Shown piece after piece: positions 1-64,000 of a stretch of DNA of 64,000 bases. The DNA is from Rhizorhapis sp. SPR117. GTDB taxonomy: Bacteria > Pseudomonadota > Alphaproteobacteria > Sphingomonadales > Sphingomonadaceae. The stretch is taken from assembly GCF_021742065.1 (NCBI RefSeq), contig NZ_JAKKIE010000001.1:124001-188000 (forward strand). Direction: 5' to 3'. The notes under the pieces were generated by a model. The model made no database searches. It was not told where the DNA came from and saw only the letters and a list, made by a program, of their open reading frames with translations. A program made the position numbers and the translations under genes. Position 1 is the stretch's first letter. Each line of letters begins with the position of its first letter.

Positions 1-386
1 CGCTCTTTTTCAGAACTGACTGCATGTTGGGTTTCCTTCACATGGAGACGCGACGGATCCGCGCCCAAGTGAAAGGGTGGTCAGATGCCTTGCGTGGTCG
101 CAACGGGCGGCCCGAGGAGGCCCCCTCGATTCGGCCATCATTTTGCGATTCTCGGCTTTTTAAGCATGGCCACGGGGCACGATGCTCCGACATCCGGGGC
201 GGGCCGCCCGTCAAAACGGGGCAAGATGCCCGTGATTGCGGGGCGGCTTGCCCCACATTTGCGGGCACGCGGCAATCGCGGTAGATTCGGCGGCCAGATT
301 ATCGGAAATTAACCATTCTCGGTTCATAATCGCTGCCGTAAGCCAGACGCGTAGATCGGGCTTCTTATGGATCGCAACTTCAGGAC
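1..386. other. No gene seen; GC-rich leader region
   Basis: I see no convincing coding sequence here. Short open frames on both strands lack a ribosome binding site and have no recognisable protein character. The stretch around 200-265 contains several short G/C inverted repeats that could form hairpins. The window may start inside a larger intergenic region or after a gene lying to the left. Confidence 0.4.
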
Positions 387-839
387 GTGGGCACTATGGG
401 CGCCGCAGACTCACGAGACATCACCCTCAATATCTCCGAACCCCTGTTCCGGCTGACAACCGAAGGCATCCGCCTGCATTCAAATGAAACCCTGCATCAT
501 CAGACGCTTTCGAATCTGATCGACCATAGAAGTTCCCGTACCGAAAAGATCGGAAGCCACGATACCCGCACTCTCAAGGAACATCTTACTTCAATTCCAT
601 CGGACGGGACCATTCGAATTCGTCTCAATATTTCCAGAACGAGCGCAACAAGCCTTGATGAAGTGAAGGATTTACTGAGCCGCCAGCTCGACTCCAAACT
701 GACTGTGGCGGATGCCTTATCATTCCTTTTGTTCGATTATGTGGTCGAACAGAAGGCCGCGCAGGTCATGGGCAAGCTGGATCTCAGCGGCCCAGACCCA
801 TTCGGACGTAACGGATTCGCCAACGGTCATTCCAGTTAA
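387..839 (+). CDS. Hypothetical protein, 150 aa
   Basis: I do not recognise this protein. The frame opens with GTG at 387; an in-frame ATG three codons later at 396 is an equally good start. The product is mixed alpha/beta without signal peptide or membrane segment. Its C-terminal third (SRQLDSKLTVADALSFLLF) resembles the helical part of small plasmid-borne regulatory or accessory proteins, but I cannot assign a family. It lies in the same direction as the HTH-like gene at 994, separated by about 150 bp, so co-transcription is possible but not shown. Confidence 0.5.
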   Translation: MGTMGAADSRDITLNISEPLFRLTTEGIRLHSNETLHHQTLSNLIDHRSSRTEKIGSHDTRTLKEHLTSIPSDGTIRIRLNISRTSATSLDEVKDLLSRQLDSKLTVADALSFLLFDYVVEQKAAQVMGKLDLSGPDPFGRNGFANGHSS

Positions 840-993
840 ACGGCTTGGTCCACAGTGTGTTAGCCAACCAATTACCCGCCCTGTTTGGCTCAAACCGGGC
901 TTGCATTGCCGATTTCCATGTGATTGTGTCTCCTGATCCAGGCGGCAATGCGAGATCGAAATGTCATCTCTTGCCAAAGTGGGGGCGTAAGTT

Positions 994-1488
994 GTGGAGG
1001 CCGTCGAGCGCGACGAGCCGCAGCGGGATTACGTACCCCTGATCCTTCAAACCATGGCTGTGCGGGACACCGCGCAGCGCAGGCTGGCGCATATGACCGG
1101 GATCAGCAAATCCCGTCTTGGCCTCCTCCTTCATAGCGATCCCGACAAGCGGTCGGTGATGACTCTACCTGAGCTTGAGAAAATTCTCCACGCGCTCGGC
1201 ACCAACATCCTGCAGGCGTATATCTGCATCGAGACCTTCAAAGGTCTCGAATTGCCCGACAGGGAGCGATATGCAACCGTCATTTCAATGCTTTGCGAGA
1301 TGTTCGCCGGCCTGCCCCGCAAGATCATCGAGGCGCTCGATGAGATCAACGGCATCGACGGATCGGAGGTGAAACGCGATTGGGGCGCGCCCCTCCAGAA
1401 GGCGGTCGTCAAGCGGGTCGCCGAAGAAGTCGTGAAGATCCGTGAACGGCGGGCACGGATCACAGATGGCGATGATTTCCAGATCTAG
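994..1488 (+). CDS. XRE/Cro-like helix-turn-helix protein
   Basis: The 164-residue product carries a probable helix-turn-helix near residues 28-70: a helix with MTGISKSRLGLLLHSD followed by a second helical segment (LPELEKILHALG), a spacing typical of XRE-type DNA-binding domains. The C-terminal half is helical and charged, consistent with dimerisation. The proposed start is GTG at 994, preceded by a purine-rich GGGGGCG; an internal ATG at about 1054 is an alternative. It would act as a cytoplasmic regulator. No target can be named, but its place beside plasmid-type genes suggests regulation of the mobile element rather than of core functions. Confidence 0.6.
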   Translation: MEAVERDEPQRDYVPLILQTMAVRDTAQRRLAHMTGISKSRLGLLLHSDPDKRSVMTLPELEKILHALGTNILQAYICIETFKGLELPDRERYATVISMLCEMFAGLPRKIIEALDEINGIDGSEVKRDWGAPLQKAVVKRVAEEVVKIRERRARITDGDDFQI

Positions 1489-1534
1489 GCGCCGCTATCG
1501 CGTCAACGACGCACCGCACGCCGCACGCCCTCGT

Positions 1535-2485
1535 TCAAAAGGTCGACACCGTCGCCGCGCGTCCGGCAGGACGTGCCGCCGTTGCCGGAACAACGGTCAC
1601 TTGGGGAACTATGGTCGCCCGGCGCTCAAAACCGCTCAGCCGCGACCAGTTCAACAGCACATTGTCGACATAATCCCGCGTTTCCGGGATCCGCGGCACC
1701 GCACCGTTCCGGACGCGGCCAGGTCCAGCGTTGTAGGCCGCCAGGGCAAGGTGATAGTGACCAAAACGGTCGAGTTGCCGCCGCAGATATTTGGCGCCGC
1801 CTCGAAGGTTGCTCTCCACATGGTAGCGGTCGACCCCCAGCTGCGCCGCCGTTCCCGGCATCAACTGGGTCAAACCGAAGGCATTTTTGGGCGAATAAAT
1901 GTTGGGCTGATACTGACTTTCCCGGATGATCATTGCGTCGAACAGACCGACCGGGATGCCATGTTCACATGCAATATTGCTCATCAATCCATAATAGGTC
2001 GCCCGGCGGAACTCCGCATCAGACCGCAAGAAGCCGGTCGGGCGGTAGGGCGCTGCGGAACATTCCGGCACGTAACGCGGCGAAGCGGACGCAAATATGG
2101 GTCCGCCCCGCATCCAGATCGGGACGGGGATCGATCCTGCCGCCGGGAGCAGACCTGTGGAGGGCGGCACCGATGGCTGCGCCACACTGGTACGCGCCGG
2201 TACCTCCGGCGCAGCGCTGAAACTGTCAACCATCTGAAACTCCACCCAGCGGCGGCTCAGATCGTGGATGCGGAACGCGGGGGGCAGTGCCGGCAACGCC
2301 GCGTGATCAGCCGCCTGAGGGGCCTCATCCTCGACATCCTCGCCCGCCCGGAGCGGCCTCTGCGGATTGGTGGCGCCCATCGAAATCAACTGGACGCTAC
2401 GCGCCGCCGGCGGCGGCTCCGCAGCCATACTACCGGTTTCCCACCCTATCGCCGCGACCGCGATGCCGATCAGAAATGCTCGCAT
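1535..2485 (-). CDS. Lytic transglycosylase, SLT domain (VirB1-like)
   Basis: The 316-residue protein begins with a hydrophobic export signal (MRAFLIGIAVAAIGW...) and a proline-rich linker. The C-terminal half is a lysozyme-like SLT domain. The catalytic glutamate is visible in MIIRESQYQP (about Glu189), followed by the family motifs GLTQLMPGTA and ALAAYNAGPG. Such enzymes cleave the MurNAc-GlcNAc bond of peptidoglycan in the periplasm. In conjugative plasmids the VirB1-type members open the wall for type IV secretion assembly. The start at 2485 was chosen because it directly precedes the signal peptide; an upstream ATG at 2506 is also in frame. Nearby plasmid-type genes favour a conjugation role, but no other T4SS gene is visible. 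Confidence 0.88.
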   Translation of the reverse strand: MRAFLIGIAVAAIGWETGSMAAEPPPAARSVQLISMGATNPQRPLRAGEDVEDEAPQAADHAALPALPPAFRIHDLSRRWVEFQMVDSFSAAPEVPARTSVAQPSVPPSTGLLPAAGSIPVPIWMRGGPIFASASPRYVPECSAAPYRPTGFLRSDAEFRRATYYGLMSNIACEHGIPVGLFDAMIIRESQYQPNIYSPKNAFGLTQLMPGTAAQLGVDRYHVESNLRGGAKYLRRQLDRFGHYHLALAAYNAGPGRVRNGAVPRIPETRDYVDNVLLNWSRLSGFERRATIVPQVTVVPATAARPAGRAATVSTF

Positions 2486-2595
2486 GAGATCCTCCCCAAT
2501 TCGCAATTAGGCCAAGTGGAGAGTATCAAATCCAACCTTGTCAATCCGCGCCGCCGCCATGAGAGCCGGGCGATGAGGGCCTGGGACGGCAGCGC

Positions 2596-3891
2596 ATGTG
2601 GCTGATCCCTCGCCGCACCAATGGCCTTGGCACGGGCAGAATTCCGCTGCCCCAACCTGTGCGCGACGCCCTTGTCCGATGGTATTCCGGCAGGGGCTCA
2701 AGGCATGACGAAGAGGCCGGCATCACCCTCGTCCAGCAAGCCCGCATTGGGGAGAAATGGATCGCCTGCGATTGTCTGCAGCCCGGCGCTTCACCGCCGA
2801 TCCTGACCCCCGCCTTCCTGTCCGAGGCTGAAACCTATTATCTTCGCCGGCTCACCAGCACCGACCGCCCCGAGCACCATCCCGACTGCCCTTTTTTCCG
2901 TGAGCAGGCCACCAATCGGCTCAGCGAGGTGCGCACCCATGAAAGCGCCGCCGATCCGCCAATGGGTTATTTCGAAGTGCTGCGCCCGGCGCCGGAGAAG
3001 CTCGCGCAAAAGCCCGAAGAAGACAGTAGCGACGACCGGACGCGCCAGGGTTCAGTCCCCCGGCTCGCCCGCCTGCTTTGGCGCCTGCTCCACATTTCCG
3101 GTCTCAACCGCGTCCCGCCGCTTGGCGAAGATCATGTCGGCCATTCGATCAGCGATGAGTTCCGAACCCTGTCCGCCGCTGCGACAAGAATCGAAATCGC
3201 GCCAGGGATCGAGCTCGGTCGCGCTTTCTGGACCCATGCGCAGGCGCTCCACAGCAAACGCGTTTATGCCAGCCTGCGCGAGATCGCCCGCCGTTGGCCG
3301 CGTGGCCATGCGCCCCAGGCCTTCCTGGCCCTTTTCGCACATGAGTTCCGCGGCGCGACGATCCAGGTGTCGGGCTCGGATCCGGTCGTGATCGCCAACC
3401 GCGTGCAATCTCCCTCCGTGCGCGGCAATACCATCAAGGGTCCCTATCTGGTCCTCATCGTGGCCGGACAATATCCCGAGGCGCATGGATATGCGCCGCT
3501 TCGCGCATACGCCCAGCCGATCCTTTCGGGCCGACGGTTCATGCCCGTCGACTCCGAATTCGAGCGCGCGGTGCTGCGCGATTTGATCAAGCTACGCGTG
3601 ACATTTGACCGCTATGATATCGACCTGATGATCGAGAAGCCTGTGTTCGACACCCTGACCCAGATCGGTCCCTGCCGGCCGGATTTCCTTCTTGAGGCGC
3701 GATCGAGATCCACGGGTGAAATCCGGCACGTCATGGTCGAAGCCATGGGCTCGAATGACGAGATGTACCTGCTTTCGAAAGCCGCAACGCACCCGCGAAT
3801 GGAGCAACTCGCTCCGCTCGTCTGCGTCTCACCGCTCGATCTCGAGCGGAACCGGATTGCACCAGCCGTCCTGCGCGGCTTCGGCCTCTAG
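2596..3891 (+). CDS. DUF1173-like plasmid protein
   Basis: This 431-residue protein has a Cys-containing N-terminal region (IACDCLQPG near residue 56 and HHPDCPFF near residue 97), matching my recollection of the DUF1173 family, defined by three conserved N-terminal cysteines and common on proteobacterial conjugative plasmids. The function of that family is unknown. The Cys/His pattern suggests a small zinc-binding element. The C-terminal part (CRPDFLLEARSRSTGEIRHVMVEAMG) looks nuclease-fold-like, with Asp and Glu in a PD-(D/E)xK-type arrangement. That last point is my inference. The stop codon overlaps the stop of the convergent gene at 3888. Confidence 0.6.
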   Translation: MWLIPRRTNGLGTGRIPLPQPVRDALVRWYSGRGSRHDEEAGITLVQQARIGEKWIACDCLQPGASPPILTPAFLSEAETYYLRRLTSTDRPEHHPDCPFFREQATNRLSEVRTHESAADPPMGYFEVLRPAPEKLAQKPEEDSSDDRTRQGSVPRLARLLWRLLHISGLNRVPPLGEDHVGHSISDEFRTLSAAATRIEIAPGIELGRAFWTHAQALHSKRVYASLREIARRWPRGHAPQAFLALFAHEFRGATIQVSGSDPVVIANRVQSPSVRGNTIKGPYLVLIVAGQYPEAHGYAPLRAYAQPILSGRRFMPVDSEFERAVLRDLIKLRVTFDRYDIDLMIEKPVFDTLTQIGPCRPDFLLEARSRSTGEIRHVMVEAMGSNDEMYLLSKAATHPRMEQLAPLVCVSPLDLERNRIAPAVLRGFGL

Positions 3892-4157
3892 CCCCAGTTC
3901 ATCGAGGCCGCGAACAAGATGACGATCGCGAGGGTCACGGGCATTGAGGTCAAATAGAGCTTCTGCCAACGCCACCAGGTTCGCGGCACAAACAACAGCG
4001 CCGCTTGCCAGGAGGTCACTGCGGTCCAGCTGCGTTCGCGGTACACCGCGCATAGCATCATCCCGATCGAGAGCGCGAACGCCATCGCGCAACAGATCCC
4101 GGTCGCCAGATACAATGCCATCCAGTTGGCCGCTTCGACTGTCGTCAGCTGTCCCAT
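3888..4157 (-). CDS. Small inner-membrane protein
   Basis: This 89-residue product, read from ATG at 4157, has two hydrophobic segments (about residues 12-36 and 66-86) joined by a Trp/Arg-rich loop (RTWWRWQKLY), suggesting an inner-membrane protein with two transmembrane helices. I do not recognise the family. The start is chosen over the upstream ATG at 4226 because it immediately precedes the first membrane helix. The gene ends head-to-head with the DUF1173-like gene, the two stop codons sharing bases, which suggests compact plasmid-style packing. Confidence 0.5.
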   Translation of the reverse strand: MGQLTTVEAANWMALYLATGICCAMAFALSIGMMLCAVYRERSWTAVTSWQAALLFVPRTWWRWQKLYLTSMPVTLAIVILFAASMNWG

Positions 4158-4548
4158 CTCGGTTCCACCGGGCCTGTCGTTCAGCAAAAGCCTAACGCAG
4201 CGGGCAAATCCGGGCAATCGACACAATACCCATAGGCCATCGTTGACGGGATCGAGCCAAGCAGACCTGGCAGTGCGCCCTACAAGAATATGGCAAGACG
4301 AGCACTGGAATGGCGCCTATCCAGACAGCATAGATAACGTCACGCTATCGCACATCACGCAATCAAATAAATATTATTAACAAAACATTTACACTAATTC
4401 GGATGATCTTCTGTTCCAACATCTGGATCTGGTAAGGACGGATCGAATTCAAGATTGGGAAGATTACTTATTGAAAGTAAGTGCGCGCCGAATCTAGCAG
4501 GCGGGAGAACCCCACGCGCCATGTCGGCGCAGCCGACTGGACGCGCGC
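4158..4548. other. Intergenic, AT-rich segment
   Basis: No supported gene. The part around 4340-4450 is clearly more AT-rich than its surroundings (for example AAATAAATATTATTAACAAA), which fits promoter DNA for the small gene at 4549 or a recombination or replication site. No iterons or paired repeats were seen. Confidence 0.4.
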
Positions 4549-4821
4549 ATGCAGGCCATAGTTCTCATCATTCTCTATCAGGGGCAAGAGACCCTTGCGG
4601 TCTACGACACCGATTCCGCCGCCTGGGATGCACTGCTGGAGTTTGTTGATCAGCGTTGGCAGGGCCGCTTCGGTCACATCCCTCGTCCGGACAACAACGA
4701 CGAACGCGTCGAGACCTTCTTCAGCGGAGAAGATGTTTATCTGCTTGCCTCGACCGATGTCATCGGTCTCGAGCCGACGCACCGGGGCCCGCGTCACAGC
4801 GCGTCGTCATCGGCGCGATAA
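4549..4821 (+). CDS. Hypothetical protein, 90 aa
   Basis: A short acidic protein with an alternating beta/alpha pattern (QAIVLIILYQGQETLAVYDTDSAA..., then AWDALLEFVDQRWQG). No signal peptide, membrane helix or known motif is present. The amino-acid composition looks like a real small globular protein, and small genes of this type are common beside VirB1/DUF1173 genes on sphingomonad plasmids. The function is unknown. The start is ATG at 4549 with no strong ribosome binding site. Confidence 0.45.
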   Translation: MQAIVLIILYQGQETLAVYDTDSAAWDALLEFVDQRWQGRFGHIPRPDNNDERVETFFSGEDVYLLASTDVIGLEPTHRGPRHSASSSAR

Positions 4822-5224
4822 GGGCCCAGGGCGATGTTCGGGTGCCTCATTCCCGGCGACAGGATCGGGCTTGAAACCACCCAGGTTATCAACAAACGTA
4901 TGCTCGGCAGTGCGAAGCCGCGGCGCTGAAAGCGCGACCGCTGGCCAAATGCGCACCTGGATCATGCCCGCAAAGACCTTCGGAACGAGCATTCGCGCAG
5001 TTGGATCCAACGATGAGCCGACGCATTACCCACCCGGCATCGTTGACCCGGATCCGCGTGCGTATCTGCACCTACCGCACCATCCGCTCCCCCCTGCAAT
5101 CGAGCGCGGCCTTAGCCGTTCCACGCCCCATGAACAGGGTGAAGACTGTCAGGCCAGCCGCGATTGCACCGCCTCGGCCACCGTCCGCCGCTACCCGGAA
5201 GCGCACCGCATAAAAGTTCCAGAT
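4822..5224. other. Gene-poor region, possibly decayed leftward ORFs
   Basis: No intact gene can be supported. On the minus strand several open stretches interrupted by stops follow one another: a frame from about 5220 to 5075 encodes a signal-peptide-like segment (AAGLTVFTLFMGRGTAKAALDC) ending in TAG, and further open frames continue to 4807. This could be a decayed plasmid gene or chance coding in GC-rich DNA. I could not recognise any family. Confidence 0.3.
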
Positions 5225-7798
5225 TCAAGATAGGCGTCGGCTACCCACCGGCCTGATCAACGGCGCCAGGTGCGCGCCGACCGCTTTGATCAGTTCGAAG
5301 GCGCCGAGCAACGCAACGCCTGTCAATATGATCAAGCCGACCTCAACCCAGCCCAGTGGCGCAAAACCCAAACGCTGCTGAAGCGGTTCAACCCCGAAGA
5401 TCAGGACCGTCCCGGCCAGGATAAATCCCAGGACAAAGCGGAACGCCACATTGTGCCGGACAACCGCCTGGCTGATATGCGCACTGAACGACCGATGGGC
5501 GAGAACCAGGGCAATCACCGAGGCGACAAGAGCAAAGAACATGAATGTCCTTAATTCTTCAACCGGCAACGAAATACGGCCCGAAGCGACGAGGATCGCA
5601 CCGAGCACCGCGAGCGCCAGCCCCCCTTGAAACACCGAACTTGCCACCAAAGGCAGGTTGAACAAACGCTCCTGCGGCGCACGCGGCGGCCGCTGCATCA
5701 AATTCTCTTCTTCCTGCTCTGCCTCGAACACAAGTGCGCAGACCGGATCGATGATCATCTCGAGGAGGGCGATCTGGATGGGGCCCAGCAAAATCGGCGT
5801 CCCCAGGAGCAACGGCAACAGTGCAAGCCCCGCAATCGGCACATGAACCGCGAAAATGAAACCTATCGCCTTTCGAATATTGTCATAGATCCGCCGCCCC
5901 AGCCGGATCGCCGAGACGATCGCGCCAAAATCGTCCTCCACCAGCACGATCGATGACGCCTCCCGCGCAACGTCGGTGCCGCGCTTGCCCATGGCGACAC
6001 CAATATGTGCGGCCCGCAGCGCAGGTGCATCGTTGACGCCGTCACCCGTCATGGCGACGATGTCACCAGCAGCCTTGAGCGCCGAAACGATCCGCAATTT
6101 CTGATCGGGCATCGTCCGCGCGCAGATCGAGACGGTCTTGATCCGCTCCGACAATTCCTCGTCACTCAGGGTGCTGATAGTCGGTCCTGTGAGCGTTTCA
6201 CCGGCATCGAGACCCGCTTCCGCGCCGATCGCCTGCGCTGTTGCCGCATAGTCACCCGTGATCATGATCACACGGATCCCGGCAGTCCTGCATTGGGCAA
6301 TCGCCTCTTTGACACCAGGGCGAAGCGGATCCTTCAATCCAACAAGTCCAAGCAGCTCAAAATCATGCTCGAGATGATCCTTCGCCGCCACCTCGCGCGG
6401 GACGCGTCCGGCCGCCACGCCAAGGACACGCATGCCGCGCACCGCCATCGCGGTGGCCGCCGCCTCGAGCCGGGCCTGACCCTCCTTGTCGAGCCTGCAC
6501 AGGCGGCCAATCGCCTCGGGCGCGCCCTTGGCCGCGGCAACGAACGTCGTCTCCTCCCCGGGGCTCTCCCAGATATTCGTCATTGCCAGCAAATCAGGTC
6601 GCAGGGTGTTGGTATGTATCAGCGTCCATCCGCGTACATCCTGGCAGGCCGCCGAAACGGCAGCTTCGTGGAAGGCCACCTCCATCGGATCGACGGGGAT
6701 CGGGGCACTCGCCATCGCACCATATCGCAAAAGCTCGTCGAAACGATCGCTGGCCATCCCCGCCCCAAGATCGGCCGTTTCGCCGGACGCCATCCAGAGT
6801 CCGGCTGCAACCATCCTGTTCTGGGTCAGCGTTCCGGTCTTGTCCGTGCAAAGGACCGTAGCCGCGCCCATGGACTCAATCGCCGACGCCCGCCGGGTGA
6901 GCACGCCGACCTGCGCGATACGCCAAGCGCCCATTGCCATGAAGATCGCAAGGACGACCGGGAACTCCTCGGGCAGAAGCGACATTCCGATCGCGATGCC
7001 GGCGAGCCATGCATCGAGCCATCCCCCGCGCACGAGCCCGTAGAGGAGAACCACCAGGGCAGCGACCGCGATGCCACCAGTCGCGCAGATGCGCACGATC
7101 CTGCGCATCTCATGCTGCAGCCGGGGCGCTTCGGTCTCGACGCTGGATAACGATCTGCCAATCTCGCCGATGCGGCTGCGGGGACCCGTAGCCGTCACGC
7201 GGGCGAGGCCTCCACCGCGAGTGACGATCGCACCGCCAAAGACATAAGGCAGATCGTCCCCGCCAGGTTCATGCGCGACCGCGTCCTCCTGGAAAGCGCT
7301 GCGCTTGCGCACTGGAACGGATTCCCCTGTCAGAAGCGATTCATCGCATTCGAGCCCCTGGGTCCGCAGCACCAGCGCGTCCGCCGCGATCCTGTCCCCT
7401 TCGTCAAGAACGAGGATATCGCCTTGAACGACCTCGCGGCCCGGCACGCGCACGGTCCCGCCATCGCGCATGACAAGCGCACGCGGCGCTGAAAGATCCC
7501 GCAACGCTTCCAGCACATTCTCGGTCCGGGCTTCCTGCACCACGGTCAGCAGTATCGAGAAACACGCGAACAGAAGCAGGATCAACGCCTCTCCCGTGTC
7601 GCCCAGAAGGAGGTAGGTGAGCCCTGCGGCAAGCAGCAGCGCCAACATCGGCTCGCGAAGCACCTCGAGCGCAATCCGCCATGGCGAGCGCTTCTTCTGC
7701 CGCGGAAGCTCGTTCGGCCCATCCCGGTCGAGCCGCTCACGAACCTGCGTTGCGGACAAACCATCCAGCGGGCTCTCAATAAGGGATTCCTTGGTCAT
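5225..7798 (-). CDS. P-type cation-transporting ATPase
   Basis: This 857-residue membrane pump has an N-terminal cation-ATPase domain (GLSATQVRERLDRDGPNELP), an actuator domain with the dephosphorylation loop LLTGES, the phosphorylation site CTDKTGTLTQNRM (Asp near residue 318), the hinge [12 protein letters not shown], and a C-terminal bundle of about six membrane helices. The M4 motif LLPEEFPVVLAIF and the overall length place it among P2/P3-type Ca2+/Mg2+/H+-like pumps rather than heavy-metal P1B pumps: there is no CPC motif and no metal-binding head. The transported ion cannot be fixed from sequence. The start at 7798 (MTKESLIESP) fits the family's N-terminus; in-frame starts further upstream (to 7861) exist. 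No partner gene is adjacent. Confidence 0.85.
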   Translation of the reverse strand: MTKESLIESPLDGLSATQVRERLDRDGPNELPRQKKRSPWRIALEVLREPMLALLLAAGLTYLLLGDTGEALILLLFACFSILLTVVQEARTENVLEALRDLSAPRALVMRDGGTVRVPGREVVQGDILVLDEGDRIAADALVLRTQGLECDESLLTGESVPVRKRSAFQEDAVAHEPGGDDLPYVFGGAIVTRGGGLARVTATGPRSRIGEIGRSLSSVETEAPRLQHEMRRIVRICATGGIAVAALVVLLYGLVRGGWLDAWLAGIAIGMSLLPEEFPVVLAIFMAMGAWRIAQVGVLTRRASAIESMGAATVLCTDKTGTLTQNRMVAAGLWMASGETADLGAGMASDRFDELLRYGAMASAPIPVDPMEVAFHEAAVSAACQDVRGWTLIHTNTLRPDLLAMTNIWESPGEETTFVAAAKGAPEAIGRLCRLDKEGQARLEAAATAMAVRGMRVLGVAAGRVPREVAAKDHLEHDFELLGLVGLKDPLRPGVKEAIAQCRTAGIRVIMITGDYAATAQAIGAEAGLDAGETLTGPTISTLSDEELSERIKTVSICARTMPDQKLRIVSALKAAGDIVAMTGDGVNDAPALRAAHIGVAMGKRGTDVAREASSIVLVEDDFGAIVSAIRLGRRIYDNIRKAIGFIFAVHVPIAGLALLPLLLGTPILLGPIQIALLEMIIDPVCALVFEAEQEEENLMQRPPRAPQERLFNLPLVASSVFQGGLALAVLGAILVASGRISLPVEELRTFMFFALVASVIALVLAHRSFSAHISQAVVRHNVAFRFVLGFILAGTVLIFGVEPLQQRLGFAPLGWVEVGLIILTGVALLGAFELIKAVGAHLAPLIRPVGSRRLS

Positions 7799-8021
7799 AT
7801 GTTGTCCAGTTTCGAGACCTGCAGTCGATGAATAGGGGCACATAGTTTGACCTCGGCGCAATGCACTCAGACGGAAACATCAGGGCGCAGCCCTCTTCGC
7901 CCGTCGAACGCATCTAAGCGCATGCCCCGCGCGCGTAATTAAGCAATATCCCCAGTGGAACGCTCGTCAGGCACGCCGCCAGGAGTCCTCAACGGAATGC
8001 AGTCGGCGTGATGGCGCCCCT

Positions 8022-8105
8022 AATCTGCTGGAATGGCTGGCCGATGTACTCGGCAGCATCGGCGAGGGTCACCTGATCAACCGGATCGACGATTTAAGAC
8101 CATGA
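8022..8105 (+). pseudogene. IS66-type transposase C-terminal remnant
   Basis: A short in-frame stretch ending in TGA at 8103-8105 reads NLLEWLADVLGSIGEG followed by HLINRIDDLRP. That resembles the extreme C-terminus of IS66-family transposases (pattern W-L-x-D-V-L-x-x-I ... I-x-x-L-x-x-L-x-P). No transposase body precedes it. It is probably the leftover of a deleted element. The assignment rests on a short match and is tentative. Confidence 0.35.
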
Positions 8106-8191
8106 GATCTGGTCGCCATCGCAGGCGTGAACGACCGATTTTCGTGGTTAGTCCTCGGGCCGCTTTCGGGGAGTAACTGCAACGAAACCGC

Positions 8192-8971
8192 CTACGCTAC
8201 GCGTGCCAGCATCGGCATTTCGTCGCGTCGCAAAGTCAGTACTTCGACGCCGTTCCCGGTAACCGCGACCGTATGCTCGAACTGGGCCGAGAGCTTCCGG
8301 TCGTTGGTCACGACCGTCCATCCATCGTCTTGGGTAGAGACCTTGCGCGTACCCTGATTGATCATCGGTTCGATCGTGAAAACCATGCCCTCGCGCAGGC
8401 GCACGCCCATTCCCGGCCGCCCGAAATTCATGACTTGCGGCTCCTCGTGCATCTCGCGACCAATGCCGTGCCCGCAAAATTCACGCACAATCGAGTAGCC
8501 ATTCTTTTTGGCGTGCCGCTCGATTGCGAAGCCGATGGCGCCGATATGGGCGCCAGGCCGCACCTGCCCTATGCCTTTCCACATCGCCTCCTGTGCGACA
8601 CGCACCAGCCGTTTTGCGGCAGATGAAACGTCGCCGATCAGATAGGTCTTGCTCGAGTCCGCAATGAAGCCGTTCTTCTCCAGCGTGATGTCGAGGTTGA
8701 TGATGTCGCCGTCCCGGACGATCTCGTCTGCATCCGGCACCCCGTGGCACACGACGTGATTGATCGAGCTGTTCAGGACGAATTTGAAGCCGTACTGCCC
8801 TTTGCTCGCCGGACGCGCGGCGAGCTCCACGGTGATGAAGCGATCGACCAGATCGTTGACCTGCAATGTCGACATGCCGGCGAGGTCTTGCTCGTCCAGC
8901 ATCTCGAAGACGGACGCCAGCAGCTTGCCGGAAACACGCATCAGCGCCAGTTCGTCAGATGTCTTCACCAT
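8192..8971 (-). CDS. map: Type I methionine aminopeptidase
   Basis: This 259-residue enzyme removes initiator methionine from nascent proteins in the cytoplasm. The pita-bread fold motifs are visible: the first metal ligands in NLDITLEKNGFIADSSKTY, the catalytic-site His in FCGHGIGREMHEEP, and Glu ligands in MVFTIEPM and AQFEHTVAVT. The start at 8971 (MVKTSDELALMRV) gives the classic N-terminus and lies one base after the stop of the upstream ParD-like gene; in-frame ATGs at 9004 and 9037 would give N-terminal extensions overlapping that gene. This is probably an accessory copy, since a housekeeping map is expected elsewhere in the genome. Its tight coupling to a ParD-like gene is discussed as a finding. 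Confidence 0.9.
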   Translation of the reverse strand: MVKTSDELALMRVSGKLLASVFEMLDEQDLAGMSTLQVNDLVDRFITVELAARPASKGQYGFKFVLNSSINHVVCHGVPDADEIVRDGDIINLDITLEKNGFIADSSKTYLIGDVSSAAKRLVRVAQEAMWKGIGQVRPGAHIGAIGFAIERHAKKNGYSIVREFCGHGIGREMHEEPQVMNFGRPGMGVRLREGMVFTIEPMINQGTRKVSTQDDGWTVVTNDRKLSAQFEHTVAVTGNGVEVLTLRRDEMPMLARVA

Positions 8972-8972
8972 G

Positions 8973-9179
8973 TCAGGCAGAGGCCGCTTCGGCGAGGCGA
9001 ACATGTGCTGCGGAAAATTGCGTCTTGACGATGTCATTGAATGACAAAGTGGGGCTTGCCTCGGCGAGCATACCGATCTTCATCCAGAATTCGGCTTGCG
9101 CATTGATGGAACGGCACATCACGGTGCTGGCCCTGCGGACCTCTTCGTGCAGCTCGTCGTTGATTTTCACAATGCCCAT
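8973..9179 (-). CDS. ParD-like family protein
   Basis: This 68-residue protein starts MGIVKINDELHEEVRRASTVM, a ribbon-helix-helix-type N-terminus, and continues with a helical region (QAEFWMKIGMLAEASP) typical of ParD-like antitoxin-related proteins. The start has a purine-rich GCGAAGGG upstream. It is immediately followed by a map-type gene, with only one base between stop and start, so the two are almost certainly co-transcribed. A ParD-like protein normally represses its own promoter; an inverted repeat fitting an operator lies at 9210-9225. No ParE toxin is present, so a classical toxin-antitoxin role is unlikely. Confidence 0.75.
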   Translation of the reverse strand: MGIVKINDELHEEVRRASTVMCRSINAQAEFWMKIGMLAEASPTLSFNDIVKTQFSAAHVRLAEAASA

Positions 9180-9522
9180 GGATGCCCTTCGCCGCTATTT
9201 ACAATATATGATTCGTATATGAATCGTATCCTTGGGAGTCAATCGACGGCATTGGTGAGCGACTGGTTCCAGGCCGATCATGGCGGGGCATGGACGAGAC
9301 TATGGGCGATTTCTGACCGGCTGCTTTATTCAGATGATGGAGGGCGGACGGTTATCCTTAATGGAGTAAAAGGCGCCCCCTCCCCCCATTTCGACCGCCA
9401 CCGCCTGATCTTCAGGGCCGTCACGCGCCAGGCGTCAACGATGCTTCAGACGCGGAGTTGGGCTGGAGCGAGAACAGGCCAGAGCAATCAGGCCGGTTCA
9501 TGGCTCACGCCCGGGGCAGGCT
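9180..9522. other. Intergenic between ParD-like and YdcH-like genes
   Basis: Apart from the promoter/operator near 9200-9230, no gene is supported. An open frame on the plus strand from about 9219 lacks a ribosome binding site and family resemblance. Confidence 0.4.
9210..9225 (-). promoter_or_regulatory. Inverted-repeat operator upstream of ParD-like/map
   Basis: GATTC-GTATAT-GAATC forms a perfect 5-bp inverted repeat about 31 bp before the ParD-like start codon, embedded in an AT-rich promoter segment. Ribbon-helix-helix proteins usually autoregulate through such short dyads. The assignment is by position and symmetry only. Confidence 0.45.
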
Positions 9523-9678
9523 TCAATGCCTGGCCAGTTCTTCCTTGAGGCGTAGCTTTTGCTTCTTAAGCTGCTGAATCATGACATCGTCCGGCATGGG
9601 GCGGCTCATCTCTTCCTGAATCTGGCGGTCGAGGACTGCATGCTTTTGCAGCAGAGCATTCGCATGCGATGTATCCAT
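9523..9678 (-). CDS. YdcH/DUF465 family small protein
   Basis: A 51-residue helical hairpin protein (HANALLQKHAVLDRQIQEEM then IQQLKKQKLRLKEELAR), the pattern of the YdcH/DUF465 family found widely in proteobacteria with no defined function. The start at 9678 has a strong GAGGAGAAAGGG ribosome binding site. The charged C-terminal helix suggests a coiled-coil or nucleic-acid contact surface. It stands alone, with no operon partner on its strand within 190 bp. Confidence 0.8.
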   Translation of the reverse strand: MDTSHANALLQKHAVLDRQIQEEMSRPMPDDVMIQQLKKQKLRLKEELARH

Positions 9679-9876
9679 AGTCCCTTTCTCCTCTTGTTTA
9701 CGCAGACGAGATCGCGCTGTGGGTCTGTCATGCTCGCAGGACCTCGCCGGCTGCGACATCGGGAAGAGTACGTATCGGCGCGTCCGCGCTAATATGAGCT
9801 TGCCGTATGCCCGGCGAGCGTGTTGAGCTCACGGCGACGCCCCCTCTATTCCATTCTCTGTAACCCAAAATTTCCG

Positions 9877-10272
9877 CTACGGATTCCTACTAGATATGCG
9901 CTCAATGATCGGGCAGTCGGGCCGGTCGTCGCCATGACAGCGTTCAGCCAGTTCGAGCAATGTCCGGCGCAGCGCCTGAAGCGCATCAGCTTTACGCCCC
10001 AGTTCGTCGGCACGGGTGATCGCGAGCGCTTTTACTTCGGCGCTGGTGCGCTGGCTGTTGCTCCAAAGTCCAAGGAGATCGCGGATGTCCTCGATCGGAA
10101 AGCCGAGATCGCGCGCATTGGCGATGAACCGCAAGCGATGGACATCGGCATCCGCATAATCGCGGTAGCCGCTGTCCCGGCGTAGCGGCGCCGGGATCAG
10201 GCCGATCTTCTCGTAGTGACGGATCATCCGCTGCGAGACACCGCTCGCCTGCGAGGCCGCGCCGATATTCAC
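9877..10272 (-). CDS. cueR: Copper-responsive MerR-family activator CueR
   Basis: This 131-residue regulator has a MerR winged-helix N-terminus ([25 protein letters not shown]), a dimerisation helix, and the C-terminal metal-binding loop CHGDDRPDC. The two cysteines are separated by seven residues, the signature of Cu(I)/Ag(I)-sensing CueR proteins; the serine/cysteine that marks Zn/Hg sensors is absent. It overlaps the end of the copA ATPase gene by 4 bp, so it is translated with it. The likely targets are the two CueR-type dyads at 12679-12701 and 12707-12729, giving Cu-induced expression of both arms of the cluster. Confidence 0.93.
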
Positions 10273-12644
10273 AGCTTCACCCGGTTGAGCCGCAGCGCAT
10301 TGGCCACGACGCTGAACGACGACAACGCCATCGCTGCCGCCGCGATCATCGGCGAAAGCAGGATGCCAAAGACCGGATAGAGCAGGCCGGCCGCGATCGG
10401 CACGCCCGCCGCATTGTAGACGAAGGCGAAGAACAGATTCTGGCGGATATTGGCCATCGCCGCCTCGCTGAGTTGGCGGGCGCGGACGATACCGTTGAGG
10501 TCGCCCTTGAGCAGGGTCACGCCCGCGCTTTCCATCGCAACATCGGTGCCATGCCCCATCGCGATGCCGACATCCGCCGCCGCCAGCGCCGGCGCGTCAT
10601 TGACCCCATCGCCCGCCATGGCGACGACGCGGCCTTCCTGTTTCAGCCGTGCGACGACAGCGGCTTTCTGATCGGGCAGGACGTCGGCCTCGACGGCATC
10701 GATACCGAGCTGACGCGCCACGGCTTCGGCCGTCGTGCGATTGTCACCGGTCAGCATCACCACCTTGATGCCGTCGGCGCGCAGGGCGGCCAGCGCTTCC
10801 GGTGTGGTCGGCTTGATCGGATCGGCGATGGCGAACACGCCTGCGACCCGGCTGTCCAGCCCCATGAAGATCGCGGTGGCGCCATCCGCGCGAAGCTGGT
10901 CGGCCTGTGCGGCAAGTGGCGCGGTGTCGACGCCCGATTCCGCCAGGAAGCGCGCGTTGCCGAGCGTGACACGCCGGTCCTCGACCACGCCCAGCGCGCC
11001 CTTGCCGGTGGGCGAATCGAAGTCGCTGACGGACGGGATGTCGATGTTCCGGCCCATCGCCGCCTCCACGATCGCCAGCGCCAGCGGATGTTCCGACGCG
11101 CGTTCGACCCCGGCGGCGATCCGTAGCAATTCCGTTTCCTCGTAACCGTCCACGGCGATGATCCGGGTGACGGCGGGTTTGCCTTCGGTCAGCGTGCCAG
11201 TCTTGTCGACGACCAGCGTGTCGACCTTCTCCATATGCTCCAGCGCCTCGGCATTCTTGATGAGCACGCCAAGTCCCGCGCCGCGCCCGACCCCGACCAT
11301 GATCGACATCGGCGTCGCCAGACCCAGCGCGCACGGGCAGGCGATGATCAGCACGGATACCGCCGCGATCAGCCCATGGGCCAGGCGCGGCTCCGGTCCC
11401 CAGATGCCCCAGACGGCGAAGGCGAGGATCGCGACCCCGATAACCGCCGGCACGAACCAGCCGGCGACCTGATCGGCCATACGCTGGATCGGCGCGCGCG
11501 ACCGCTGGGCCTCGGCGACCATCTGGACGATGCGCGAAAGCATGGTGTCGCGTCCGACCTTGTCCGCGCGGATGACCAGCGCGCCGCTCTGGTTCATCGT
11601 CCCGCCGATCACCGCGTCGGAAACGGTCTTGGTGACGGGCATGGATTCGCCCGTCACCATCGATTCATCGAGCGCCGAGCGCCCTTCCTCGACCACGCCA
11701 TCGACGGGCACCTTTTCGCCGGGCCGCACCCGCAACCTGTCGCCCACCGCGACCAGATCAAGCGAGATTTCCTCTTCGCTGCCATCCTTCGCGATGCGCC
11801 GCGCGGTTTTAGGGGCGAGGTTGAGTAGCGCCTTGATCGCGCCGGAGGTTCGCTCGCGCGCCCGCAGTTCGAGAACCTGCCCGAGCAACACCAGCGTGGT
11901 GATCACGGCGGCCGCCTCGAAGTAGACGGCGACCGACCCGTCGGCGGCCCGGAAGGCGGCCGGGAAAATGCCGGGCGTCAGCGTCGCTACAACGCTATAG
12001 GCCCAAGCCACGCCCGTACCCATTGCGATCAGCGTGAACATGTTGAGGTTGCGCGTCTTGAGCGAGGCCCAGCCGCGCTCGAAGAACGGCCAACCCGCCC
12101 ACAGCACAGCCGGCGTCGCCAGGGCAAACTGGATCCAGGTCGAGAGCTTCATGGGCACGAGATGATGCAGCGACGGGAAGAGATGACCGCCCATTTCAAG
12201 CACAAAGACGGGGAGCGTCAGGATCAGCGCGACCCAGAAGCGGCGCGTCATGTCGATCAGTTCGGCGCTCGGCCCGGTGTCGGCGGTAACCATTTCCGGC
12301 TCGAGCGCCATGCCGCAAATCGGGCAGGCGCCGGGATGGTCCTGCCGGATCTGGGGGTGCATCGGGCAGGTCCACATCGTACCCGGCGGGGCGTCCACGA
12401 CCCGATCGGCTGACTTGTTCAGATAATGCTCGGGATCACCGACGAATTTCTCTCGGCATCCCGCGCTGCAAAAATGATACTCATGACCAGCATAGGCTGC
12501 ATGGTGCGCGGTCTTCTGCGGATCGACGGTCATGCCGCAAACCGGATCGACAGCCAGGCCCGGCGGAGTTCCCTCGCCGTGCGCCCCATGGCTTCCACAA
12601 CAGCCATGGGCCCCTGAATGTGCGCTATGCTTCGACTCGGCCAT
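10269..12644 (-). CDS. copA: Cu(I)/Ag(I)-exporting P1B-type ATPase with YHS and HMBD domains
   Basis: This 791-residue inner-membrane exporter starts with a His/Cys-rich tail and a YHS domain ([11 protein letters not shown], about residues 32-80), then a heavy-metal-binding segment with [21 protein letters not shown]. The P1B core follows: the CPC ion site in [13 protein letters not shown] (near residue 436), the phosphorylated Asp in [12 protein letters not shown] (near 480), and the hinge [12 protein letters not shown]. This layout is typical of SilP/CopA-type Cu/Ag pumps. The start at 12644 follows a GGAAGGAGA ribosome binding site; an upstream ATG at 12686 is less likely because it lacks one. 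It is co-transcribed with cueR from the dyad-containing promoter to its right. Confidence 0.94.
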
Positions 12645-12678
12645 CAACCGTCTCCTTCCATCGCCTGCCCATCTGGTG

Positions 12679-12701
12679 CTTGACATAATGTTAGAGTCAA
12701 G
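12679..12701 (-). promoter_or_regulatory. CueR-type dyad, leftward (copA-cueR) promoter
   Basis: CTTGAC and GTCAAG form a perfect 6-bp inverted repeat with 11 bp between, 35-57 bp before the copA ATPase start. On the minus strand it reads as a -35 TTGACT within the dyad. This is the architecture of MerR-family promoters, where the activator binds between overlong -35 and -10 elements. The -10 on this side is weak. Confidence 0.6.
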
Positions 12702-12706
12702 AGCCG

Positions 12707-12738
12707 CTTGACCTTAACACAGTGTCAGATGCCATAGT
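12707..12738 (+). promoter_or_regulatory. CueR-type promoter, rightward (periplasmic cop genes)
   Basis: TTGACC (12708-12713) and CATAGT (12733-12738) are separated by 19 bp, the diagnostic overlong spacer of MerR-family promoters. The spacer contains the imperfect dyad CTTGACC...GTGTCAG. It is expected to drive the genes from 12767 to 16378 in response to Cu(I)-CueR. Confidence 0.65.
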
Positions 12739-12766
12739 CGCTTCGACTCGAAGGAACTGAATCAGC

Positions 12767-13186
12767 GTGCGAACAAGGCGAACCAAAGTAGAGGCAGGCA
12801 AATCCGGCCCCCGTCAGGGGACCGGTCGCTTGGCGCTGTTGCGGCTCGTCACCGCAATGTGCGTGGCCTTGACCCTGTCGTTCATGCCTTTGGCCATGTC
12901 GAGCGGACTGGCCATGACGCACAGCGCCACGGTTGGAATGCCGGACATGGGGCATTGTGCAGGCGAGCACGAGACATCCCTCGACAAAGAATCGGGCCCC
13001 GACAAGCCATCGGGCGGCATGATCGATTGTGCGATCGCCTGCGCGGCAGTTTCGCCCACAGCGCCGCAGATGATGGCCTGTGCGAGCCATCCTCGGCAAA
13101 TCCTCGCATCACAACCTTCTCCCCGCCTCGAGGGAATCGGACCCAACGCAACAAGTCCGCCTCCACGCCTGTCTCCAGAAGCTTGA
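12767..13186 (+). CDS. Small secreted Met/Cys/His-containing copper-cluster protein (CopL-like)
   Basis: This 139-residue product has a basic N-terminus and a hydrophobic export segment (LRLVTAMCVALTLSFMPLAM, about residues 26-46), followed by a short mature part with spaced Met, His and Cys (MTHSATVGMPDMGHCAGEHE and GGMIDCAIACAAVSP). It is the first gene behind the CueR-type promoter, 28 bp from the -10. Small proteins of this type precede the multicopper oxidase in many cop clusters and are sometimes annotated CopL-like. A metal-binding or regulatory role in the periplasm is inferred. The start is GTG at 12767, with GAAGGA 11 bases before; a later ATG within the signal is possible. Confidence 0.6.
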   Translation: MRTRRTKVEAGKSGPRQGTGRLALLRLVTAMCVALTLSFMPLAMSSGLAMTHSATVGMPDMGHCAGEHETSLDKESGPDKPSGGMIDCAIACAAVSPTAPQMMACASHPRQILASQPSPRLEGIGPNATSPPPRLSPEA

Positions 13187-13214
13187 AGCCAAACAATCTT
13201 CTGGAGAATGAAAA

Positions 13215-13460
13215 ATGAAAATGCTTATCACTGCAATTGCGATTGCGGCCGCAACTCCGGTTGCCGCCCAGACCGCCAATCCCGCCGGTTCCGCCCATAC
13301 GGATCATGGCACGCCCGCGCCTGATCGGAGTGGCAAGGGTTGCTGCTGTTGCGATAGCCCATCGGCCAATAAGGCCGACGACGACATGAAGAAGATGGCA
13401 TGTTGCGAGAAGGCGAGTGGCGAAACGCCCGCCACACAGCATTCGGAACACAAGCATTAG
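13215..13460 (+). CDS. Small periplasmic Cys/His-rich metal-binding protein
   Basis: This 81-residue protein has a clear signal peptide (MKMLITAIAIAAATPVAAQ) and a short mature chain with a striking CCCCD cluster, a second CC pair (MACCEK), and a His-rich tail (HSEHKH). The composition strongly suggests Cu(I) or other soft-metal buffering in the periplasm. A GGAGA ribosome binding site precedes the ATG. It lies between the CopL-like gene and the multicopper oxidase and is followed by a hairpin terminator-like element at 13470-13496, which may lower read-through into the downstream genes. I do not know a family name. Confidence 0.7.
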   Translation: MKMLITAIAIAAATPVAAQTANPAGSAHTDHGTPAPDRSGKGCCCCDSPSANKADDDMKKMACCEKASGETPATQHSEHKH

Positions 13461-13469
13461 AGCCGAGCG

Positions 13470-13496
13470 GGGCGGAAGGCAGTTTGTTCTCCGCCC
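13470..13496 (+). terminator. Hairpin with GTTTT tail
   Basis: GGGCGGA and TCCGCCC pair perfectly around a 13-base loop and are followed by GTTTTCC. It fits an intrinsic terminator or attenuator after the small Cys-rich gene and before copA (multicopper oxidase). Confidence 0.65.
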
Positions 13497-13556
13497 GTTT
13501 TCCTCGACCTTCATTTCCGGTTTCTGGTTTGTCAGGAATCCGTAGGACAATTCACC

Positions 13557-15365
13557 ATGACACAGCTTATTGAACGCCGCTCGTTCTTGCGAGCCGGAGC
13601 TATCGGCCTGGCCGGGCTCGGTATCACAGGGCTTATACCGGCCTGGGCCCGGTCTGGTTCCCCCGGTCTCGCGCCAACCTTGCCCACTCTGTCTGGCGAG
13701 GACATCCACCTCAAGATCGCCAACACCCATTTCACCGTCGGCGGCCGCACCGGTCACGCCGTGACCATGAACGGCGTGCTCCCCGCCCCGCTGATCCGGC
13801 TGCGCGAAGGGCAGAATGTGCGGCTCCATGTCGAGAATACGCTTGATGAGGACAGCTCGATTCACTGGCACGGGCTCATCGTCCCGTTCCAGATGGACGG
13901 GGTGCCGGGCGTCAGCTTTCCCGGCATCAAGCCGCACTCGACCTTCGTGTATGAATTTCCGCTGCTGCAAAGCGGCACCTATTGGTATCACAGCCATTCC
14001 GGCTTGCAGGAACAGCAGGGCCATTATGGGCCGATGATCATCGACCCCGCCGAACCCGATCCCGTCGCCTATGATCGTGAACATGTGATCGTGCTTAGCG
14101 ACTGGACCTTCCTGAATCCTCATCATCTTGTCACCAAGCTCAAGGCGGAAGGCGGCTATTTCAATCGCCGGAAGCAGACTCTGTTCGGCATGATGAAGGG
14201 TGGGCCGGAAGAGGAAATGTCAGCGTCGGACCGCGCCATGTGGGGACAGATGCGCATGGACCCAGCGGATATCGCCGATGTGACGGCCGCCACCTACACC
14301 TATCTCGTCAATGGTCATGGCCCGCAGGAGAACTGGACCGGCCTGTTCCACCCCGGCGAGCGGGTGCGGCTGCGCATCATCAATGCTGCGACGATGACGA
14401 TCTTCAATGTCCGCATTCCGGGCCTGCCGATAACCGTGGTCAGCGCCGACGGGCTGAATGTCCGGCCCGTCACGGTGGACGAATTCCAGATCGGCAATGC
14501 CGAGACCTATGACGTCATCATCCAGCCGACCGAGGACCAGGCGTTCACCTTCGTCGCGGAATCGATCGATCGTTCCGGCATGGCGCGCGCCACGCTCGCT
14601 CCGCGCCTGGGTATGACCGCGCCCGTCCCGCCGCTTCGCCCGCGCCCCACGCTCACCATGAAGGACATGGGAATGGGCGGCATGGATCATGGTTCGATGG
14701 CGGGAATGGACCATGGTGCCATGTCCGGGATGGATCATGGTGTTATGGCCGCCGGTGCGAGCGCGGCGGTAGCGAACCATGGCGGTTCCCATTCGATGGG
14801 CGGCATGAACATGCGCGACAAGTCGAAGGTGCCCGACAGCGTCAAGGTCGGCGTCGGGGTGGACGCCATCGCCATGTCGCCGATCGATCGCACCGGCGAC
14901 CCGGGCGTCGGGCTGGAGGATGTCGGCCACAAGGTGCTGACCTACCGCGACCTGATGTCGCTCACCCCCAATCCTGACACGCGCCCGCCGCAGCGCACGA
15001 TCGAGGTTCATCTCACCGGCAACATGGAGCGCTTCATGTGGTCGTTCGATGGCGAAAAATTCAGCGAAGGCGTCGAGCCGATCCGCTTCGAACGCAACGA
15101 ACGCGCGCGCGTCGTTCTCATCAACGACACGATGATGACCCATCCGATCCATCTGCACGGCCATTTCTTCGAGGTGGTGAACGGCCATACCGGCAGCTAT
15201 CCGCGCAAGCACACCGTCAATGTGCTGCCGGGCGGCAAGGTCAGCTTCGACCTGACCGCCGATGCGCCGGGCGACTGGGCTTTCCATTGCCATCTGCTGC
15301 TCCACATGCACGCGGGGATGTTCCGTGTCGTCACCGTCCGCCCGCTTGAGGGAGATGCAGCATGA
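13557..15365 (+). CDS. copA: Copper-resistance multicopper oxidase CopA
   Basis: This 602-residue periplasmic oxidase starts with a twin-arginine signal (ERRSFLRAGAIGLAGLG). The copper ligands are all visible: HWHG (about residues 103-106), WYHSHS (about 143-148), HPIHLHGHFF (about 529-538) and HCHLLLHMHAGM (about 576-587), forming type 1, 2 and 3 centres. A Met-rich insert (GMGGMDHGSMAGMDHG and repeats, about 372-400) is typical of PcoA/CopA and binds extra copper. It oxidises Cu(I) to less toxic Cu(II). The next gene, copB, starts inside its stop codon (ATGA), so the two are translationally coupled. Confidence 0.95.
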   Translation: MTQLIERRSFLRAGAIGLAGLGITGLIPAWARSGSPGLAPTLPTLSGEDIHLKIANTHFTVGGRTGHAVTMNGVLPAPLIRLREGQNVRLHVENTLDEDSSIHWHGLIVPFQMDGVPGVSFPGIKPHSTFVYEFPLLQSGTYWYHSHSGLQEQQGHYGPMIIDPAEPDPVAYDREHVIVLSDWTFLNPHHLVTKLKAEGGYFNRRKQTLFGMMKGGPEEEMSASDRAMWGQMRMDPADIADVTAATYTYLVNGHGPQENWTGLFHPGERVRLRIINAATMTIFNVRIPGLPITVVSADGLNVRPVTVDEFQIGNAETYDVIIQPTEDQAFTFVAESIDRSGMARATLAPRLGMTAPVPPLRPRPTLTMKDMGMGGMDHGSMAGMDHGAMSGMDHGVMAAGASAAVANHGGSHSMGGMNMRDKSKVPDSVKVGVGVDAIAMSPIDRTGDPGVGLEDVGHKVLTYRDLMSLTPNPDTRPPQRTIEVHLTGNMERFMWSFDGEKFSEGVEPIRFERNERARVVLINDTMMTHPIHLHGHFFEVVNGHTGSYPRKHTVNVLPGGKVSFDLTADAPGDWAFHCHLLLHMHAGMFRVVTVRPLEGDAA

Positions 15366-16378
15366 AGCCTCTCGTGGGCATCTTCATCGCGGCGGTCGCC
15401 ACGCCCGCCCTGGCGCAGCAGGATCATGGCGCCGCCGTGCAGCAGGCCCCGGCCGATCCGCACGCACAACATCAGATGGATGAACAATCAGCCGATCCCC
15501 ATGCCGGGCATGCCATGCCGCCGAAGCCTTCCGAGCCGACAGATCCGCACGCCGGCCACCAGATGCCTTCGGCCCCGGCAACGGACGCGCACCATGCGCA
15601 TGCCGGGCATGAACCCGGCATTCCCGATCCGCCGGGCGGGCCGCCATCGGCGGCGGCATTGGGTGGCCCCGCACATGCCGCTGATGCCATTTTCGGCGCT
15701 GCGACAATGGCCCCCGCGCGCGAAGTGGTTCGCAAGGAGCATGGCGATATCAAAAGCGGCATGATCCTGATCGATCAGCTCGAGGCGGTCATCGGCAAGG
15801 GCAAGGACGGCTATGCGTGGAACGCGCAGGGCTGGTACGGCGGCGATATCGACAGGCTCTGGTTCAAGACCGAGGGTGAGAGCCGCTTCGGCGAGAGTTT
15901 GGAGAGCGCCGAAGTGCAGGCGCTCTGGGGCCGTGCGCTCGACCCGTGGTGGAACCTTCAGGCCGGCGTCCGTCACGATTTTCGCACCGGGCCGGATCGC
16001 AGCTACGCCGTGCTGGGTGTGCAGGGCCTGGCTCCTTACTGGTTCGAGGTCGACGGGGCCCTGTTCCTTTCGGACAAGGGCGACGTCACCGCGCGGTTCG
16101 AAGCGGAATATGATCAGCGCCTGACCCAAAAGCTGATCCTCCAGCCCGCAGCCGAGTTGAACTTCTCCGCGCAGGACGTTCCCGAACTGGGCATAGGCCC
16201 CGGCCTCTCCACGGCCGAACTGGGATTGCGTCTGCGCTATCAGTTCGTGCCCGAGTTCGCGCCCTATGTCGGCGTGAAGTACGAGCGCGCCTTTGGCGAC
16301 ACGGCAGATTTCCGGCGTGCGCAGGGTGAAAAGGCCGGAGGATGGAAGTTCCTGATCGGAATTCGATCCTGGTTCTAA
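15362..16378 (+). CDS. copB: Copper-resistance outer-membrane protein CopB
   Basis: This 338-residue protein has a signal peptide (GIFIAAVATPALAQ) and a long His/Met-rich N-terminal region (repeats such as DPHAGHAMPP and DPHAGHQMP, residues 20-85) that can bind copper. The C-terminal CopB/PcoB domain has alternating short beta strands of an outer-membrane barrel and ends in aromatic F (RSWF). It works with CopA to sequester or exclude copper. The gene overlaps copA by 4 bp. A strong hairpin follows at 16394. Confidence 0.93.
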   Translation: MKPLVGIFIAAVATPALAQQDHGAAVQQAPADPHAQHQMDEQSADPHAGHAMPPKPSEPTDPHAGHQMPSAPATDAHHAHAGHEPGIPDPPGGPPSAAALGGPAHAADAIFGAATMAPAREVVRKEHGDIKSGMILIDQLEAVIGKGKDGYAWNAQGWYGGDIDRLWFKTEGESRFGESLESAEVQALWGRALDPWWNLQAGVRHDFRTGPDRSYAVLGVQGLAPYWFEVDGALFLSDKGDVTARFEAEYDQRLTQKLILQPAAELNFSAQDVPELGIGPGLSTAELGLRLRYQFVPEFAPYVGVKYERAFGDTADFRRAQGEKAGGWKFLIGIRSWF

Positions 16379-16393
16379 CGAGGATATAATTTC

Positions 16394-16428
16394 AGGACCG
16401 GCCCGCCTCATTGAGGCAGGTCGGTCCT
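16394..16428. terminator. Hairpin between convergent copB and yncE-like genes
   Basis: AGGACCG pairs with CGGTCCT, and the inner GCCTCA pairs with TGAGGC, giving a long stem 15 bp after the copB stop. It lacks a clean U-tract but stands exactly between convergent operons and probably acts as a bidirectional terminator. Confidence 0.6.
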
Positions 16429-16584
16429 CCTGCCTTTCGCGTGACACGCTGTTCTTGAACGGGGGAAGGGACAGGACGGCCCAACAACCAGGCCCAAAAG
16501 AGTACCGCGCTGCCGGAGACGGCGAAGATCTGGCCACGCTCGGCGAGCTGGCGAAATATTTCCAACAACGCCGCTGCCTCAGTG

Positions 16585-17296
16585 TTAGCTGGGCGACAGG
16601 TTCAGGCGGTATGCCAAGATTGCGGCGGGACGACCGCGCGCCGGCACGGCAACGAACAGCCTGTCGAGTTCAGGCACATAGAGCCCGGTGCGCGCGCCGC
16701 TTGCGGTTTGCACGCGCACGCTGTCTCCGTTGGCCGCGATCACCTCGACATATCCGGTGCCGCAGATCAGCAAGACATGGCCGCGAACCAGAAACAGATC
16801 ATCGGCATCGCCGCAAGTTGATCGAACCGACAGCGTGCGCCCGCTTGCTGCGTCGATCGTAGCGAGGCCGCCTTTGCCGTAGCCGACAAGGACATGAGCG
16901 TTGCGCGGATCGACGCGGACGTTGTCGGCATCGTTGCCAAGATCGATCCGCGCCAACTCGCGTAGATCGGTGCCGTAGAAGTGCACAGAACCGTCGCCAA
17001 AGGCGACCACCAGCTCATGCTCGGCCGGAAGCCAGGCGACGCCTTGCTGTTCGGCGAGGCCGACGATGCGCCCGATGACCTTGCCGGTATCGAGATCGAT
17101 TGCGTCGACGGTGCCGTTGGCGATTTCGACAACGAACAGGCGACGGTCCGCCAGATCAACGGCGAGATGGTCGATGCGCCCTTTGGTGTCGGGAAGCGGG
17201 ATCGTCCGCTCCAGCACGAGCGGCGCGCGCGTGCGCCTGGCCGCATCCCGGCAGCGTCAGCATGAGGGCCGCTGCCAGTCCCCTCCATTGCGTCAC
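16585..17296 (-). pseudogene. YncE-like beta-propeller protein, frameshifted after the signal peptide
   Basis: The main frame from 17217 encodes a propeller-type protein (TIPLPDTKGRIDHLAVDL, then repeats of the RLFVVEIANGTVDAIDL type), resembling secreted YncE-like proteins. Its expected signal peptide is in a different frame: GTG at 17296 opens VTQWRGLAAALMLTLPGCGQAHA, one base after the stop of the upstream gene. The two frames meet in a GCGCACGCGCGCGCC run at about 17225-17240, where a single-base indel would join them. Either the gene is broken or the run holds a sequencing error. A start at GTG 17217 would give a leaderless 210-residue protein. It is the last gene of the chr operon. The length is also short for a full seven-blade propeller. 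Confidence 0.65.
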
Positions 17297-17297
17297 C

Positions 17298-18191
17298 TCA
17301 ACTTGTCGCCACGGCGACATGGCTGAGCGCCGCGGCCAGTCCGTGTGCCAGCTTCTGCGCATCGTCATTGGCCCAGAAGTGCATGAAGAACAGACGCGGC
17401 TCGTCGTCGAGCATGTGATTGTGCAGCGCCGTCACCTCGATGCCGTTCTCGCGCAACGCGTGCAGCACTGGATTGACCTCCGAGGCGGTGAGCACAAAGT
17501 CGCCGGTAATCGCCGCCTTGCCACCGCCGGTCGGCTGAAAGTTGATTGCGACGGCCGATCCCATCGCCACAGGCAACTCCATGCCGCCGTCGCTCGGTGT
17601 CTCGGCACGCGGGATGCCGAACGCATAGACGCCGCCACCGACCTTGCCCTTGTGGCCCATGATGCGGTCGAGCGCGGCGGTGTCGAGGTCGATCTTCTCC
17701 GGCGCGGCCGGGCTGGCGGCCGTCGGCGCGGACAGAGGTGTGCCACTCAGCGCCAGCGCATCGTGCAGGACCTTGGCGAGTTGCGCGGGATCGCCACGCC
17801 CGCCGATGTGCATATACATTGTGTGCGGCGCATTGCGCAGCAGATGATTGTGGAGCGCGGTGATCTCGATCCCGCCGGCGATCAGCTTCGCCATGACCGG
17901 GTTCACCTCGGTATCGGTGAGAACGATATCCCCCATCACCATCACCTGGCCTTCGCCGTGGGGCATGAAGGCGAGCCAGGAACCGAGAGCGAGCGCGGGC
18001 TTCAGCGTCACGCCGTCGAGCACCACATGCAGGTCGCTGCGCGGCAGGCCGATGCGATAGACCCCGCCCGGCATTTCCGCGCCCGGCTTGCCGATCGCCG
18101 TAGCAATCGCCTGCTCCCAGGGTTGCGCCGCCTGCGCTGGCGACATCAGCGCCAAAGCGCCCAACAGAATCGCTATCGCACCTCGCTTCAT
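17298..18191 (-). CDS. Secreted protein with two DUF1259 domains
   Basis: This 297-residue protein has a signal peptide (MKRGAIAILLGALALMSPAQA) and two similar domains (about residues 30-150 and 175-290). Each carries a matching pair of motifs: VMGDIVLTDTEVNPVMAKL / ITALHNHLL in the first, ITGDFVLTASEVNPVLHAL / VTALHNHML in the second. This is the DUF1259 (LppY/LpqO-like) family, of unknown function, often next to chromate genes. The conserved His pairs in LHNH suggest metal or ligand binding (inference). The start at 18191 follows an AGAGGAGAA ribosome binding site and lies 17 bp after chrA, so it belongs to the same operon. Confidence 0.85.
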   Translation of the reverse strand: MKRGAIAILLGALALMSPAQAAQPWEQAIATAIGKPGAEMPGGVYRIGLPRSDLHVVLDGVTLKPALALGSWLAFMPHGEGQVMVMGDIVLTDTEVNPVMAKLIAGGIEITALHNHLLRNAPHTMYMHIGGRGDPAQLAKVLHDALALSGTPLSAPTAASPAAPEKIDLDTAALDRIMGHKGKVGGGVYAFGIPRAETPSDGGMELPVAMGSAVAINFQPTGGGKAAITGDFVLTASEVNPVLHALRENGIEVTALHNHMLDDEPRLFFMHFWANDDAQKLAHGLAAALSHVAVATS

Positions 18192-18208
18192 GATATTCTC
18201 CTCTTGGA

Positions 18209-19612
18209 CTATGCGATCAGGACGTAGGCGATGCCGAGCGCCGCGCAGATGCCCAGCACCGGGATCATCCCGACTTTGAAACGGAAGACCGCGATGGCCG
18301 CGCCGATCGCGAGCACCAGCGCGGCGATGTTCAGAGACGCAAGTACCGGCACATCGAACCCGCCGCCTATGATGGCCACCTTGCGGACCTCGCCGAACAG
18401 GGTGTGGATCGCAAACCAGAGCGCGAGGTTCAGGATGACCCCGACGACGGCGGCGGTAATCGCGCCCAGCGTGGCGGAGAGCGCGCGATTGCCGCGCATC
18501 CGCTCGATGAAGGGAGCCCCCGCGAAGATCCAGAGATAGCAGGGCATGAACGTCACCCAAGTGGTGAGAATCGCCCCCAGCGTGGCGGCAATGAGCGGCG
18601 GCAGGCCGGTCGCTTCCCGAAACGCGGCAAGGAAACCGACGAATTGCGTCACCATGATGAGCGGGCCGGGCGTGGTCTCTGCCAGTCCGAGGCCGTCCAG
18701 CATTTCTCCGGGCTTGAGCCACCCGAAGGTGCCCACGGCTTCCTGCGCGACATAGGCAAGCACCGAATAAGCGCCGCCGAACGTCACCATCGCCATCTGG
18801 CTGAAGAAGGTGGCGATGCGCGTGAACACGTCATCCGGGCCGAGAAAGGCGAACAGCAGTGCAACCGGCGCCAGCCACAAGATCAGCAAGGCGCCGGAGA
18901 TTTTGAGCGACCAGGCGAGATTGGGCCGGGCATGGTCCGGCAGTCCCTCACCCAGCGCGGTATCGCGATCATGAACAACATCTGTTCCTGCCGACGCATG
19001 ACCCCCGCCGACCTGGAAGGCGGAGAGACCGGCACGACCGCCGAGGAAGCCGGCAAGCGCCGCTGTCAGGACGATCAAGGGGAACGGCGCATCAAGGAAG
19101 AAGATCGCCACGAAAGCGGCCACCGCCATCCCCCGCATGACGTTGTTCTTGAGTGCGCGCTTGCCGATGCGCACCACCGCTTCAATGACGACGGCGAGCA
19201 CCGCGGCCTTGAGTCCGAAGAACAGCCCGACGATCAGCGGAGCGTGGCCAAACAGCACATAGATATAGCTGAGTCCCAGGATCGCGACGAACCCCGGCAG
19301 CACGAACAGCGTGCCGGCGACCAGCCCGCCTTTTGTCTTGTGGAGCAGCCAGCCGATATAGGCGGCGAGCTGCTGCGCCTCGGGGCCGGGAAGCAACATG
19401 CAATAGTTGAGTGCGTGGAGGAAGCGTTCCTCACCGATCCAGCGTTTCTCGTCGACCAGGATGCGGTGCATCACCGCGATCTGCCCGGCAGGGCCGCCAA
19501 AGCTCAGCGCCGCGATCCGCGCCCAGACGCCGGTTGCCTCACGAAAGGAAATACCGTGATCCGGCAAGGTTGCTTCGCTGCTTGCGGGCAGTTCCGTCAC
19601 CGCGCCGCTCAT
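18209..19612 (-). CDS. chrA: Chromate transporter ChrA
   Basis: This 467-residue inner-membrane protein contains two CHR half-domains. The first has LSFGGPAGQIAVMH and LLPGPEAQQLAAYIGW; the second has VTFGGAYSVLAYVAQEAV and ETTPGPLIMVTQFVGFLA. This is the long-chain ChrA type that exports chromate using the proton gradient. About ten hydrophobic segments are visible. The start at 19612 overlaps the stop of the upstream chrB-like gene by 4 bp (ATGA), proving close coupling; an in-frame ATG at 19663 is less likely. The following DUF1259 gene starts 17 bp later. Confidence 0.93.
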   Translation of the reverse strand: MSGAVTELPASSEATLPDHGISFREATGVWARIAALSFGGPAGQIAVMHRILVDEKRWIGEERFLHALNYCMLLPGPEAQQLAAYIGWLLHKTKGGLVAGTLFVLPGFVAILGLSYIYVLFGHAPLIVGLFFGLKAAVLAVVIEAVVRIGKRALKNNVMRGMAVAAFVAIFFLDAPFPLIVLTAALAGFLGGRAGLSAFQVGGGHASAGTDVVHDRDTALGEGLPDHARPNLAWSLKISGALLILWLAPVALLFAFLGPDDVFTRIATFFSQMAMVTFGGAYSVLAYVAQEAVGTFGWLKPGEMLDGLGLAETTPGPLIMVTQFVGFLAAFREATGLPPLIAATLGAILTTWVTFMPCYLWIFAGAPFIERMRGNRALSATLGAITAAVVGVILNLALWFAIHTLFGEVRKVAIIGGGFDVPVLASLNIAALVLAIGAAIAVFRFKVGMIPVLGICAALGIAYVLIA

Positions 19613-20463
19613 GACCGCACCTTTGCCTTGGCCCGGCCCTTCGCGGGTTGATGCGACACCCAATTATGCGTCTCGTCGGTGGCATCGCGGCACCAGCGAT
19701 AGAAAGCATCGTAGAGCAACATCCCGGCTTCGAGCTGCTCCAGATCGTCGGCATACATGCGCGACAGGCCGAGCGAGGCAGCCAGCAGTCCCGCCGCCTC
19801 GGGCACGAGATCGGGCCGCCCGGTGTCGGCACCACGCACGATCGGCGCGAGGCGCTTAAGCGGCTCGTGGCCGCCCAGCCCGAACGCGTCCACCATCACG
19901 TCGAACGTGCAGAGTTCGTCCCGGTGGCTCCAGACAATGCCCTCACCTTCAATGTCGAAAGGGGCAGCGCCGAAGCGTTCGGCGACACCTTGCACCTCGA
20001 ACGGCGCCACGAACAGGAAGATGGCGCTGGGATCGACGAAACGGCGGATCAGCCAGGGACAGGCAATCCGGTCCACCTTGGGACGGCCGCGCGTCACCCA
20101 AACCGTCCGCCTTTCGCTATCGCGGGATGGCAGCACGGTTTCCGGCACCATTGGCAGACCGACACTGGCCCACCCGGCGACACCGTTTTCAAGTGCTTCG
20201 GCAGAAACACCTTCATGGCGCAGACGTGCGGCGGCACCCTGGCTCAACGATCCGCCATCACGACAGGCAATCACGGCGGAGCGTCCCCGAAACTCGTCCG
20301 CCCAGATGCCGATGTCGGCGGCAGCGCGCCGCAATGTTCCGGGGATCAGCAGTGGTTCGGTGGCAAATTCATCTTCGGGCCGAACGTCGATCACAATAGG
20401 CCCGGACGGAATGCCGACCAGGCGAACGAGTTTATCCGATGAAATCGTATTCAAAACAGGCAT
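19609..20463 (-). CDS. Rhodanese-ChrB fusion, chromate resistance protein
   Basis: This 284-residue protein has an N-terminal rhodanese domain (IDVRPEDEFATEPLLIPG; candidate active-site Cys67 in IACRDGGS) followed by a ChrB C-terminal domain starting at RTVWVTRGRPKVDRIACPWLIRRFVDPSA. The ChrB domain holds conserved acidic and His residues and a Cys near DELCTFDVMVDAFG. It probably senses or processes chromate for the coupled ChrA transporter, and the rhodanese part suggests a thiol step. The start at 20463 follows GAAGGGA; a GTG at 20478 is in frame. It is the first gene of the leftward operon 20463-16585. Confidence 0.88.
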   Translation of the reverse strand: MPVLNTISSDKLVRLVGIPSGPIVIDVRPEDEFATEPLLIPGTLRRAAADIGIWADEFRGRSAVIACRDGGSLSQGAAARLRHEGVSAEALENGVAGWASVGLPMVPETVLPSRDSERRTVWVTRGRPKVDRIACPWLIRRFVDPSAIFLFVAPFEVQGVAERFGAAPFDIEGEGIVWSHRDELCTFDVMVDAFGLGGHEPLKRLAPIVRGADTGRPDLVPEAAGLLAASLGLSRMYADDLEQLEAGMLLYDAFYRWCRDATDETHNWVSHQPAKGRAKAKVRS

Positions 20464-20733
20464 GATGCGTCCCTTCACGAAGCAGGACGCGATTCTTCAG
20501 CCTGTCGCCTCGTGGGGAGATCGCGTTCCCCATGCCACAATCATGCCGTGTCCTTCGGTCTTGGTCAATGTTCGATCATGCCGGCCTGAGCGAGGCTTGC
20601 CTGTTCGGGAGCGAGCCGGCCGAACGCAAGGTGATCGTGCGCACCTGAGGATCTCGACCTATATCGGGGTGTGCCACTGCGGTCAGACTGCCGTCAGCAA
20701 GCTACTTTATGCGATATGGGCAAGGGAGATCCC

Positions 20734-20912
20734 GATGTTCATGGCAAAGGTCGCTGGCAAGGACAGGTTCAAGGTCTGGGACGCGCCGCTGAGGCTCTTC
20801 CACTGGCTACTCTCGTCGCGGCCATCGCGGTCGCCTTCCGTCCTCCGAGGGAGACAGTACGTTTGCGGTCTGGCATTGGCGCGATCTTCGGCACGGTCGT
20901 TTGGCGACTATA
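20734..20912 (+). pseudogene. Cytochrome b-type N-terminal remnant with two frameshifts
   Basis: From ATG 20734 one frame reads DRFKVWDAPLRLFHWLL, the hallmark start of cytochrome b561/NiFe-hydrogenase-type b subunits with the first heme-ligand His. It then continues in a second frame as VAAIAVAF and in a third as SSEGDSTFAVWHWRD. Two single-base shifts therefore broke a gene of which only about 60 codons remain. An intact cytochrome b561 gene starts 70 bp downstream, which suggests replacement or deletion between related genes. Confidence 0.65.
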
Positions 20913-20982
20913 ACCCCTTGATCAAGAACAATGCATTCTGTGCTTGTAGCTCCCATGATGAAACACGAATGCGAGGCTTGCA

Positions 20983-21531
20983 ATGAATCCAACCGATAGC
21001 CGTCAGCGTTTCTCCTCCCTGTCGATCGCTCTCCACTGGGTCACGGTGCTGCTGATTTCCGCCGTGTATGCGACCATCCTGCTCCGGGAGAACTACCCCA
21101 AGGGAACCGACATACGTGAAGGGCTGAAAACCTGGCATTTCATGCTCGGACTGGCGGTGCTGGCCCTGATTGTCATCCGCTTGATGGCGCGCCTCGGCAG
21201 CCGCAAGCCGCCTATCACGCCGGAACCGCCAGTTTGGCAGGCGCTGCTGGCCAGTACGACGCATTTTGCGCTTTACGCCTTCATGCTGGCAATGCCCGTC
21301 GCAGGCTGGGTGATCCTGAGCGCCTCGGGCAAAACGATCCCATTCTTTGGCCTGGAGCTCCCCGCTCTGGTCGGCCAGAGCAAGACCTTGGCGGCGCAGG
21401 TGAAGGCGATACACGAGACGGTCGGGACGATAGGATATTTACTGATCGGCCTCCATGCACTTGCGGCCCTATACCATCATTATGTCGTCAAAGACGATAC
21501 CTTGCGCCGCATGCTGCCGGGGCGGCATTGA
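20983..21531 (+). CDS. Cytochrome b561
   Basis: This 182-residue membrane protein has four transmembrane helices. Heme-b ligand histidines lie in helix 1 (SIALHWVTVLLISAVYA), helix 2 (LKTWHFMLGLAVLALI), and the last helix (YLLIGLHALAALYHHYVVKDD). This is the prokaryotic cytochrome b561 (YodB/CybB) pattern, which moves electrons between the quinone pool and periplasmic acceptors. It heads a set with a second membrane b-type protein (21560) and an eight-heme cytochrome c (22135); the 28-bp gap and following ATGA overlap support one operon. Confidence 0.9.
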   Translation: MNPTDSRQRFSSLSIALHWVTVLLISAVYATILLRENYPKGTDIREGLKTWHFMLGLAVLALIVIRLMARLGSRKPPITPEPPVWQALLASTTHFALYAFMLAMPVAGWVILSASGKTIPFFGLELPALVGQSKTLAAQVKAIHETVGTIGYLLIGLHALAALYHHYVVKDDTLRRMLPGRH

Positions 21532-21559
21532 TGTCGGCGTGCCGATCGGGCCGTGCAGA

Positions 21560-22138
21560 ATGAAAATCCGCCTTATCCTAAAAGAGATTCTGCCATTCTA
21601 CTTCAGGCTGGTCGTCCTTGCCGCCGTTACCCTGTTCATCGATCTCATCCTTCACCTGACGGATCTGGTCTGGATCGGACGCTACCTTGGGATCCCCGGC
21701 GTGATCCTGATCCTTCTTTCGTTTGGCCATTCGCTGCGCAAGCGCGGGGTGATCAAGAGCTCAAATCCGGTCCGCCTGCTACGGCTCCACGAATGGCTGG
21801 CCTGGATCGGCGCCACGCTCGTCCTCGTCCACGCGGGTATCCACTTCAATGCCGTCCTCGCCTGGCTCGCTGTCGCCGCCATGGCAGTGAACATCACCAG
21901 CGGACTAACCGGCAAGTATCTCGTCCAGCGTTCGCAGCGCTGGATGAAGCAGGCCAAGACCGAGTTACGCGATGAAGGACTCGCCGACAGTGAAATCGAA
22001 CAGCAACTGTTCTGGAACAGCCTGGCGGCGGGGCTGGTGCGCAAATGGCGGACCATTCACCTGCCGATTGCGCTGGCCTTCGCTGTGCTTGCCACCGCCC
22101 ACATCCTTTCGACCTTCCTCTTCTGGGGGTGGAAATGA
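21560..22138 (+). CDS. Membrane b-type cytochrome-like protein
   Basis: This 192-residue product has about four membrane helices. Histidines stand where heme-b ligands would be in RLHEWLAWIGATLVLVHAGIHFN and TIHLPIALAFAVLATAHI. A cytoplasmic loop (QRWMKQAKTELRDEGLADSE) separates the pairs. It resembles the membrane anchor of multiheme or ferric-reductase-like complexes. The ATG at 21560 was chosen because it directly precedes the first membrane segment. Its stop overlaps the start of the multiheme cytochrome gene by 4 bp, which argues that the two proteins form one electron-transfer complex. Confidence 0.75.
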   Translation: MKIRLILKEILPFYFRLVVLAAVTLFIDLILHLTDLVWIGRYLGIPGVILILLSFGHSLRKRGVIKSSNPVRLLRLHEWLAWIGATLVLVHAGIHFNAVLAWLAVAAMAVNITSGLTGKYLVQRSQRWMKQAKTELRDEGLADSEIEQQLFWNSLAAGLVRKWRTIHLPIALAFAVLATAHILSTFLFWGWK

Positions 22139-22857
22139 AACGCTCCCTCTGGATCGGGATTTCGCTGATACTGGCGGCGATCATCTCCCTGAGCTTCCTT
22201 CGCCCGCATGAGATGGTCAGTCCCGGCAACCTGATCCCGGCGCATTCGGCGCTGCAGAACAATTGCTTCGCGTGCCATGCCCCGTTTCAGGGGGCGTCAG
22301 CCGAACGCTGCACCAGCTGCCATGTCGTGGCTGATATCGGCCTGCGCACAACAAAGGGTATCGAGATCCGGCAATCGGAACGAAGGCCGGCTTTCCATCA
22401 GGCGCTCACCGAGTCCGATTGCATGGCCTGCCACAGCGATCACCCAAGACCGAGGCTGACCAAGGCCAGCTCAGTCCGATTTGATCACGCCCTGCTGAAA
22501 GCTGACGCGCGCGCGAACTGCCAGTCCTGTCACATGGCTCCGCGCGATGATCTGCATCGCGGCCAGGCCCTGGCCTGCGCGACGTGTCACCAGCCAGCGC
22601 ACTGGAAGCCGGCAACATTCGACCACAGCCGCTATTTCCTGCTCGACCGCGATCACAACACAGCCTGCACGACCTGCCACCTGGATAGCAATTACAAGGA
22701 GTACACCTGCTACGGATGCCATGAGCATCAGCAGGCAAAAATTATCGCCAAGCACCGCGAGGAAGGGATAACCAACATCGAGAACTGTGTCCGTTGCCAC
22801 CGCAGCGCGCATGGCGAGGCAGAGGGCGAGCATGAGGGCGGAAGGCGCGAAGACTAG
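22135..22857 (+). CDS. Octaheme c-type cytochrome
   Basis: This 240-residue exported protein has an uncleaved or cleavable N-terminal helix (MKRSLWIGISLILAAIISLSFL) and eight CxxCH heme-binding motifs: CFACH, CTSCH, CMACH, CQSCH, CATCH, CTTCH, CYGCH and CVRCH. Additional His residues between the motifs can serve as distal ligands. It is probably anchored to or exposed on the periplasmic side and takes electrons from the b-type proteins encoded just before it. Its start overlaps the previous stop (ATGA). The terminal reductase or acceptor is not encoded nearby, so the physiological substrate is unknown. Confidence 0.9.
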   Translation: MKRSLWIGISLILAAIISLSFLRPHEMVSPGNLIPAHSALQNNCFACHAPFQGASAERCTSCHVVADIGLRTTKGIEIRQSERRPAFHQALTESDCMACHSDHPRPRLTKASSVRFDHALLKADARANCQSCHMAPRDDLHRGQALACATCHQPAHWKPATFDHSRYFLLDRDHNTACTTCHLDSNYKEYTCYGCHEHQQAKIIAKHREEGITNIENCVRCHRSAHGEAEGEHEGGRRED

Positions 22858-23017
22858 CGGTCTATCACCCGGCCCCCCGTTCCTTTGAGAAGAATATTTT
22901 ACGGCCCCGGTCGTTACAGGGTTACCGGGTTGACCAATTCAAGGGTTCAGCTGTGGGCTGGTGACCGCAAGCATATCGGCCGGAGAAGCCCGGTTCCGCA
23001 AAATGAAAGGATAGACG

Positions 23018-23410
23018 ATGACCTACTACATTGCCGCCAAGTTACAGGTTCCCTTTGATGACGCCATCGTCCGCACCGAGGCGGCGCTGAAGACCGAAGG
23101 TTTTGGCGTCATTAGTCGGATCGATATCCAGCAGACCCTCAAATCAAAGATCGACGTCGACTTCCGTCCGTATACGATCCTCGGGGCCTGCAATCCGTCG
23201 TTGGCTCATGAAGCGCTGCAGTTGGAGGATAAGGTCGGCCTGATGTTGCCATGCAATGTCATTGTGCAGCAGTCTGGTTCTGATGAAGTTGAAGTCGCGG
23301 CGATTGATCCTGTGGCCTCAATGCAGGCCATCACTAATCCTGTGTTGTTAAAAGCCGCTGACACCGTCCGTGAAAAACTCGCACGCGCGATTGCCCTGCT
23401 GAGCCATTGA
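23018..23410 (+). CDS. DUF302 family protein
   Basis: This 130-residue protein (FDDAIVRTEAALKTEGFGVIS, IDVDFRPYTILGACNPSLAHEAL, LMLPCNVIVQQ) matches the DUF302 domain. The hallmark YxILGACNPxxAxxAL and LPCNV motifs hold two cysteines that may bind a ligand or metal. The function is unknown; members often accompany stress or thiol genes. A GAAAGG ribosome binding site is close to the ATG at 23018. It is followed on the same strand by an HdeD-like gene. Confidence 0.9.
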   Translation: MTYYIAAKLQVPFDDAIVRTEAALKTEGFGVISRIDIQQTLKSKIDVDFRPYTILGACNPSLAHEALQLEDKVGLMLPCNVIVQQSGSDEVEVAAIDPVASMQAITNPVLLKAADTVREKLARAIALLSH

Positions 23411-23500
23411 GGATTGGTCTGGCAGGTTAACGGCATTGATCCGACGGGCAAAAGCATGGACAATCCCACGCGCACTGCTGAGAAATCGGAGATCGATTGT

Positions 23501-24076
23501 ATGACGGGCGATACTTCCATGGGTCAACAGACGGGATCGGGCAGCGATGACATTCGCCACAAAACGGGCTGGGGCTGGATTCTCGCTTATGGCGTGATCG
23601 TGTTCCTGGTCGGCCTGCTGGCGCTGTTCAACCCGATCGCGACCGGAATGGCGACAGGCCTTCTGATCGGCGTGATGCTGGTCGTCTACGGCATTTTCGC
23701 GATCATTGCCGGAGTATCGTCCTTGTCGCGCCGCGCGCGCTGGATCGAACTACTGCTTGGCATGCTGGGTATCGTTGCGGGCGCGGTCACGATCTTCAAC
23801 CCCTTTGCCGGTGCGCTCTCACTGGTACTGCTGATCGGCGCGTGGCTGCTGGTCAGCGGCATCTTCGAGATCGTGAGCGCGTTCAGGATCGCCCATGATC
23901 GGGCCTGGCGACTGGTTCTCGGTGTACTGGACGTTGTCCTGGGCGGACTGCTGCTGTTCAGCGGACCGGGCACAGGCCTCGTCTTCCTCGCCTTTTGCGT
24001 CGGGATCAGCTTCCTGTTCCGGGGCGCTTTCCTCGTCGTGCTGGCTTTGGGATTACGCAGGGTGGCGCGCGCCTGA
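23501..24076 (+). CDS. HdeD-family membrane protein
   Basis: This 191-residue protein has six membrane helices in three similar pairs (for example WILAYGVIVFLVGLLALFNP, WIELLLGMLGIVAGAVTIFNP and WRLVLGVLDVVLGGLLLFSGP). This is the HdeD/DUF308 family associated with acid and general stress. ATG at 23501 is chosen for its GGAG spacing; upstream in-frame starts at 23456 (ATG) and 23414 (TTG) would add a polar leader. It lies next to DUF302 and phospholipase D-family genes, forming a small envelope-stress cluster. Confidence 0.85.
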   Translation: MTGDTSMGQQTGSGSDDIRHKTGWGWILAYGVIVFLVGLLALFNPIATGMATGLLIGVMLVVYGIFAIIAGVSSLSRRARWIELLLGMLGIVAGAVTIFNPFAGALSLVLLIGAWLLVSGIFEIVSAFRIAHDRAWRLVLGVLDVVLGGLLLFSGPGTGLVFLAFCVGISFLFRGAFLVVLALGLRRVARA

Positions 24077-24102
24077 TTCTGTCGCTTCGCCTGCGCAGAT
24101 AC

Positions 24103-25704
24103 ATGGTTCTGGTCTTGCAATGCCTGGGCGGGCTGACGCTCGTTCTGCTGACGGCGGGTATCGCCATCCACCTGCTCTATCCGCTGCCCGAGCTTGAGCC
24201 GCGGACAGCGTCGGCGCACATCACGGATACCGGCGATACGCCGTTGGGGCGCGGCGTTGCGCATCTGTCCCGCGATCAGGACGGCCGTTCGGGCATCCAC
24301 CAGTTGAACGACGGTCGTGACGCATTCGCCGCCCGGATCCTGCTGGCGCGCGCCGCCACCCGCAGCCTCGATATCCAATATTATATCTGGCACGGCGACC
24401 GATCGGGCACCTTGTTGCTGGAAGCCGTGCGCCAGGCCGCCGATCGCGGGGTGCGGGTGCGGATGCTGCTCGACGACAACGGCATCGCGGGCATGGACGG
24501 TGTGCTGGCGGCATTGGACCGGCATCCCAATATCGAGATCCGCCTGTTCAACCCCTTCGTGCTGCGCCGGCCCAAGATGCTCGGCTATCTCGCCGACTTC
24601 CCCCGGCTCAATCGGCGCATGCACAACAAGAGTTTCACCGCCGACAATCAGGCGACCATCATCGGCGGACGCAATATCGGCGATGAGTATTTCGGCGCGC
24701 GCGACGAGGGCCTGTTCCTCGATCTCGACGTGCTCGCACTCGGTCCTGTCGTCGAGGACATGTCGCGGGACTTCGACCGCTATTGGGTAAGCGAATCGGC
24801 CTATCCTGCCGCCCGCATTCTGCCGGAAGTCTCGCCGGAAGAGCTGAAGCAGCTATCACGTCAGGCGTCGCTGGTCGAAACCGATCCGGCGGCGCGCGCC
24901 TATGTCGAGGCCATTCGTTCGCTGCCGTTTATCGAACAGACGCTGGCCGGAACAATTCCGCTTGAATGGGCGCCAGTCCACATGGTCAGTGACGATCCCG
25001 CCAAGGGTGTCGGCAAGGCGCCACGGGGGGCACTGCTGGCTGTGGCGCTGCGCGATGCAATTGGTGAACCTCACCGCGACGTGCGGCTGGTCTCGGGTTA
25101 TTTCGTGCCGGGGCGAGCGGGGGTCGATGCTCTCGGCACACTGTCGGCAGGCGGTGTCGACGTCGCCGTTTTCACCAACGCCTTCCAATCGACCGATGTG
25201 TGGATCGTGCATGCAGGTTATGCGGAGCGCCGCAAGTCACTGCTCAAGGCCGGTGTCCGGCTTTTCGAAATGCGCGAGCCCGATCGCGCCGATGGAAAGC
25301 GGCCCAAGCGCAGCCTCATCAGCACCGGCTCGGGCAGCAGCGGCGGTAGCGATGGCCCGGTGCTGCGCTCCAGTGCCTCGATGCTGCACGCCAAGACCTT
25401 TGCGGTGGATGGGCAGCGGCTGTTCGTCGGCTCGTTCAACTTCGATCCCCGCTCGATGCATCTCAACACGGAATTGGGGTTCGTGATCGACAGCCCGAAG
25501 CTTGCCGCCGATGTCTCGAACGCGTTCCTGACCGATATCCCCGCCAATGCCTATGAAGTTGTCCTTGCCGAAGATGGCCACCTCAACTGGCTGGAGCAGA
25601 CGCCCGACGGTGTGCGCGTACACACCAGCGAACCCGGAACCAATGGATGGCAGCGCGGGGCCATCTCCATTCTGTCCAAAATGCCGATCGAATGGCTGCT
25701 GTGA
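24103..25704 (+). CDS. Phospholipase D-family protein (cardiolipin synthase C-like)
   Basis: This 533-residue protein has an N-terminal hydrophobic anchor (VLVLQCLGGLTLVLLTAGIAI) and two HKD catalytic motifs: HNKSFTAD with GGRNIGDEYF (near residue 172) and HAKTFAVD with GSFNFDPRS (near 428). Two HKD motifs in one chain and the SLDIQYYIW N-terminal strand fit ClsC-like phosphatidyltransferases, which act on phospholipids at the inner membrane. The start at ATG 24103 is 26 bp after the hdeD stop, although no good ribosome binding site is seen. Confidence 0.9.
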   Translation: MVLVLQCLGGLTLVLLTAGIAIHLLYPLPELEPRTASAHITDTGDTPLGRGVAHLSRDQDGRSGIHQLNDGRDAFAARILLARAATRSLDIQYYIWHGDRSGTLLLEAVRQAADRGVRVRMLLDDNGIAGMDGVLAALDRHPNIEIRLFNPFVLRRPKMLGYLADFPRLNRRMHNKSFTADNQATIIGGRNIGDEYFGARDEGLFLDLDVLALGPVVEDMSRDFDRYWVSESAYPAARILPEVSPEELKQLSRQASLVETDPAARAYVEAIRSLPFIEQTLAGTIPLEWAPVHMVSDDPAKGVGKAPRGALLAVALRDAIGEPHRDVRLVSGYFVPGRAGVDALGTLSAGGVDVAVFTNAFQSTDVWIVHAGYAERRKSLLKAGVRLFEMREPDRADGKRPKRSLISTGSGSSGGSDGPVLRSSASMLHAKTFAVDGQRLFVGSFNFDPRSMHLNTELGFVIDSPKLAADVSNAFLTDIPANAYEVVLAEDGHLNWLEQTPDGVRVHTSEPGTNGWQRGAISILSKMPIEWLL

Positions 25705-25868
25705 ATGGCGGAGTTGCAACGGGTGATCGGCCCCGCTTCGCCTTGTAGCCCATATGATGACGGGATCGACGACACTCGGAGGGTAAAGGCGGCAGCGCAC
25801 GTGTATCCACGTGGTCGGTTGACCAGTGGTCATGATATCTCCCGAAACATTCGAATCCTGGAGCCTGA

Positions 25869-26240
25869 TCAGTACCGGACCCGGAAGCCGGCGATGCCCC
25901 TGAGGCTGTAGCCTTCGCCGAAGTCGACGATCAGCGTGTCACCGGAAACTTCGGTGTAGAGTATATCTCCCATTGCCCCAGCTGTAGCTGCCGCCAGTTC
26001 CGGCGATATGTCGAGTCCGAGTGCAAATCCCGTATTTTCAAATGCTTCGGCGATATGCCTCGTCGCCCAGCCGACGGCGCATCCAACATCGACCACCTTC
26101 TCCCCCGATAGCATAGGCGGCTTGCACGAGCAGCGCTTCGCTGATCGGTTCGATCATGCTTTCGAAACGGTCGAGCTGGGCGAGCCAGTGCGTACCCGCT
26201 TCACCTGCCCAGTAGTGCGCGACAGTCCTTCGCTGTTCTC
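25869..26240 (-). pseudogene. Chimeric remnant: methyltransferase fragment joined to an autotransporter barrel tail
   Basis: On the minus strand the first part reads as a SAM-dependent methyltransferase: VAHYWAGEAGTHWLAQLDRF, then after a frameshift at about 26110 LSGEKVVDVGCAVGWATRHI (SAM motif I) and GFALGLDISPELAAA. At about 25968 the text switches to ILYTEVSGDTLIVDFGEGYS and ends GIAGFRVRY. This matches the last ~33 residues of the giant autotransporter encoded at 45078-58949 (MLYTEISGDTPIADFGEGYS ... GTAGFRVRF). Both halves are truncated. The IS630 element lies just 20 bp further. Confidence 0.75.
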
Positions 26241-26259
26241 GCCAGGATCATGCATTCTA

Positions 26260-27309
26260 GAGTCAGACTCGCTCAGGTTTGCACATAGCCCGAGTGTCGG
26301 AGGTAGTTCGCGCATTCGGCTGGCCTGAAGCGGTTGAGGATGAGCTTGAGGGCGTCGCAGATGGCTTCGAACGATCGGGGTGCGGCGCGGCGTAGCAAGG
26401 CTTTGAGCTTGGCGAAGGCCTGTTCGATCGGGTTGAAGTCGGGGCTGTAGGGCGGGAGGTAGAGCAGTCCCATCCCGGCGTCCTCGAGGCATTGGCGGAT
26501 CCCGGCCACCTTGTGCGCCGGCAGGTTGTCGCAGACGACAATGCTGCCCGGCCGCATCTCGGGGATCAGGTGTTCGACGAGCCATTGCCGGAAGATGCTG
26601 CCGTTCATCGGTCTGTCGATCAGCATCGGCGCGAGGATGCCATCGTGCTGGAGCCCGGCGACGAAGGTGGACGTCATCCAGTGGCCATGCGGCGCCTGGC
26701 CGTAGAGCGGCTTGCCCTTGCGACCCCAGCCGCGCAGCCGGGTCATGCTGGTCGTGGTCCCGGTCTCGTCGACGAACACCAGCGAAGCGAAGTCCAGCCC
26801 GGCCTGCGCCGCGCGCCAGATGTCGCGGGCGATGACGACATCGGGCCGGTCCTGCTCAGTCGCGAAGATGGTCCTTTTTTTTGTGCCGCAGCCCGAGCCG
26901 CCTGACCATCCGCCAGACACTCGCGTAACTGACCGCGACGCCGCGCCTGGCAAGATCGTCCCGCACCTCGCCCAGCGTCAGCTCGGACGCCTGCGCCAGC
27001 CGATCGGCGATCCATCCCGCTTGCTCCGTCAGCTTCGAGCGCCGGTCGCCACCCATCGGCCGCGCCGCATGGCTCGTCGTTCGCTGATAGCGTCGATACC
27101 AGTTGCCCGCCGTGCTCGGCGCGATGGCGAACGCCGCCCCAACGTCACGGCAGCTCCTCCCCGCCGCCATCGCCGCAACGACACGGTCGCGCAGATCATC
27201 TGAATAAGGCTTGCCCATCCCATGCCGGCCTCCGTCCCAGCCAGCACTCTGAATCAGAAAATCAGCCCGATGGGAATCCTCGCCGATTCAACTTGGTCGC
27301 ATCCGACTC
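26260..27309 (-). mobile_element. IS630-family insertion sequence
   Basis: A 1,050-bp element is bounded by imperfect inverted repeats starting GAGTC and is flanked on both sides by TA (26258-26259 and 27310-27311), the target duplicated by IS630/Tc1-type elements. The left end continues GAGTCAGACTCGCTCAGG and the right end, read inward, GAGTCGGATGCGACCAAG. It encodes a transposase in two overlapping frames joined at a poly-A run. Confidence 0.88.
26273..27218 (-). CDS. IS630-family transposase, expressed by frameshifting
   Basis: The upstream frame (27218 to 26856) encodes the HTH part (KPYSDDLRDRVVAAMAAGRS... MVRRLGLRHKKKDHL). The downstream frame (to 26273) encodes the DDE catalytic domain: LVFVDETGTTTSMTRLRGW (first Asp), GSIVVCDNLPAHK (second Asp), and PYSPDFNPIEQAFAKLK (Glu). 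The frames overlap at a run of eight A residues (minus strand) near 26873-26880, a slippery site typical of this family's programmed frameshift. The full DDE triad is present, so the enzyme may be active. Confidence 0.88.
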
Positions 27310-27335
27310 TAGGAAATCAAACCCCGGGACGCGTC

Positions 27336-28115
27336 TCAGGCCGCTCCGATCGCGATATAGATGCCCACGGTAATGACGAGCAGGGCGAACGCACGCTCGA
27401 ACAGCATCTTGTGGGCGGCAAACTTCCGGCCGAGCAGAATGCCCAGTGCTGCCCCGCCGACACCACCGGCGATGAGCAGCGCCGTAAGCGGCCAGTCGAC
27501 ATGGCCGGACAGCGCATAGGAGGTGGCCGTGGTCAGCCCGAGCGCGGTGACGACGACCAGCGAGGTGCCGACTGCATAGGCGAACGGCATGGCCGTCGCC
27601 GCAATCAGCGCGGGCACGATCAGGAAGCCGCCGCCGATGCCGAAGAAGCCGGCGGCGAGTCCAACGCCCAGCCCCATCGGCACCAGCCGGGGGAGCAGCA
27701 CCGGAGCTGTCGTGCGCGACAGCCGGACATTCGGATCATCCTCACGCCGGCGCTTGCGCAGCATCGAAAGCCCGACGCCGATCATCAGCAGGCCGAACAG
27801 CATCAGCAGCCTGCTTCCATCGACAGCCTTGCCGATCTCCGCTCCGATCGCGGCGCCAATTATGCCGGCTGCCGCAAAGACGATCGCGCAGGGCCATTTG
27901 ACCATGCTCGCACGGGCATGACCGGCAAGGCTCGTGGCGGCATTGGCCGCAACCGCGACGGCGGCGGTTCCGATCGCCGCATGGGTCGAGCTGACGCCGA
28001 CCACATAGACCAGCAGCGGCACGGCAAGGATCGAGCCGCCGCCGCCCACCAGGCCCAGCACGATGCCGATGAGACCACCCGAGAGCAGCGCCAGCAGGAT
28101 TTCCGTCGCGGTCAC
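27336..28115 (-). CDS. TauE/SafE family sulfite exporter
   Basis: This 259-residue protein has eight hydrophobic helices with the repeated TauE motifs GLIGIVLGLVGGGGSILAVP near the N-terminus and GLAAGFFGIGGGFLIVPAL in the second half. The family exports sulfite or related sulfur anions. Start GTG at 28115 lies 5 bp beyond the rhodanese stop. Together with the rhodanese, the two-Cys ArsR repressor and the divergent persulfide-dioxygenase-like gene, it likely removes sulfite made during sulfide detoxification. Confidence 0.9.
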   Translation of the reverse strand: MTATEILLALLSGGLIGIVLGLVGGGGSILAVPLLVYVVGVSSTHAAIGTAAVAVAANAATSLAGHARASMVKWPCAIVFAAAGIIGAAIGAEIGKAVDGSRLLMLFGLLMIGVGLSMLRKRRREDDPNVRLSRTTAPVLLPRLVPMGLGVGLAAGFFGIGGGFLIVPALIAATAMPFAYAVGTSLVVVTALGLTTATSYALSGHVDWPLTALLIAGGVGGAALGILLGRKFAAHKMLFERAFALLVITVGIYIAIGAA

Positions 28116-28120
28116 GATCG

Positions 28121-28639
28121 TCAGGCCGCCATCCGGCGGTTCCACGGCATATGTCGCAGCAGCCGCGCCATGCCGCACCAGCCCGTCCCGCCCGCGAGCA
28201 TCAGCCCGGCGCCGACAAAAGCGGAGAGGGCGAAAAAGCCGGGACCAACGAGAAAACCGAGTGCAACGCCCAGCAGGACCAGCCCGCCGGCGGCAAGCTG
28301 CACCTGCCGCATCAGTTCCAGCGGTTGGCGCCGGTCGGCCGCGACCTCCAGCCCGGCGCGGCGCCATGCGTCGATCCCGCCCTCGATCAGATAACAGGGC
28401 GCACCGGCAGCGGCGGCAGAAAGGCGTGCGACATTGGCCCCGGTACGCGCGCCCGAGCGGCAATGGAACACCACCGGGCAATCACCGGCCCGAAGGCGGT
28501 CGATTTCGGCCAGCGGCACATTGTCCGCGCCGGGGATATGTTCGCGCGCATGTTCGTCAGGCGCGCGGATGTCGATCAGCTTCGCGCCGTTCCGTATCAG
28601 GCGCTGCGCTTCGGCAGGTGTAACGGATGTCATCGTCAT
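28121..28639 (-). CDS. Rhodanese with C-terminal DUF2892 membrane domain
   Basis: This 172-residue protein has an N-terminal rhodanese domain (KLIDIRAPDEHAREHIPGA; active-site loop CRSGART with Cys60) followed by two membrane helices (GGLVLLGVALGFLVGPGFFA and FVGAGLMLAGGTGWCGMARL) of the DUF2892 type, a YgaP-like layout. It transfers sulfane sulfur at the inner membrane. A strong AGGAGGA ribosome binding site precedes ATG 28639. It lies 4 bp after the arsR-type stop and before tauE, so these three form one leftward operon. Confidence 0.92.
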   Translation of the reverse strand: MTMTSVTPAEAQRLIRNGAKLIDIRAPDEHAREHIPGADNVPLAEIDRLRAGDCPVVFHCRSGARTGANVARLSAAAAGAPCYLIEGGIDAWRRAGLEVAADRRQPLELMRQVQLAAGGLVLLGVALGFLVGPGFFALSAFVGAGLMLAGGTGWCGMARLLRHMPWNRRMAA

Positions 28640-28643
28640 CGGA

Positions 28644-28961
28644 TCAGTCCTCCTGACAGTAGAGTTGATAGAGGGTGGCGAACAGCGCCTCGGTCCGGGG
28701 ATCGGCGATCCGGTACCAGAGCGTCTGGCTCTCGCGGCGAAAGGCGACCAGCCCTTCATCGCGCATCTTCGCCAGATGCTGCGACAGGGCCGACTGCGAG
28801 AGGCCCACGTCATCGGCGAGATCGCCGACCGTGCGCTCGCCATGTTCGACGAGCTTGCACAGCACCATCAGGCGCCGGTCATTGCCGATAGCCTTCAGGA
28901 TTTGCGCCACTTCGCCGGCCTTCTTCTCGAAGGCGGCGAGGTCCATCGGGGGCTTGAGCAT
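28644..28961 (-). CDS. bigR: ArsR-family repressor of the BigR/SqrR sulfide-sensing type
   Basis: This 105-residue winged-helix protein (ERTVGDLADDVGLSQSALSQHLAKMRDEGL recognition region) has exactly two cysteines, Cys35 in MVLCKLV and Cys102 near the C-terminus in LYQLYCQED. This is the pair that forms a di- or tetrasulfide in BigR and SqrR when sulfide or persulfide is present. The As(III)/Cd(II) metal motif ELCVCDL is absent. It is the first gene of the leftward operon and faces the persulfide-dioxygenase-like gene across the AT-rich operator region 28978-29012, so it probably represses both directions. Confidence 0.85.
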   Translation of the reverse strand: MLKPPMDLAAFEKKAGEVAQILKAIGNDRRLMVLCKLVEHGERTVGDLADDVGLSQSALSQHLAKMRDEGLVAFRRESQTLWYRIADPRTEALFATLYQLYCQED

Positions 28962-28977
28962 CGCAACATCTTTCAGT

Positions 28978-29012
28978 TAGATATTGCTAATATAGAATAT
29001 ACTAATATATAG
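28978..29012. promoter_or_regulatory. AT-rich BigR-type operator between divergent sulfur genes
   Basis: ATATT-GCT-AATAT (28981-28993) is a perfect short inverted repeat, followed by the near-repeat ATATACTAATAT (28997-29008). BigR-family operators are AT-rich palindromes overlapping the promoter, and this segment sits between the divergent repressor and hydrolase genes. The assignment is by symmetry, composition and position. Confidence 0.6.
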
Positions 29013-29035
29013 TCAAGGAACGAATGGAGGTTCTC

Positions 29036-29923
29036 ATGACTGCCACGCCGATCATCGAAGCGTTCTTCGACGAGTCCACCAACACGATCAGCTACCTGGT
29101 CATCGATCCCGCCACGCGCCTTGCCGCCGTGATCGACCCCGTGCTTGATTTCGACTTGCCCAACGGCGAGGTCGATACCGGCTCGGCCGACCGGATACTG
29201 GCGATGGCGGAGGAGAAGGGCTGGCGCATCACCATGGTTCTAGAGACACACGCTCACGCCGACCATCTGTCGGCGGCGCCCTATATCAAGGCAAAGACCG
29301 GCGCGCAGATCGGCATTGGCGAGCATATCCGTGACGTGCAGAAGATCTTCCGCCCAGTCTTCGCATTCGATGACCTGAAGACCGACGGCTCCGACTTCGA
29401 CCGGCTCTTCGTCGATGGAGAGCGTTTCGCGCTTGGGACGCTGGAGGTCGAGGCAATGCACACGCCCGGCCACACCCCCGCCGACCTGACCTACCGGATC
29501 GGTGATGTAGCCTTCGTCGGCGATACGTTGTTCATGCCGGATTACGGCAGCGCACGGGCGGATTTTCCCGGCGGCGATGCCCGCCAGCTATACCGCTCGA
29601 TCCGCAAGTTGCTCAGCCTCCCGGACGACACAAGGCTGTTCCTCTGCCACGACTACAAGGCGCCCGACCGCGACGACTATCGCTGGGAAACGACCGTGGG
29701 TGAACAACGCCGCGCCAGCGTGCATGTGCATGACGGGGTGAGCGAGGATGAATTCGTCGCAATGCGGGAAGCACGCGACGCGACATTAGCTGTGCCGAAG
29801 TTGCTGCTACCGTCGATTCAGGTGAACATCCGTGGCGGGCGCTTTCCAGCCGCGGACGCCAATGGCGTGCGGTTCCTACGCATCCCGGTCAAGATCAAGG
29901 ACGGAATTGAGCAGGGAATTTAA
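29036..29923 (+). CDS. Metallo-beta-lactamase-fold hydrolase (persulfide dioxygenase-like, Blh type)
   Basis: This 295-residue enzyme has the metallo-beta-lactamase motif THAHADHLSAA near the N-terminus, HTPGHTPADLTY, GDTLFMPDYGSARADFPGG, and a final His in LFLCHDYKAP. This set matches the ETHE1/Blh persulfide dioxygenases, which oxidise glutathione persulfide to sulfite with iron. The start at 29036 has GGAGG 5-9 bp before it; an ATG at 29024 is less well placed. It is divergent from the BigR-type repressor. Sulfite made here would be handled by TauE and rhodanese. Confidence 0.9.
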   Translation: MTATPIIEAFFDESTNTISYLVIDPATRLAAVIDPVLDFDLPNGEVDTGSADRILAMAEEKGWRITMVLETHAHADHLSAAPYIKAKTGAQIGIGEHIRDVQKIFRPVFAFDDLKTDGSDFDRLFVDGERFALGTLEVEAMHTPGHTPADLTYRIGDVAFVGDTLFMPDYGSARADFPGGDARQLYRSIRKLLSLPDDTRLFLCHDYKAPDRDDYRWETTVGEQRRASVHVHDGVSEDEFVAMREARDATLAVPKLLLPSIQVNIRGGRFPAADANGVRFLRIPVKIKDGIEQGI

Positions 29924-29925
29924 GT

Positions 29926-30057
29926 TCAGCTGTTCAGTGGCAAAGGTCCGACGTGCCGCAGCCGGATGATCACCCCTCCCCCGATCAGCACGATCAACGA
30001 CAAGCCGATCAACGACAAGCCGATCATCACCAAGGGCATGATCGGCTGCTGCGGCAT
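29926..30057 (-). CDS. 43-residue single-helix membrane peptide
   Basis: A short ORF from ATG 30057 to TGA 29926-29928 encodes one strong membrane helix (PLVMIGLSLIGLSLIVLIGG followed by a basic RLRH). The helix is built on a DNA tandem repeat of 15 bp (29991-30035). It starts 12 bp after the stop of the CobN-like fragment on the same strand, so it may be the surviving last gene of a cobN-type operon. Small membrane partners are common there. I cannot name a family. Confidence 0.5.
   Translation of the reverse strand: MPQQPIMPLVMIGLSLIGLSLIVLIGGGVIIRLRHVGPLPLNS
29991..30035. repeat. 15-bp tandem repeat, about 2.7 copies
   Basis: CGATCAACGACAAGC is repeated twice exactly and a third time with several changes. 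It lies inside the small membrane ORF on the minus strand, where it encodes the repeated LSLIG unit. Confidence 0.75.
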
Positions 30058-30069
30058 AGCTTTGCGGGC

Positions 30070-30405
30070 CTACTGGGCGGGGACAAGCTCGTAGCCGGAG
30101 ACCCTTCCGGAAGCGGATGGACCACTCACCGCAGGCGTGTTCGGAGTTGGTGCCGGGGCGACCGGCACAAGTGGCCGGGGCACGGTTGTGGATGCCCTTG
30201 TCGCATCGGCCCCGGACACGGACGACGGCGCGCCCGCCAGCGTCTCGATCTCGGCGCGTGTCGCCGCATCCGCGCGCCAGTCGCCGCGCTTGATGGCATC
30301 GAACATGTGATGCGCCAGCCTGGTCCGTGCCGCCGGATCATGCTCGGCGAAGAAGCGGTCCATGCCAAGTTTGTAGCGGTCGCGCAGATAAGCCCCACGA
30401 AATAC
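30070..30405 (-). pseudogene. CobN-like C-terminal fragment
   Basis: The minus-strand frame reads RGAYLRDRYKLGMDRFFAEH, PAARTRLAHHMFDAIKRGDW, then a Thr/Pro-rich linker and a final GYELVPAQ. This resembles the extreme C-terminus of CobN-like cobaltochelatase large subunits. The frame stays open to 30498, but the N-terminal part (about 30405-30498) has a different character and looks like fused flanking DNA. A cobN gene is over 3 kb, so this is only the tail. The identification is from memory of the family and is moderate. Confidence 0.45.
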
Positions 30406-30745
30406 TACGCAGGAAGTTTTCCTTGTCGCGAAAGTCCTGATATCCACGACAAATTTCACGGCTCGGCTGTTAAGCAGCGCTCGGATCACACGATTCATAT
30501 TCAGCAGGATCCGGTCTATCTGGCGTCAGTGGCACACAGGAAACCGCTGCTGGAACGCGGGCCGGCGGCGGTGCGGTGAAGGATCTGGCTGCGGCAGCGC
30601 TGCTCCTTGGCGGCGCATTCACCAGGTGACAGTAACGCTTCGCGCGACCCCCACAAAGCCACTCAATGGTCCTGAAAATCTGGTCGACAGCGTCGTCTAT
30701 TCCATGCTTGATCATCCTATCCATGCCATAAATCAGCGGGAGACG

Positions 30746-31291
30746 ATGGTGAGCCAGGCTATTGATGTTCTAAAGCACGAACATGACGCCATCCTGATGG
30801 CCCTCAAGATACTCGATCAAATCTCGGACGAAGCCAGACAGGGGAAGGCGACATCAGAGGATATCATGCAGTTTCTGGGGTTTCTGCGGGAATTTGTCGA
30901 CACATGCCACCATGGCAAAGAGGAGGGCCTGTTGTTTCCCGCCATGATTGAGGCAGGTCTACCAGCCGATGGCGGACCGGTGTCGGTGATGCTGTCGGAG
31001 CATGAACAGGGCCGCGCGCTTGTCGCGGCAATGGCCAATGCAACCGAACCAGCAATGTTACCGGCGAAATTTTCAGAAGCAGCGACTGCTTATGCCGACC
31101 ACATGAGAACGCATATCGAGAAGGAAAATACCGTCCTGTTCCCGATGGCTGATCGCATCGTCGCACCGGAAGTGATGGATGGCCTGGTCTCCGCCTTTGA
31201 TCGACACGAAGAGGAGGTGATGGGCTCAGGTCGCCACGAACAGCTGCACGACATGCTCAAGGACCTGAAGGTGAAATATCTCGATTCATGA
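30746..31291 (+). CDS. Hemerythrin-like protein
   Basis: This 181-residue four-helix protein carries the diiron ligand pattern of the hemerythrin HHE family: His in VLKHEHDAI, His and Glu in TCHHGKEEGLLFPAM, and His in LSEHEQGRALV and YADHMRTHIEKENTVLFPMAD. Such proteins bind oxygen or nitric oxide or scavenge iron in the cytoplasm. ATG at 30746 follows a GGGAG ribosome binding site; an upstream open frame to 30626 is rejected as leader. It stands alone. Confidence 0.9.
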   Translation: MVSQAIDVLKHEHDAILMALKILDQISDEARQGKATSEDIMQFLGFLREFVDTCHHGKEEGLLFPAMIEAGLPADGGPVSVMLSEHEQGRALVAAMANATEPAMLPAKFSEAATAYADHMRTHIEKENTVLFPMADRIVAPEVMDGLVSAFDRHEEEVMGSGRHEQLHDMLKDLKVKYLDS

Positions 31292-31676
31292 TAGTGGGCG
31301 GCCCTGAAGCACGGTGTGCCGAAGGCTTAGTAGTGGTCGTTTCCGGCCATTCCATCGATAGCTTTGGTGCGGCTGCATCCCGGGCGAAGGCGCGCGGCGT
31401 GCCTCGTCAGAGTGAACGCGAAAAATGTAAGCGCAATTTCGTTACGCGTCGGTTCCACTCATAGAACGACGCTACGGAAACTCACGTAGCGACACTGCGG
31501 GATCGAACCCGCAATGTCACATACGGTCTCGCGGTGCTTCCCGAGGTGAGACTGGATGAGAGGGCTGTCATGGCTGGGAAAAGGCAAGGAAGGCATGTTG
31601 CGCATAAGGTTGCTGTTCGCGGCACTTGCGTCCAGCATGGACGCTTCCGGGTAAATCACCGCGAAAGGAGAGGCCC
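31292..31676. other. Intergenic with two tandem hairpins
   Basis: No gene is supported. Two adjacent stem-loops at 31470-31491 and 31491-31518 are the main structure, described separately. The DNA before the NfeD-like gene ends with an AAAGGAG ribosome binding site at 31663. Confidence 0.5.
31470..31518. other. Two tandem perfect hairpins
   Basis: CGCTACG pairs with CGTAGCG around GAAACTCA (31470-31491). Directly abutting it, GACA-C-TGCGGG pairs with CCCGCA-A-TGTC around ATCGAA (31491-31518) with one mismatch. The stems touch at 31491. No U-tract follows, so a terminator is uncertain; a structured RNA leader or recombination site is possible. Confidence 0.55.
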
Positions 31677-33077
31677 ATAACGCGCATCCGCTCCACCTTC
31701 TGTCCGTCGTTCGTCCTGGTTCTGTTGGGTCTCTTGGCGGGCCTGCTGTTTTGGGCGGCGCCGGGCTTGGCGCAACCTGCACGTACGGCCCCGGTACTGT
31801 CGTTGCAGGGCGCGATCGGCCCCGCGACCTCCGACTATATTGTTCGGGGGCTGGAGCGCGCGGCCGCCGAGCGCGCGCCGCTGGTGGTCATCGAAATGGA
31901 CACGCCGGGCGGCCTCGACAGCGCGATGCGCGACATCATCCGGGAGATCCTGCGTTCGCCGGTGCCGGTGGTGACCTATGTCAGCCCGAGCGGCGGACGG
32001 GCCGCCAGTGCCGGGACCTACATCCTCTACGCCAGCCATGTCGCGGCGATGGCGCCGGGCACCAATCTCGGCGCGGCGACGCCCGTGCAGATCGGCGGCG
32101 GGGGCAATCCCCTGTCCCCGCCCCACGACGGGGACGAAAAGGATGAAGCGGCCGCGCCCAAAGCGGAGGATGCAAGTCAGGCAAAGGCCCGCAACGACGC
32201 CATCGCCTATATTCGCTCGCTCGCCGAGCTCAGGGGGCGCAACGCGGACTGGGCGGAAGCAGCCGTACAAACCGCGGCCAGCTTGTCCGCGAATGCCGCG
32301 CGCGAGCAGAATGTCATCGATCTCGTCGCCCGAGACCGTGCCGATCTTCTCGCCCAGCTCGACGGGCGCACGGTCGCCATCGGGGGACGCGAGGCCAAGC
32401 TCGCGACCCGCGATCTCACGCTGGCCGATGCGCCGCCGAACTGGCGCACGCGCTTTCTCGGCGCGATCACCGATCCGAACGTTGCCCTGATCCTGATGAT
32501 GATCGGCATCTATGGCCTGATGTTCGAGTTCATGAACCCCGGCGCGCTCTATCCCGGGACGATCGGCGCGATTTGTCTCCTTACCGGCTTGTATGCCTTT
32601 TCGGCCTTGCCGGTGAACTACGCCGGCGCTGCCCTTATCCTGCTTGGCATCGCCCTGATGGCGGCGGAAGCCTTCTCGCCCTCTTTCGGCATATTGGGCA
32701 TTGGCGGACTGGTCGCGTTCATGCTTGGCGGAGCGATCCTGATCGACACCGACGTCCCGCAGTTCCAGATCAGCTGGCCAGCCATCGCCAGTGTGGCCAT
32801 CGCAAGCCTGGCACTTACAGTCGTGATCGCCCGCCTGGCGCTGGTCTCGCGGCGACGAAAAATCGTCAGCGGCCGGGAAGAGATGATCGGGGCCAGCGGC
32901 ACGGTGCTCGACTGGAACAACGGAACCGGTCATGTCTTCGCGCATGGCGAACGCTGGCAGGCTGCGGGCGTTGCCGATCTAACAGCAGGCATGTCCGTGC
33001 GTGTCACAGGGCTTGAAGGCCTGACGCTCGACGTCACACAGGCCGATACGGATTTCGCCAGTTCCATGGAAAACTAA
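31677..33077 (+). CDS. NfeD-family ClpP-like membrane serine protease
   Basis: This protein of about 466 residues has a signal/anchor helix ([21 protein letters not shown]), a ClpP-class protease domain ([20 protein letters not shown], then the serine motif [13 protein letters not shown], and GTNLGAATP), four membrane helices (about residues 255-390), and a C-terminal OB-fold NfeD domain ([20 protein letters not shown]). It cleaves the partner slipin encoded 11 bp later, as known for NfeD/stomatin pairs. An AAAGGAG ribosome binding site is followed six bases later by ATA, not ATG, at 31677; a TTG at 31626 is an in-frame alternative without a site. Confidence 0.88.
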
Positions 33078-33088
33078 GGAGAAGCAGG

Positions 33089-33865
33089 ATGGATATGCTC
33101 GGTAGTCTGGCCTTCTACATTCCGGCGTTCGTCCTCGTTCTTCTGTTCCTGACAGCGGCGATCAAGATTCTGCGCGAATATGAGCGCGGCGTGGTGTTCA
33201 CCCTCGGCCGCTTCACCGCCGTCAAGGGCCCCGGCCTCATCCTTCTCGTCCCCTATGTCCAGCAGATGGTCCGCATGGATCTCAGGACGGTGGTGCTCGA
33301 CGTGCCCACACAGGACGTGATCTCGCGCGACAATGTCTCCGTCCGCGTCAGCGCGGTAATCTATTTCCGGGTTATCGATCCCGAACGGGCGACCATTCAG
33401 GTCGAAAACTTCATGCAGGCGACCAGCGAGCTTGCCCAGACGACGCTGCGCTCCGTCCTCGGCAAGCATGAGCTGGACGACATGCTGGCCGAGCGCGACA
33501 AGCTCAACGCCGACATCCAGAAGATCCTCGACGCCCAGACCGACGCCTGGGGGATCAAGGTCGCCAATGTCGAGATCAAGCATGTCGACATCGACGAATC
33601 GATGGTTCGCGCGATCGCGCGCCAGGCGGAAGCCGAGCGCGAGCGGCGCGCCAAGATCATCAACGCGGAAGGTGAGCAGCAGGCCGCGCAGAAGCTGCTC
33701 GAAGCCGCCGAAATCCTAGGCCAGAAACCCGAAGCGATGCAGCTTCGCTATCTCTCGACCCTCAACGTGATCGCCAACGAGCGCAGCTCGACAATCGTCT
33801 TTCCCTTCCCGATGGACCTCAAGGATTTCCTGAACGCGGTCCCGCGCCGCGGGAAGGAAGATTGA
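33089..33865 (+). CDS. SPFH/band-7 protein (slipin, stomatin-like)
   Basis: This 258-residue protein has one N-terminal membrane helix ([21 protein letters not shown]), an SPFH domain ([44 protein letters not shown]) and a charged coiled coil ([20 protein letters not shown]). It oligomerises in membrane microdomains and is the substrate or partner of the NfeD protease encoded directly before it. GGAGAAGCAGG precedes the ATG. Together the two form the classic nfeD-slipin operon. Confidence 0.94.
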
Positions 33866-34141
33866 GTTTCCGTTCGGCGCCGCGATTCCCCAAGCGAGAT
33901 AGGGATCAGCCGAAAGCCGTGTCGGTCGGACGACGAACCTTCGCGATGTGTGGCAGAGATCACGGGCGACCCGTGACTTTGCGCCCGCTGGCGTCGACAC
34001 AGCTCGGCGACCATTTCGTTTGAGAGGGACTGGACCAGCTTGCGCAAGTCGCCGCGATTATGCGCCAGTCGGTTCAAGGGATCGATCATCCCTCCTTCAT
34101 TCAGGGCTGACGCAGCCTTCCTTGACCTGCCCGATAATTAT

Positions 34142-34161
34142 ATATAGGACTCCTACTATAT
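34142..34161. promoter_or_regulatory. Inverted repeat in the MarR-gene promoter
   Basis: ATATAG-N8-CTATAT lies 16-35 bp before the start of the MarR-type gene in an AT-rich promoter stretch. MarR regulators usually bind such symmetric AT-rich sites in their own promoter. This is inferred from position. Confidence 0.45.
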
Positions 34162-34176
34162 TAGAGTCGAGGACCG

Positions 34177-34809
34177 ATGACCGCCGACGCCCATATCATG
34201 ACCGGATTGTCGCGGATCGGGATGCTGCTGCGATCGGAAGGCTGGCGGCAGGCTGAGGCAACCGGGCTCACGCCAACCCAGGCCCAGATCCTCGCTTATC
34301 TCGTCGCCCGTGGCCCCGCGCGCGTCGGTGCAATCGCAACCGAGATTGCCGTGACCCATCCGACGGCAAGCGACGCCGTCGCCGCGCTGGTCCGCAAGGG
34401 CTATGTCGAGAAGCTTCGGGATCCCGATGACGCACGTGCGGTGCGGCTTCATCCGACGGACTCAGGTAAGCACCTGGCCGGCGAAATGGCGGTCTGGCCG
34501 GATGCCCTGTTGGGCGCCGTCGAGATGCTCGATGAGGGAGAGCGCGCCGCCTTCCTCAAAGGACTCACCAAGATGATCGGCGCGCTCCAGATACGCGGCG
34601 CAATCCCTGTCCAGCGCATGTGCGTCTCCTGCACGCATTTCCGGCCCAATGTCCATTCCGATGCGGCCACGCCGCATCACTGCGCCTTCGTGGACGCCGC
34701 TTTCGGCGACGCATCGCTGCGTCTCGATTGCGGCGATCACGTCGAAGCCGACGCATCCGCGCGGCTTGAAAGCTGGGCTCGCTTCTTAAAGGAGCCTGCC
34801 CATATGTGA
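34177..34809 (+). CDS. MarR-family regulator with C-terminal Cys-rich extension
   Basis: This 210-residue protein has a MarR winged helix (LTPTQAQILAYLVARGPARV, then TASDAVAALVRKGYVEKLRDPDDAR with the wing). A C-terminal extension carries four cysteines in CVSCTHFRPN, HHCAFVDAAFG and LRLDCGDHVEAD. Such a cluster could bind zinc or an iron-sulfur cluster or sense thiol stress. It is about 60 residues longer than a standard MarR. The two genes that follow encode small thiol-redox proteins, supporting a redox-sensing role. A perfect 10-bp hairpin overlaps its stop codon. Confidence 0.85.
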   Translation: MTADAHIMTGLSRIGMLLRSEGWRQAEATGLTPTQAQILAYLVARGPARVGAIATEIAVTHPTASDAVAALVRKGYVEKLRDPDDARAVRLHPTDSGKHLAGEMAVWPDALLGAVEMLDEGERAAFLKGLTKMIGALQIRGAIPVQRMCVSCTHFRPNVHSDAATPHHCAFVDAAFGDASLRLDCGDHVEADASARLESWARFLKEPAHM

Positions 34810-34841
34810 GCGCCCCGCTCGCGGCAACGAACGGGGCGCTC
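34808..34841 (+). terminator. Hairpin overlapping the MarR stop codon
   Basis: GAGCGCCCCG pairs perfectly with CGGGGCGCTC around a 14-base loop, beginning in the stop codon of the MarR gene and ending 40 bp before the thioredoxin-like gene. It could terminate or attenuate transcription between regulator and redox genes. Confidence 0.6.
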
Positions 34842-34880
34842 GGTTCTCCACCCTCGAAAGCAAGGAAGGAACATCTCATC

Positions 34881-35120
34881 ATGCCCCAGAAAGCGACGTT
34901 TTACCATGCCGGGTGCCCGGTCTGCGTCAGCGCCGAACAGGGCCTCGCCCATGCGCTCGATCCCGCGCAATATGACGTCGAGGTCGTCCATCTCGGCGAC
35001 GCGCCAGGACGGATCGCGGAGGCCGAGGCGGCTGGCGTCGCCTCGGTCCCGGCGCTGGTGATCGCCGGCCAGCCCTTTCACATCAATTTCGGCGCCTCGC
35101 TCGCTGATGTGAAGGGCTAA
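34881..35120 (+). CDS. Small thioredoxin-like protein
   Basis: This 79-residue protein has a thioredoxin/glutaredoxin-type N-terminus (KATFYHAGCPVCVSAEQGL) with the redox motif C12-P-V-C15, and the cis-proline strand in VASVPALVIAGQPF. It is among the shortest thioredoxin folds, similar to glutaredoxin-like NrdH or ArsD-like proteins. AAGGAAGGA precedes the ATG. Hairpins on both sides separate it from the MarR gene and from the redoxin gene. Confidence 0.85.
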   Translation: MPQKATFYHAGCPVCVSAEQGLAHALDPAQYDVEVVHLGDAPGRIAEAEAAGVASVPALVIAGQPFHINFGASLADVKG

Positions 35121-35129
35121 CCCTGAATG

Positions 35130-35163
35130 GATGGTCCCGGAGGCGGCGGTCGCCGGGACCATC
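35130..35163 (+). terminator. Hairpin between the two thiol-redox genes
   Basis: GATGGTCCCGG pairs perfectly with CCGGGACCATC around a 12-base loop, followed by ACTCATTTT. It is a good intrinsic terminator or attenuator after the thioredoxin-like gene. Confidence 0.7.
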
Positions 35164-35185
35164 ACTCATTTTCGGGAGCGATGCG

Positions 35186-35692
35186 ATGACATCACCGACA
35201 AGACCAGCGCCCGCGATCGAGGCAGTTCAGTGGTTCAACACCGATACGCCGCCGTCGCTCGATGCGCTGCGCGGCCGGGTGGTCGTCATCGAGGCGTTCC
35301 AGATGCTGTGTCCCGGCTGCGTCAGTCACGGCCTGCCGCAAGCCACCCGCATCCATGAAACCTTCAGCCGTGACGATGTCGTCGTGCTTGGCCTGCACAG
35401 CGTCTTCGAGCATCACGAAGCCCAGAACCCGACATCGCTCGAGGCCTTTCTCCACGAATATCGCATCGCCTTCCCGGTCGGCGTCGACGCGCCGGGCGAG
35501 CCGGGCGGTCTGCCGATCACGATGGCGCGCTATGGGATGCAGGGCACGCCAACCCTCGTACTGATCGACCGCAAGGGCCACCGCCGCGCACAGCATTTCG
35601 GCCATGCCCCGGATTTGCGCCTCGGCGCTGAGATCATGGCGCTGATCGCAAAGGCCGCGCTGCCGCGCCCCGGCGTATATCCCCGCGTTTAG
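35186..35692 (+). CDS. TlpA/peroxiredoxin-like redoxin
   Basis: This 168-residue protein has the redoxin core: VVVIEAFQMLCPGCVSHGLP with C42-P-G-C45, a central strand (VVVLGLHSVFEHHEAQ) and the cis-Pro loop YGMQGTPTLVLIDRKGH. There is no signal peptide, so it is expected in the cytoplasm as a disulfide reductase or thiol peroxidase. It belongs with the MarR regulator and the small thioredoxin-like protein. GGGAGCG precedes the ATG. Confidence 0.88.
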   Translation: MTSPTRPAPAIEAVQWFNTDTPPSLDALRGRVVVIEAFQMLCPGCVSHGLPQATRIHETFSRDDVVVLGLHSVFEHHEAQNPTSLEAFLHEYRIAFPVGVDAPGEPGGLPITMARYGMQGTPTLVLIDRKGHRRAQHFGHAPDLRLGAEIMALIAKAALPRPGVYPRV

Positions 35693-35925
35693 TGGCAGGG
35701 ACGCCCGGCAGCGTCTTGCCTATCGCAGCAACTGCGGGGAAATCCATGAAGCGCAGCCATCCCGCCCGCCTGAAAGCGGTCGGCTGGCCCCAGGACCGTT
35801 CTCGCCCTCCCACAAGCTATAATTGTCATAGTCGTGATTGCCCGGCGACATGCCGAAGGGGATCGCGGCGACCAAGGCGCGATCCCCCAGAACGATCGCG
35901 ACGTGGCAGAGGCGGATCTTCGCCG

Positions 35926-36306
35926 CTATTTCGGTGCGGCGTCCTCGTCGTCCCACTGGAGATGGCGGTGCAGTTCCACCGCGTCGTGGAGCACGCGCAG
36001 CACACCGACGATCCGATCGTCGATGATCGTATAGAGCAGCAGATGTCGCGGACGCCGGACGGTCCCGTCCGGTCCTCGCGCGCGCTCACGGCTGCCGCGA
36101 AGGTGCCAGGTGCGCAGATCCGCGCCCAATTCGGGCCGGGCGGCGCTGCCGGGGCGCTCCGGCGCCGCAGAGAGATCATGCAGGGCGGCCGAGATCAGCC
36201 GTTCATAGCGCACGCGCGCCTCGGCGCCGAATTCGGCCTCGGAGCGCTCCAATATATCGAGTATGTCGGCTCGCGCCGAGCCGGCAAGCCGGACAATACG
36301 GGTCAA
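35926..36306 (-). CDS. parE: ParE/RelE-family toxin
   Basis: This 126-residue protein (VRLAGSARADILDILERSEAEFG, VRYERLISAALHDLSA, HLLLYTIIDDRIVGVLRVLHD) has the RelE/ParE fold with the conserved C-terminal strand I-x-V-L-R-V-L-H. It is somewhat longer than usual because of an Arg-rich insert (RGSRERARGPDGTVRRPRH). ParE toxins inhibit DNA gyrase. It overlaps the antitoxin gene by 4 bp (ATGA), so the two are co-translated. Confidence 0.9.
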   Translation of the reverse strand: MTRIVRLAGSARADILDILERSEAEFGAEARVRYERLISAALHDLSAAPERPGSAARPELGADLRTWHLRGSRERARGPDGTVRRPRHLLLYTIIDDRIVGVLRVLHDAVELHRHLQWDDEDAAPK

Positions 36307-36593
36307 ACGCGCACGCCTGTTCGCTTGCCGGCCTCAGCCCCCAGGTCGGCGATGAAGCCGTCGATCGCGTCAGGAGCGATATCCTCGAAGCGACCGGCGG
36401 CGAGATCGGAAAGCCCAACCTGCGCGGCCTGCCGCAGCGCCTCGAGCTTCAGCGCATCCTCGCGTTCGCGCTGCTCGACCATGCGGAGTCCGTCACGGAG
36501 CACCTCGCTGGCGTTCTGATAGCGGCCCGAGCGGACCAATGTCTCAATGACATCATGCTGATGGTCGGTCAGAACGACGTTGCGGGTCGGCAT
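36303..36593 (-). CDS. parD: ParD-family antitoxin
   Basis: This 96-residue protein has a ribbon-helix-helix N-terminus (RNVVLTDHQHDVIETLVRSG, YQNASEVLRDGLRMVEQRE) typical of ParD/CC2985 antitoxins and an acidic C-terminal tail that wraps the toxin. It binds its own operator, probably the perfect palindrome at 36633-36655, and neutralises ParE. It is the first gene of the leftward pair. Confidence 0.92.
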   Translation of the reverse strand: MPTRNVVLTDHQHDVIETLVRSGRYQNASEVLRDGLRMVEQREREDALKLEALRQAAQVGLSDLAAGRFEDIAPDAIDGFIADLGAEAGKRTGVRV

Positions 36594-36632
36594 GGCTCAA
36601 GCTCCTGCATGCGAATCCTTTCGATCATACTT

Positions 36633-36655
36633 CCATTGGCATAATATGCCAATGG
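36633..36655 (-). promoter_or_regulatory. parDE operator palindrome
   Basis: CCATTGGCAT-AAT-ATGCCAATGG is a perfect 10-bp inverted repeat 40 bp before the parD start. It overlaps the likely -10 region (CATAAT). ParD-type antitoxins autorepress through such sites. Confidence 0.75.
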
Positions 36656-36984
36656 CCAGGGCGACGACAGGTCTGCGGTGCCCATTGAACGCTGGCAGCA
36701 AAGTTGTCCTGCACGACGCCCACCCGGATCGAATACTCAGGCCGAGCAGCTTCTGGTCGAAAGCAGCCCGGAACTGCCGATTGTAGATCCACGTGATGCT
36801 GTTGGGGCGAACAGGCGCGGGCTGATCATGGCATGAAGGCGATGCGGGCAGACGTTGTGCATGTGCCGTGAATGGTTGCCAGCCGGCACTGTCGCTTAGA
36901 CCGCCGAATTTTCGGAGCCATCCCGCAGCCAACGGCCAAACGGGTCGGGCGGGCAACTCTAACCCTTATTTAACGAACCAATTC

Positions 36985-37001
36985 TACATCTTTTTGATGT
37001 A
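36985..37001 (+). promoter_or_regulatory. TACATC-N5-GATGTA palindrome before the pilus operon
   Basis: TACATC-TTTTT-GATGTA lies 79 bp before the first pilin start. The same palindrome (with ATTAT as spacer) lies 73 bp before the giant autotransporter at 44989-45005, and the DNA just upstream of both is also similar (TTTAAC...ACCAA). This strongly suggests one regulator for both loci. Confidence 0.7.
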
Positions 37002-37079
37002 AAGAACCGAGACGCGAGCTATGGAGGAAGAATGATGAATTCAGGGGTTAATCGACCCCCATCAGGAGATGGAGGAAAT

Positions 37080-37625
37080 ATGGGCATGATCAAGCAGGTG
37101 ATCCCGGCCGTCCTGGGTCTTTCGATCCTGGGCCTTCCCAGTATTGCGCATGCCGATATCACCGGAACGATCGATGCGACGATCACGCTTGAGAGCGGCT
37201 GCATCATCAATGGCGCCAATGCGGCCGACGGTGCAGGGAGTGTCGATTTCGGCGCGATCGATTTCGGAACCCAGACGACGCTCTTCTCCGAAGCCAGCGC
37301 CCAGGTCACGGGGACCGGCGCCGGCATCACCATCCAATGCACGGCGGGCGTGACACCCAATCTCATTTTTCAGACTGGGCTGCACGATGCGAACGCCTCG
37401 GGTTCCGGCAACAAGGCAATGCAACACACGTCCGTCACGACACAGTATGTTGCATATAATCTTTTGCGAGCGGACGACGTCACCGTGATCAACAATGGCG
37501 ATAACATCGCGCTCTCCGCCGATGGCTCCGAACAGACAATCATAGTCAATGGCCGCGCCTATGGCGCAGCCGGCCTAATTGCAGGCACTTACAACGATAC
37601 CGTCACCGTCGTGCTGGAACTCTGA
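37080..37625 (+). CDS. Spore coat U (SCPU) domain pilin, Csu type
   Basis: This 181-residue protein has a signal peptide (VIPAVLGLSILGLPSIAHA) and an SCPU domain: GTIDATITLESGCIINGA near the start, ITIQCTAGVTPNLIFQTG in the middle, and a C-terminal strand ending GTYNDTVTVVLEL. SCPU proteins are the subunits of archaic chaperone-usher pili such as Csu of Acinetobacter, with conserved Cys pairs and donor-strand assembly. Start ATG 37080 follows GGAGGAAAT; an ATG at 37032 would give a non-signal leader. As first gene with the shared palindrome upstream, it is probably the major subunit. Confidence 0.88.
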   Translation: MGMIKQVIPAVLGLSILGLPSIAHADITGTIDATITLESGCIINGANAADGAGSVDFGAIDFGTQTTLFSEASAQVTGTGAGITIQCTAGVTPNLIFQTGLHDANASGSGNKAMQHTSVTTQYVAYNLLRADDVTVINNGDNIALSADGSEQTIIVNGRAYGAAGLIAGTYNDTVTVVLEL

Positions 37626-37657
37626 CGCAGGGGTTGTGAAGAGCGGCGGGTCACGGC

Positions 37658-38206
37658 ATGCATCGCCTGACAGGGAAACATGCCTGGCCGCCGATATTCG
37701 GCTTATGGGCTCTCATGGCCATGCCTGGCCCTGCCCAAGCCGATACAACCGCATCGTTCGAAGTATCGGCAACCATCGTCGCCGGATGCGCAGCCGACGG
37801 GGTCGGCACGAGCGGCGATGCCGGCCTGATCGGCACACTGGACTTCGGCAATGATACGACCCTGTCCACGGCCAGCCATAGTGCCGCGCTTACGGGAAAC
37901 CAGATGATTACCCTGCGCTGTACGCCAGGCGTCGCACTCAGCATGAGGCTCGGAGGTGGCCAGCACGCAAGCGGCGGCAATCGAAACATGCAACTCGGAC
38001 CATCGACCGCGGATCGGCTGCCATATCGCCTATACGCCAATGCGGGGATGACGGACGAGATCACCATAGATCAGGACCGGTCGATCCTTGTGACGGCAGC
38101 CAATATGAACGACGTGCAATTGCATGTTTACGGCCAGGTTTCGCTCCCCGGAGGGAGCGCTGCGGGAACATATACCGACACTTTGCTGGTCACCCTGACC
38201 TGGTGA
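37658..38206 (+). CDS. SCPU-domain minor pilin
   Basis: This 182-residue exported protein has a signal peptide (IFGLWALMAMPGPAQA) and an SCPU domain (TASFEVSATIVAGCAADG, MITLRCTPGVALSMRLGGG) ending GTYTDTLLVTLTW. The two cysteines align with those of the preceding pilin. It is the second gene of the Csu-type operon, 32 bp after the first, and fits a CsuA- or CsuB-like minor subunit. Confidence 0.88.
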   Translation: MHRLTGKHAWPPIFGLWALMAMPGPAQADTTASFEVSATIVAGCAADGVGTSGDAGLIGTLDFGNDTTLSTASHSAALTGNQMITLRCTPGVALSMRLGGGQHASGGNRNMQLGPSTADRLPYRLYANAGMTDEITIDQDRSILVTAANMNDVQLHVYGQVSLPGGSAAGTYTDTLLVTLTW

Positions 38207-38237
38207 AACACGGTCGGATCTTGGGGGGAGTAAGCCT

Positions 38238-39029
38238 GTGATGCTGTGGCGGACAAGATTGTGCCTTGGTGCGCTGTTGTTCCTGTTCGTCACGCTCGCT
38301 CCCGCCAGGCCGGTGCATGCCGCAGGATCAATCCTCGTCTGGCCGATCGACCCTGTCATCGAGCACGATCAGCAAGCCGTTGCCCTGTGGCTTGAAAATC
38401 GCGGCTCCAGATCTTCGTTGCTCCAGTTGCGGATACTGTCCTGGACCCAGGTCGATGGCGAAGACCGATATGCGGACCAGGAGGAAATTATCGGCACACC
38501 GCCGATGATCAGGATCGAAGCCGGGAAACGTCAAATGGTCCGGCTGACCCGAACCGTTCCGGTGCAGCCAGGCGTGGAACGGGCGTTCAGGCTGCTCATC
38601 GATGAAGTGCCCACCCATGCAGGGACCGATTCAGCTGAAGGGACGGGTCCATCCGTCGGTGTCCGCTTGCAGTTCCGCTATTCCATTCCCCTCTTCGTCT
38701 ATGGCGAGGGTCTGTGGTGGAAGCCGAGGGCCGACCGGAAACGCGATCCGGCGAGCGCCGGTCAACCGGAGCTTTCCTGGCGGATTGGTGCCCAGAACGG
38801 AAAATCATATCTGGAAATTCATAACATTGGACCGGTCCATGCGCGGCTGACCGGCGTTTATTTCAGGCATGGCGCCGGATCGACGACATTGGCCCAGGGA
38901 TTGCTCGGCTATGTGCTGGCGGGATCGAGTCTCCGCCGGCCATTGCCGGACGCGATCAAAGCGGACGCCATCCTGATGGCAACGATCAATGGCGGTTCAG
39001 AGGCGCTGGCTGTCGCGCCGGCGAAATAG
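38238..39029 (+). CDS. Pilus-assembly chaperone, PapD/CsuC type
   Basis: This 263-residue periplasmic chaperone has a signal peptide (FLFVTLAPARPVHA) and the two Ig-like domains of the family. The G1/F1 strand region is visible in KRQMVRLTRTVPVQPGVERAFRLLIDEVP and the second domain in YFRHGAGSTTLAQGLLGYVLAGSSLRRPLP. It holds pilin subunits by donor-strand complementation and delivers them to the usher encoded next. The GTG at 38238 is followed by ATG at 38241; either could start the protein, with GGGGGAG just upstream. Confidence 0.88.
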   Translation: MMLWRTRLCLGALLFLFVTLAPARPVHAAGSILVWPIDPVIEHDQQAVALWLENRGSRSSLLQLRILSWTQVDGEDRYADQEEIIGTPPMIRIEAGKRQMVRLTRTVPVQPGVERAFRLLIDEVPTHAGTDSAEGTGPSVGVRLQFRYSIPLFVYGEGLWWKPRADRKRDPASAGQPELSWRIGAQNGKSYLEIHNIGPVHARLTGVYFRHGAGSTTLAQGLLGYVLAGSSLRRPLPDAIKADAILMATINGGSEALAVAPAK

Positions 39030-39045
39030 ATGCCGGACGCATTCT

Positions 39046-41442
39046 ATGCAAAAGGGAAGCGTCTTCGAATGGAAACCGCGCCGGTGGCGGCTCAGGCTTA
39101 TGGCCTCGGCAGGATTATGCTCGATCTTTCATGCAAGCCCGGCCATTGCAAGCGGTGCCTGGTCCGGCTCTTCCCTCCCTCCGGCACCACAGGCAGAGCA
39201 GCCGGTCGACGAGGTGACGCTGCATCTGGAACTGGTCGTCAACAGGCTCCCGACCGGCAAGATCGTTCCGGCCTTGCTCCGCGGCGGCCGTTATCATGTG
39301 ACGGCAGCTGATTTGCGCAGTGTCGGCATTGCGGTCGAGGACGAGGACGCCGTCATGGTTGCCGTCGACTCCATCGCCGGTTTGCGCACCGAATATGACG
39401 CTACTACGCTACGATTGATGCTCTATGTGCCGGCTGAATGGCTGCCAGAGCAGAAAATCGGCAGCGACCGGCGCTATGATTACGCGCCCGCACGCAGCAG
39501 CCCGGGCTTGCTGATCAACTATGATGCTTATGCCAGCGACCCGGACCGGGGGGCGGCGAGTCTTTCCGTATGGAACGAACTGCGTGCCTTCGGATCGTTC
39601 GGCATTGTCTCGACGACCGGCGTGTATCGGGCGGCGTCCGGGGCCAGCGGGAAAGATGGCTTCAGGCGCTATGATAGCTACTGGCGCTATTCCGACGAGC
39701 GACACATGCTGACTTATGAAGCCGGTGATCTTCTCACGCGCAGCTTGAGCTGGGGCAGCACCATGCGTTTGGGCGGCGTCCAGATCTCGCGCGATTTTGC
39801 GATACGCCCCGATGTCATTACCTATCCCCTCCCCCAATTCGCGGGCAATGCTTCCGTCCCGTCGACCGTCGATCTCTTCATAAACGGCTATCGGGCTGAT
39901 GGTGCCGAGGTAAGGCCGGGTCCCTTCACCCTCACCAATGTTCCGTCCATCAATGGCGCCGGCGAGGCTGTCGTTGTGGTCACCGACGCGCTCGGACGGC
40001 AGGCATCGACCACAATACCCTTTTACGTCAGCGGCGCCCTGCTGCGCGAAGGCCTCTCCGATTTTGCTTTGGCGACGGGGTTTGTCCGACGGGACTATGG
40101 GCTGAAAAATTTCTCCTATGGCGCTGTCGCCGCCAGCGCATCCTTGCGGCGCGGCATGAGCGACACACTAACGCTGGAGCTTCATGGCGAAGCGGGCGAG
40201 CGGTTCGGGCTTGCCGGTGTCGGCGGGGTGGTTCGCCTGGGTAACATCGGCATCGTCAACACGGCCTGGAGCCATAGCCGATACAAGGGGCGCAGTGGCG
40301 ATCAATGGACCTTAGGATACCAGTATAGCGCGCGGAAGTTCAGTATGACGGCTCTGCATAGCAGGCGCAGCGCGGGCTTCGCCGATCTGTCTGTCTATGA
40401 TGCCGGATCCTTCAGCCTGAGCAGGCGAAGCACATCCATCACCGGCAGCGTTTCGCTGGACCGCCTTGGCAGTCTTGGCGCCGGCTATTTCGATACGCGC
40501 GCACGCGACGGAAAACGAACGCGTCTCGCCAATCTCTCATGGGGATTGCCGTTCTGGAAGAGCACAAGCCTCTATGCCTCGGCCAACCATGAGATCGGGG
40601 AGAGCAAATGGGCGGCGGCGCTTCAGCTGGTCATGCCCCTCGGCCGTGACCGGGGAACCGCGAGCAGCGGATTTGAGCGCAGCTCGGCCCGCGGCAGTTC
40701 CTGGCGCGTCAACTATAATCGCGCCGTACCGAGCGATGGCGGCATAGGGTGGAATCTCGGCTATGCCGAGGGCAGCAGAACAGAGCGCTATGCCCAGGCC
40801 GATCTCACCTGGCGCAACGATCTGATGCAACTGCGCGGCGGCGTCTATGGGGCAAACGGCGATTATACCCGCTGGGCCGGCGCAAGCGGCTCTATCGTCA
40901 TGATGGACGGATCGACTTTTGTCGCCAACCGGATCAACGACGCCTTCGCTGTCGTCAGTACCAATGGCGAGCCGAACGTGCCTGTCCGCTACGAAAACCA
41001 GCTGATCGGCAAGACCAATGGCAACGGTCATCTGCTGGTGCCATGGGCCAGTTCCTATTATCGCGCGAAATATGCCATCGACCCCCTGGGGCTTCCACCT
41101 GCGGTCGAAACTCCGATCGTGGAACAACGCGTCGCCGTGCGTCGCGGGAGCGGCTATCTTCTCGACTTTCCTGTGTCCCGGGTCGTAGCGGCGATGGTCA
41201 GGCTGCACGACACGACTGGAAAGCCCCTTCCGGTCGGCGCCGCCGTTGCAGTCAATGGCACGCCCGGCGCTTATGTCGGCTGGGACGGCATCGCCTATAT
41301 TGAGGGCCTTCAGGCGCAAAACAGGCTCATCATAACGCTCCCCCATGGCGGGACCTGTGCCGCATCATTCGACCTTGATGCGGCACCTGACCAGATCAGC
41401 AAGGTTGGGCCTTTGACCTGCCTGATGGAGAATGAGCCATGA
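39046..41442 (+). CDS. Outer-membrane usher, CsuD/FimD type
   Basis: This 798-residue usher has a signal peptide (LMASAGLCSIFHASPAIA), a periplasmic N-domain, and the large barrel with the plug region visible in FAIRPDVITYPLPQFAGNAS, VPSTVDLFINGYRADGAEV and FTLTNVPSINGAGEAVVVVTDALGRQ. Barrel strands rich in aromatic-Gly pairs follow, and a C-terminal domain ends with NRLIITLPHGGTCAASFDL. It forms the pore through which Csu-type subunits are secreted. ATG 39046 was chosen; the frame also extends upstream into the chaperone gene. It overlaps the next gene by 4 bp. Confidence 0.9.
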   Translation: MQKGSVFEWKPRRWRLRLMASAGLCSIFHASPAIASGAWSGSSLPPAPQAEQPVDEVTLHLELVVNRLPTGKIVPALLRGGRYHVTAADLRSVGIAVEDEDAVMVAVDSIAGLRTEYDATTLRLMLYVPAEWLPEQKIGSDRRYDYAPARSSPGLLINYDAYASDPDRGAASLSVWNELRAFGSFGIVSTTGVYRAASGASGKDGFRRYDSYWRYSDERHMLTYEAGDLLTRSLSWGSTMRLGGVQISRDFAIRPDVITYPLPQFAGNASVPSTVDLFINGYRADGAEVRPGPFTLTNVPSINGAGEAVVVVTDALGRQASTTIPFYVSGALLREGLSDFALATGFVRRDYGLKNFSYGAVAASASLRRGMSDTLTLELHGEAGERFGLAGVGGVVRLGNIGIVNTAWSHSRYKGRSGDQWTLGYQYSARKFSMTALHSRRSAGFADLSVYDAGSFSLSRRSTSITGSVSLDRLGSLGAGYFDTRARDGKRTRLANLSWGLPFWKSTSLYASANHEIGESKWAAALQLVMPLGRDRGTASSGFERSSARGSSWRVNYNRAVPSDGGIGWNLGYAEGSRTERYAQADLTWRNDLMQLRGGVYGANGDYTRWAGASGSIVMMDGSTFVANRINDAFAVVSTNGEPNVPVRYENQLIGKTNGNGHLLVPWASSYYRAKYAIDPLGLPPAVETPIVEQRVAVRRGSGYLLDFPVSRVVAAMVRLHDTTGKPLPVGAAVAVNGTPGAYVGWDGIAYIEGLQAQNRLIITLPHGGTCAASFDLDAAPDQISKVGPLTCLMENEP

Positions 41443-42482
41443 GCTGCCACACCGTCGCGGATCGGGGGCCATGGGTTCATATCCGCTGGCTCTGTCTTAT
41501 CTTCATCGCAATCATCGCGTTCCCGTCACCCGGTGCGGCGCAGACGTTCAAATATTGCACGGTTTCGAGCAGCGATGCCGATCTTGGCAGTCACAGCTCA
41601 TTCGATCTGGCATCGACCGGACAGGAAAGTGCAGGCGCCGGCGGCCTTGCCTGTACGCCGCCGCTGGCGTTGCTCAGCACGTCCTACATCAAGGTCAAGG
41701 TCGAGAGTTCAATGTTTCTGCTGACCGGCGGCCCCGATAACCAGACCATCCCGTTCACGATCTCCGCAACGCAGGGAGGCACGGCAATCGCCACCGGCAA
41801 TGAGTTCGACTTTACGAGTTTCCAGCTTCTCAATCTGTTTTCCGGTCCAGGAGGCAGCTTGCCGCTCTATGTCAAGACGCAGGCGCAGCCGGGGCTGCGG
41901 GCAGGCATTTACAGCGGGACCGTCAATCTGCGGTGGTATTTCTCGGTCTGTACGCTCGGGGTGCTCGTGATTTGCGACTTTTCGGAGAGCCCGGGATTTC
42001 AACGGCCGATTCTGCTCACGCCCCTCAACTGGGGGAGCGGCGTGCTCACCACAATGACGGTGACCATGATCGTCGAGAATGATTGCGCGATCGCAGCACC
42101 GGACCTCGACTTTGGCAGCGCGCCGCTCGCAGGCAGTTTCGCCGAGGCGACCCAGACGATCACTATCCGCTGCAGCGCCGGCGCCGCTTATAGCGTGGGC
42201 CTAAGCGATGGGAACAACTTCGATGGCGGATGGCGGCGAATGCGCCGCGCAGCGACGAGTGATTATTTGCGCTACGAAATTTACCAGGTCCCCTCTTCGG
42301 GTATCCGCTGGGGCAGTGTCGGCGCAGAGCGCCGCAGCAGCGCGGCGGCGCAGGTTAATCCCGGCATCTACGACGGCATCGTTCAGCAGGGTTTCACTTA
42401 TGGAGCCCGCATCGATCCGGCTCAAACAACCCCGCAAGTCGGGCATTATGTCGACAACATCGTTCTGGACATCGAGTTTTAA
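41439..42482 (+). CDS. Two-domain SCPU tip adhesin, CsuE-like
   Basis: This 347-residue protein has a signal peptide (IFIAIIAFPSPGAAQ) and two SCPU domains: an N-terminal one (FKYCTVSSSDADLGSHSS and FPF-type body) and a C-terminal one (VTMIVENDCAIAAPDLDFGS, IRCSAGAAYSVGLSDGNNFDGG, ending DNIVLDIEF). Two-domain subunits form the tip of Csu pili and carry the hydrophobic surface-binding fingers. It closes the operon 37080-42482 and is coupled to the usher by ATGA. Confidence 0.88.
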   Translation: MSCHTVADRGPWVHIRWLCLIFIAIIAFPSPGAAQTFKYCTVSSSDADLGSHSSFDLASTGQESAGAGGLACTPPLALLSTSYIKVKVESSMFLLTGGPDNQTIPFTISATQGGTAIATGNEFDFTSFQLLNLFSGPGGSLPLYVKTQAQPGLRAGIYSGTVNLRWYFSVCTLGVLVICDFSESPGFQRPILLTPLNWGSGVLTTMTVTMIVENDCAIAAPDLDFGSAPLAGSFAEATQTITIRCSAGAAYSVGLSDGNNFDGGWRRMRRAATSDYLRYEIYQVPSSGIRWGSVGAERRSSAAAQVNPGIYDGIVQQGFTYGARIDPAQTTPQVGHYVDNIVLDIEF

Positions 42483-42883
42483 GACCAGGAAACCTCCGAA
42501 GCTGTACTTTACGGCTGATGATCGGCAGCGTTTACAGGGCCTATACGGATTTGCCTGACCTGCCGCTGCTGATCACGTTCAAGATCCACGGTGCCTGGCC
42601 ATTGTTCGAGACCCGACATCTTCAACGCGCGCCGACCAACGACACCCTCTCCCTTGGCAGGGAATTTCAGGGAAATCTGCCAGGCCTTCTCGCCGAGGGC
42701 TCGCCTAAAAGATCGAACCCGGCGCCGGCGAAGTGCCAACTGCGACCAATCGGCACGCCGATGCCGACACCCTGCCGTCGCGCTACACCATCACGCGGGA
42801 CATGATCCATGAACCTTGTTATATTTGGCGGGAAAGTGACGTTATCGGGTGTATGCGTATCAGGCTAGGAAAGGTGGTCCCTG
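42483..42883. other. Intergenic, no supported gene
   Basis: About 400 bp between the pilus operon and the XRE regulator. Short open frames lack signals. An AT-rich stretch near 42812-42850 may be the promoter of the XRE gene. Confidence 0.45.
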
Positions 42884-43123
42884 GTGACAAGAGGCGTTCA
42901 GGATACACGCTATCAAAAGCTTCTCGCGGTGTTGATCGATGCCCGCCGCGAGATCGACTTGTCTCAGGCTGAACTCGCCAGCCAGCTTGGCAGACCTCAG
43001 CAATTTATCTCACGCTATGAACTCTCCAAGAGGCGGCTCGACGTCATCGAATTTGTTGATGTCGCAACGGTGCTCGGCCTTGATCCACCTGCTGAGCTCG
43101 CTAATGTACTGAAAAAGAAGTGA
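42884..43123 (+). CDS. XRE-family helix-turn-helix regulator
   Basis: This 79-residue protein is almost entirely a Cro/C1-type HTH: LLAVLIDARREIDLSQAELASQLGRPQQFISRYELSKRRLDVIEFVDVATVLGL. It starts with GTG at 42884 after AGGAAAGGTGG. Being the only regulator between the pilus operon and the autotransporter region, it is a candidate to control one or both, but no evidence connects it to the TACATC palindrome. A strong terminator hairpin follows 17 bp later. Confidence 0.85.
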   Translation: MTRGVQDTRYQKLLAVLIDARREIDLSQAELASQLGRPQQFISRYELSKRRLDVIEFVDVATVLGLDPPAELANVLKKK

Positions 43124-43139
43124 GGATTGTCGGCAGGCC

Positions 43140-43171
43140 ATTGCAGACATCACGCGCGTGACGTCTGCAAT
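43140..43171. terminator. 32-nt near-perfect hairpin after the XRE gene
   Basis: ATTGCAGACATCACGC pairs with GCGTGACGTCTGCAAT with one mismatch, followed by TTC. It separates the rightward XRE gene from the leftward sulfotransferase gene and can terminate from both sides. Confidence 0.7.
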
Positions 43172-43305
43172 TTCAGGCATCCCATCAGAGGCGGATTTGG
43201 AGATCTGCCGTATCGCGCAAGCTGTACCCCACTCAGGTTATTCCGAGCCGCTGAAGTGACGGTTTTCACATCGTGTGAAATGTTGGCGTGCTGCGGTTTC
43301 AACGC

Positions 43306-44841
43306 TCACTTTCTGGCAGATCCATTGAGACTCATTGCAAGGGGAGACAGCCACGGTTCATAATTGCGCCAGCGATCCAGACCAGACCTGTTGATCGGGG
43401 TTCGAACCTGTTGGGCACTTGGCGTGTGAACGGCCCGCGGATTCTCGTAAAAGCGCAGGCAGCACGGATCGAAGTCCAGGCCAAGATAGTCCAAAAGGCG
43501 GCGCACTTCCGCCTCGGGACTTTCCACCAGCTTTTCATAGTGCACCCGATGCACGCGCGCAGGCAGCACCGTATCCATATAGTCCATCATCCGCCTGTAG
43601 TCATTATAGTAGCAGCCGAGGTCATACAGGTCGGTCGGCAAACGACTTTCACGGTTGAAATAGGTCAAAAAGGTCGAAACGCAGCAGGAAAGCGGCTCCC
43701 GCCTGACATCCACGATTTTGGCGTTGGGCAGGATCAGATGAATAAGCGGGGCAAATCGCCAGTTCGCCGGCATCTTGTCCGTGAAGTAGCGGAGGCCGCT
43801 CCTTCTGTGCCGCCGCGTGGCATCCAGATAGCGTTGCCCCAGCACCTTCCTGTCGTTCGGCATGAGCCGAAAAAGCACATTGGGCAGAGATTTTCCTGAC
43901 GGGTCGTTGCCGGGAAGCGCTGCCGCAATCTCCTGAAGCTCGAACAGCTCGCCGGCCCCTTCCACCATCGGATGACTGGCAAGTATCTGCTCGACCAGCG
44001 TGGAACCCGAACGCGGCATGCCGATGATGAAGATCGCCTCATCGGAATCGTGTCCATAACCTCGGCGTTCGGCGAAGACCGATGGGGTCAGGATCTCCTC
44101 GTGCGCCAGCACGGTTTCCCGGATCGCTTGCGGATCATAGGGAACAACCGTTCCACGCAGGGCATTTGCTTGCCGATAATAGCCGAAGGATTGTTCAAAC
44201 CGGCCCTGATCGCCGCACGCCTTGCCGAGCGCGAACTGGATCTGGATCTTCTGGAACGGATCGCCGATCTGCGGCAATATCCGTTCCATCGCCTCAACAT
44301 CGTCATCGTCCAGCAGGATGGTGCGCAAATTGGCAAGCCCCCACCATGCGGCGCCGTTGGCGGGATCCAGTTGCAGCGACCGGCGATAGGCGGCAATCGC
44401 TTCGTCGGTTTGTCCCACAGCGCTCAGGCTGTTCGCATAATTCATCCACAGCACAGTGGCATTGGGTGCTCGCTCTACAAGTTCCCGATGGATCTTAAGC
44501 ACTTCCCCGGTACGGCGTTCGGCGGACAGAACACCTGATTTGATCGATAGCGGCCAGATGCTCTCCGGATCTGCGACGATCATCCGGTCGAGAAGCGTGA
44601 TGGCATCATCGGCCCGGCCAATTCGACACAGCAGTGATGACTGGTCCGTATAGGCGCCAATAAGTTCCCGGCGTCCGGCGGCGGTTTGCCGTAGCAATCG
44701 CTCGGCCTCGGCGAAGTGGCCGGTTGCGGCCGCTATCGCGGAAAGCAGGCGCAAGGCATCCGAATTATGCGGTGCTCTCGCCAGATGTGCACGGACGAGC
44801 GCTTCGGCCCGCGACAGGTCTCCGGCTTCCAGGAAGCGCAT
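43306..44841 (-). CDS. TPR-repeat sulfotransferase
   Basis: This 511-residue protein has N-terminal tetratricopeptide repeats (GDLSRAEALVRAHLARAPHN, TGHFAEAERLL..., VGQTDEAIAAYRRSLQLDP) and a C-terminal sulfotransferase domain. The PAPS 5'-phosphosulfate loop is GMPRSGSTLVEQ near residue 272, followed by HPMVEGAGELFEL, the 3'-phosphate motif region (IVDVRREPLSCCVSTFLTYF) and RVHRVHYEKLVESPEAEVRR. It would transfer sulfate from PAPS to an unknown acceptor. No signal peptide is visible. It is divergent from the giant autotransporter 236 bp away, so an envelope or adhesin-linked acceptor is possible but unproven. Confidence 0.88.
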   Translation of the reverse strand: MRFLEAGDLSRAEALVRAHLARAPHNSDALRLLSAIAAATGHFAEAERLLRQTAAGRRELIGAYTDQSSLLCRIGRADDAITLLDRMIVADPESIWPLSIKSGVLSAERRTGEVLKIHRELVERAPNATVLWMNYANSLSAVGQTDEAIAAYRRSLQLDPANGAAWWGLANLRTILLDDDDVEAMERILPQIGDPFQKIQIQFALGKACGDQGRFEQSFGYYRQANALRGTVVPYDPQAIRETVLAHEEILTPSVFAERRGYGHDSDEAIFIIGMPRSGSTLVEQILASHPMVEGAGELFELQEIAAALPGNDPSGKSLPNVLFRLMPNDRKVLGQRYLDATRRHRRSGLRYFTDKMPANWRFAPLIHLILPNAKIVDVRREPLSCCVSTFLTYFNRESRLPTDLYDLGCYYNDYRRMMDYMDTVLPARVHRVHYEKLVESPEAEVRRLLDYLGLDFDPCCLRFYENPRAVHTPSAQQVRTPINRSGLDRWRNYEPWLSPLAMSLNGSARK

Positions 44842-44988
44842 CGGATCAACAGGGCTATTCGCTTGGATGGCATCACCTCGCGCCTATGGGATTGTCGATC
44901 AAGGATATTCTGCCATGCATCATATGCGTGTGAATGATGACGGATAAACCCCTTCCGATCCGCCAGCTTTAACCAAATCATAATATTT

Positions 44989-45005
44989 TACATCATTATG
45001 ATGTA
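44989..45005 (+). promoter_or_regulatory. TACATC-N5-GATGTA palindrome before the giant autotransporter
   Basis: TACATC-ATTAT-GATGTA lies 73 bp before the autotransporter start and is directly followed by GGAACGACTG. It is the second copy of the palindrome seen at 36985-37001 before the Csu-type operon. It also lies about 150 bp before the divergent sulfotransferase start and could affect that gene. Confidence 0.7.
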
Positions 45006-45077
45006 GGAACGACTGTCTGATGGTGCTAGGCGCTCCGGATAACTGTGCGCGCGAAATCCGAACGAGGGGTAAATTTC

Positions 45078-48000
45078 ATGGTTGGAACCGGCAGGTCAGG
45101 CAAGCGTCGTCACGCATCCCGGATCGTTCCGCGTACCCTTCTTTGCAGCGCTTCGCTTGTTGCGGTCCTTGCCACGGGAATTCCCATGTCCGCTCACGCA
45201 GAGGAGCGTCACTGGGATGCCAACGGCACCGGTGTCGGGACCGGCGGGACTGGGACCTGGGACCTCGGCAATCTCAACTGGAGCCCCAGTGGCGATGGCG
45301 TCAGCGGCCCTTATGTTGCCCCTTGGGACAATAGTGCGCTTGACGACGGGGTTTTCGGGGGCACCGCCGGGACCGTCACCCTGGCCTCGCCGATCACGGC
45401 CCATAACCTGACCTTCAACACGAACGGCTATATACTCACCGGAAACACGCTGACTCTCGGCGGAACCGCGCCGACAATCTCCGTCGCCACCGGAACGACC
45501 CGGATCAACTCGATCGTCGCCGGCACGTCCGGTCTCACCAAGATGGGCGGCGGGACGCTACAACTCTATGGCACAAATACATTCAGCGGCAGCATCTCTC
45601 TTCTCGGCGGTTCTCTCTACGCAGCAACGGATGCAGGCCTTGGTGCGGCGACGAACACCGTCACGACAGCGGCGGGCTCCAGCGTCACACTCCGGATAGA
45701 TGGCGCCGGAACGGCGCGATCCATCGCGATCGGAGACGGCGGAACCCTGACCGTGTCCGGCGCCGGCATCGGCTCGGCGCTGATCAGCGGCAACGGCAGG
45801 GTGAGCGTCGCCCCCTCCAACAACGCGGCCAGCATTGTTCGCCTGTCGAACGATGCCAACAGCTATACTGGCGCAACGATCTTCAGTGGATGCAATGGTG
45901 TCTGCCTCGCCTATTTCTCCTCGATCGCCGATCTCGGCGTGGCAAGTTCGCTGGGGGCGCCGACCACGGTTGCCGACGGCACGATCGTCTTCAACCAGCA
46001 GAGCCAGTATTCCGACAGCATCATCTATATCGGCGATGGCGACATCTCGAACCGCAACTGGGATATCAACGGAAACGGTGCGAACATTCGCAACGAAGGC
46101 TCCGGCGCCCTGACGCTCACCGGAGATATCGACATCTCCGCAAACGGAAGTTTCTTTGCCACTTCAGCCGATATCAACCTTCTGGGCACTCTGAGCGGCG
46201 GCAGTTTCGTTTTCAACGTAACCAATGGCCAGACGGTTACTTTGGGGGACGCGAACAGCTTCACTGGAACGGCCTCGATCGGTGGGTTAGTGAAAGTCTC
46301 GACGCTGGCCGATATCGGCAGCGTCAGCTCACTAGGCGCCGGCACCAATATCAACATGAACGCCGGAACGGTGAGTTACACCGGCACGGGATCGGCCAGC
46401 AATCGGACATGGACGGCAAACGCCGCCAGCAATATCCTGAATGATGGAACTGGCGCTCTCGACCTGAGCGGTGATCTGACCTTTAATCCGGGCAACCCCA
46501 ATCCCGATAATCTGACCCTTGGCGGCAGTTTTTCGGGCGTCAACAGCTTTTCGGGCATCATCTCCGGCAACGGCAATCTGATCAGCGCCGGTTCGGGAAC
46601 CTGGCTGCTGAGCGGCGCGAATACGCATACAGGCATGGCCACCGTCAACAGCGGTACCTTGCGTGCCGGCCATGCCTCCGCCTTCGGGAATGCGACCGGC
46701 TTCACGATCAATGGCGGCACGCTCGACCTCAACAGCATCGACCTGACGGCTCCCATGATCGGCGGGACAGGCGGGACGATTGCGCTGGGCAGCGCGACGC
46801 TGACCGTCAAGGCGGCCACGGCGCAAAGCTACGCCGGCGGCATCACCGGAACCGGCGGCCTGACCAAAAGCGGCGCGGGCACGCTCACCCTGACCGGCGC
46901 CAACAGCTATAGCGGCGCCACGACGATCAATGGCGGCAAGCTGACACTCGACTTCGCGGGAGCCGGCGCGCCGGACAACAATATCATCTCTGCTTCCTCG
47001 CCGCTGCTTTTGTCGGGCGGCAGCATCGAGGTGCGGGGCGCCAATGGCGAAACCAACGGCCAGAGCTTCAATGGACTGACGGTCAGCGCCGGCAGCAATA
47101 CGCTTCGAGCGACCAGCGGCACGGGCGGCGCCGTCAATGTCAGTCTTGGGGCGATCAGCCGCACCGGCGGTCTCGTCAATTTCGTGCTGCCGGATGCCGG
47201 CGCCATCACGACGAGCAATGCCGACGGGGCGCTCGGCGGCTGGGCGACCATCAACGGGTCGGACTATGCCAAGGTTCTGGCCGGGGGTGTCATCGCTTTC
47301 GATGACACAGACTATACCAGCAAGGACAATGCCGCCACCTGGCTGACCGGCGAGATCATCAGCGATACCGATGGTCTGCCCGATACCGCATACTTCGGCA
47401 CAGTCAGCGGCGATGTATCTCTGGGCGGCCTGCGCTACACGGCCAACGCCGCTTCCACCGTCACGATCGGAGGGGGCAATACGTTAGGCGTCGATGGCAC
47501 CATCATCGTCGCACCGAGCGTTGGCGCGGCGAACCAGACGATCGCCGGCGGTTCGCTGACGGGCGGTGCTGGGGGTGGAACCCTGGGCGTCCAGCAGAAT
47601 GGCGCCGGGTTCTTCACGATCGGTTCGACGATCACCGACAATATGGGCGCGACATCCTTCGCAAAGGGGGGCACGGGCACGGTCGTGCTGACGGGCGCCA
47701 ACAGCTACACCGGTTCGACGACGGTGACCCAGGGCACCCTGCGGACGAACAATATCGGCAACGGCGGCGTCGCCAGTGGCATCGGGGCCTCCTCGTCCGA
47801 TGCGTCCAACCTCGTGCTTGAAGCGGGAACCCTGCAGTATGCCGGGGCGACCACCACTACGGACCGTGGCTTCACGCTGGTCAACGGCGGGGCCACGCGA
47901 ACGATTGACATTGCCGGTGGTACGAATCTGACCTTCACGGGCGAAGTAACCAGCCCAGACGATGCCGGCTTCACCAAGTTGAACTCTGGCACCCTGACCC

Positions 48001-51000
48001 TGGCAAACGCTGCGAACACTTACAGTGGCGTCACGACGGTTAACGGTGGCACGCTGGCTGTAACCACGCTGGCCAACGGTGGCCTCGCGAGCAGCATTGG
48101 CATGGCAAGCAGCGATCCGGCCAATATCGTGCTGGCCGGGGGGACGCTCGACTATCTTGGCGGTACCACCAGCAGTGACCGTGGGATTACGATTGGCGCC
48201 GGACACGGACGCATTGGTGTAAGTGACGCGGGCTCTGTACTTACCTTGACGGGAACGATCACAAGCTCAGGCTCAGGTGGTCTGCGCAAGGAGGGGTCAG
48301 GCACTCTGGTCCTGTCCGGGACCAACAGTTATGCCGGCGGTACGATTGTAAATGCGGGCACGTTGCGCGCCGGGGCGACCAATGTCTTCGGCGGCGGCGC
48401 GATGGAGGTCGCAGCAGGGGCGCTGCTCGATCTCAATAATTTCAACAATGCCGTGAGCACGTTGCAGGGGGCGGGCGACATCGCCCTCGGCTCCGGCACA
48501 CTTACGGTCAACAGTGTCGGTGTCTTTACCGGCAGGATCAGCGGCACCGGCGGCCTCACGCGTGCAGGCGCCTCCGTGTTCACCCTCAGCGGTTGCAACA
48601 ACAGCTATACCGGCGCGACCACCATCACCAACGGAACCGCGCTGTCCGTCGATTGCCTGGCCAATGGCGGCCAACTGAGCAGCATCGGCGCGTCGACCAG
48701 TAATCCGGACAGCCTGGTGTTCAGCAACGGCATCCTCATTTACACCGGTGGTTCGGTGACGACGGATCGCGGTTTCACGCTGGCAAGCAGCGTCGGCGCC
48801 ATTCGCGTGGACACCGACACGACCGTGCTGGAGTTCGCAGGCGAGATAATTGGCGTCGGCCAGTTGCGCAAGGATGGCCCCGGCACGCTTATCCTTTCCG
48901 GCGTGAACAACGGCACCAACAGCACGCGCATCACAGGCGGCATATTGCGGGCCGGATCGGCGACTGCGATCGGCAGCGGACCACTCACGCTCGACAATAT
49001 AGCGGGCGTTCTGCTGGACCTCGATGGTTATGACAATGATGTCGCCTTTTTCACCGGCGGCGGTGCCAATGGCGGGACGATTGATCTTGGCGGCGCAACG
49101 CTGACGATCAACGCGGGCAGCAGTCTTGCCAGCGCCAATTATGCCGGCGTGATCACTGGCAGTGGAAACCTCGTCAAGAATGGCGCCAGCACCAACATTC
49201 AGCAGCTTTCCGGCTGCGGCAACAGCTATGACGGCGCCACTGTCATAAATGGCGGCACCCTTGCCGTCGCCTGTCTGGGTGACGGCGGCGCCGCCAGCTC
49301 GATCGGCTCTTCCTCCGCGGATGCGGGCAACCTCGTGCTGAACGGCGGCACGCTGCGATATCTCGGCGCGGGCGACAGCACGAACCGACGCTTTACGCTC
49401 GGGTCTTCCGCCACGAGCAAGCTGGAAGCATCCGGCACCGGCGCGATCATCTTTGCGGATATGGCAGCGCTGACATTCTCAAGTCCCAACACCGCACAAA
49501 CCCTGACGCTTGGCGGCACCAATAGCGACAACAATATTCTGGCCCCGCAGATTACGAATAACGGCACAGGCATTACGCGCCTGACCAAGACCGACGCTGG
49601 CACCTGGATCCTCACCAATCCGAACAGCAGCTACACGGGCATCACCACGATCAGCGGCGGTGTGCTCGGGGTCGACAAGCTGTCCGACGGCGGCGTGGCG
49701 AGCAGCATCGGCGCCTCGTCTTCGGCGGCCGCGAACCTCGTCATCGGCAATGGCTCGACGCTCCGCTATACGGGCAGTGGCGACACCACCAACCGCCTGT
49801 TCACCCTCTCGTCCGGTGTGACATACATCGAGTCCTCGGGCACTGGCGCGATCGTGTTCACGGACACGGGTCCGGTTACGCTCGCCAACACCAATCAGGC
49901 GCGCACCATCGCGCTTGGCGGCACCAACACGGGTAACAACACGCTTGCCGGTTCCATCGGCAATGCGGGCACCGGCATCTCGACGCTGGCGAAGAACGAC
50001 AGCGGCACATGGGTGCTGACCGGCAATCACAGCTATACCGGATCGACCAATGTCAATGGCGGCATGTTGTTCATCGGCGGCGGCGGCACGACCGGGTCGG
50101 TGGCGAGCGGCACGGTCAACAATTTCGGCACGCTGGGTTTCGATCGCAGCGATGCACTGACCTATGCTGGTGCCATCGTCGGTACAGGGTCCGTCCTCCA
50201 ACAGGGAGCCGGCACGACCATCCTCACCGGTACGAGCAGCTATTCGGGCGGTACTACGATCAGCGCCGGCACGCTCCAGCTCGGTAATGGCGGCGCGAGC
50301 GGCAGCATTATCGGCGATGTCGTAAACGACGGCACGCTCACATTTAGTCGCAGCAACAGCTATGCATTTGATGGAATCATTTCCGGCAATGGCATCGTCT
50401 CCCAGATCGGCACGGGCACGACGGTTCTGACCGGCATCAACAGCTACACCGGCGGCACGCTGATTGACGCGGGCACGCTTCAGATTTCCGCCGATGCCAA
50501 CCTTGGCGCGGCATCCGGTGATGTGACGTTCGACGGCGGCACGCTGCACACCACCGCCAGTCTCGTGAGCGGTCGCGACATGGCGCTGACAGGCGCGGGA
50601 ACCATCCTCACCGATGCGGGCACGACCTTCAATCTCTCTGGCTTGATCTCGGGCGCAGGCGCGTTCACCAAATCGGGCGCGGGCACGCTGGTTCTGACAG
50701 CGGACAACACTTATACCGGCAGCACAACGATCAGCGCCGGGACGCTCCAGCTCGGTGACGGCGGCGCCAGCGGCTGGATCGAGGGCGATGTCGCGAACAA
50801 CGGCACGCTGATCTTCGACCGATCCGACAACAAGACGTTCGCGGGTCTGGTCTCCGGCTCAGGCGGCCTGATCCAGAACGGGTCCGGCATCATCACGCTG
50901 ACCGCCGACAACAGCTATGGCGGCGCGACCGTGCTGAACGCGGGCACGCTGCGAATCAACGGTGACCAGTCGGCTGCGACCGGCCTCACAACCGTGCACA

Positions 51001-54000
51001 ATGGCGCGACGCTGGGCGGTTCCGGCATCGTCGGCGGCAGCGTTCTGGTGGACAATGGCGGCACGCTGGCGCCGGGCAACAGCCCCGGCACACTGACGAT
51101 CGCCGGCAACCTTTCACTGTCCTCAGCCTCCATTCTGGATTTCGAGTTTGGCGAGGCTAATGTCGTTGGCGGCCCGCTCAACGATCTGATCGAGGTCGGC
51201 GGCAATCTCGTGCTTGATGGCACCATCAATGTCACGGTGCCGACGGGCGGCAGCTTCGGCGGCGGCATCTACCGCGTGTTCAACTATGGCGGCACGCTCA
51301 CCGACAATGGTCTCGATCTCGGCGCGATGCCGGCCGGCAGCAGCGTCGCGGTCCAGACCTCCGTGGCGGGGCAGGTCAACCTCGTCAATGCCACGGGCCT
51401 GGAACTGAGTTTCTGGGACGGCGGCGTGGGCCCGAAGATCAATGGCGTCGTCGATGGCGGCGCTGGCACCTGGCATCTTGGCGGCACCGACAACAACTGG
51501 ACGGATGCGGACGGCGGCATCAATGCCGCCTATGCCGATGGCAGCTTCGCCATATTCGCAGGTGCCGGCGATATCGTCACTGTGGACAATGGCGATGGTG
51601 CGGTCACGGCGTCGGGGATGCAGTTTGCAAGTGACGGCTACACGATCACCGGCGACGCGCTGACCCTCACCGATCCGCAATCGGTGATCCGCGTCGGTGA
51701 CGGCACTGCGGCGGGCGCGGGCTTTACCACGATCATCTCTGCGGAACTCACCGGAACCGCGCAGCTCGCGAAGACCGATCTCGGCACGCTCGTCCTCACC
51801 GGCACGAACAGCTATGCGGGTGGGACGCTGATCGAGGCCGGCACACTGCAGATCGGCGATGGCGGCGCCACCGGCAGCATCTTCGGCGATGTCGACAATG
51901 ATGGCACGCTGGCGTTCAACCGCTCCGATGACGTGACCTTTGCCGGTGTCGTCTCGGGCGGCGGCGATCTGGTGAAGCAAGGAGGCGGCGTCCTCACGCT
52001 TACGGGCGCGAACAGCTATGCGGGCGGTACGACGATCGATGCGGGCACGCTGCGCATTTCCAGCGACGCCAATCTCGGCGCCGCCACCGGCGGGATCACC
52101 TTCAACGGCGGCACGCTGAACACCACCGCCGATATCACCAGCAGCCGCGATGTGGTGCTGGCGGGCGGCGGCACGTTCCAGACCGGCGCGACCACGACCT
52201 TCACGCTGGGCGGCACGATTTCCGGCGCGGGCAGTCTGACCAAGACGGATCTCGGCCTGCTGATCCTGACCGGCACCAACGATTATACCGGCGGGACGAC
52301 GATCACATCGGGCAGGCTGCAACTCGGCGATGGCGGCACGACCGGCTCGATCACCGGTGATGTCACGAACAACGCCACGCTGATCTTCAATCGCTCGAAC
52401 GCCATGACCTTTGCCGGTGCGATCACGGGTACGGGCGTCGTCGAGCAGGTCGGCAGTGGCACCACGACCCTGACCGGCACGAGCGGCTATACCGGCCAGA
52501 CCCGCGTCAACAACGGCGAATTGCGGGTCGAGGGCAGCGGGAAGATCATCGGCACGAGCACCTTCCGCATCGCCGATGTCGCGGCGCAATCGGCAACGAT
52601 GACGGTGACCGGCCCGGACGCGGAAGTGGTCTCGACAGGCACCAGCATCGTCGGTGTCAGCGGCACCGGCATCCTGAACATCGAGAATGGCGGAAGTGTC
52701 CTGAGCGCCGCCCTCGGGCTCGGAACCAGCGTGAACGGCAACGGAACGGTCAACGTCCGCGGCGCTGGTTCCAGCCTCGGCACCACCGATACCGCACAAA
52801 TATTGACGATCGGCGTCGTCGGAACAGGCACGCTGAACGTTCTTGATGGCGGCACGGTTCAGGCCGCAAGTTCGGCACGGATCGGCACCTTGGGTTCAGC
52901 CCAGGGCACCGTGACCGTCTCGGGCGTTGGATCGCGGTTGGAAACGGCAACCGGGCTCACGCTCGCATATGGCGCTTCGACGACGGGCGTGCTGACCATC
53001 GCGGACGACGGCGAGGTCGTGATCGGCAGCGGCACGCTGACGATGGGGCCGGGCAATTCGACGCTCAACATCGGCGGGGCCGAAGGTGAGGCCGCGACCG
53101 GAGCGGGCACGCTGGCCGCCGCCAATGTCGTGACCAGCGCGAATGGCCGCATCAATTTCAACCACACCGATGCCGCCTATACCTTCGCGTCGCTGATCTC
53201 GGGCGCGGGCGTTGTGAACCAGAACGGCCCTGGCACGACGATCCTGACCGGTGTGAACAGCTACACCGGTGGCACGACGATCAACGCGGGCACACTGCAG
53301 ATTTCGGCGGACGCGAACCTCGGTGATGCCGCGGGGACACTGACGTTCGATGGTGGCAGGTTGCAAACCACCGCTGATCTCGCGAGCAGCCGTACTGTGG
53401 CGCTGGCGGGTGCGGGTACTATCCTGACCGATGCGGCGACCACATTCGACCTCAGCGGCCTTATCTCGGGCGCGGGCGCGCTGACCAAGGCGGGCACTGG
53501 CACGCTGATCCTGACCGCTGACAATGACTATACGGGCGGCACGACAATCACGGACGGCGTGCTGCAACTGGGCGACGGCGGAACCAGCGGTTCGATCCTC
53601 GGCGACGTCACGAACGACGGCACGCTGGTGTTCGACCGGTCCGACGACGTGAACTTCGCGGGGCTGATCTCGGGCAGCGGCGATCTGGTGAAGCAGGGTG
53701 CGGGCATCCTCACCCTGACGGCCGACAATGCCTACATTGGCGGCACAACCATTACGGCGGGCACGCTCCAACTCGGTAATGGCGGCACCAGTGGCTGGAT
53801 CCTCGGCGATGTAGCGAACGACGGTATTCTGGCCTTCAACCGGTCCGATGACATGGCCTTTGCCGGCCTGATTTCCGGCACCGGTGGTGTCGAGCAGAAT
53901 GGTTCGGGTATCGTCACGCTGACCGGCGCGAACAGCTATGCCGGCGCGACCGATGTGAATGCGGGCACCTTGCTGGTAAACGGCGACCAGTCGCTGGCGA

Positions 54001-57000
54001 CGGGTCTCACCAGCGTGGCTTCCGGTGCGGTGCTGGGCGGCGCGGGCATCGGCGGCGGCGATGTCAATGTCGCAGCCGGGGGCAGCATCAATCCCGGCCT
54101 TGCGGATGCAACCCCGGGCGTTCTCACGATCAACGGCGGTTTGTCGCTCGCCGGTGGCGCCACGCTCAATTTCGATTTCGGCCAGGCCAACACCGTGGGC
54201 GGCGCGTTCAACGATCTGATCGCCGTCGGCGGCGATCTGGTGCTTGGCGGCACGCTCAATGTTGATACGAGCGCGGGCGGCACCTTCGGGCCCGGCATCT
54301 ACCGTGTCATCAACTATGACGGGACGCTCAGCGGGCCCGGCCTAGCCATTGGCAGCATTCCGAGCGGTACGGACTTCTATGTGCAAACCTCGGTCGCCAA
54401 TCAGGTCAACCTGATCAACACGAGCGGCCTTGCGCTTCGCTTCTGGGACGGCGCGGCAGGTGCTCGCAACGACGGCGTTATCACCGGCGGCGACGGCATC
54501 TGGCAAAATGTTACAGGCAATGACAACTGGACGCTCGACGATGGCTTGATCAACGCGCCGTTCCTCGACAGCGCCTTTGCCGTCTTCCAGGGTATGGGTG
54601 GCACGGTCACGGTCGATGATAGCCTGGGCGCCATCAATGTCGCCGGGATGCAGTTCGCGGTGGATGGCTATACGGTCGAGGGCGGCCGGATCGATCTGGC
54701 CGGGCCGCAGGCGATCATCCGCGTGGGCGACGGCACCATTGCGGGAACGGGCTATACGGCCACCATATCGTCGGAACTGGCCGGTTCGGCGCAGCTTGCC
54801 AAGACCGATGCGGGCACGCTGATCCTGACGGGGACGAACAACTACACGGGCGGCACGGCGTTGGGCGGCGGCGTGCTGCAGATCGCGGCGGACGCCAATC
54901 TGGGCGATGCGGCAGGCGGCCTCGATTTCGACGGCGGCACGCTGCAAACCACGGCCGACATCCTCTCTGGCCGCGACGTCACGCTGACCGGCGCAGGCAT
55001 GATCCTGACCGACGCGGGCACCGCCCTCGCACTGTCCGGCGCCCTCTCGGGTGCAGGCAGCCTCGGCAAGAGCGGTAGCGGTACGCTGGTGCTGTCGGGC
55101 ACAGGCGGCAACAGCGGCGGCATGAACATCGGCGCGGGCACAGTGTTCGTAAACGGCGATTATGCAGCCTCGACCGGACTCACCGATGTTGCTTCGGGTG
55201 CATCGCTCGGCGGCACGGGAATCCTTGGAGGCAATGTCTCGATTGCTGACGGCGGCACGCTGACGCCGGGGGCGGGCGCAGTGGGCACGCTCACCATCGG
55301 CGGCAATCTGACGCTCGCCTCGGGGAGCCTGCTCGAGTTCGAGTTCGGTGAAGCCAATGTGGCAGGGGGGGCACTGAACGATCTCGTCGAGGTCGGCGGC
55401 GACCTCGTGCTCGACGGCAGCATCAATGTGACCGTCCCGACGGGTGGCAGCTTCGACGCCGGTATCTACCGTGTCTTCAACTACGGCGGCGCGCTGACTG
55501 ATAATGGTCTCGATATTGGCCTGATGCCCGCGGGCGGCGACGTCTCGGTCCAGACCTCAATCGAGGGCCAGGTCAATCTCGTGAACAGCGCCGGGCTCAC
55601 CCTCAATTTCTGGGATGGCGCGGCCGGTCCCCGGAACAACAGCGTCGTCAACGGCGGCGATGGCCTCTGGCAGGACAGCACCGGAAACGACAACTGGACC
55701 GACGCGACGGGCACCGTGAACGCACCCTATACCAATGGCGCCTTCGCGATCTTTGCCGGAACCTCGGGTATAGTCGATGTGGACAACAGCCTGGGTGCCG
55801 TCATGGCTTCGGGCATGCAGTTCGCGACCGATGGCTACACGATCACAGGCGACAGCCTGACGCTCGTGGGACCGGCATCGGTGATCCGCGTCGGCGACGC
55901 CAGCATGGCCGGAGCCGGCTATACCGCTACGATCACAGCGGAACTGACCGGCGGCAGCCAGCTTGTGAAGACAGATGCGGGCACGCTCGTGCTGTCTGGC
56001 GCGAACAGCTACACCGGCGGGACCGCCATCAACGGCGGCACCCTCACCATCGCCAGCGATGCAAACCTTGGCGACATCGGCGGCGGTCTCAGCTTCGATG
56101 GCGGCACGCTTCATACGACCGCAGGCATGGCCTCGGGCCGCGCCGTCGATCTTATCGGGGCAGGCGCCATCAGGGCCGATGGCGGCACCATGCTCACCCT
56201 GAACGGCCTCGTTACAGGTGCAGGCAGTTTCGCCAAATCCGGCGCGGGTACGCTCGTGCTCACCGCTGACAATAGCTATACCGGAGCCACGGCAGTCGAT
56301 GCCGGCACCCTCTTCGTCAATGGAGACCAATCGGCCGCAACCGGGCTTGCCAGCGTGGCCTCGGGCGCGATGCTGGGCGGTAACGGGACAATTGGCGGCA
56401 ACGTTATCCTTGCCGATGGCGCCACACTGGCGCCGGGCGCGGGTGCAGTGGGCACGCTCACCATCGGCGGCAATCTCACGCTGGCCTCAGGCAGCCTGCT
56501 CGATTTCGAGTTCGGACAGGCCAATGCCGTTGGCGGCGCGCTCAATGATCTGGTTGAGGTGGGCGGCAATCTCACCCTCGACGGCACGATCAATGTCGCG
56601 GTTCCGGCTGGCGGCGCGTTCGATGCAGGCATCTACCGGGTGTTCAACTATGGCGGCATGCTGATCGACAATGGCCTTGCTCTCGGTACGATGCCGGTCG
56701 GCAGCAACACCATCGTCCAGACCTCGGTCGCGGGTCAGGTCAATCTCGTCAACAGCGCCGGGCTTACGCTCAATTTCTGGGATGGCACGGCGGGTATCCG
56801 GAACAACGGCGCCATTGAGGGCGGTGATGGCCTCTGGCAGAACAGCGCCGGCGACGACAATTGGACCGAAGCCACCGGCGCGGTGAACGCGGCCTATGCC
56901 GACGGCACCTTTGCCATATTCAGCGGCACCGGCGGGAATGTCACCGTGGACAACAGCCTTGGGGGAGTCACCGCCGCGGGCATGCAGTTCGCGGTCGATG

Positions 57001-58949
57001 GCTATGTGATCGGCGGGGACGACCTGACCCTGGCCGGCGCCCGGAGCATCGTGCGTGTCGGTGACGGCACGGCGGCGGGCGCCGACATGACCGCGGCCAT
57101 CGCCGCGGCACTGACCGGCGGCGTGCAGCTCGTGAAGACCGATGCGGGCACGCTCGTGCTGTCCGGTGCGAACAGCTACACCGGCGGCACGGCTATCGAA
57201 GGCGGCACGCTTGCCGTCTCTGCCGACACGAACCTTGGCGACGTGGCAGGCAATGTTATGCTTGACGGCGGCACGCTGCGCACCACCGCCGATCTGGCCA
57301 GCGGCCGCTTCATTGCGTTCACGGGCGATGGCACGATCCTGACTGACGAGGACACGACCTTCACCCTGAACGGCGCGCTCTCCGGTACCGGCCTGCTCAC
57401 CAAGGCCGGCGCGGGCACGCTGGTCCTCACCGGAAACAATGACGGTTATGCCGCCGGCGGCCTTGTCGCGGGCGGCACCTTCGCGGTCGACGGCAGGTTC
57501 GGCGGTATCGCCGATGTGGCGAGCGGTGGCCGGCTCGAGGGCAATGGCTCGGTCGCAGGTATCGTGAATGCCGGTGTCGTTGCGCCAGGCCGCGGCATCG
57601 GCACGCTGACAGTTGCCGGAGACTATGTGGGCGCCGGCGGCACGCTCGAGATCGAGACTGTGCTCGGCGGCGACAGTTCGGCGACCGACCGGCTGGTCAT
57701 AGGCGGCGGTACCTCCGGCACGACGCTGGTGACGGTGATCAATCGTGACGGGCTTGGCGGCCAGACCGCCGAAGGCATCAAGATCATCGACATCGCCGGT
57801 GCCTCGAACGGCAGCTTCGCCCTCAATGGCGACTATGTGTTCCAGGGCGAGCAGGCCGTCATCGCCGGCGCCTACGGTTATCGGCTCTACAAGAACGGTG
57901 TTGCCGATCCGCAGGACGGCGACTGGTACCTCCGGTCATCACTGCTCAACGCCCCGGAAGAACCGGGTGAGCCCGATACCACGCAACCGCTCTATCAGCC
58001 CGGTGTTCCGGTCTATGAAGGGTACACGCAGACCCTTCAGGCCCTCAACGGCCTGCCCACGCTCCAGCAGCGTGTCGGCAACCGCTCCTGGGCCAAGGTC
58101 GCGATGCCGTCCGACATGGGCATCTGGGGCAGGATAGATGCATCGCGCCACCGTCCGAAAGCGCTGTTCTCAACCAGTGGCACCGACCAGAACATTGACA
58201 GTTGGCAGATGCAGATGGGCCTCGACGCCGTCCTCAGCCAGCGCGATGACGGGGCGACGCTGATCGGTGGGCTCACGGCCCACTACGGCAAGGCCGACGC
58301 CGGCATCACCTCGATCTTCGGCAACGGCAAGATCGACACGCAGGGCTATGGCCTGGGCGCAACGCTCACATGGTATGGGCCGGAAGGCTTTTATGCCGAC
58401 GCCCAGGCGAAGGTCAGCTGGTTCGACAGCGATCTCACCTCCGGCACGTTGGGCGCGCTGATCAAAGGTAATGATGGCAAGGGCGAGGCGTTCAGCTTCG
58501 AGTCCGGTAAGCGTTCGCCCATCGGCAACAAGCTGACGCTGACACCGCAGATCCAGATGACCTACGCGCATGTCGGCTTTGATCGCTTTGTCGATCCGGC
58601 AGGAGCGGAAATCTCCACGGCACGAGGCGACAGCCTCAAGACCCGCTGGGGCCTGTCGATCGATCACCAGAACAACTGGGATAGCGCGGGCGAAACCCGG
58701 CGCAGCCATGTCTACGGCCTCGTCAATCTCAGCTACGAGTGGCTGGACGGCGCCCAGGTGGACGTTTCGGGCACGCCGGTCGCAAGCCGCAACAGGCGCC
58801 TGTGGGGCGAACTGGGCATTGGTGGCAGCTATAGCTGGGGCAATGGGAAATACATGCTCTACACCGAAATTTCCGGTGACACGCCGATCGCTGACTTCGG
58901 TGAAGGCTATAGCCTCAAGGGCACCGCGGGCTTCCGGGTCCGGTTCTGA
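45078..58949 (+). CDS. Giant autotransporter adhesin (type Va), 4,623 aa
   Basis: This protein has a long basic signal region (GKRRHASRIVPRT, then a hydrophobic core ending SAHA), a huge passenger, and a C-terminal beta-barrel. The passenger holds about 27 copies of passenger-associated repeats of the type GTLVLTGANSYTGGTTI, which fold as a beta-helix. Four ~0.87-kb modules are added, each containing a LDFEFG...NDLVEVGG...YRVFNYGG segment and an NFWDG...DNWT...GMQFA segment. The barrel starts near SWAKVAMPSDMGIWGRI and ends TAGFRVRF. ATG 45078 follows GAGGGG and was preferred over a GTG at 45045. It is likely a surface adhesin or biofilm protein. A SapC gene follows 36 bp later, probably co-transcribed. 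Confidence 0.93.
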   Translation: MVGTGRSGKRRHASRIVPRTLLCSASLVAVLATGIPMSAHAEERHWDANGTGVGTGGTGTWDLGNLNWSPSGDGVSGPYVAPWDNSALDDGVFGGTAGTVTLASPITAHNLTFNTNGYILTGNTLTLGGTAPTISVATGTTRINSIVAGTSGLTKMGGGTLQLYGTNTFSGSISLLGGSLYAATDAGLGAATNTVTTAAGSSVTLRIDGAGTARSIAIGDGGTLTVSGAGIGSALISGNGRVSVAPSNNAASIVRLSNDANSYTGATIFSGCNGVCLAYFSSIADLGVASSLGAPTTVADGTIVFNQQSQYSDSIIYIGDGDISNRNWDINGNGANIRNEGSGALTLTGDIDISANGSFFATSADINLLGTLSGGSFVFNVTNGQTVTLGDANSFTGTASIGGLVKVSTLADIGSVSSLGAGTNINMNAGTVSYTGTGSASNRTWTANAASNILNDGTGALDLSGDLTFNPGNPNPDNLTLGGSFSGVNSFSGIISGNGNLISAGSGTWLLSGANTHTGMATVNSGTLRAGHASAFGNATGFTINGGTLDLNSIDLTAPMIGGTGGTIALGSATLTVKAATAQSYAGGITGTGGLTKSGAGTLTLTGANSYSGATTINGGKLTLDFAGAGAPDNNIISASSPLLLSGGSIEVRGANGETNGQSFNGLTVSAGSNTLRATSGTGGAVNVSLGAISRTGGLVNFVLPDAGAITTSNADGALGGWATINGSDYAKVLAGGVIAFDDTDYTSKDNAATWLTGEIISDTDGLPDTAYFGTVSGDVSLGGLRYTANAASTVTIGGGNTLGVDGTIIVAPSVGAANQTIAGGSLTGGAGGGTLGVQQNGAGFFTIGSTITDNMGATSFAKGGTGTVVLTGANSYTGSTTVTQGTLRTNNIGNGGVASGIGASSSDASNLVLEAGTLQYAGATTTTDRGFTLVNGGATRTIDIAGGTNLTFTGEVTSPDDAGFTKLNSGTLTLANAANTYSGVTTVNGGTLAVTTLANGGLASSIGMASSDPANIVLAGGTLDYLGGTTSSDRGITIGAGHGRIGVSDAGSVLTLTGTITSSGSGGLRKEGSGTLVLSGTNSYAGGTIVNAGTLRAGATNVFGGGAMEVAAGALLDLNNFNNAVSTLQGAGDIALGSGTLTVNSVGVFTGRISGTGGLTRAGASVFTLSGCNNSYTGATTITNGTALSVDCLANGGQLSSIGASTSNPDSLVFSNGILIYTGGSVTTDRGFTLASSVGAIRVDTDTTVLEFAGEIIGVGQLRKDGPGTLILSGVNNGTNSTRITGGILRAGSATAIGSGPLTLDNIAGVLLDLDGYDNDVAFFTGGGANGGTIDLGGATLTINAGSSLASANYAGVITGSGNLVKNGASTNIQQLSGCGNSYDGATVINGGTLAVACLGDGGAASSIGSSSADAGNLVLNGGTLRYLGAGDSTNRRFTLGSSATSKLEASGTGAIIFADMAALTFSSPNTAQTLTLGGTNSDNNILAPQITNNGTGITRLTKTDAGTWILTNPNSSYTGITTISGGVLGVDKLSDGGVASSIGASSSAAANLVIGNGSTLRYTGSGDTTNRLFTLSSGVTYIESSGTGAIVFTDTGPVTLANTNQARTIALGGTNTGNNTLAGSIGNAGTGISTLAKNDSGTWVLTGNHSYTGSTNVNGGMLFIGGGGTTGSVASGTVNNFGTLGFDRSDALTYAGAIVGTGSVLQQGAGTTILTGTSSYSGGTTISAGTLQLGNGGASGSIIGDVVNDGTLTFSRSNSYAFDGIISGNGIVSQIGTGTTVLTGINSYTGGTLIDAGTLQISADANLGAASGDVTFDGGTLHTTASLVSGRDMALTGAGTILTDAGTTFNLSGLISGAGAFTKSGAGTLVLTADNTYTGSTTISAGTLQLGDGGASGWIEGDVANNGTLIFDRSDNKTFAGLVSGSGGLIQNGSGIITLTADNSYGGATVLNAGTLRINGDQSAATGLTTVHNGATLGGSGIVGGSVLVDNGGTLAPGNSPGTLTIAGNLSLSSASILDFEFGEANVVGGPLNDLIEVGGNLVLDGTINVTVPTGGSFGGGIYRVFNYGGTLTDNGLDLGAMPAGSSVAVQTSVAGQVNLVNATGLELSFWDGGVGPKINGVVDGGAGTWHLGGTDNNWTDADGGINAAYADGSFAIFAGAGDIVTVDNGDGAVTASGMQFASDGYTITGDALTLTDPQSVIRVGDGTAAGAGFTTIISAELTGTAQLAKTDLGTLVLTGTNSYAGGTLIEAGTLQIGDGGATGSIFGDVDNDGTLAFNRSDDVTFAGVVSGGGDLVKQGGGVLTLTGANSYAGGTTIDAGTLRISSDANLGAATGGITFNGGTLNTTADITSSRDVVLAGGGTFQTGATTTFTLGGTISGAGSLTKTDLGLLILTGTNDYTGGTTITSGRLQLGDGGTTGSITGDVTNNATLIFNRSNAMTFAGAITGTGVVEQVGSGTTTLTGTSGYTGQTRVNNGELRVEGSGKIIGTSTFRIADVAAQSATMTVTGPDAEVVSTGTSIVGVSGTGILNIENGGSVLSAALGLGTSVNGNGTVNVRGAGSSLGTTDTAQILTIGVVGTGTLNVLDGGTVQAASSARIGTLGSAQGTVTVSGVGSRLETATGLTLAYGASTTGVLTIADDGEVVIGSGTLTMGPGNSTLNIGGAEGEAATGAGTLAAANVVTSANGRINFNHTDAAYTFASLISGAGVVNQNGPGTTILTGVNSYTGGTTINAGTLQISADANLGDAAGTLTFDGGRLQTTADLASSRTVALAGAGTILTDAATTFDLSGLISGAGALTKAGTGTLILTADNDYTGGTTITDGVLQLGDGGTSGSILGDVTNDGTLVFDRSDDVNFAGLISGSGDLVKQGAGILTLTADNAYIGGTTITAGTLQLGNGGTSGWILGDVANDGILAFNRSDDMAFAGLISGTGGVEQNGSGIVTLTGANSYAGATDVNAGTLLVNGDQSLATGLTSVASGAVLGGAGIGGGDVNVAAGGSINPGLADATPGVLTINGGLSLAGGATLNFDFGQANTVGGAFNDLIAVGGDLVLGGTLNVDTSAGGTFGPGIYRVINYDGTLSGPGLAIGSIPSGTDFYVQTSVANQVNLINTSGLALRFWDGAAGARNDGVITGGDGIWQNVTGNDNWTLDDGLINAPFLDSAFAVFQGMGGTVTVDDSLGAINVAGMQFAVDGYTVEGGRIDLAGPQAIIRVGDGTIAGTGYTATISSELAGSAQLAKTDAGTLILTGTNNYTGGTALGGGVLQIAADANLGDAAGGLDFDGGTLQTTADILSGRDVTLTGAGMILTDAGTALALSGALSGAGSLGKSGSGTLVLSGTGGNSGGMNIGAGTVFVNGDYAASTGLTDVASGASLGGTGILGGNVSIADGGTLTPGAGAVGTLTIGGNLTLASGSLLEFEFGEANVAGGALNDLVEVGGDLVLDGSINVTVPTGGSFDAGIYRVFNYGGALTDNGLDIGLMPAGGDVSVQTSIEGQVNLVNSAGLTLNFWDGAAGPRNNSVVNGGDGLWQDSTGNDNWTDATGTVNAPYTNGAFAIFAGTSGIVDVDNSLGAVMASGMQFATDGYTITGDSLTLVGPASVIRVGDASMAGAGYTATITAELTGGSQLVKTDAGTLVLSGANSYTGGTAINGGTLTIASDANLGDIGGGLSFDGGTLHTTAGMASGRAVDLIGAGAIRADGGTMLTLNGLVTGAGSFAKSGAGTLVLTADNSYTGATAVDAGTLFVNGDQSAATGLASVASGAMLGGNGTIGGNVILADGATLAPGAGAVGTLTIGGNLTLASGSLLDFEFGQANAVGGALNDLVEVGGNLTLDGTINVAVPAGGAFDAGIYRVFNYGGMLIDNGLALGTMPVGSNTIVQTSVAGQVNLVNSAGLTLNFWDGTAGIRNNGAIEGGDGLWQNSAGDDNWTEATGAVNAAYADGTFAIFSGTGGNVTVDNSLGGVTAAGMQFAVDGYVIGGDDLTLAGARSIVRVGDGTAAGADMTAAIAAALTGGVQLVKTDAGTLVLSGANSYTGGTAIEGGTLAVSADTNLGDVAGNVMLDGGTLRTTADLASGRFIAFTGDGTILTDEDTTFTLNGALSGTGLLTKAGAGTLVLTGNNDGYAAGGLVAGGTFAVDGRFGGIADVASGGRLEGNGSVAGIVNAGVVAPGRGIGTLTVAGDYVGAGGTLEIETVLGGDSSATDRLVIGGGTSGTTLVTVINRDGLGGQTAEGIKIIDIAGASNGSFALNGDYVFQGEQAVIAGAYGYRLYKNGVADPQDGDWYLRSSLLNAPEEPGEPDTTQPLYQPGVPVYEGYTQTLQALNGLPTLQQRVGNRSWAKVAMPSDMGIWGRIDASRHRPKALFSTSGTDQNIDSWQMQMGLDAVLSQRDDGATLIGGLTAHYGKADAGITSIFGNGKIDTQGYGLGATLTWYGPEGFYADAQAKVSWFDSDLTSGTLGALIKGNDGKGEAFSFESGKRSPIGNKLTLTPQIQMTYAHVGFDRFVDPAGAEISTARGDSLKTRWGLSIDHQNNWDSAGETRRSHVYGLVNLSYEWLDGAQVDVSGTPVASRNRRLWGELGIGGSYSWGNGKYMLYTEISGDTPIADFGEGYSLKGTAGFRVRF
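50955..57180 (+). repeat. Four long repeat modules inside the autotransporter
   Basis: Homologous modules lie at about 50955-51800, 53970-54835, 55145-56020 and 56305-57180. The last three start 1.16-1.17 kb apart, making a tandem array. Each runs from NGDQSAATGL through GIYRVFNYGG, FWDG and IRVGDG to SYTGGT. The N-terminus of the mature protein (about 45204-45480) has a diverged copy of the FWDG...GYxI part. Borders are approximate. Confidence 0.8.
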
Positions 58950-58985
58950 TCCGAACCCGGAAACCCGAACATATCAGGAGGCAAC

Positions 58986-59741
58986 ATGACAACCGGTTCG
59001 ACCAAAACCGCAGGGACTTCCGCGCTGCCGCTTTTCTATCGTGAACCCGCAGTCCTTCACTCGGAAGCGCACGCGGGCTGGCGGCTCAAGGAAGGCGATA
59101 CGGCGTTTGCCGCCGGCACGCCCTATGTCCCGATCGTGTTGGGTGAGTTCGGTGAGGCGGGGTGCTGCTATCCGGTGGTTTTTGCCGGCGATACATTTTT
59201 GCCCGTCGTTGTCCTCGGGCTTGCCGATGGTGAAAACCTCTTCGTCGAGGAACGTGCATGGGCCAATGGGCACTATGTTCCGGCTTATGTGCGGCGCTAC
59301 CCGTTCGGCTTCGTTGCGATACCCGGATCGGATCGCTTTGCGCTTGCCCTCGATACGGCGTCCGAACGTCTCGTCCGCGAAGGCGATGACGGAATGCCGT
59401 TGTTCGAAAAGGGCGAGCCCGGCCCCCTTACGCGCCAGGCCCTGCAATTCTGCGAAGCCTATCAGGCGGAATTCCAGAATACGAAGGCTTTTGCGGACGC
59501 CCTTCAGGAACAAGGCCTTCTGGTCGAAAAACGGGCAGATGCTACACTCCCGGATGGGCGGCGATATGCCCTAGATGGCTTCCGAATTGTTGATACCGAT
59601 CGCTTGAGGGATTTGGACGAGGCCACGGTTGTCGACTGGCACCGCAAAGGCTGGCTGTCGCTCATCAACCTGCACCTCGCTTCGCTCGGCAGACTGACGA
59701 CGCTCATGGAACGACAGGCTTCTCGTAAGCCACCACTTTAG
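58986..59741 (+). CDS. SapC family protein
   Basis: This 251-residue protein matches the SapC family: PLFYREPAVLHSEAHAGWRL, AAGTPYVPIVLGEFGEAGCC, YVPAYVRRYPFGFVAIPGSD, and a C-terminal DWHRKGWLSLINLHLASL. SapC was first named in the Campylobacter S-layer (sap) locus, and its biochemical role is unclear. No signal peptide is visible, so it is probably cytoplasmic. An excellent AGGAGGCAAC site precedes the ATG, and the gene stands 36 bp after the giant autotransporter with no terminator between, which indicates an operon. Confidence 0.9.
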   Translation: MTTGSTKTAGTSALPLFYREPAVLHSEAHAGWRLKEGDTAFAAGTPYVPIVLGEFGEAGCCYPVVFAGDTFLPVVVLGLADGENLFVEERAWANGHYVPAYVRRYPFGFVAIPGSDRFALALDTASERLVREGDDGMPLFEKGEPGPLTRQALQFCEAYQAEFQNTKAFADALQEQGLLVEKRADATLPDGRRYALDGFRIVDTDRLRDLDEATVVDWHRKGWLSLINLHLASLGRLTTLMERQASRKPPL

Positions 59742-59777
59742 CCAAAGCTGAAGGTCAAACAAAATGGTCACAAGCCG

Positions 59778-59838
59778 GGCGGGATCGGGCGATCGGCATC
59801 GGCGGCCGCCTCGCTGCTCTACCCCTCTCCTGCTTCTG
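59778..59838 (+). pseudogene. Duplicate tail of a DUF4143-type ATPase gene
   Basis: The plus strand reads AIGIGGRLAALPLSCF and stop. This is nearly the same as the end of the intact ATPase at 61424-61480 (AIGFGDRLAALPLSCLWG), and the DNA similarity continues about 20 bp beyond (GATGAAG...). A second ATPase copy must have existed or recombined here. Confidence 0.75.
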
Positions 59839-59874
59839 AGGATGAAGTCGCCATACGCGCCGCCATGCGGGCAC

Positions 59875-60129
59875 TCACCCCGCCGCCGCCAGTTCGGGCG
59901 TTGCCTGTGCGGGCGGCACCCGGCGTTTGCGGTACCAGGCGCCCCAGAGTGTCAGATCCGAGCGAAAGGCACGCCGCGAATTGGCCGACCAGCCCCGCAA
60001 CGCGGCATCGAGGAGACTTTCGTCGATCGACACGGTCGATCCGACCAAAGCCCGCACGTCACCAATCAGGTCCACGGTATCGCTCGCAAGCGCCGCCCAG
60101 CTGCCTCGCAAGGTCGATATCGGCGTCAT
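59875..60129 (-). pseudogene. Truncated tyrosine recombinase/integrase
   Basis: The 84-codon frame resembles the N-terminal SAM-like core-binding domain of phage-type integrases: STVSIDESLLDAALRGWSAN then SRRAFRSDLTLWGAWYRKRR. It stops at ELAAAG where the domain should continue. The catalytic part (R-H-R-Y) is missing, and the ATPase-tail scrap begins just beyond. It is a decayed integrase at the edge of a mobile island. Confidence 0.65.
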
Positions 60130-60256
60130 GCGTTCATCTGGCTGCTCCCGTATTCTGTGTTCGAACCCTCATTTATAATTTCATTTGGACGGCACTATAA
60201 TTTCAGATAGACGCTAATTTTCTTTCATCGAGTCGTTGGTTCTGTTTCGGTTAGAC

Positions 60257-61480
60257 ATGCTACCCCGCCATTCCACCCAGCGCATCCAGGAAGCCCTGCA
60301 GGATACGAGAGTTGTTTTGCTTGCCGGCCCCCGCCAGGCAGGCAAAACTACGCTCGCCCGCTCGCTCTCCGAAAAAGGCCGCACCTATCTGACGCTCGAT
60401 GACGCCACAACCCTGTCGGCTGCCCGAGCTGACCCGGCAGGACTCGTGCGCGATCTCGACCAGGCCATCATTGATGAGGTTCAGCGGGCACCCGATCTCC
60501 TCCTGGCGATCAAGGAGAGCGTCGATCGGGATTCCCGGCCCGGGCGCTTCCTGCTCACCGGATCCGCAAATCTGATGACGCTACCCCGCATAGCGGACTC
60601 GCTCGCCGGGAGGATGGAGATTATCCGTCTGCTACCCCTTGCCCAATCAGAGATCCTCTCGCAGCCTCCGCCGCGCTTCCTGGCTTCGCTGTTCGCGAGC
60701 CGGACGCCGGCTCCCGGAACGCCGCGGATCGGCACCGACCTCGTCGACCTCGTCCTTGCTGGCGGCTATCCGGAAGCCATTGGCCGCAAAAGCTGGCCCC
60801 GCCGCCAGGATTGGTACGAGAACTACGTCGATGCCATCGTCGAACGCGATGTCCGCGACGTCGCCAATATCGACCAGATTGATCGTATGCCCCGTCTATT
60901 GCGCGCCCTGGCCGCCCATTCCGGGCAGCTGATCAACCACGCAGGCGTTGGTGCGAGCCTTGGCCTCAATCACGTCACAACACAAAAATATACAGCGATC
61001 TTCGAACAACTCTTCCTCGTGCGTAGCTTGCCCCCTTGGCACAACAATGCGCTCAAACGGCTGACGAAAAAACCCAAGCTACATTTTCTCGACTCAGGCC
61101 TACTTGCCGCGCTGCGAGGCATCACGCCCGAGAAACTTGCGACCGACCGCTCGCATTTCGGCGCCGTACTGGAAACCTTCGTCTATTCGGAAGTCCTCAA
61201 GGCGACGTACTGGTCCGACGACCGCTTCTCCTTGAGCCACTTCCGCGACAAGGAACTGGACGAGGTCGACATCGTCATCGAAAACCGAGCCGGGCAGGTT
61301 ATCGGGTTAGAGGTCAAGGCCGCGGCGACGGTGCGCGCCGAGGATTTCGCCGGCTTGCGCAAGCTTGCAGCCGCCACGGGCGACAGGTTCGCCTTCGGTG
61401 CCGTGCTCTACGACCACGACCAGGCGATTGGCTTCGGAGACCGCCTCGCTGCTCTACCCCTCTCCTGCCTCTGGGGATGA
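60257..61480 (+). CDS. AAA-family ATPase with DUF4143 domain
   Basis: This 407-residue protein has a Walker A motif (VVLLAGPRQAGKTTLAR, Lys30), a Walker B (QAIIDEVQRAPD), the sensor LLTGSANLMTLPRI, a winged-helix region, and a C-terminal DUF4143 part with a nuclease-like motif (DEVDIVIENRAGQVIGLEVKAAAT). This family is common in bacteria and archaea near mobile elements, with unknown substrate. The final D-x-V...E-x-K resembles a PD-(D/E)xK site (inference). ATG 60257 was chosen over a TTG at 60236. Its tail is duplicated at 59778. Confidence 0.88.
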   Translation: MLPRHSTQRIQEALQDTRVVLLAGPRQAGKTTLARSLSEKGRTYLTLDDATTLSAARADPAGLVRDLDQAIIDEVQRAPDLLLAIKESVDRDSRPGRFLLTGSANLMTLPRIADSLAGRMEIIRLLPLAQSEILSQPPPRFLASLFASRTPAPGTPRIGTDLVDLVLAGGYPEAIGRKSWPRRQDWYENYVDAIVERDVRDVANIDQIDRMPRLLRALAAHSGQLINHAGVGASLGLNHVTTQKYTAIFEQLFLVRSLPPWHNNALKRLTKKPKLHFLDSGLLAALRGITPEKLATDRSHFGAVLETFVYSEVLKATYWSDDRFSLSHFRDKELDEVDIVIENRAGQVIGLEVKAAATVRAEDFAGLRKLAAATGDRFAFGAVLYDHDQAIGFGDRLAALPLSCLWG

Positions 61481-61518
61481 AGCCGCTATCCAGCAGATGT
61501 TGACCTGAACGCGGCAGG

Positions 61519-62646
61519 CTATCCGGTGACACCGCGCGCGCTGGTGGCGATCGCCAGATGATAGCGCGTATAGCGCCGCTCGCCGGCCCGCTCCAAGGCG
61601 CCCAGCTCGACCAGTTCCGCCAGATCGCGCGTAGCCGTCGCCGAGGCGGCATCGGTGATCGTGCGATAGTTGTGTGCGCTGAGGCCCCCGACGAACCCGT
61701 CCGGCCCTTCGGCCATCATGCGGATCAGCGCCTTCTCCTGCCGTGCGTTGATCCTGCCACGCAGGCGATCGAGCAGGCGCGTCTTCTCGATCAGGAACCG
61801 GATGCTCTCGATCGTCCGCCCCTGCGCCTCCAGTACGAGGCCGGCAAACCAGCTCAGCCAGTCATCGATTCGGTTGCTCCGGCTGGCCCGTTGCAGCTCG
61901 GCATAATAGGCCTTCTTGTGCCGGTTGATCGTCGCGGCGAGCGCCGTCAGCGTCGGCGCCTCCAGACTCTGCGCCAGGATCTTTTCGGCAATGGCGCGCC
62001 CAAGCCGGCCATTGCCGTCCTCGAACGGATGAACCGTCTCGAACCACAGATGCGCAATCGCCGCCCGCGTGATCGCTGGCACCGGCGCACCTCCTTGCGG
62101 CGAGCTCTCGTTGAACCAGGCAATGAACCGCGCCATCTCTTCCGGCACCCGATCCGAAGGCGGCGCTTCAAAATGTACCCGAGGCGCATGCAGCGCCCCC
62201 GAAACGATCTGCATGGGATCCGCATGCGTGCGATAGGCGCCAATGTCCGCCATATCACGGCGACCGTTCATCAACATCCTGTGCCAGTCGAATAGCTTCT
62301 CGTCGATCAACGGCTGGGCATATCGCCGATAGATATCCGCCATAAGCTCTGCCGCACCCGCCTCGGCCGGATTGGATCGGCGCTTGTCGGAAACAAAGCC
62401 AAGCTGCCGTGCGATCGACGACTGCACACTGGCGCGATCCAGAACCTCACCCTCGATGGCCGAGCTATCAACCATTTCCTGCGAAATGAGCTCGATCACG
62501 ATCCCTTGCCTGGCATCCCCGTCGAGATGGTGCATCGATCCGACGACGACACCGGCCCCCTTGAGGAATCGCTCCTCGGCTTCCCGCAACAGCGCCGGGT
62601 CGAAGCTGAACGCGGGCCAGTCGGAGAGTTGCCAATTCCAGAGCAT
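61519..62646 (-). CDS. Fic-domain protein (DUF4172/Fic, class II)
   Basis: This 375-residue protein has an N-terminal DUF4172-type segment (NWQLSDWPAFSFDPALL), an inhibitory motif SSAIEGE near residues 61-67, and the Fic core with HPFEDGNGRLGR (His near residue 201). A C-terminal winged helix follows (NARQEKALIRMM and YRTITDAASATATRDLAEL). Fic proteins AMPylate target proteins, and the S-x-x-x-E-G motif keeps the active site closed. No separate antitoxin gene is needed in class II. The start codon is inside a perfect inverted repeat (62644-62676). Confidence 0.93.
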   Translation of the reverse strand: MLWNWQLSDWPAFSFDPALLREAEERFLKGAGVVVGSMHHLDGDARQGIVIELISQEMVDSSAIEGEVLDRASVQSSIARQLGFVSDKRRSNPAEAGAAELMADIYRRYAQPLIDEKLFDWHRMLMNGRRDMADIGAYRTHADPMQIVSGALHAPRVHFEAPPSDRVPEEMARFIAWFNESSPQGGAPVPAITRAAIAHLWFETVHPFEDGNGRLGRAIAEKILAQSLEAPTLTALAATINRHKKAYYAELQRASRSNRIDDWLSWFAGLVLEAQGRTIESIRFLIEKTRLLDRLRGRINARQEKALIRMMAEGPDGFVGGLSAHNYRTITDAASATATRDLAELVELGALERAGERRYTRYHLAIATSARGVTG

Positions 62647-62676
62647 GATCGATTGAGCGCCTTTCTATCGATCATG
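62644..62676 (-). promoter_or_regulatory. Perfect inverted repeat covering the fic start codon and RBS
   Basis: CATGATCGAT-N13-ATCGATCATG is a perfect 10-bp inverted repeat. On the minus strand its inner loop holds the AGAAAGG ribosome binding site and its inner arm ends with the ATG start codon. It can serve as a DNA operator or as an mRNA hairpin that hides the start. Confidence 0.7.
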
Positions 62677-62925
62677 TTATCGCCCAATCGTGATTTATGA
62701 AAGGGTCACCGATGGCTCATCGGAGCGTTGCGCGGATCATGGTCAAAGGCAGTTCGGTCGGACACCCAGAACGTCTCCTTTTAGGCGTTCAGCGCCCAAA
62801 GCGGCCCTTCGTTCAGCAAGGGGCGCCGCTCTTGGTGCTGAAGCAGGCAACAGTGTCGCACAATCTCACTGCTAAGGAGCATGACTTAAGCCCCTCCTTG
62901 CATTGTATAAATTAAGCTTGGACCC

Positions 62926-63483
62926 TCATTTCCCTTGAGGCACAAGTTTTGCCTGGATTAGCCGGAAAATCTCAGCCTGATAGCGAGCATCAGCCAAGGC
63001 ATCGTGGGTGCCGATAAGGGTTGGTGCCACTCTTTGTGCGATCCGGCTTGACCGCGTGTCCGCCCAGGAACAGCCGGTTGCGCCCATATACAGCGCCTTG
63101 ATGTCGAGCGCGGTGAAGCCGAACGGGTTCCCCCCGAGGAAGCGATGGAAATAGTAATTGATGAATGACCAGTCGAAGGGAGCATTGAACCCGACGAATA
63201 TGATGGTCGCGTCATCACCACCCAGATCCCGCAGCCACCGCTCAAATTTCTCCATGGCGAGACGAGGTTCCTCCCCGGTTTGCGCCAGCGTCGCCAGGGA
63301 TAGCCCGGTCACTTCGAGAGCCTTGGGGTCGAATTTGTCACCGATGGGCTTGAGCTGGCAGGAAAAGGCCTCTTCCGGGGCAAAAGCCGAGCAGGCGCCA
63401 ATGGACAGCAGGCTGTACTCGCCAGGGATCGGCCCGGCCGTCTCGACATCGACAGAAACGAATATCTCGCGCTTTTCGCTCAT
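62926..63483 (-). CDS. DEDDh 3'-5' exonuclease
   Basis: This 185-residue protein has the DEDDh exonuclease motifs: Exo [21 protein letters not shown] (Asp, Glu), Exo [18 protein letters not shown] (Asp), and Exo [20 protein letters not shown] (His, Asp). This is the RNase T/DnaQ-like family. It is not fused to a polymerase or helicase domain. The start at 63483 overlaps the stop of the upstream partial gene by 4 bp (ATGA), so the two work together or at least are co-expressed. Confidence 0.88.
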
Positions 63484-64000
63484 GAGATCAGCGGCTCCGT
63501 TGGCACGAGAGAGGGGCGATTGCGGATCGCGTTCCAATGTTCGCGGAAAGCACGTTTGCGATCCTCGGCGCTGCCACTCGTCTTCCAGTGCAGGCCGGAA
63601 AATGTCGTGATGTCGAATGGCAGGCTGGCCCCCTCGCGCACCATGACCATGGTCGGCAGGCAGCGCCCAAGCGCATAGCCCAGTTCGAGAAAGCAGTTGG
63701 GCCGGGCGCCGGTGATATCGGCCAGGACAATGCTGCTGCGATGCAGCTTGGCGAATATCTCCTGATCGATGCGCGCATGCTCGTAGGTTTGCCGACCATC
63801 AATCACGACCAGACGATAGCCAAGTTCGTCCTCGATCACGGGCTTGACGACCTGATCGAAGAAGGTCTGGACGTCGTTATAATCGTCAAGATCGGGATTG
63901 AGCAGCCGAACCGCGAAAGCCTTCGGCCGTTCCAGCGCCTCGAGCAGATCGATCAGCGCGGAGATGCGGTCCGGGATGGCCTGCCGGCTCGGGAAGCCGA
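63480..64000 (-). CDS. Nucleoside deoxyribosyltransferase/TIR-like protein, 5' end outside the window
   Basis: The frame is open through the right end of the window, so the N-terminus is missing. The visible part has [38 protein letters not shown], and [19 protein letters not shown]. The pattern xxADITG-x-x-PN-x-x-x-ELGYALG is typical of nucleoside 2-deoxyribosyltransferase/TIR-like folds that bind nucleotides or NAD. It is coupled by a 4-bp overlap to a DEDDh exonuclease. Such a pairing occurs in stress or defence modules, but no trigger gene is visible here. Confidence 0.6.

What the first reader, a model, noticed from the sequence alone, without database searches (positions are those of the whole stretch)
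36985..45005. Identical palindrome before a pilus operon and a giant autotransporter
TACATC-N5-GATGTA occurs at 36985-37001 and 44989-45005, 79 and 73 bp before the start codons of the first pilin and of the autotransporter. The flanking DNA just upstream is also similar (TTTAAC followed by an ACCAA-type stretch). I did not notice it elsewhere in the window. A shared regulator of two surface-adhesion loci, about 8 kb apart, is the simplest reading. The regulator is not known; the XRE gene at 42884 lies between them.
Basis: partly seen in the sequence, partly recalled or inferred. Interest (0 to 1): 0.75.

Follow-up and report, generated by a model that had tools for sequence, protein, structure and literature searches.

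The report
Shared promoter palindrome, two adhesion loci
In a sphingomonad bacterium the same 17-letter mirrored DNA word sits just before a pilus operon and before a giant surface protein gene, probably a landing site for one shared but unidentified regulator; at the giant gene it stands where four related bacteria carry an RNA switch for the signal molecule c-di-GMP.

Summary
TACATC-N5-GATGTA occurs twice in the window, 78 and 72 bases before likely ATGs of a Csu-type pilin (37080) and a 4,623-aa PATR autotransporter (45078). A near-identical 4.8-Mb genome (G001) holds exactly two exact copies, at these loci. Chance: about 3e-4 against the genus background, 12 of 500 shuffled sets in a look-elsewhere test. 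Flank similarity is not above chance without the palindromes. No loose regulon is seen.

The site is not conserved: exact sites occur in 2 of 93 other genus genomes, both in long open frames, and none lies before the pilins of five relatives. New: four family relatives with a related autotransporter (two with the same divergent neighbour) all carry a c-di-GMP-I-type riboswitch before it; the window has none and its leader does not align with theirs. Best reading: a lineage-specific operator for a dimeric regulator co-controlling both loci, at the autotransporter in place of c-di-GMP RNA control. The binder is unknown; the XRE gene is weakly supported.

The parts
36985..37001 (.). Palindrome 1, TACATC-TTTTT-GATGTA
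   Evidence: with palindrome 2 the only exact copies in G001
44989..45005 (.). Palindrome 2, TACATC-ATTAT-GATGTA (8-bp arms with a 1-nt centre)
37080..37625 (+). First pilin, SCPU domain (Csu-type)
   Evidence: Pfam PF05229 3.9e-17
37658..38206 (+). Second SCPU pilin
   Evidence: Pfam PF05229 6.4e-29
38238..39029 (+). PapD-type periplasmic chaperone
   Evidence: Pfam PF00345 6.7e-17
38989..41442 (+). Outer membrane usher
   Evidence: Pfam PF00577 and PF13953
41439..42482 (+). SCPU protein with two matched stretches, likely tip adhesin
   Evidence: Pfam PF05229, 2 stretches; tip role inferred
42884..43123 (+). 79-aa XRE-type HTH protein (candidate regulator, weak)
   Evidence: Pfam HTH_3 1.2e-07; frame read; homologues
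43306..44841 (-). TPR-sulfotransferase gene, divergent from the autotransporter; shares its 236-bp intergenic region
   Evidence: Pfam Sulfotransfer_3 2.8e-44; homologue divergent at the same place in G510 (59%) and G608 (52%)
45078..58949 (+). Giant PATR-repeat autotransporter, 4,623 aa
   Evidence: Pfam PATR (26 stretches) and AC_1; no barrel family reported at E<=1e-3
58986..59741 (+). SapC-family gene just downstream of the autotransporter
   Evidence: Pfam PF07277 1.1e-62

Best explanation
The two 17-bp palindromes are operator sites for one dimeric helix-turn-helix regulator that sets transcription of the archaic (Csu-type) pilus operon and of the giant autotransporter together, and possibly of the divergent sulfotransferase gene. 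Half-site centres are 11 bp apart, about one helical turn, so each subunit would read one TACATC half. Shown: the sites, their uniqueness as exact words in a near-identical genome, their placing, and the absence of a riboswitch here where four related genes have one. Inferred: that a protein binds, that it is one protein, and whether it activates or represses. The binder is probably not encoded beside the loci. The site looks like a recent acquisition of this lineage; at the autotransporter it lies in a leader that in relatives holds a c-di-GMP-I-type riboswitch.
For: Two exact copies only in 4.8 Mb, both 72-78 bases before the first gene of a surface locus; P about 2.7e-4 for two copies against the genus background, before the shared position is counted. 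The exact sites of two other genus genomes (L006, L007) and the three 1-mismatch sites of G001 (L003-L005) lie in long open frames. Arms are identical while spacers differ (TTTTT, ATTAT), as recognition by a protein, but not mere hairpin formation, would require. Two other genus members (G004, G083) have a palindrome of their own, TTAGAC-N4-GTCTAA, at about -105 to -85 before the homologous pilin and once only in each genome: palindromic operators at such pilus promoters may be general even where the letters are not.
Against: Not conserved: absent before homologous pilins in five relatives and before the related autotransporter in four. No excess of sites with up to 2 mismatches on a slightly wider pattern (234 against 254 for the reversed control), so the regulon would be two sites. 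Look-elsewhere p is only about 0.024 within the window. No linked regulator fits: none of 12 GerE matches in G001 lies on the two contigs. In G004 and G083 the other palindrome occurs once, with no partner locus. G001 is near-identical and so gives no independent evolutionary test.
Confidence: 0.58

Rival explanations
1. Chance: two AT-rich upstream regions happen to hold the same inverted repeat, noticed after the fact.
For: 12 of 500 shuffled sets of 47 upstream regions contain some shared palindrome of this kind; not conserved in relatives; no wider regulon; flanks unrelated.
Against: Exactly two exact copies genome-wide, both at nearly the same distance before surface loci.
Confidence: 0.27
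2. The 79-aa XRE protein between the loci is the common regulator (a special case of the best explanation, so the odds overlap).
For: It is the only DNA-binding gene that I found between the two loci; HTH_3 proteins commonly bind short palindromes as dimers (general knowledge).
Against: No TACATC palindrome before its own gene; 7 clusters in a word-based protein search, its own included, one on a plasmid; none of these on the CR28 contig that carries the 83% pilin, though a diverged one could be missed; homologues in 13 other genus genomes at 36-56%, the G070 one about 1 Mb from its pilus locus.
Confidence: 0.12
3. The palindromes act in the mRNA leader as 5' hairpins (stability or translation) rather than as DNA operators.
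For: Each 37-nt stretch folds better than shuffles (z -2.38 and -2.90). In the pilus leader (95 nt, z -2.18) the left arm is predicted to pair with the Shine-Dalgarno region.
Against: Any inverted repeat folds so. The autotransporter leader as a whole does not fold better than shuffles (z -0.24). A hairpin would not need identical arms at two loci.
Confidence: 0.08
4. The palindromes are recombination or mobile-element sites, for example for inversion of the 8 kb between them.
For: Identical arms 8 kb apart; an insertion lies between the loci in G001.
Against: Central bases differ, flanks are unrelated, there are no further exact copies, and the two G001 contigs are consistent with the window's order and orientation around an insertion, though their linkage is inferred.
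Confidence: 0.03

Closest known systems
c-di-GMP-I riboswitch (Rfam RF01051; RF03167 in G608)
   Same: Stands in the leader of the related autotransporter in G510, G608, G550 and G544, so it occupies the regulatory place that the palindrome has in the window.
   Different: It is an RNA aptamer. The window has no match at gathering score, and 36600-45300 has none to it at E<=5.
Palindromic operators of NarL/FixJ-type response regulators (e.g. EvgA, NarL boxes)
   Same: Recalled boxes have TAC...GTA ends; here TACATC...GATGTA.
   Different: Recalled only: none of the 8 papers listed in a search with the EvgA box string holds it. None of 12 GerE matches of G001 lies on the two contigs.
Csu-type (archaic chaperone-usher) pilus operons
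   Same: SCPU pilins, PapD chaperone, usher, SCPU tip-like protein in one gene row.
   Different: The palindrome is not found before the pilins of five genus relatives. The 80 loci kept from one usher scan of GTDB contigs, 79 of them titled Pseudomonas, match at 50-55%.
PATR-repeat giant autotransporters of sphingomonads
   Same: Same repeat family, divergent sulfotransferase-TPR neighbour in G510 and G608.
   Different: Leader lacks the riboswitch. SapC follows it here but was not found in the downstream stretches read for G510, G608 and G544.

Membership tests
Shared operator / two-locus regulon | Same site before both loci, at similar distance | tested here: met
Shared operator / two-locus regulon | Site rare elsewhere in the genome | tested here: met
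   2 exact copies in 4.8 Mb of G001; own assembly not held
Shared operator / two-locus regulon | Conserved before the same loci in relatives | tested here: not met
   the closest pilus relative (CR28, 83% pilin) could not be read
Shared operator / two-locus regulon | A protein that binds both sites | not testable with these tools
   Needs bench work
c-di-GMP-I riboswitch control of the autotransporter | Aptamer in the leader | tested here: not met
   Window: none. Relatives found at E<=1e-90: 4 of 4
XRE autoregulated controller | Its operator also before its own gene | tested here: not met
   No site with up to 2 mismatches near 42884; sequence
NarL/FixJ-type box | Cognate GerE-domain regulator linked to the loci | tested here: not met
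   12 GerE matches in G001, none on contigs C43 or C78; an unlinked one is not excluded
Csu-type pilus operon | SCPU pilins, PapD chaperone, usher and SCPU tip-like protein in one row | tested here: met
Type Va autotransporter | Passenger repeats plus C-terminal barrel | tested here: inconclusive
   PATR and AC_1 found, barrel family not reported at E<=1e-3

The most novel reading that the evidence does not exclude
A regulatory swap: an autotransporter whose relatives carry a c-di-GMP-I riboswitch has in this lineage lost that leader and been placed under a DNA operator shared with a pilus operon. If the binder responds to c-di-GMP, the same signal would have moved from an RNA sensor to a protein sensor, tying two adhesins into one switch.
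Probability: 0.15. Interest if true: 0.75.

Novelty: new variant of a known kind. Interest (0 to 1): 0.5.

Why it matters
I found little in print, in an open-licence library only, on how sphingomonads control such adhesins: chaperone-usher with autotransporter with Sphingobium gave 2 papers; c-di-GMP-I riboswitch with Sphingo and adhesi, and GEMM riboswitch with Sphingopyxis, gave 0 each; of the papers listed for two of c-di-GMP riboswitch, autotransporter, alphaproteobacteria, none of the 10 shown holds the riboswitch term. A giant autotransporter with a c-di-GMP riboswitch in relatives, and with a possible protein operator shared with a pilus here, would be a natural case of one signal route being replaced by another, with genomes on both sides for tests.

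Tried and rejected
Flank similarity: not above chance once the palindromes are removed. Loose regulon: no excess. Order-wide search for ACATC-W5-GATGT: 12 of 396 genomes, 13 sites, reversed control 4 sites; of the 11 sites outside G001 nine lie in long open frames and two (L179, L182) do not. Plasmid origin: no near match for 36500-61400 in the plasmid collection. Pilus relatives: in 102 loci (L064-L165, which include the 80) 6 one-mismatch sites; the one in L067 lies within the usher stretch and the five Pseudomonas ones lie kilobases past the usher. Usher in genus g74: 0 of 6 genomes, with no positive control among them. Eleven SapC-linked regions of the genus (L075-L085): an open frame above 900 aa in 6 of 11, none with the window's upstream site, and no riboswitch in any. 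Literature search for the two halves of the word with promoter and regulator: 673 papers, 20 listed, none about such a site by title; passages of one, PMC7755780, show only primer sequences. Csu pili and SapC searches: listings only. Sigma-70 scan: nothing at either palindrome. EvgA box string: not in the 8 papers listed. Tree of 21 autotransporter N-termini (the window, 4 riboswitch relatives, 16 of the 120 proteins listed, chosen by me): the window falls with P0001, P0002, P0003, P0004 and P0006 (support 92/91), three riboswitch rows in another group (95/94), and G544 on a long branch whose place is unsure, so loss of the riboswitch in the window's line is likely but not proven. Apart from PMC7755780 (passages), papers were seen only as search listings with starts of abstracts.

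Full report
What was checked. TACATC-N5-GATGTA lies at 36985-37001 and 44989-45005 and nowhere else in the window. The genes behind are a Csu-type pilus operon (two SCPU pilins, PapD chaperone, usher, a further SCPU protein) and a 4,623-aa autotransporter with 26 PATR stretches and an AC_1 domain, followed by a SapC gene. Counting from the ATGs with a Shine-Dalgarno sequence (37080, 45078), 78 and 72 bases lie between.

Genome-wide. The window's own assembly is not held. The nearest genome, G001, is 100% identical over 3 kb at both sites and holds exactly two exact copies in 4.8 Mb; at up to one mismatch there are 5 sites against 2 for the reversed control. The three one-mismatch sites lie inside long open frames. 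With up to two mismatches on a slightly wider pattern there are 234 sites against 254 for the control: no loose regulon. Among 94 genus genomes exact sites occur in 3: G001 and two with one site each, inside long open frames. That background gives 0.023 expected in G001 and P = 2.7e-4 for two or more. A look-elsewhere test in the window gives 12 of 500 shuffled sets.

Flanks. With the palindromes in place the two upstream regions align better than all but 1 of 1000 shuffle pairs; with the palindromes removed 667 of 1000 do as well.

Relatives of the pilus. An usher homologue at E<=1e-40 occurs in 23 of 94 genus genomes, G001 included, the best other one at 49%. Eleven pilus regions were fetched. 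The five closest (L064-L068) were read before the pilin: no such palindrome, and no 17-mer with fewer than 4 mismatches in 400 bp. G004 and G083 share another palindrome, TTAGAC-N4-GTCTAA, at about -105 to -85; it occurs once in each genome and not in G001, G070, G050 or G051. In both a gene for a 220-aa protein lies upstream, the G083 one with an Hpt match below the curated cut-off. A scan of GTDB contigs with an usher alignment confirmed 426 stretches and kept 80 loci, 79 titled Pseudomonas and one a Paucimonas MAG, at 50-55%.

Relatives of the autotransporter. In a family sample of 397 genomes, 5 have the N-terminal 500 residues at E<=1e-90: G001 and four others. All four (G510, G608 and G550 at 65%, G544 at 51%) carry a c-di-GMP-I-type riboswitch before the gene (RF01051 in three, RF03167 just above its cut-off in G608), its core about 210-234 nt before the start codons. 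In G510 and G608 the gene is divergent from a TPR-sulfotransferase gene with 59% and 52% identity to the window's, above the best genus match of 45%, so these two loci are very probably orthologous. No sulfotransferase was found in the stretch read upstream in G544, and G550 was read for only about 1.3 kb, so there the relation rests on the protein alone. The window has no riboswitch at gathering score; at E<=5 the stretch 36600-45300 gave one irrelevant match; two stretches of G001 around the loci have none either. The window's 236-bp intergenic region does not align with those of the four relatives above shuffles. The tree leaves loss in the window's line likely but not proven; other members of its group are known here only as proteins.

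A decisive comparator exists but could not be read: a contig of 2,882,437 bases, named Sphingobium sp. CR28 in both listings, encodes an 83% identical pilin (P0122) and a 65% identical autotransporter (P0014). P0014 groups with G608 and G550. None of the 6 held genomes of that genus has the usher at E<=1e-60.

The regulator. The 79-aa XRE gene is an HTH_3 protein. A word-based protein search gave 7 clusters, its own included; one is on a Croceibacterium plasmid and none on the CR28 contig. Homologues at E<=1e-8 occur in 14 of 94 genus genomes, G001 included, at 56% or less outside G001. It has no palindrome of this type before its own gene. G001 has 12 GerE matches, none on the two contigs. 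I commit to an unlinked dimeric HTH regulator; that it is of NarL/FixJ type is only a recalled resemblance.

RNA alternative. Both short stretches fold as hairpins, as any inverted repeat would; the full autotransporter leader does not fold better than shuffles, the pilus leader does (z -2.18).

Verdict. A real, rare, lineage-specific pair of sites, probably a shared operator; function untested. The more interesting fact around it is the c-di-GMP riboswitch that four of four related genes have and this one lacks.

Noticed in passing
L227 3153-3228 (-), L228 1255-1330, L229 1110-1185, L230 1255-1334: c-di-GMP-I-type riboswitches before related giant autotransporters in four relatives, core about 210-234 nt before the start codons.
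   Followed up: yes
window 43175-43180: G001 appears to carry an insertion here: its two contigs stop matching the window with a 6-bp overlap; the extra DNA looks like an IS21-type istA/istB element next to an IS5-like transposase piece (names by eye). It lies between the two loci and leaves both promoters intact.
   Followed up: partly
L067 and L068, upstream of the pilin: Another palindrome, TTAGAC-N4-GTCTAA, shared by G004 and G083 before the homologous pilin and found once in each genome.
   Followed up: partly
window 20461-20536 (-): chrB-a cis-regulatory RNA, 79.9 bits.
   Followed up: no
window 43306-44841; L231; L233: TPR-sulfotransferase gene divergent from the giant autotransporter in the window, G510 and G608; a possible modifier of it (inference).
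   Followed up: partly
window 28644-29923 and L232 2100-3351: A similar ArsR-type regulator and metallo-beta-lactamase-like gene pair lies near the autotransporter in G510 too (by eye).
   Followed up: no
L064 2042-2112: A tRNA gene lies a few hundred bases before the pilus operon of G070.
   Followed up: no
   Followed up: partly
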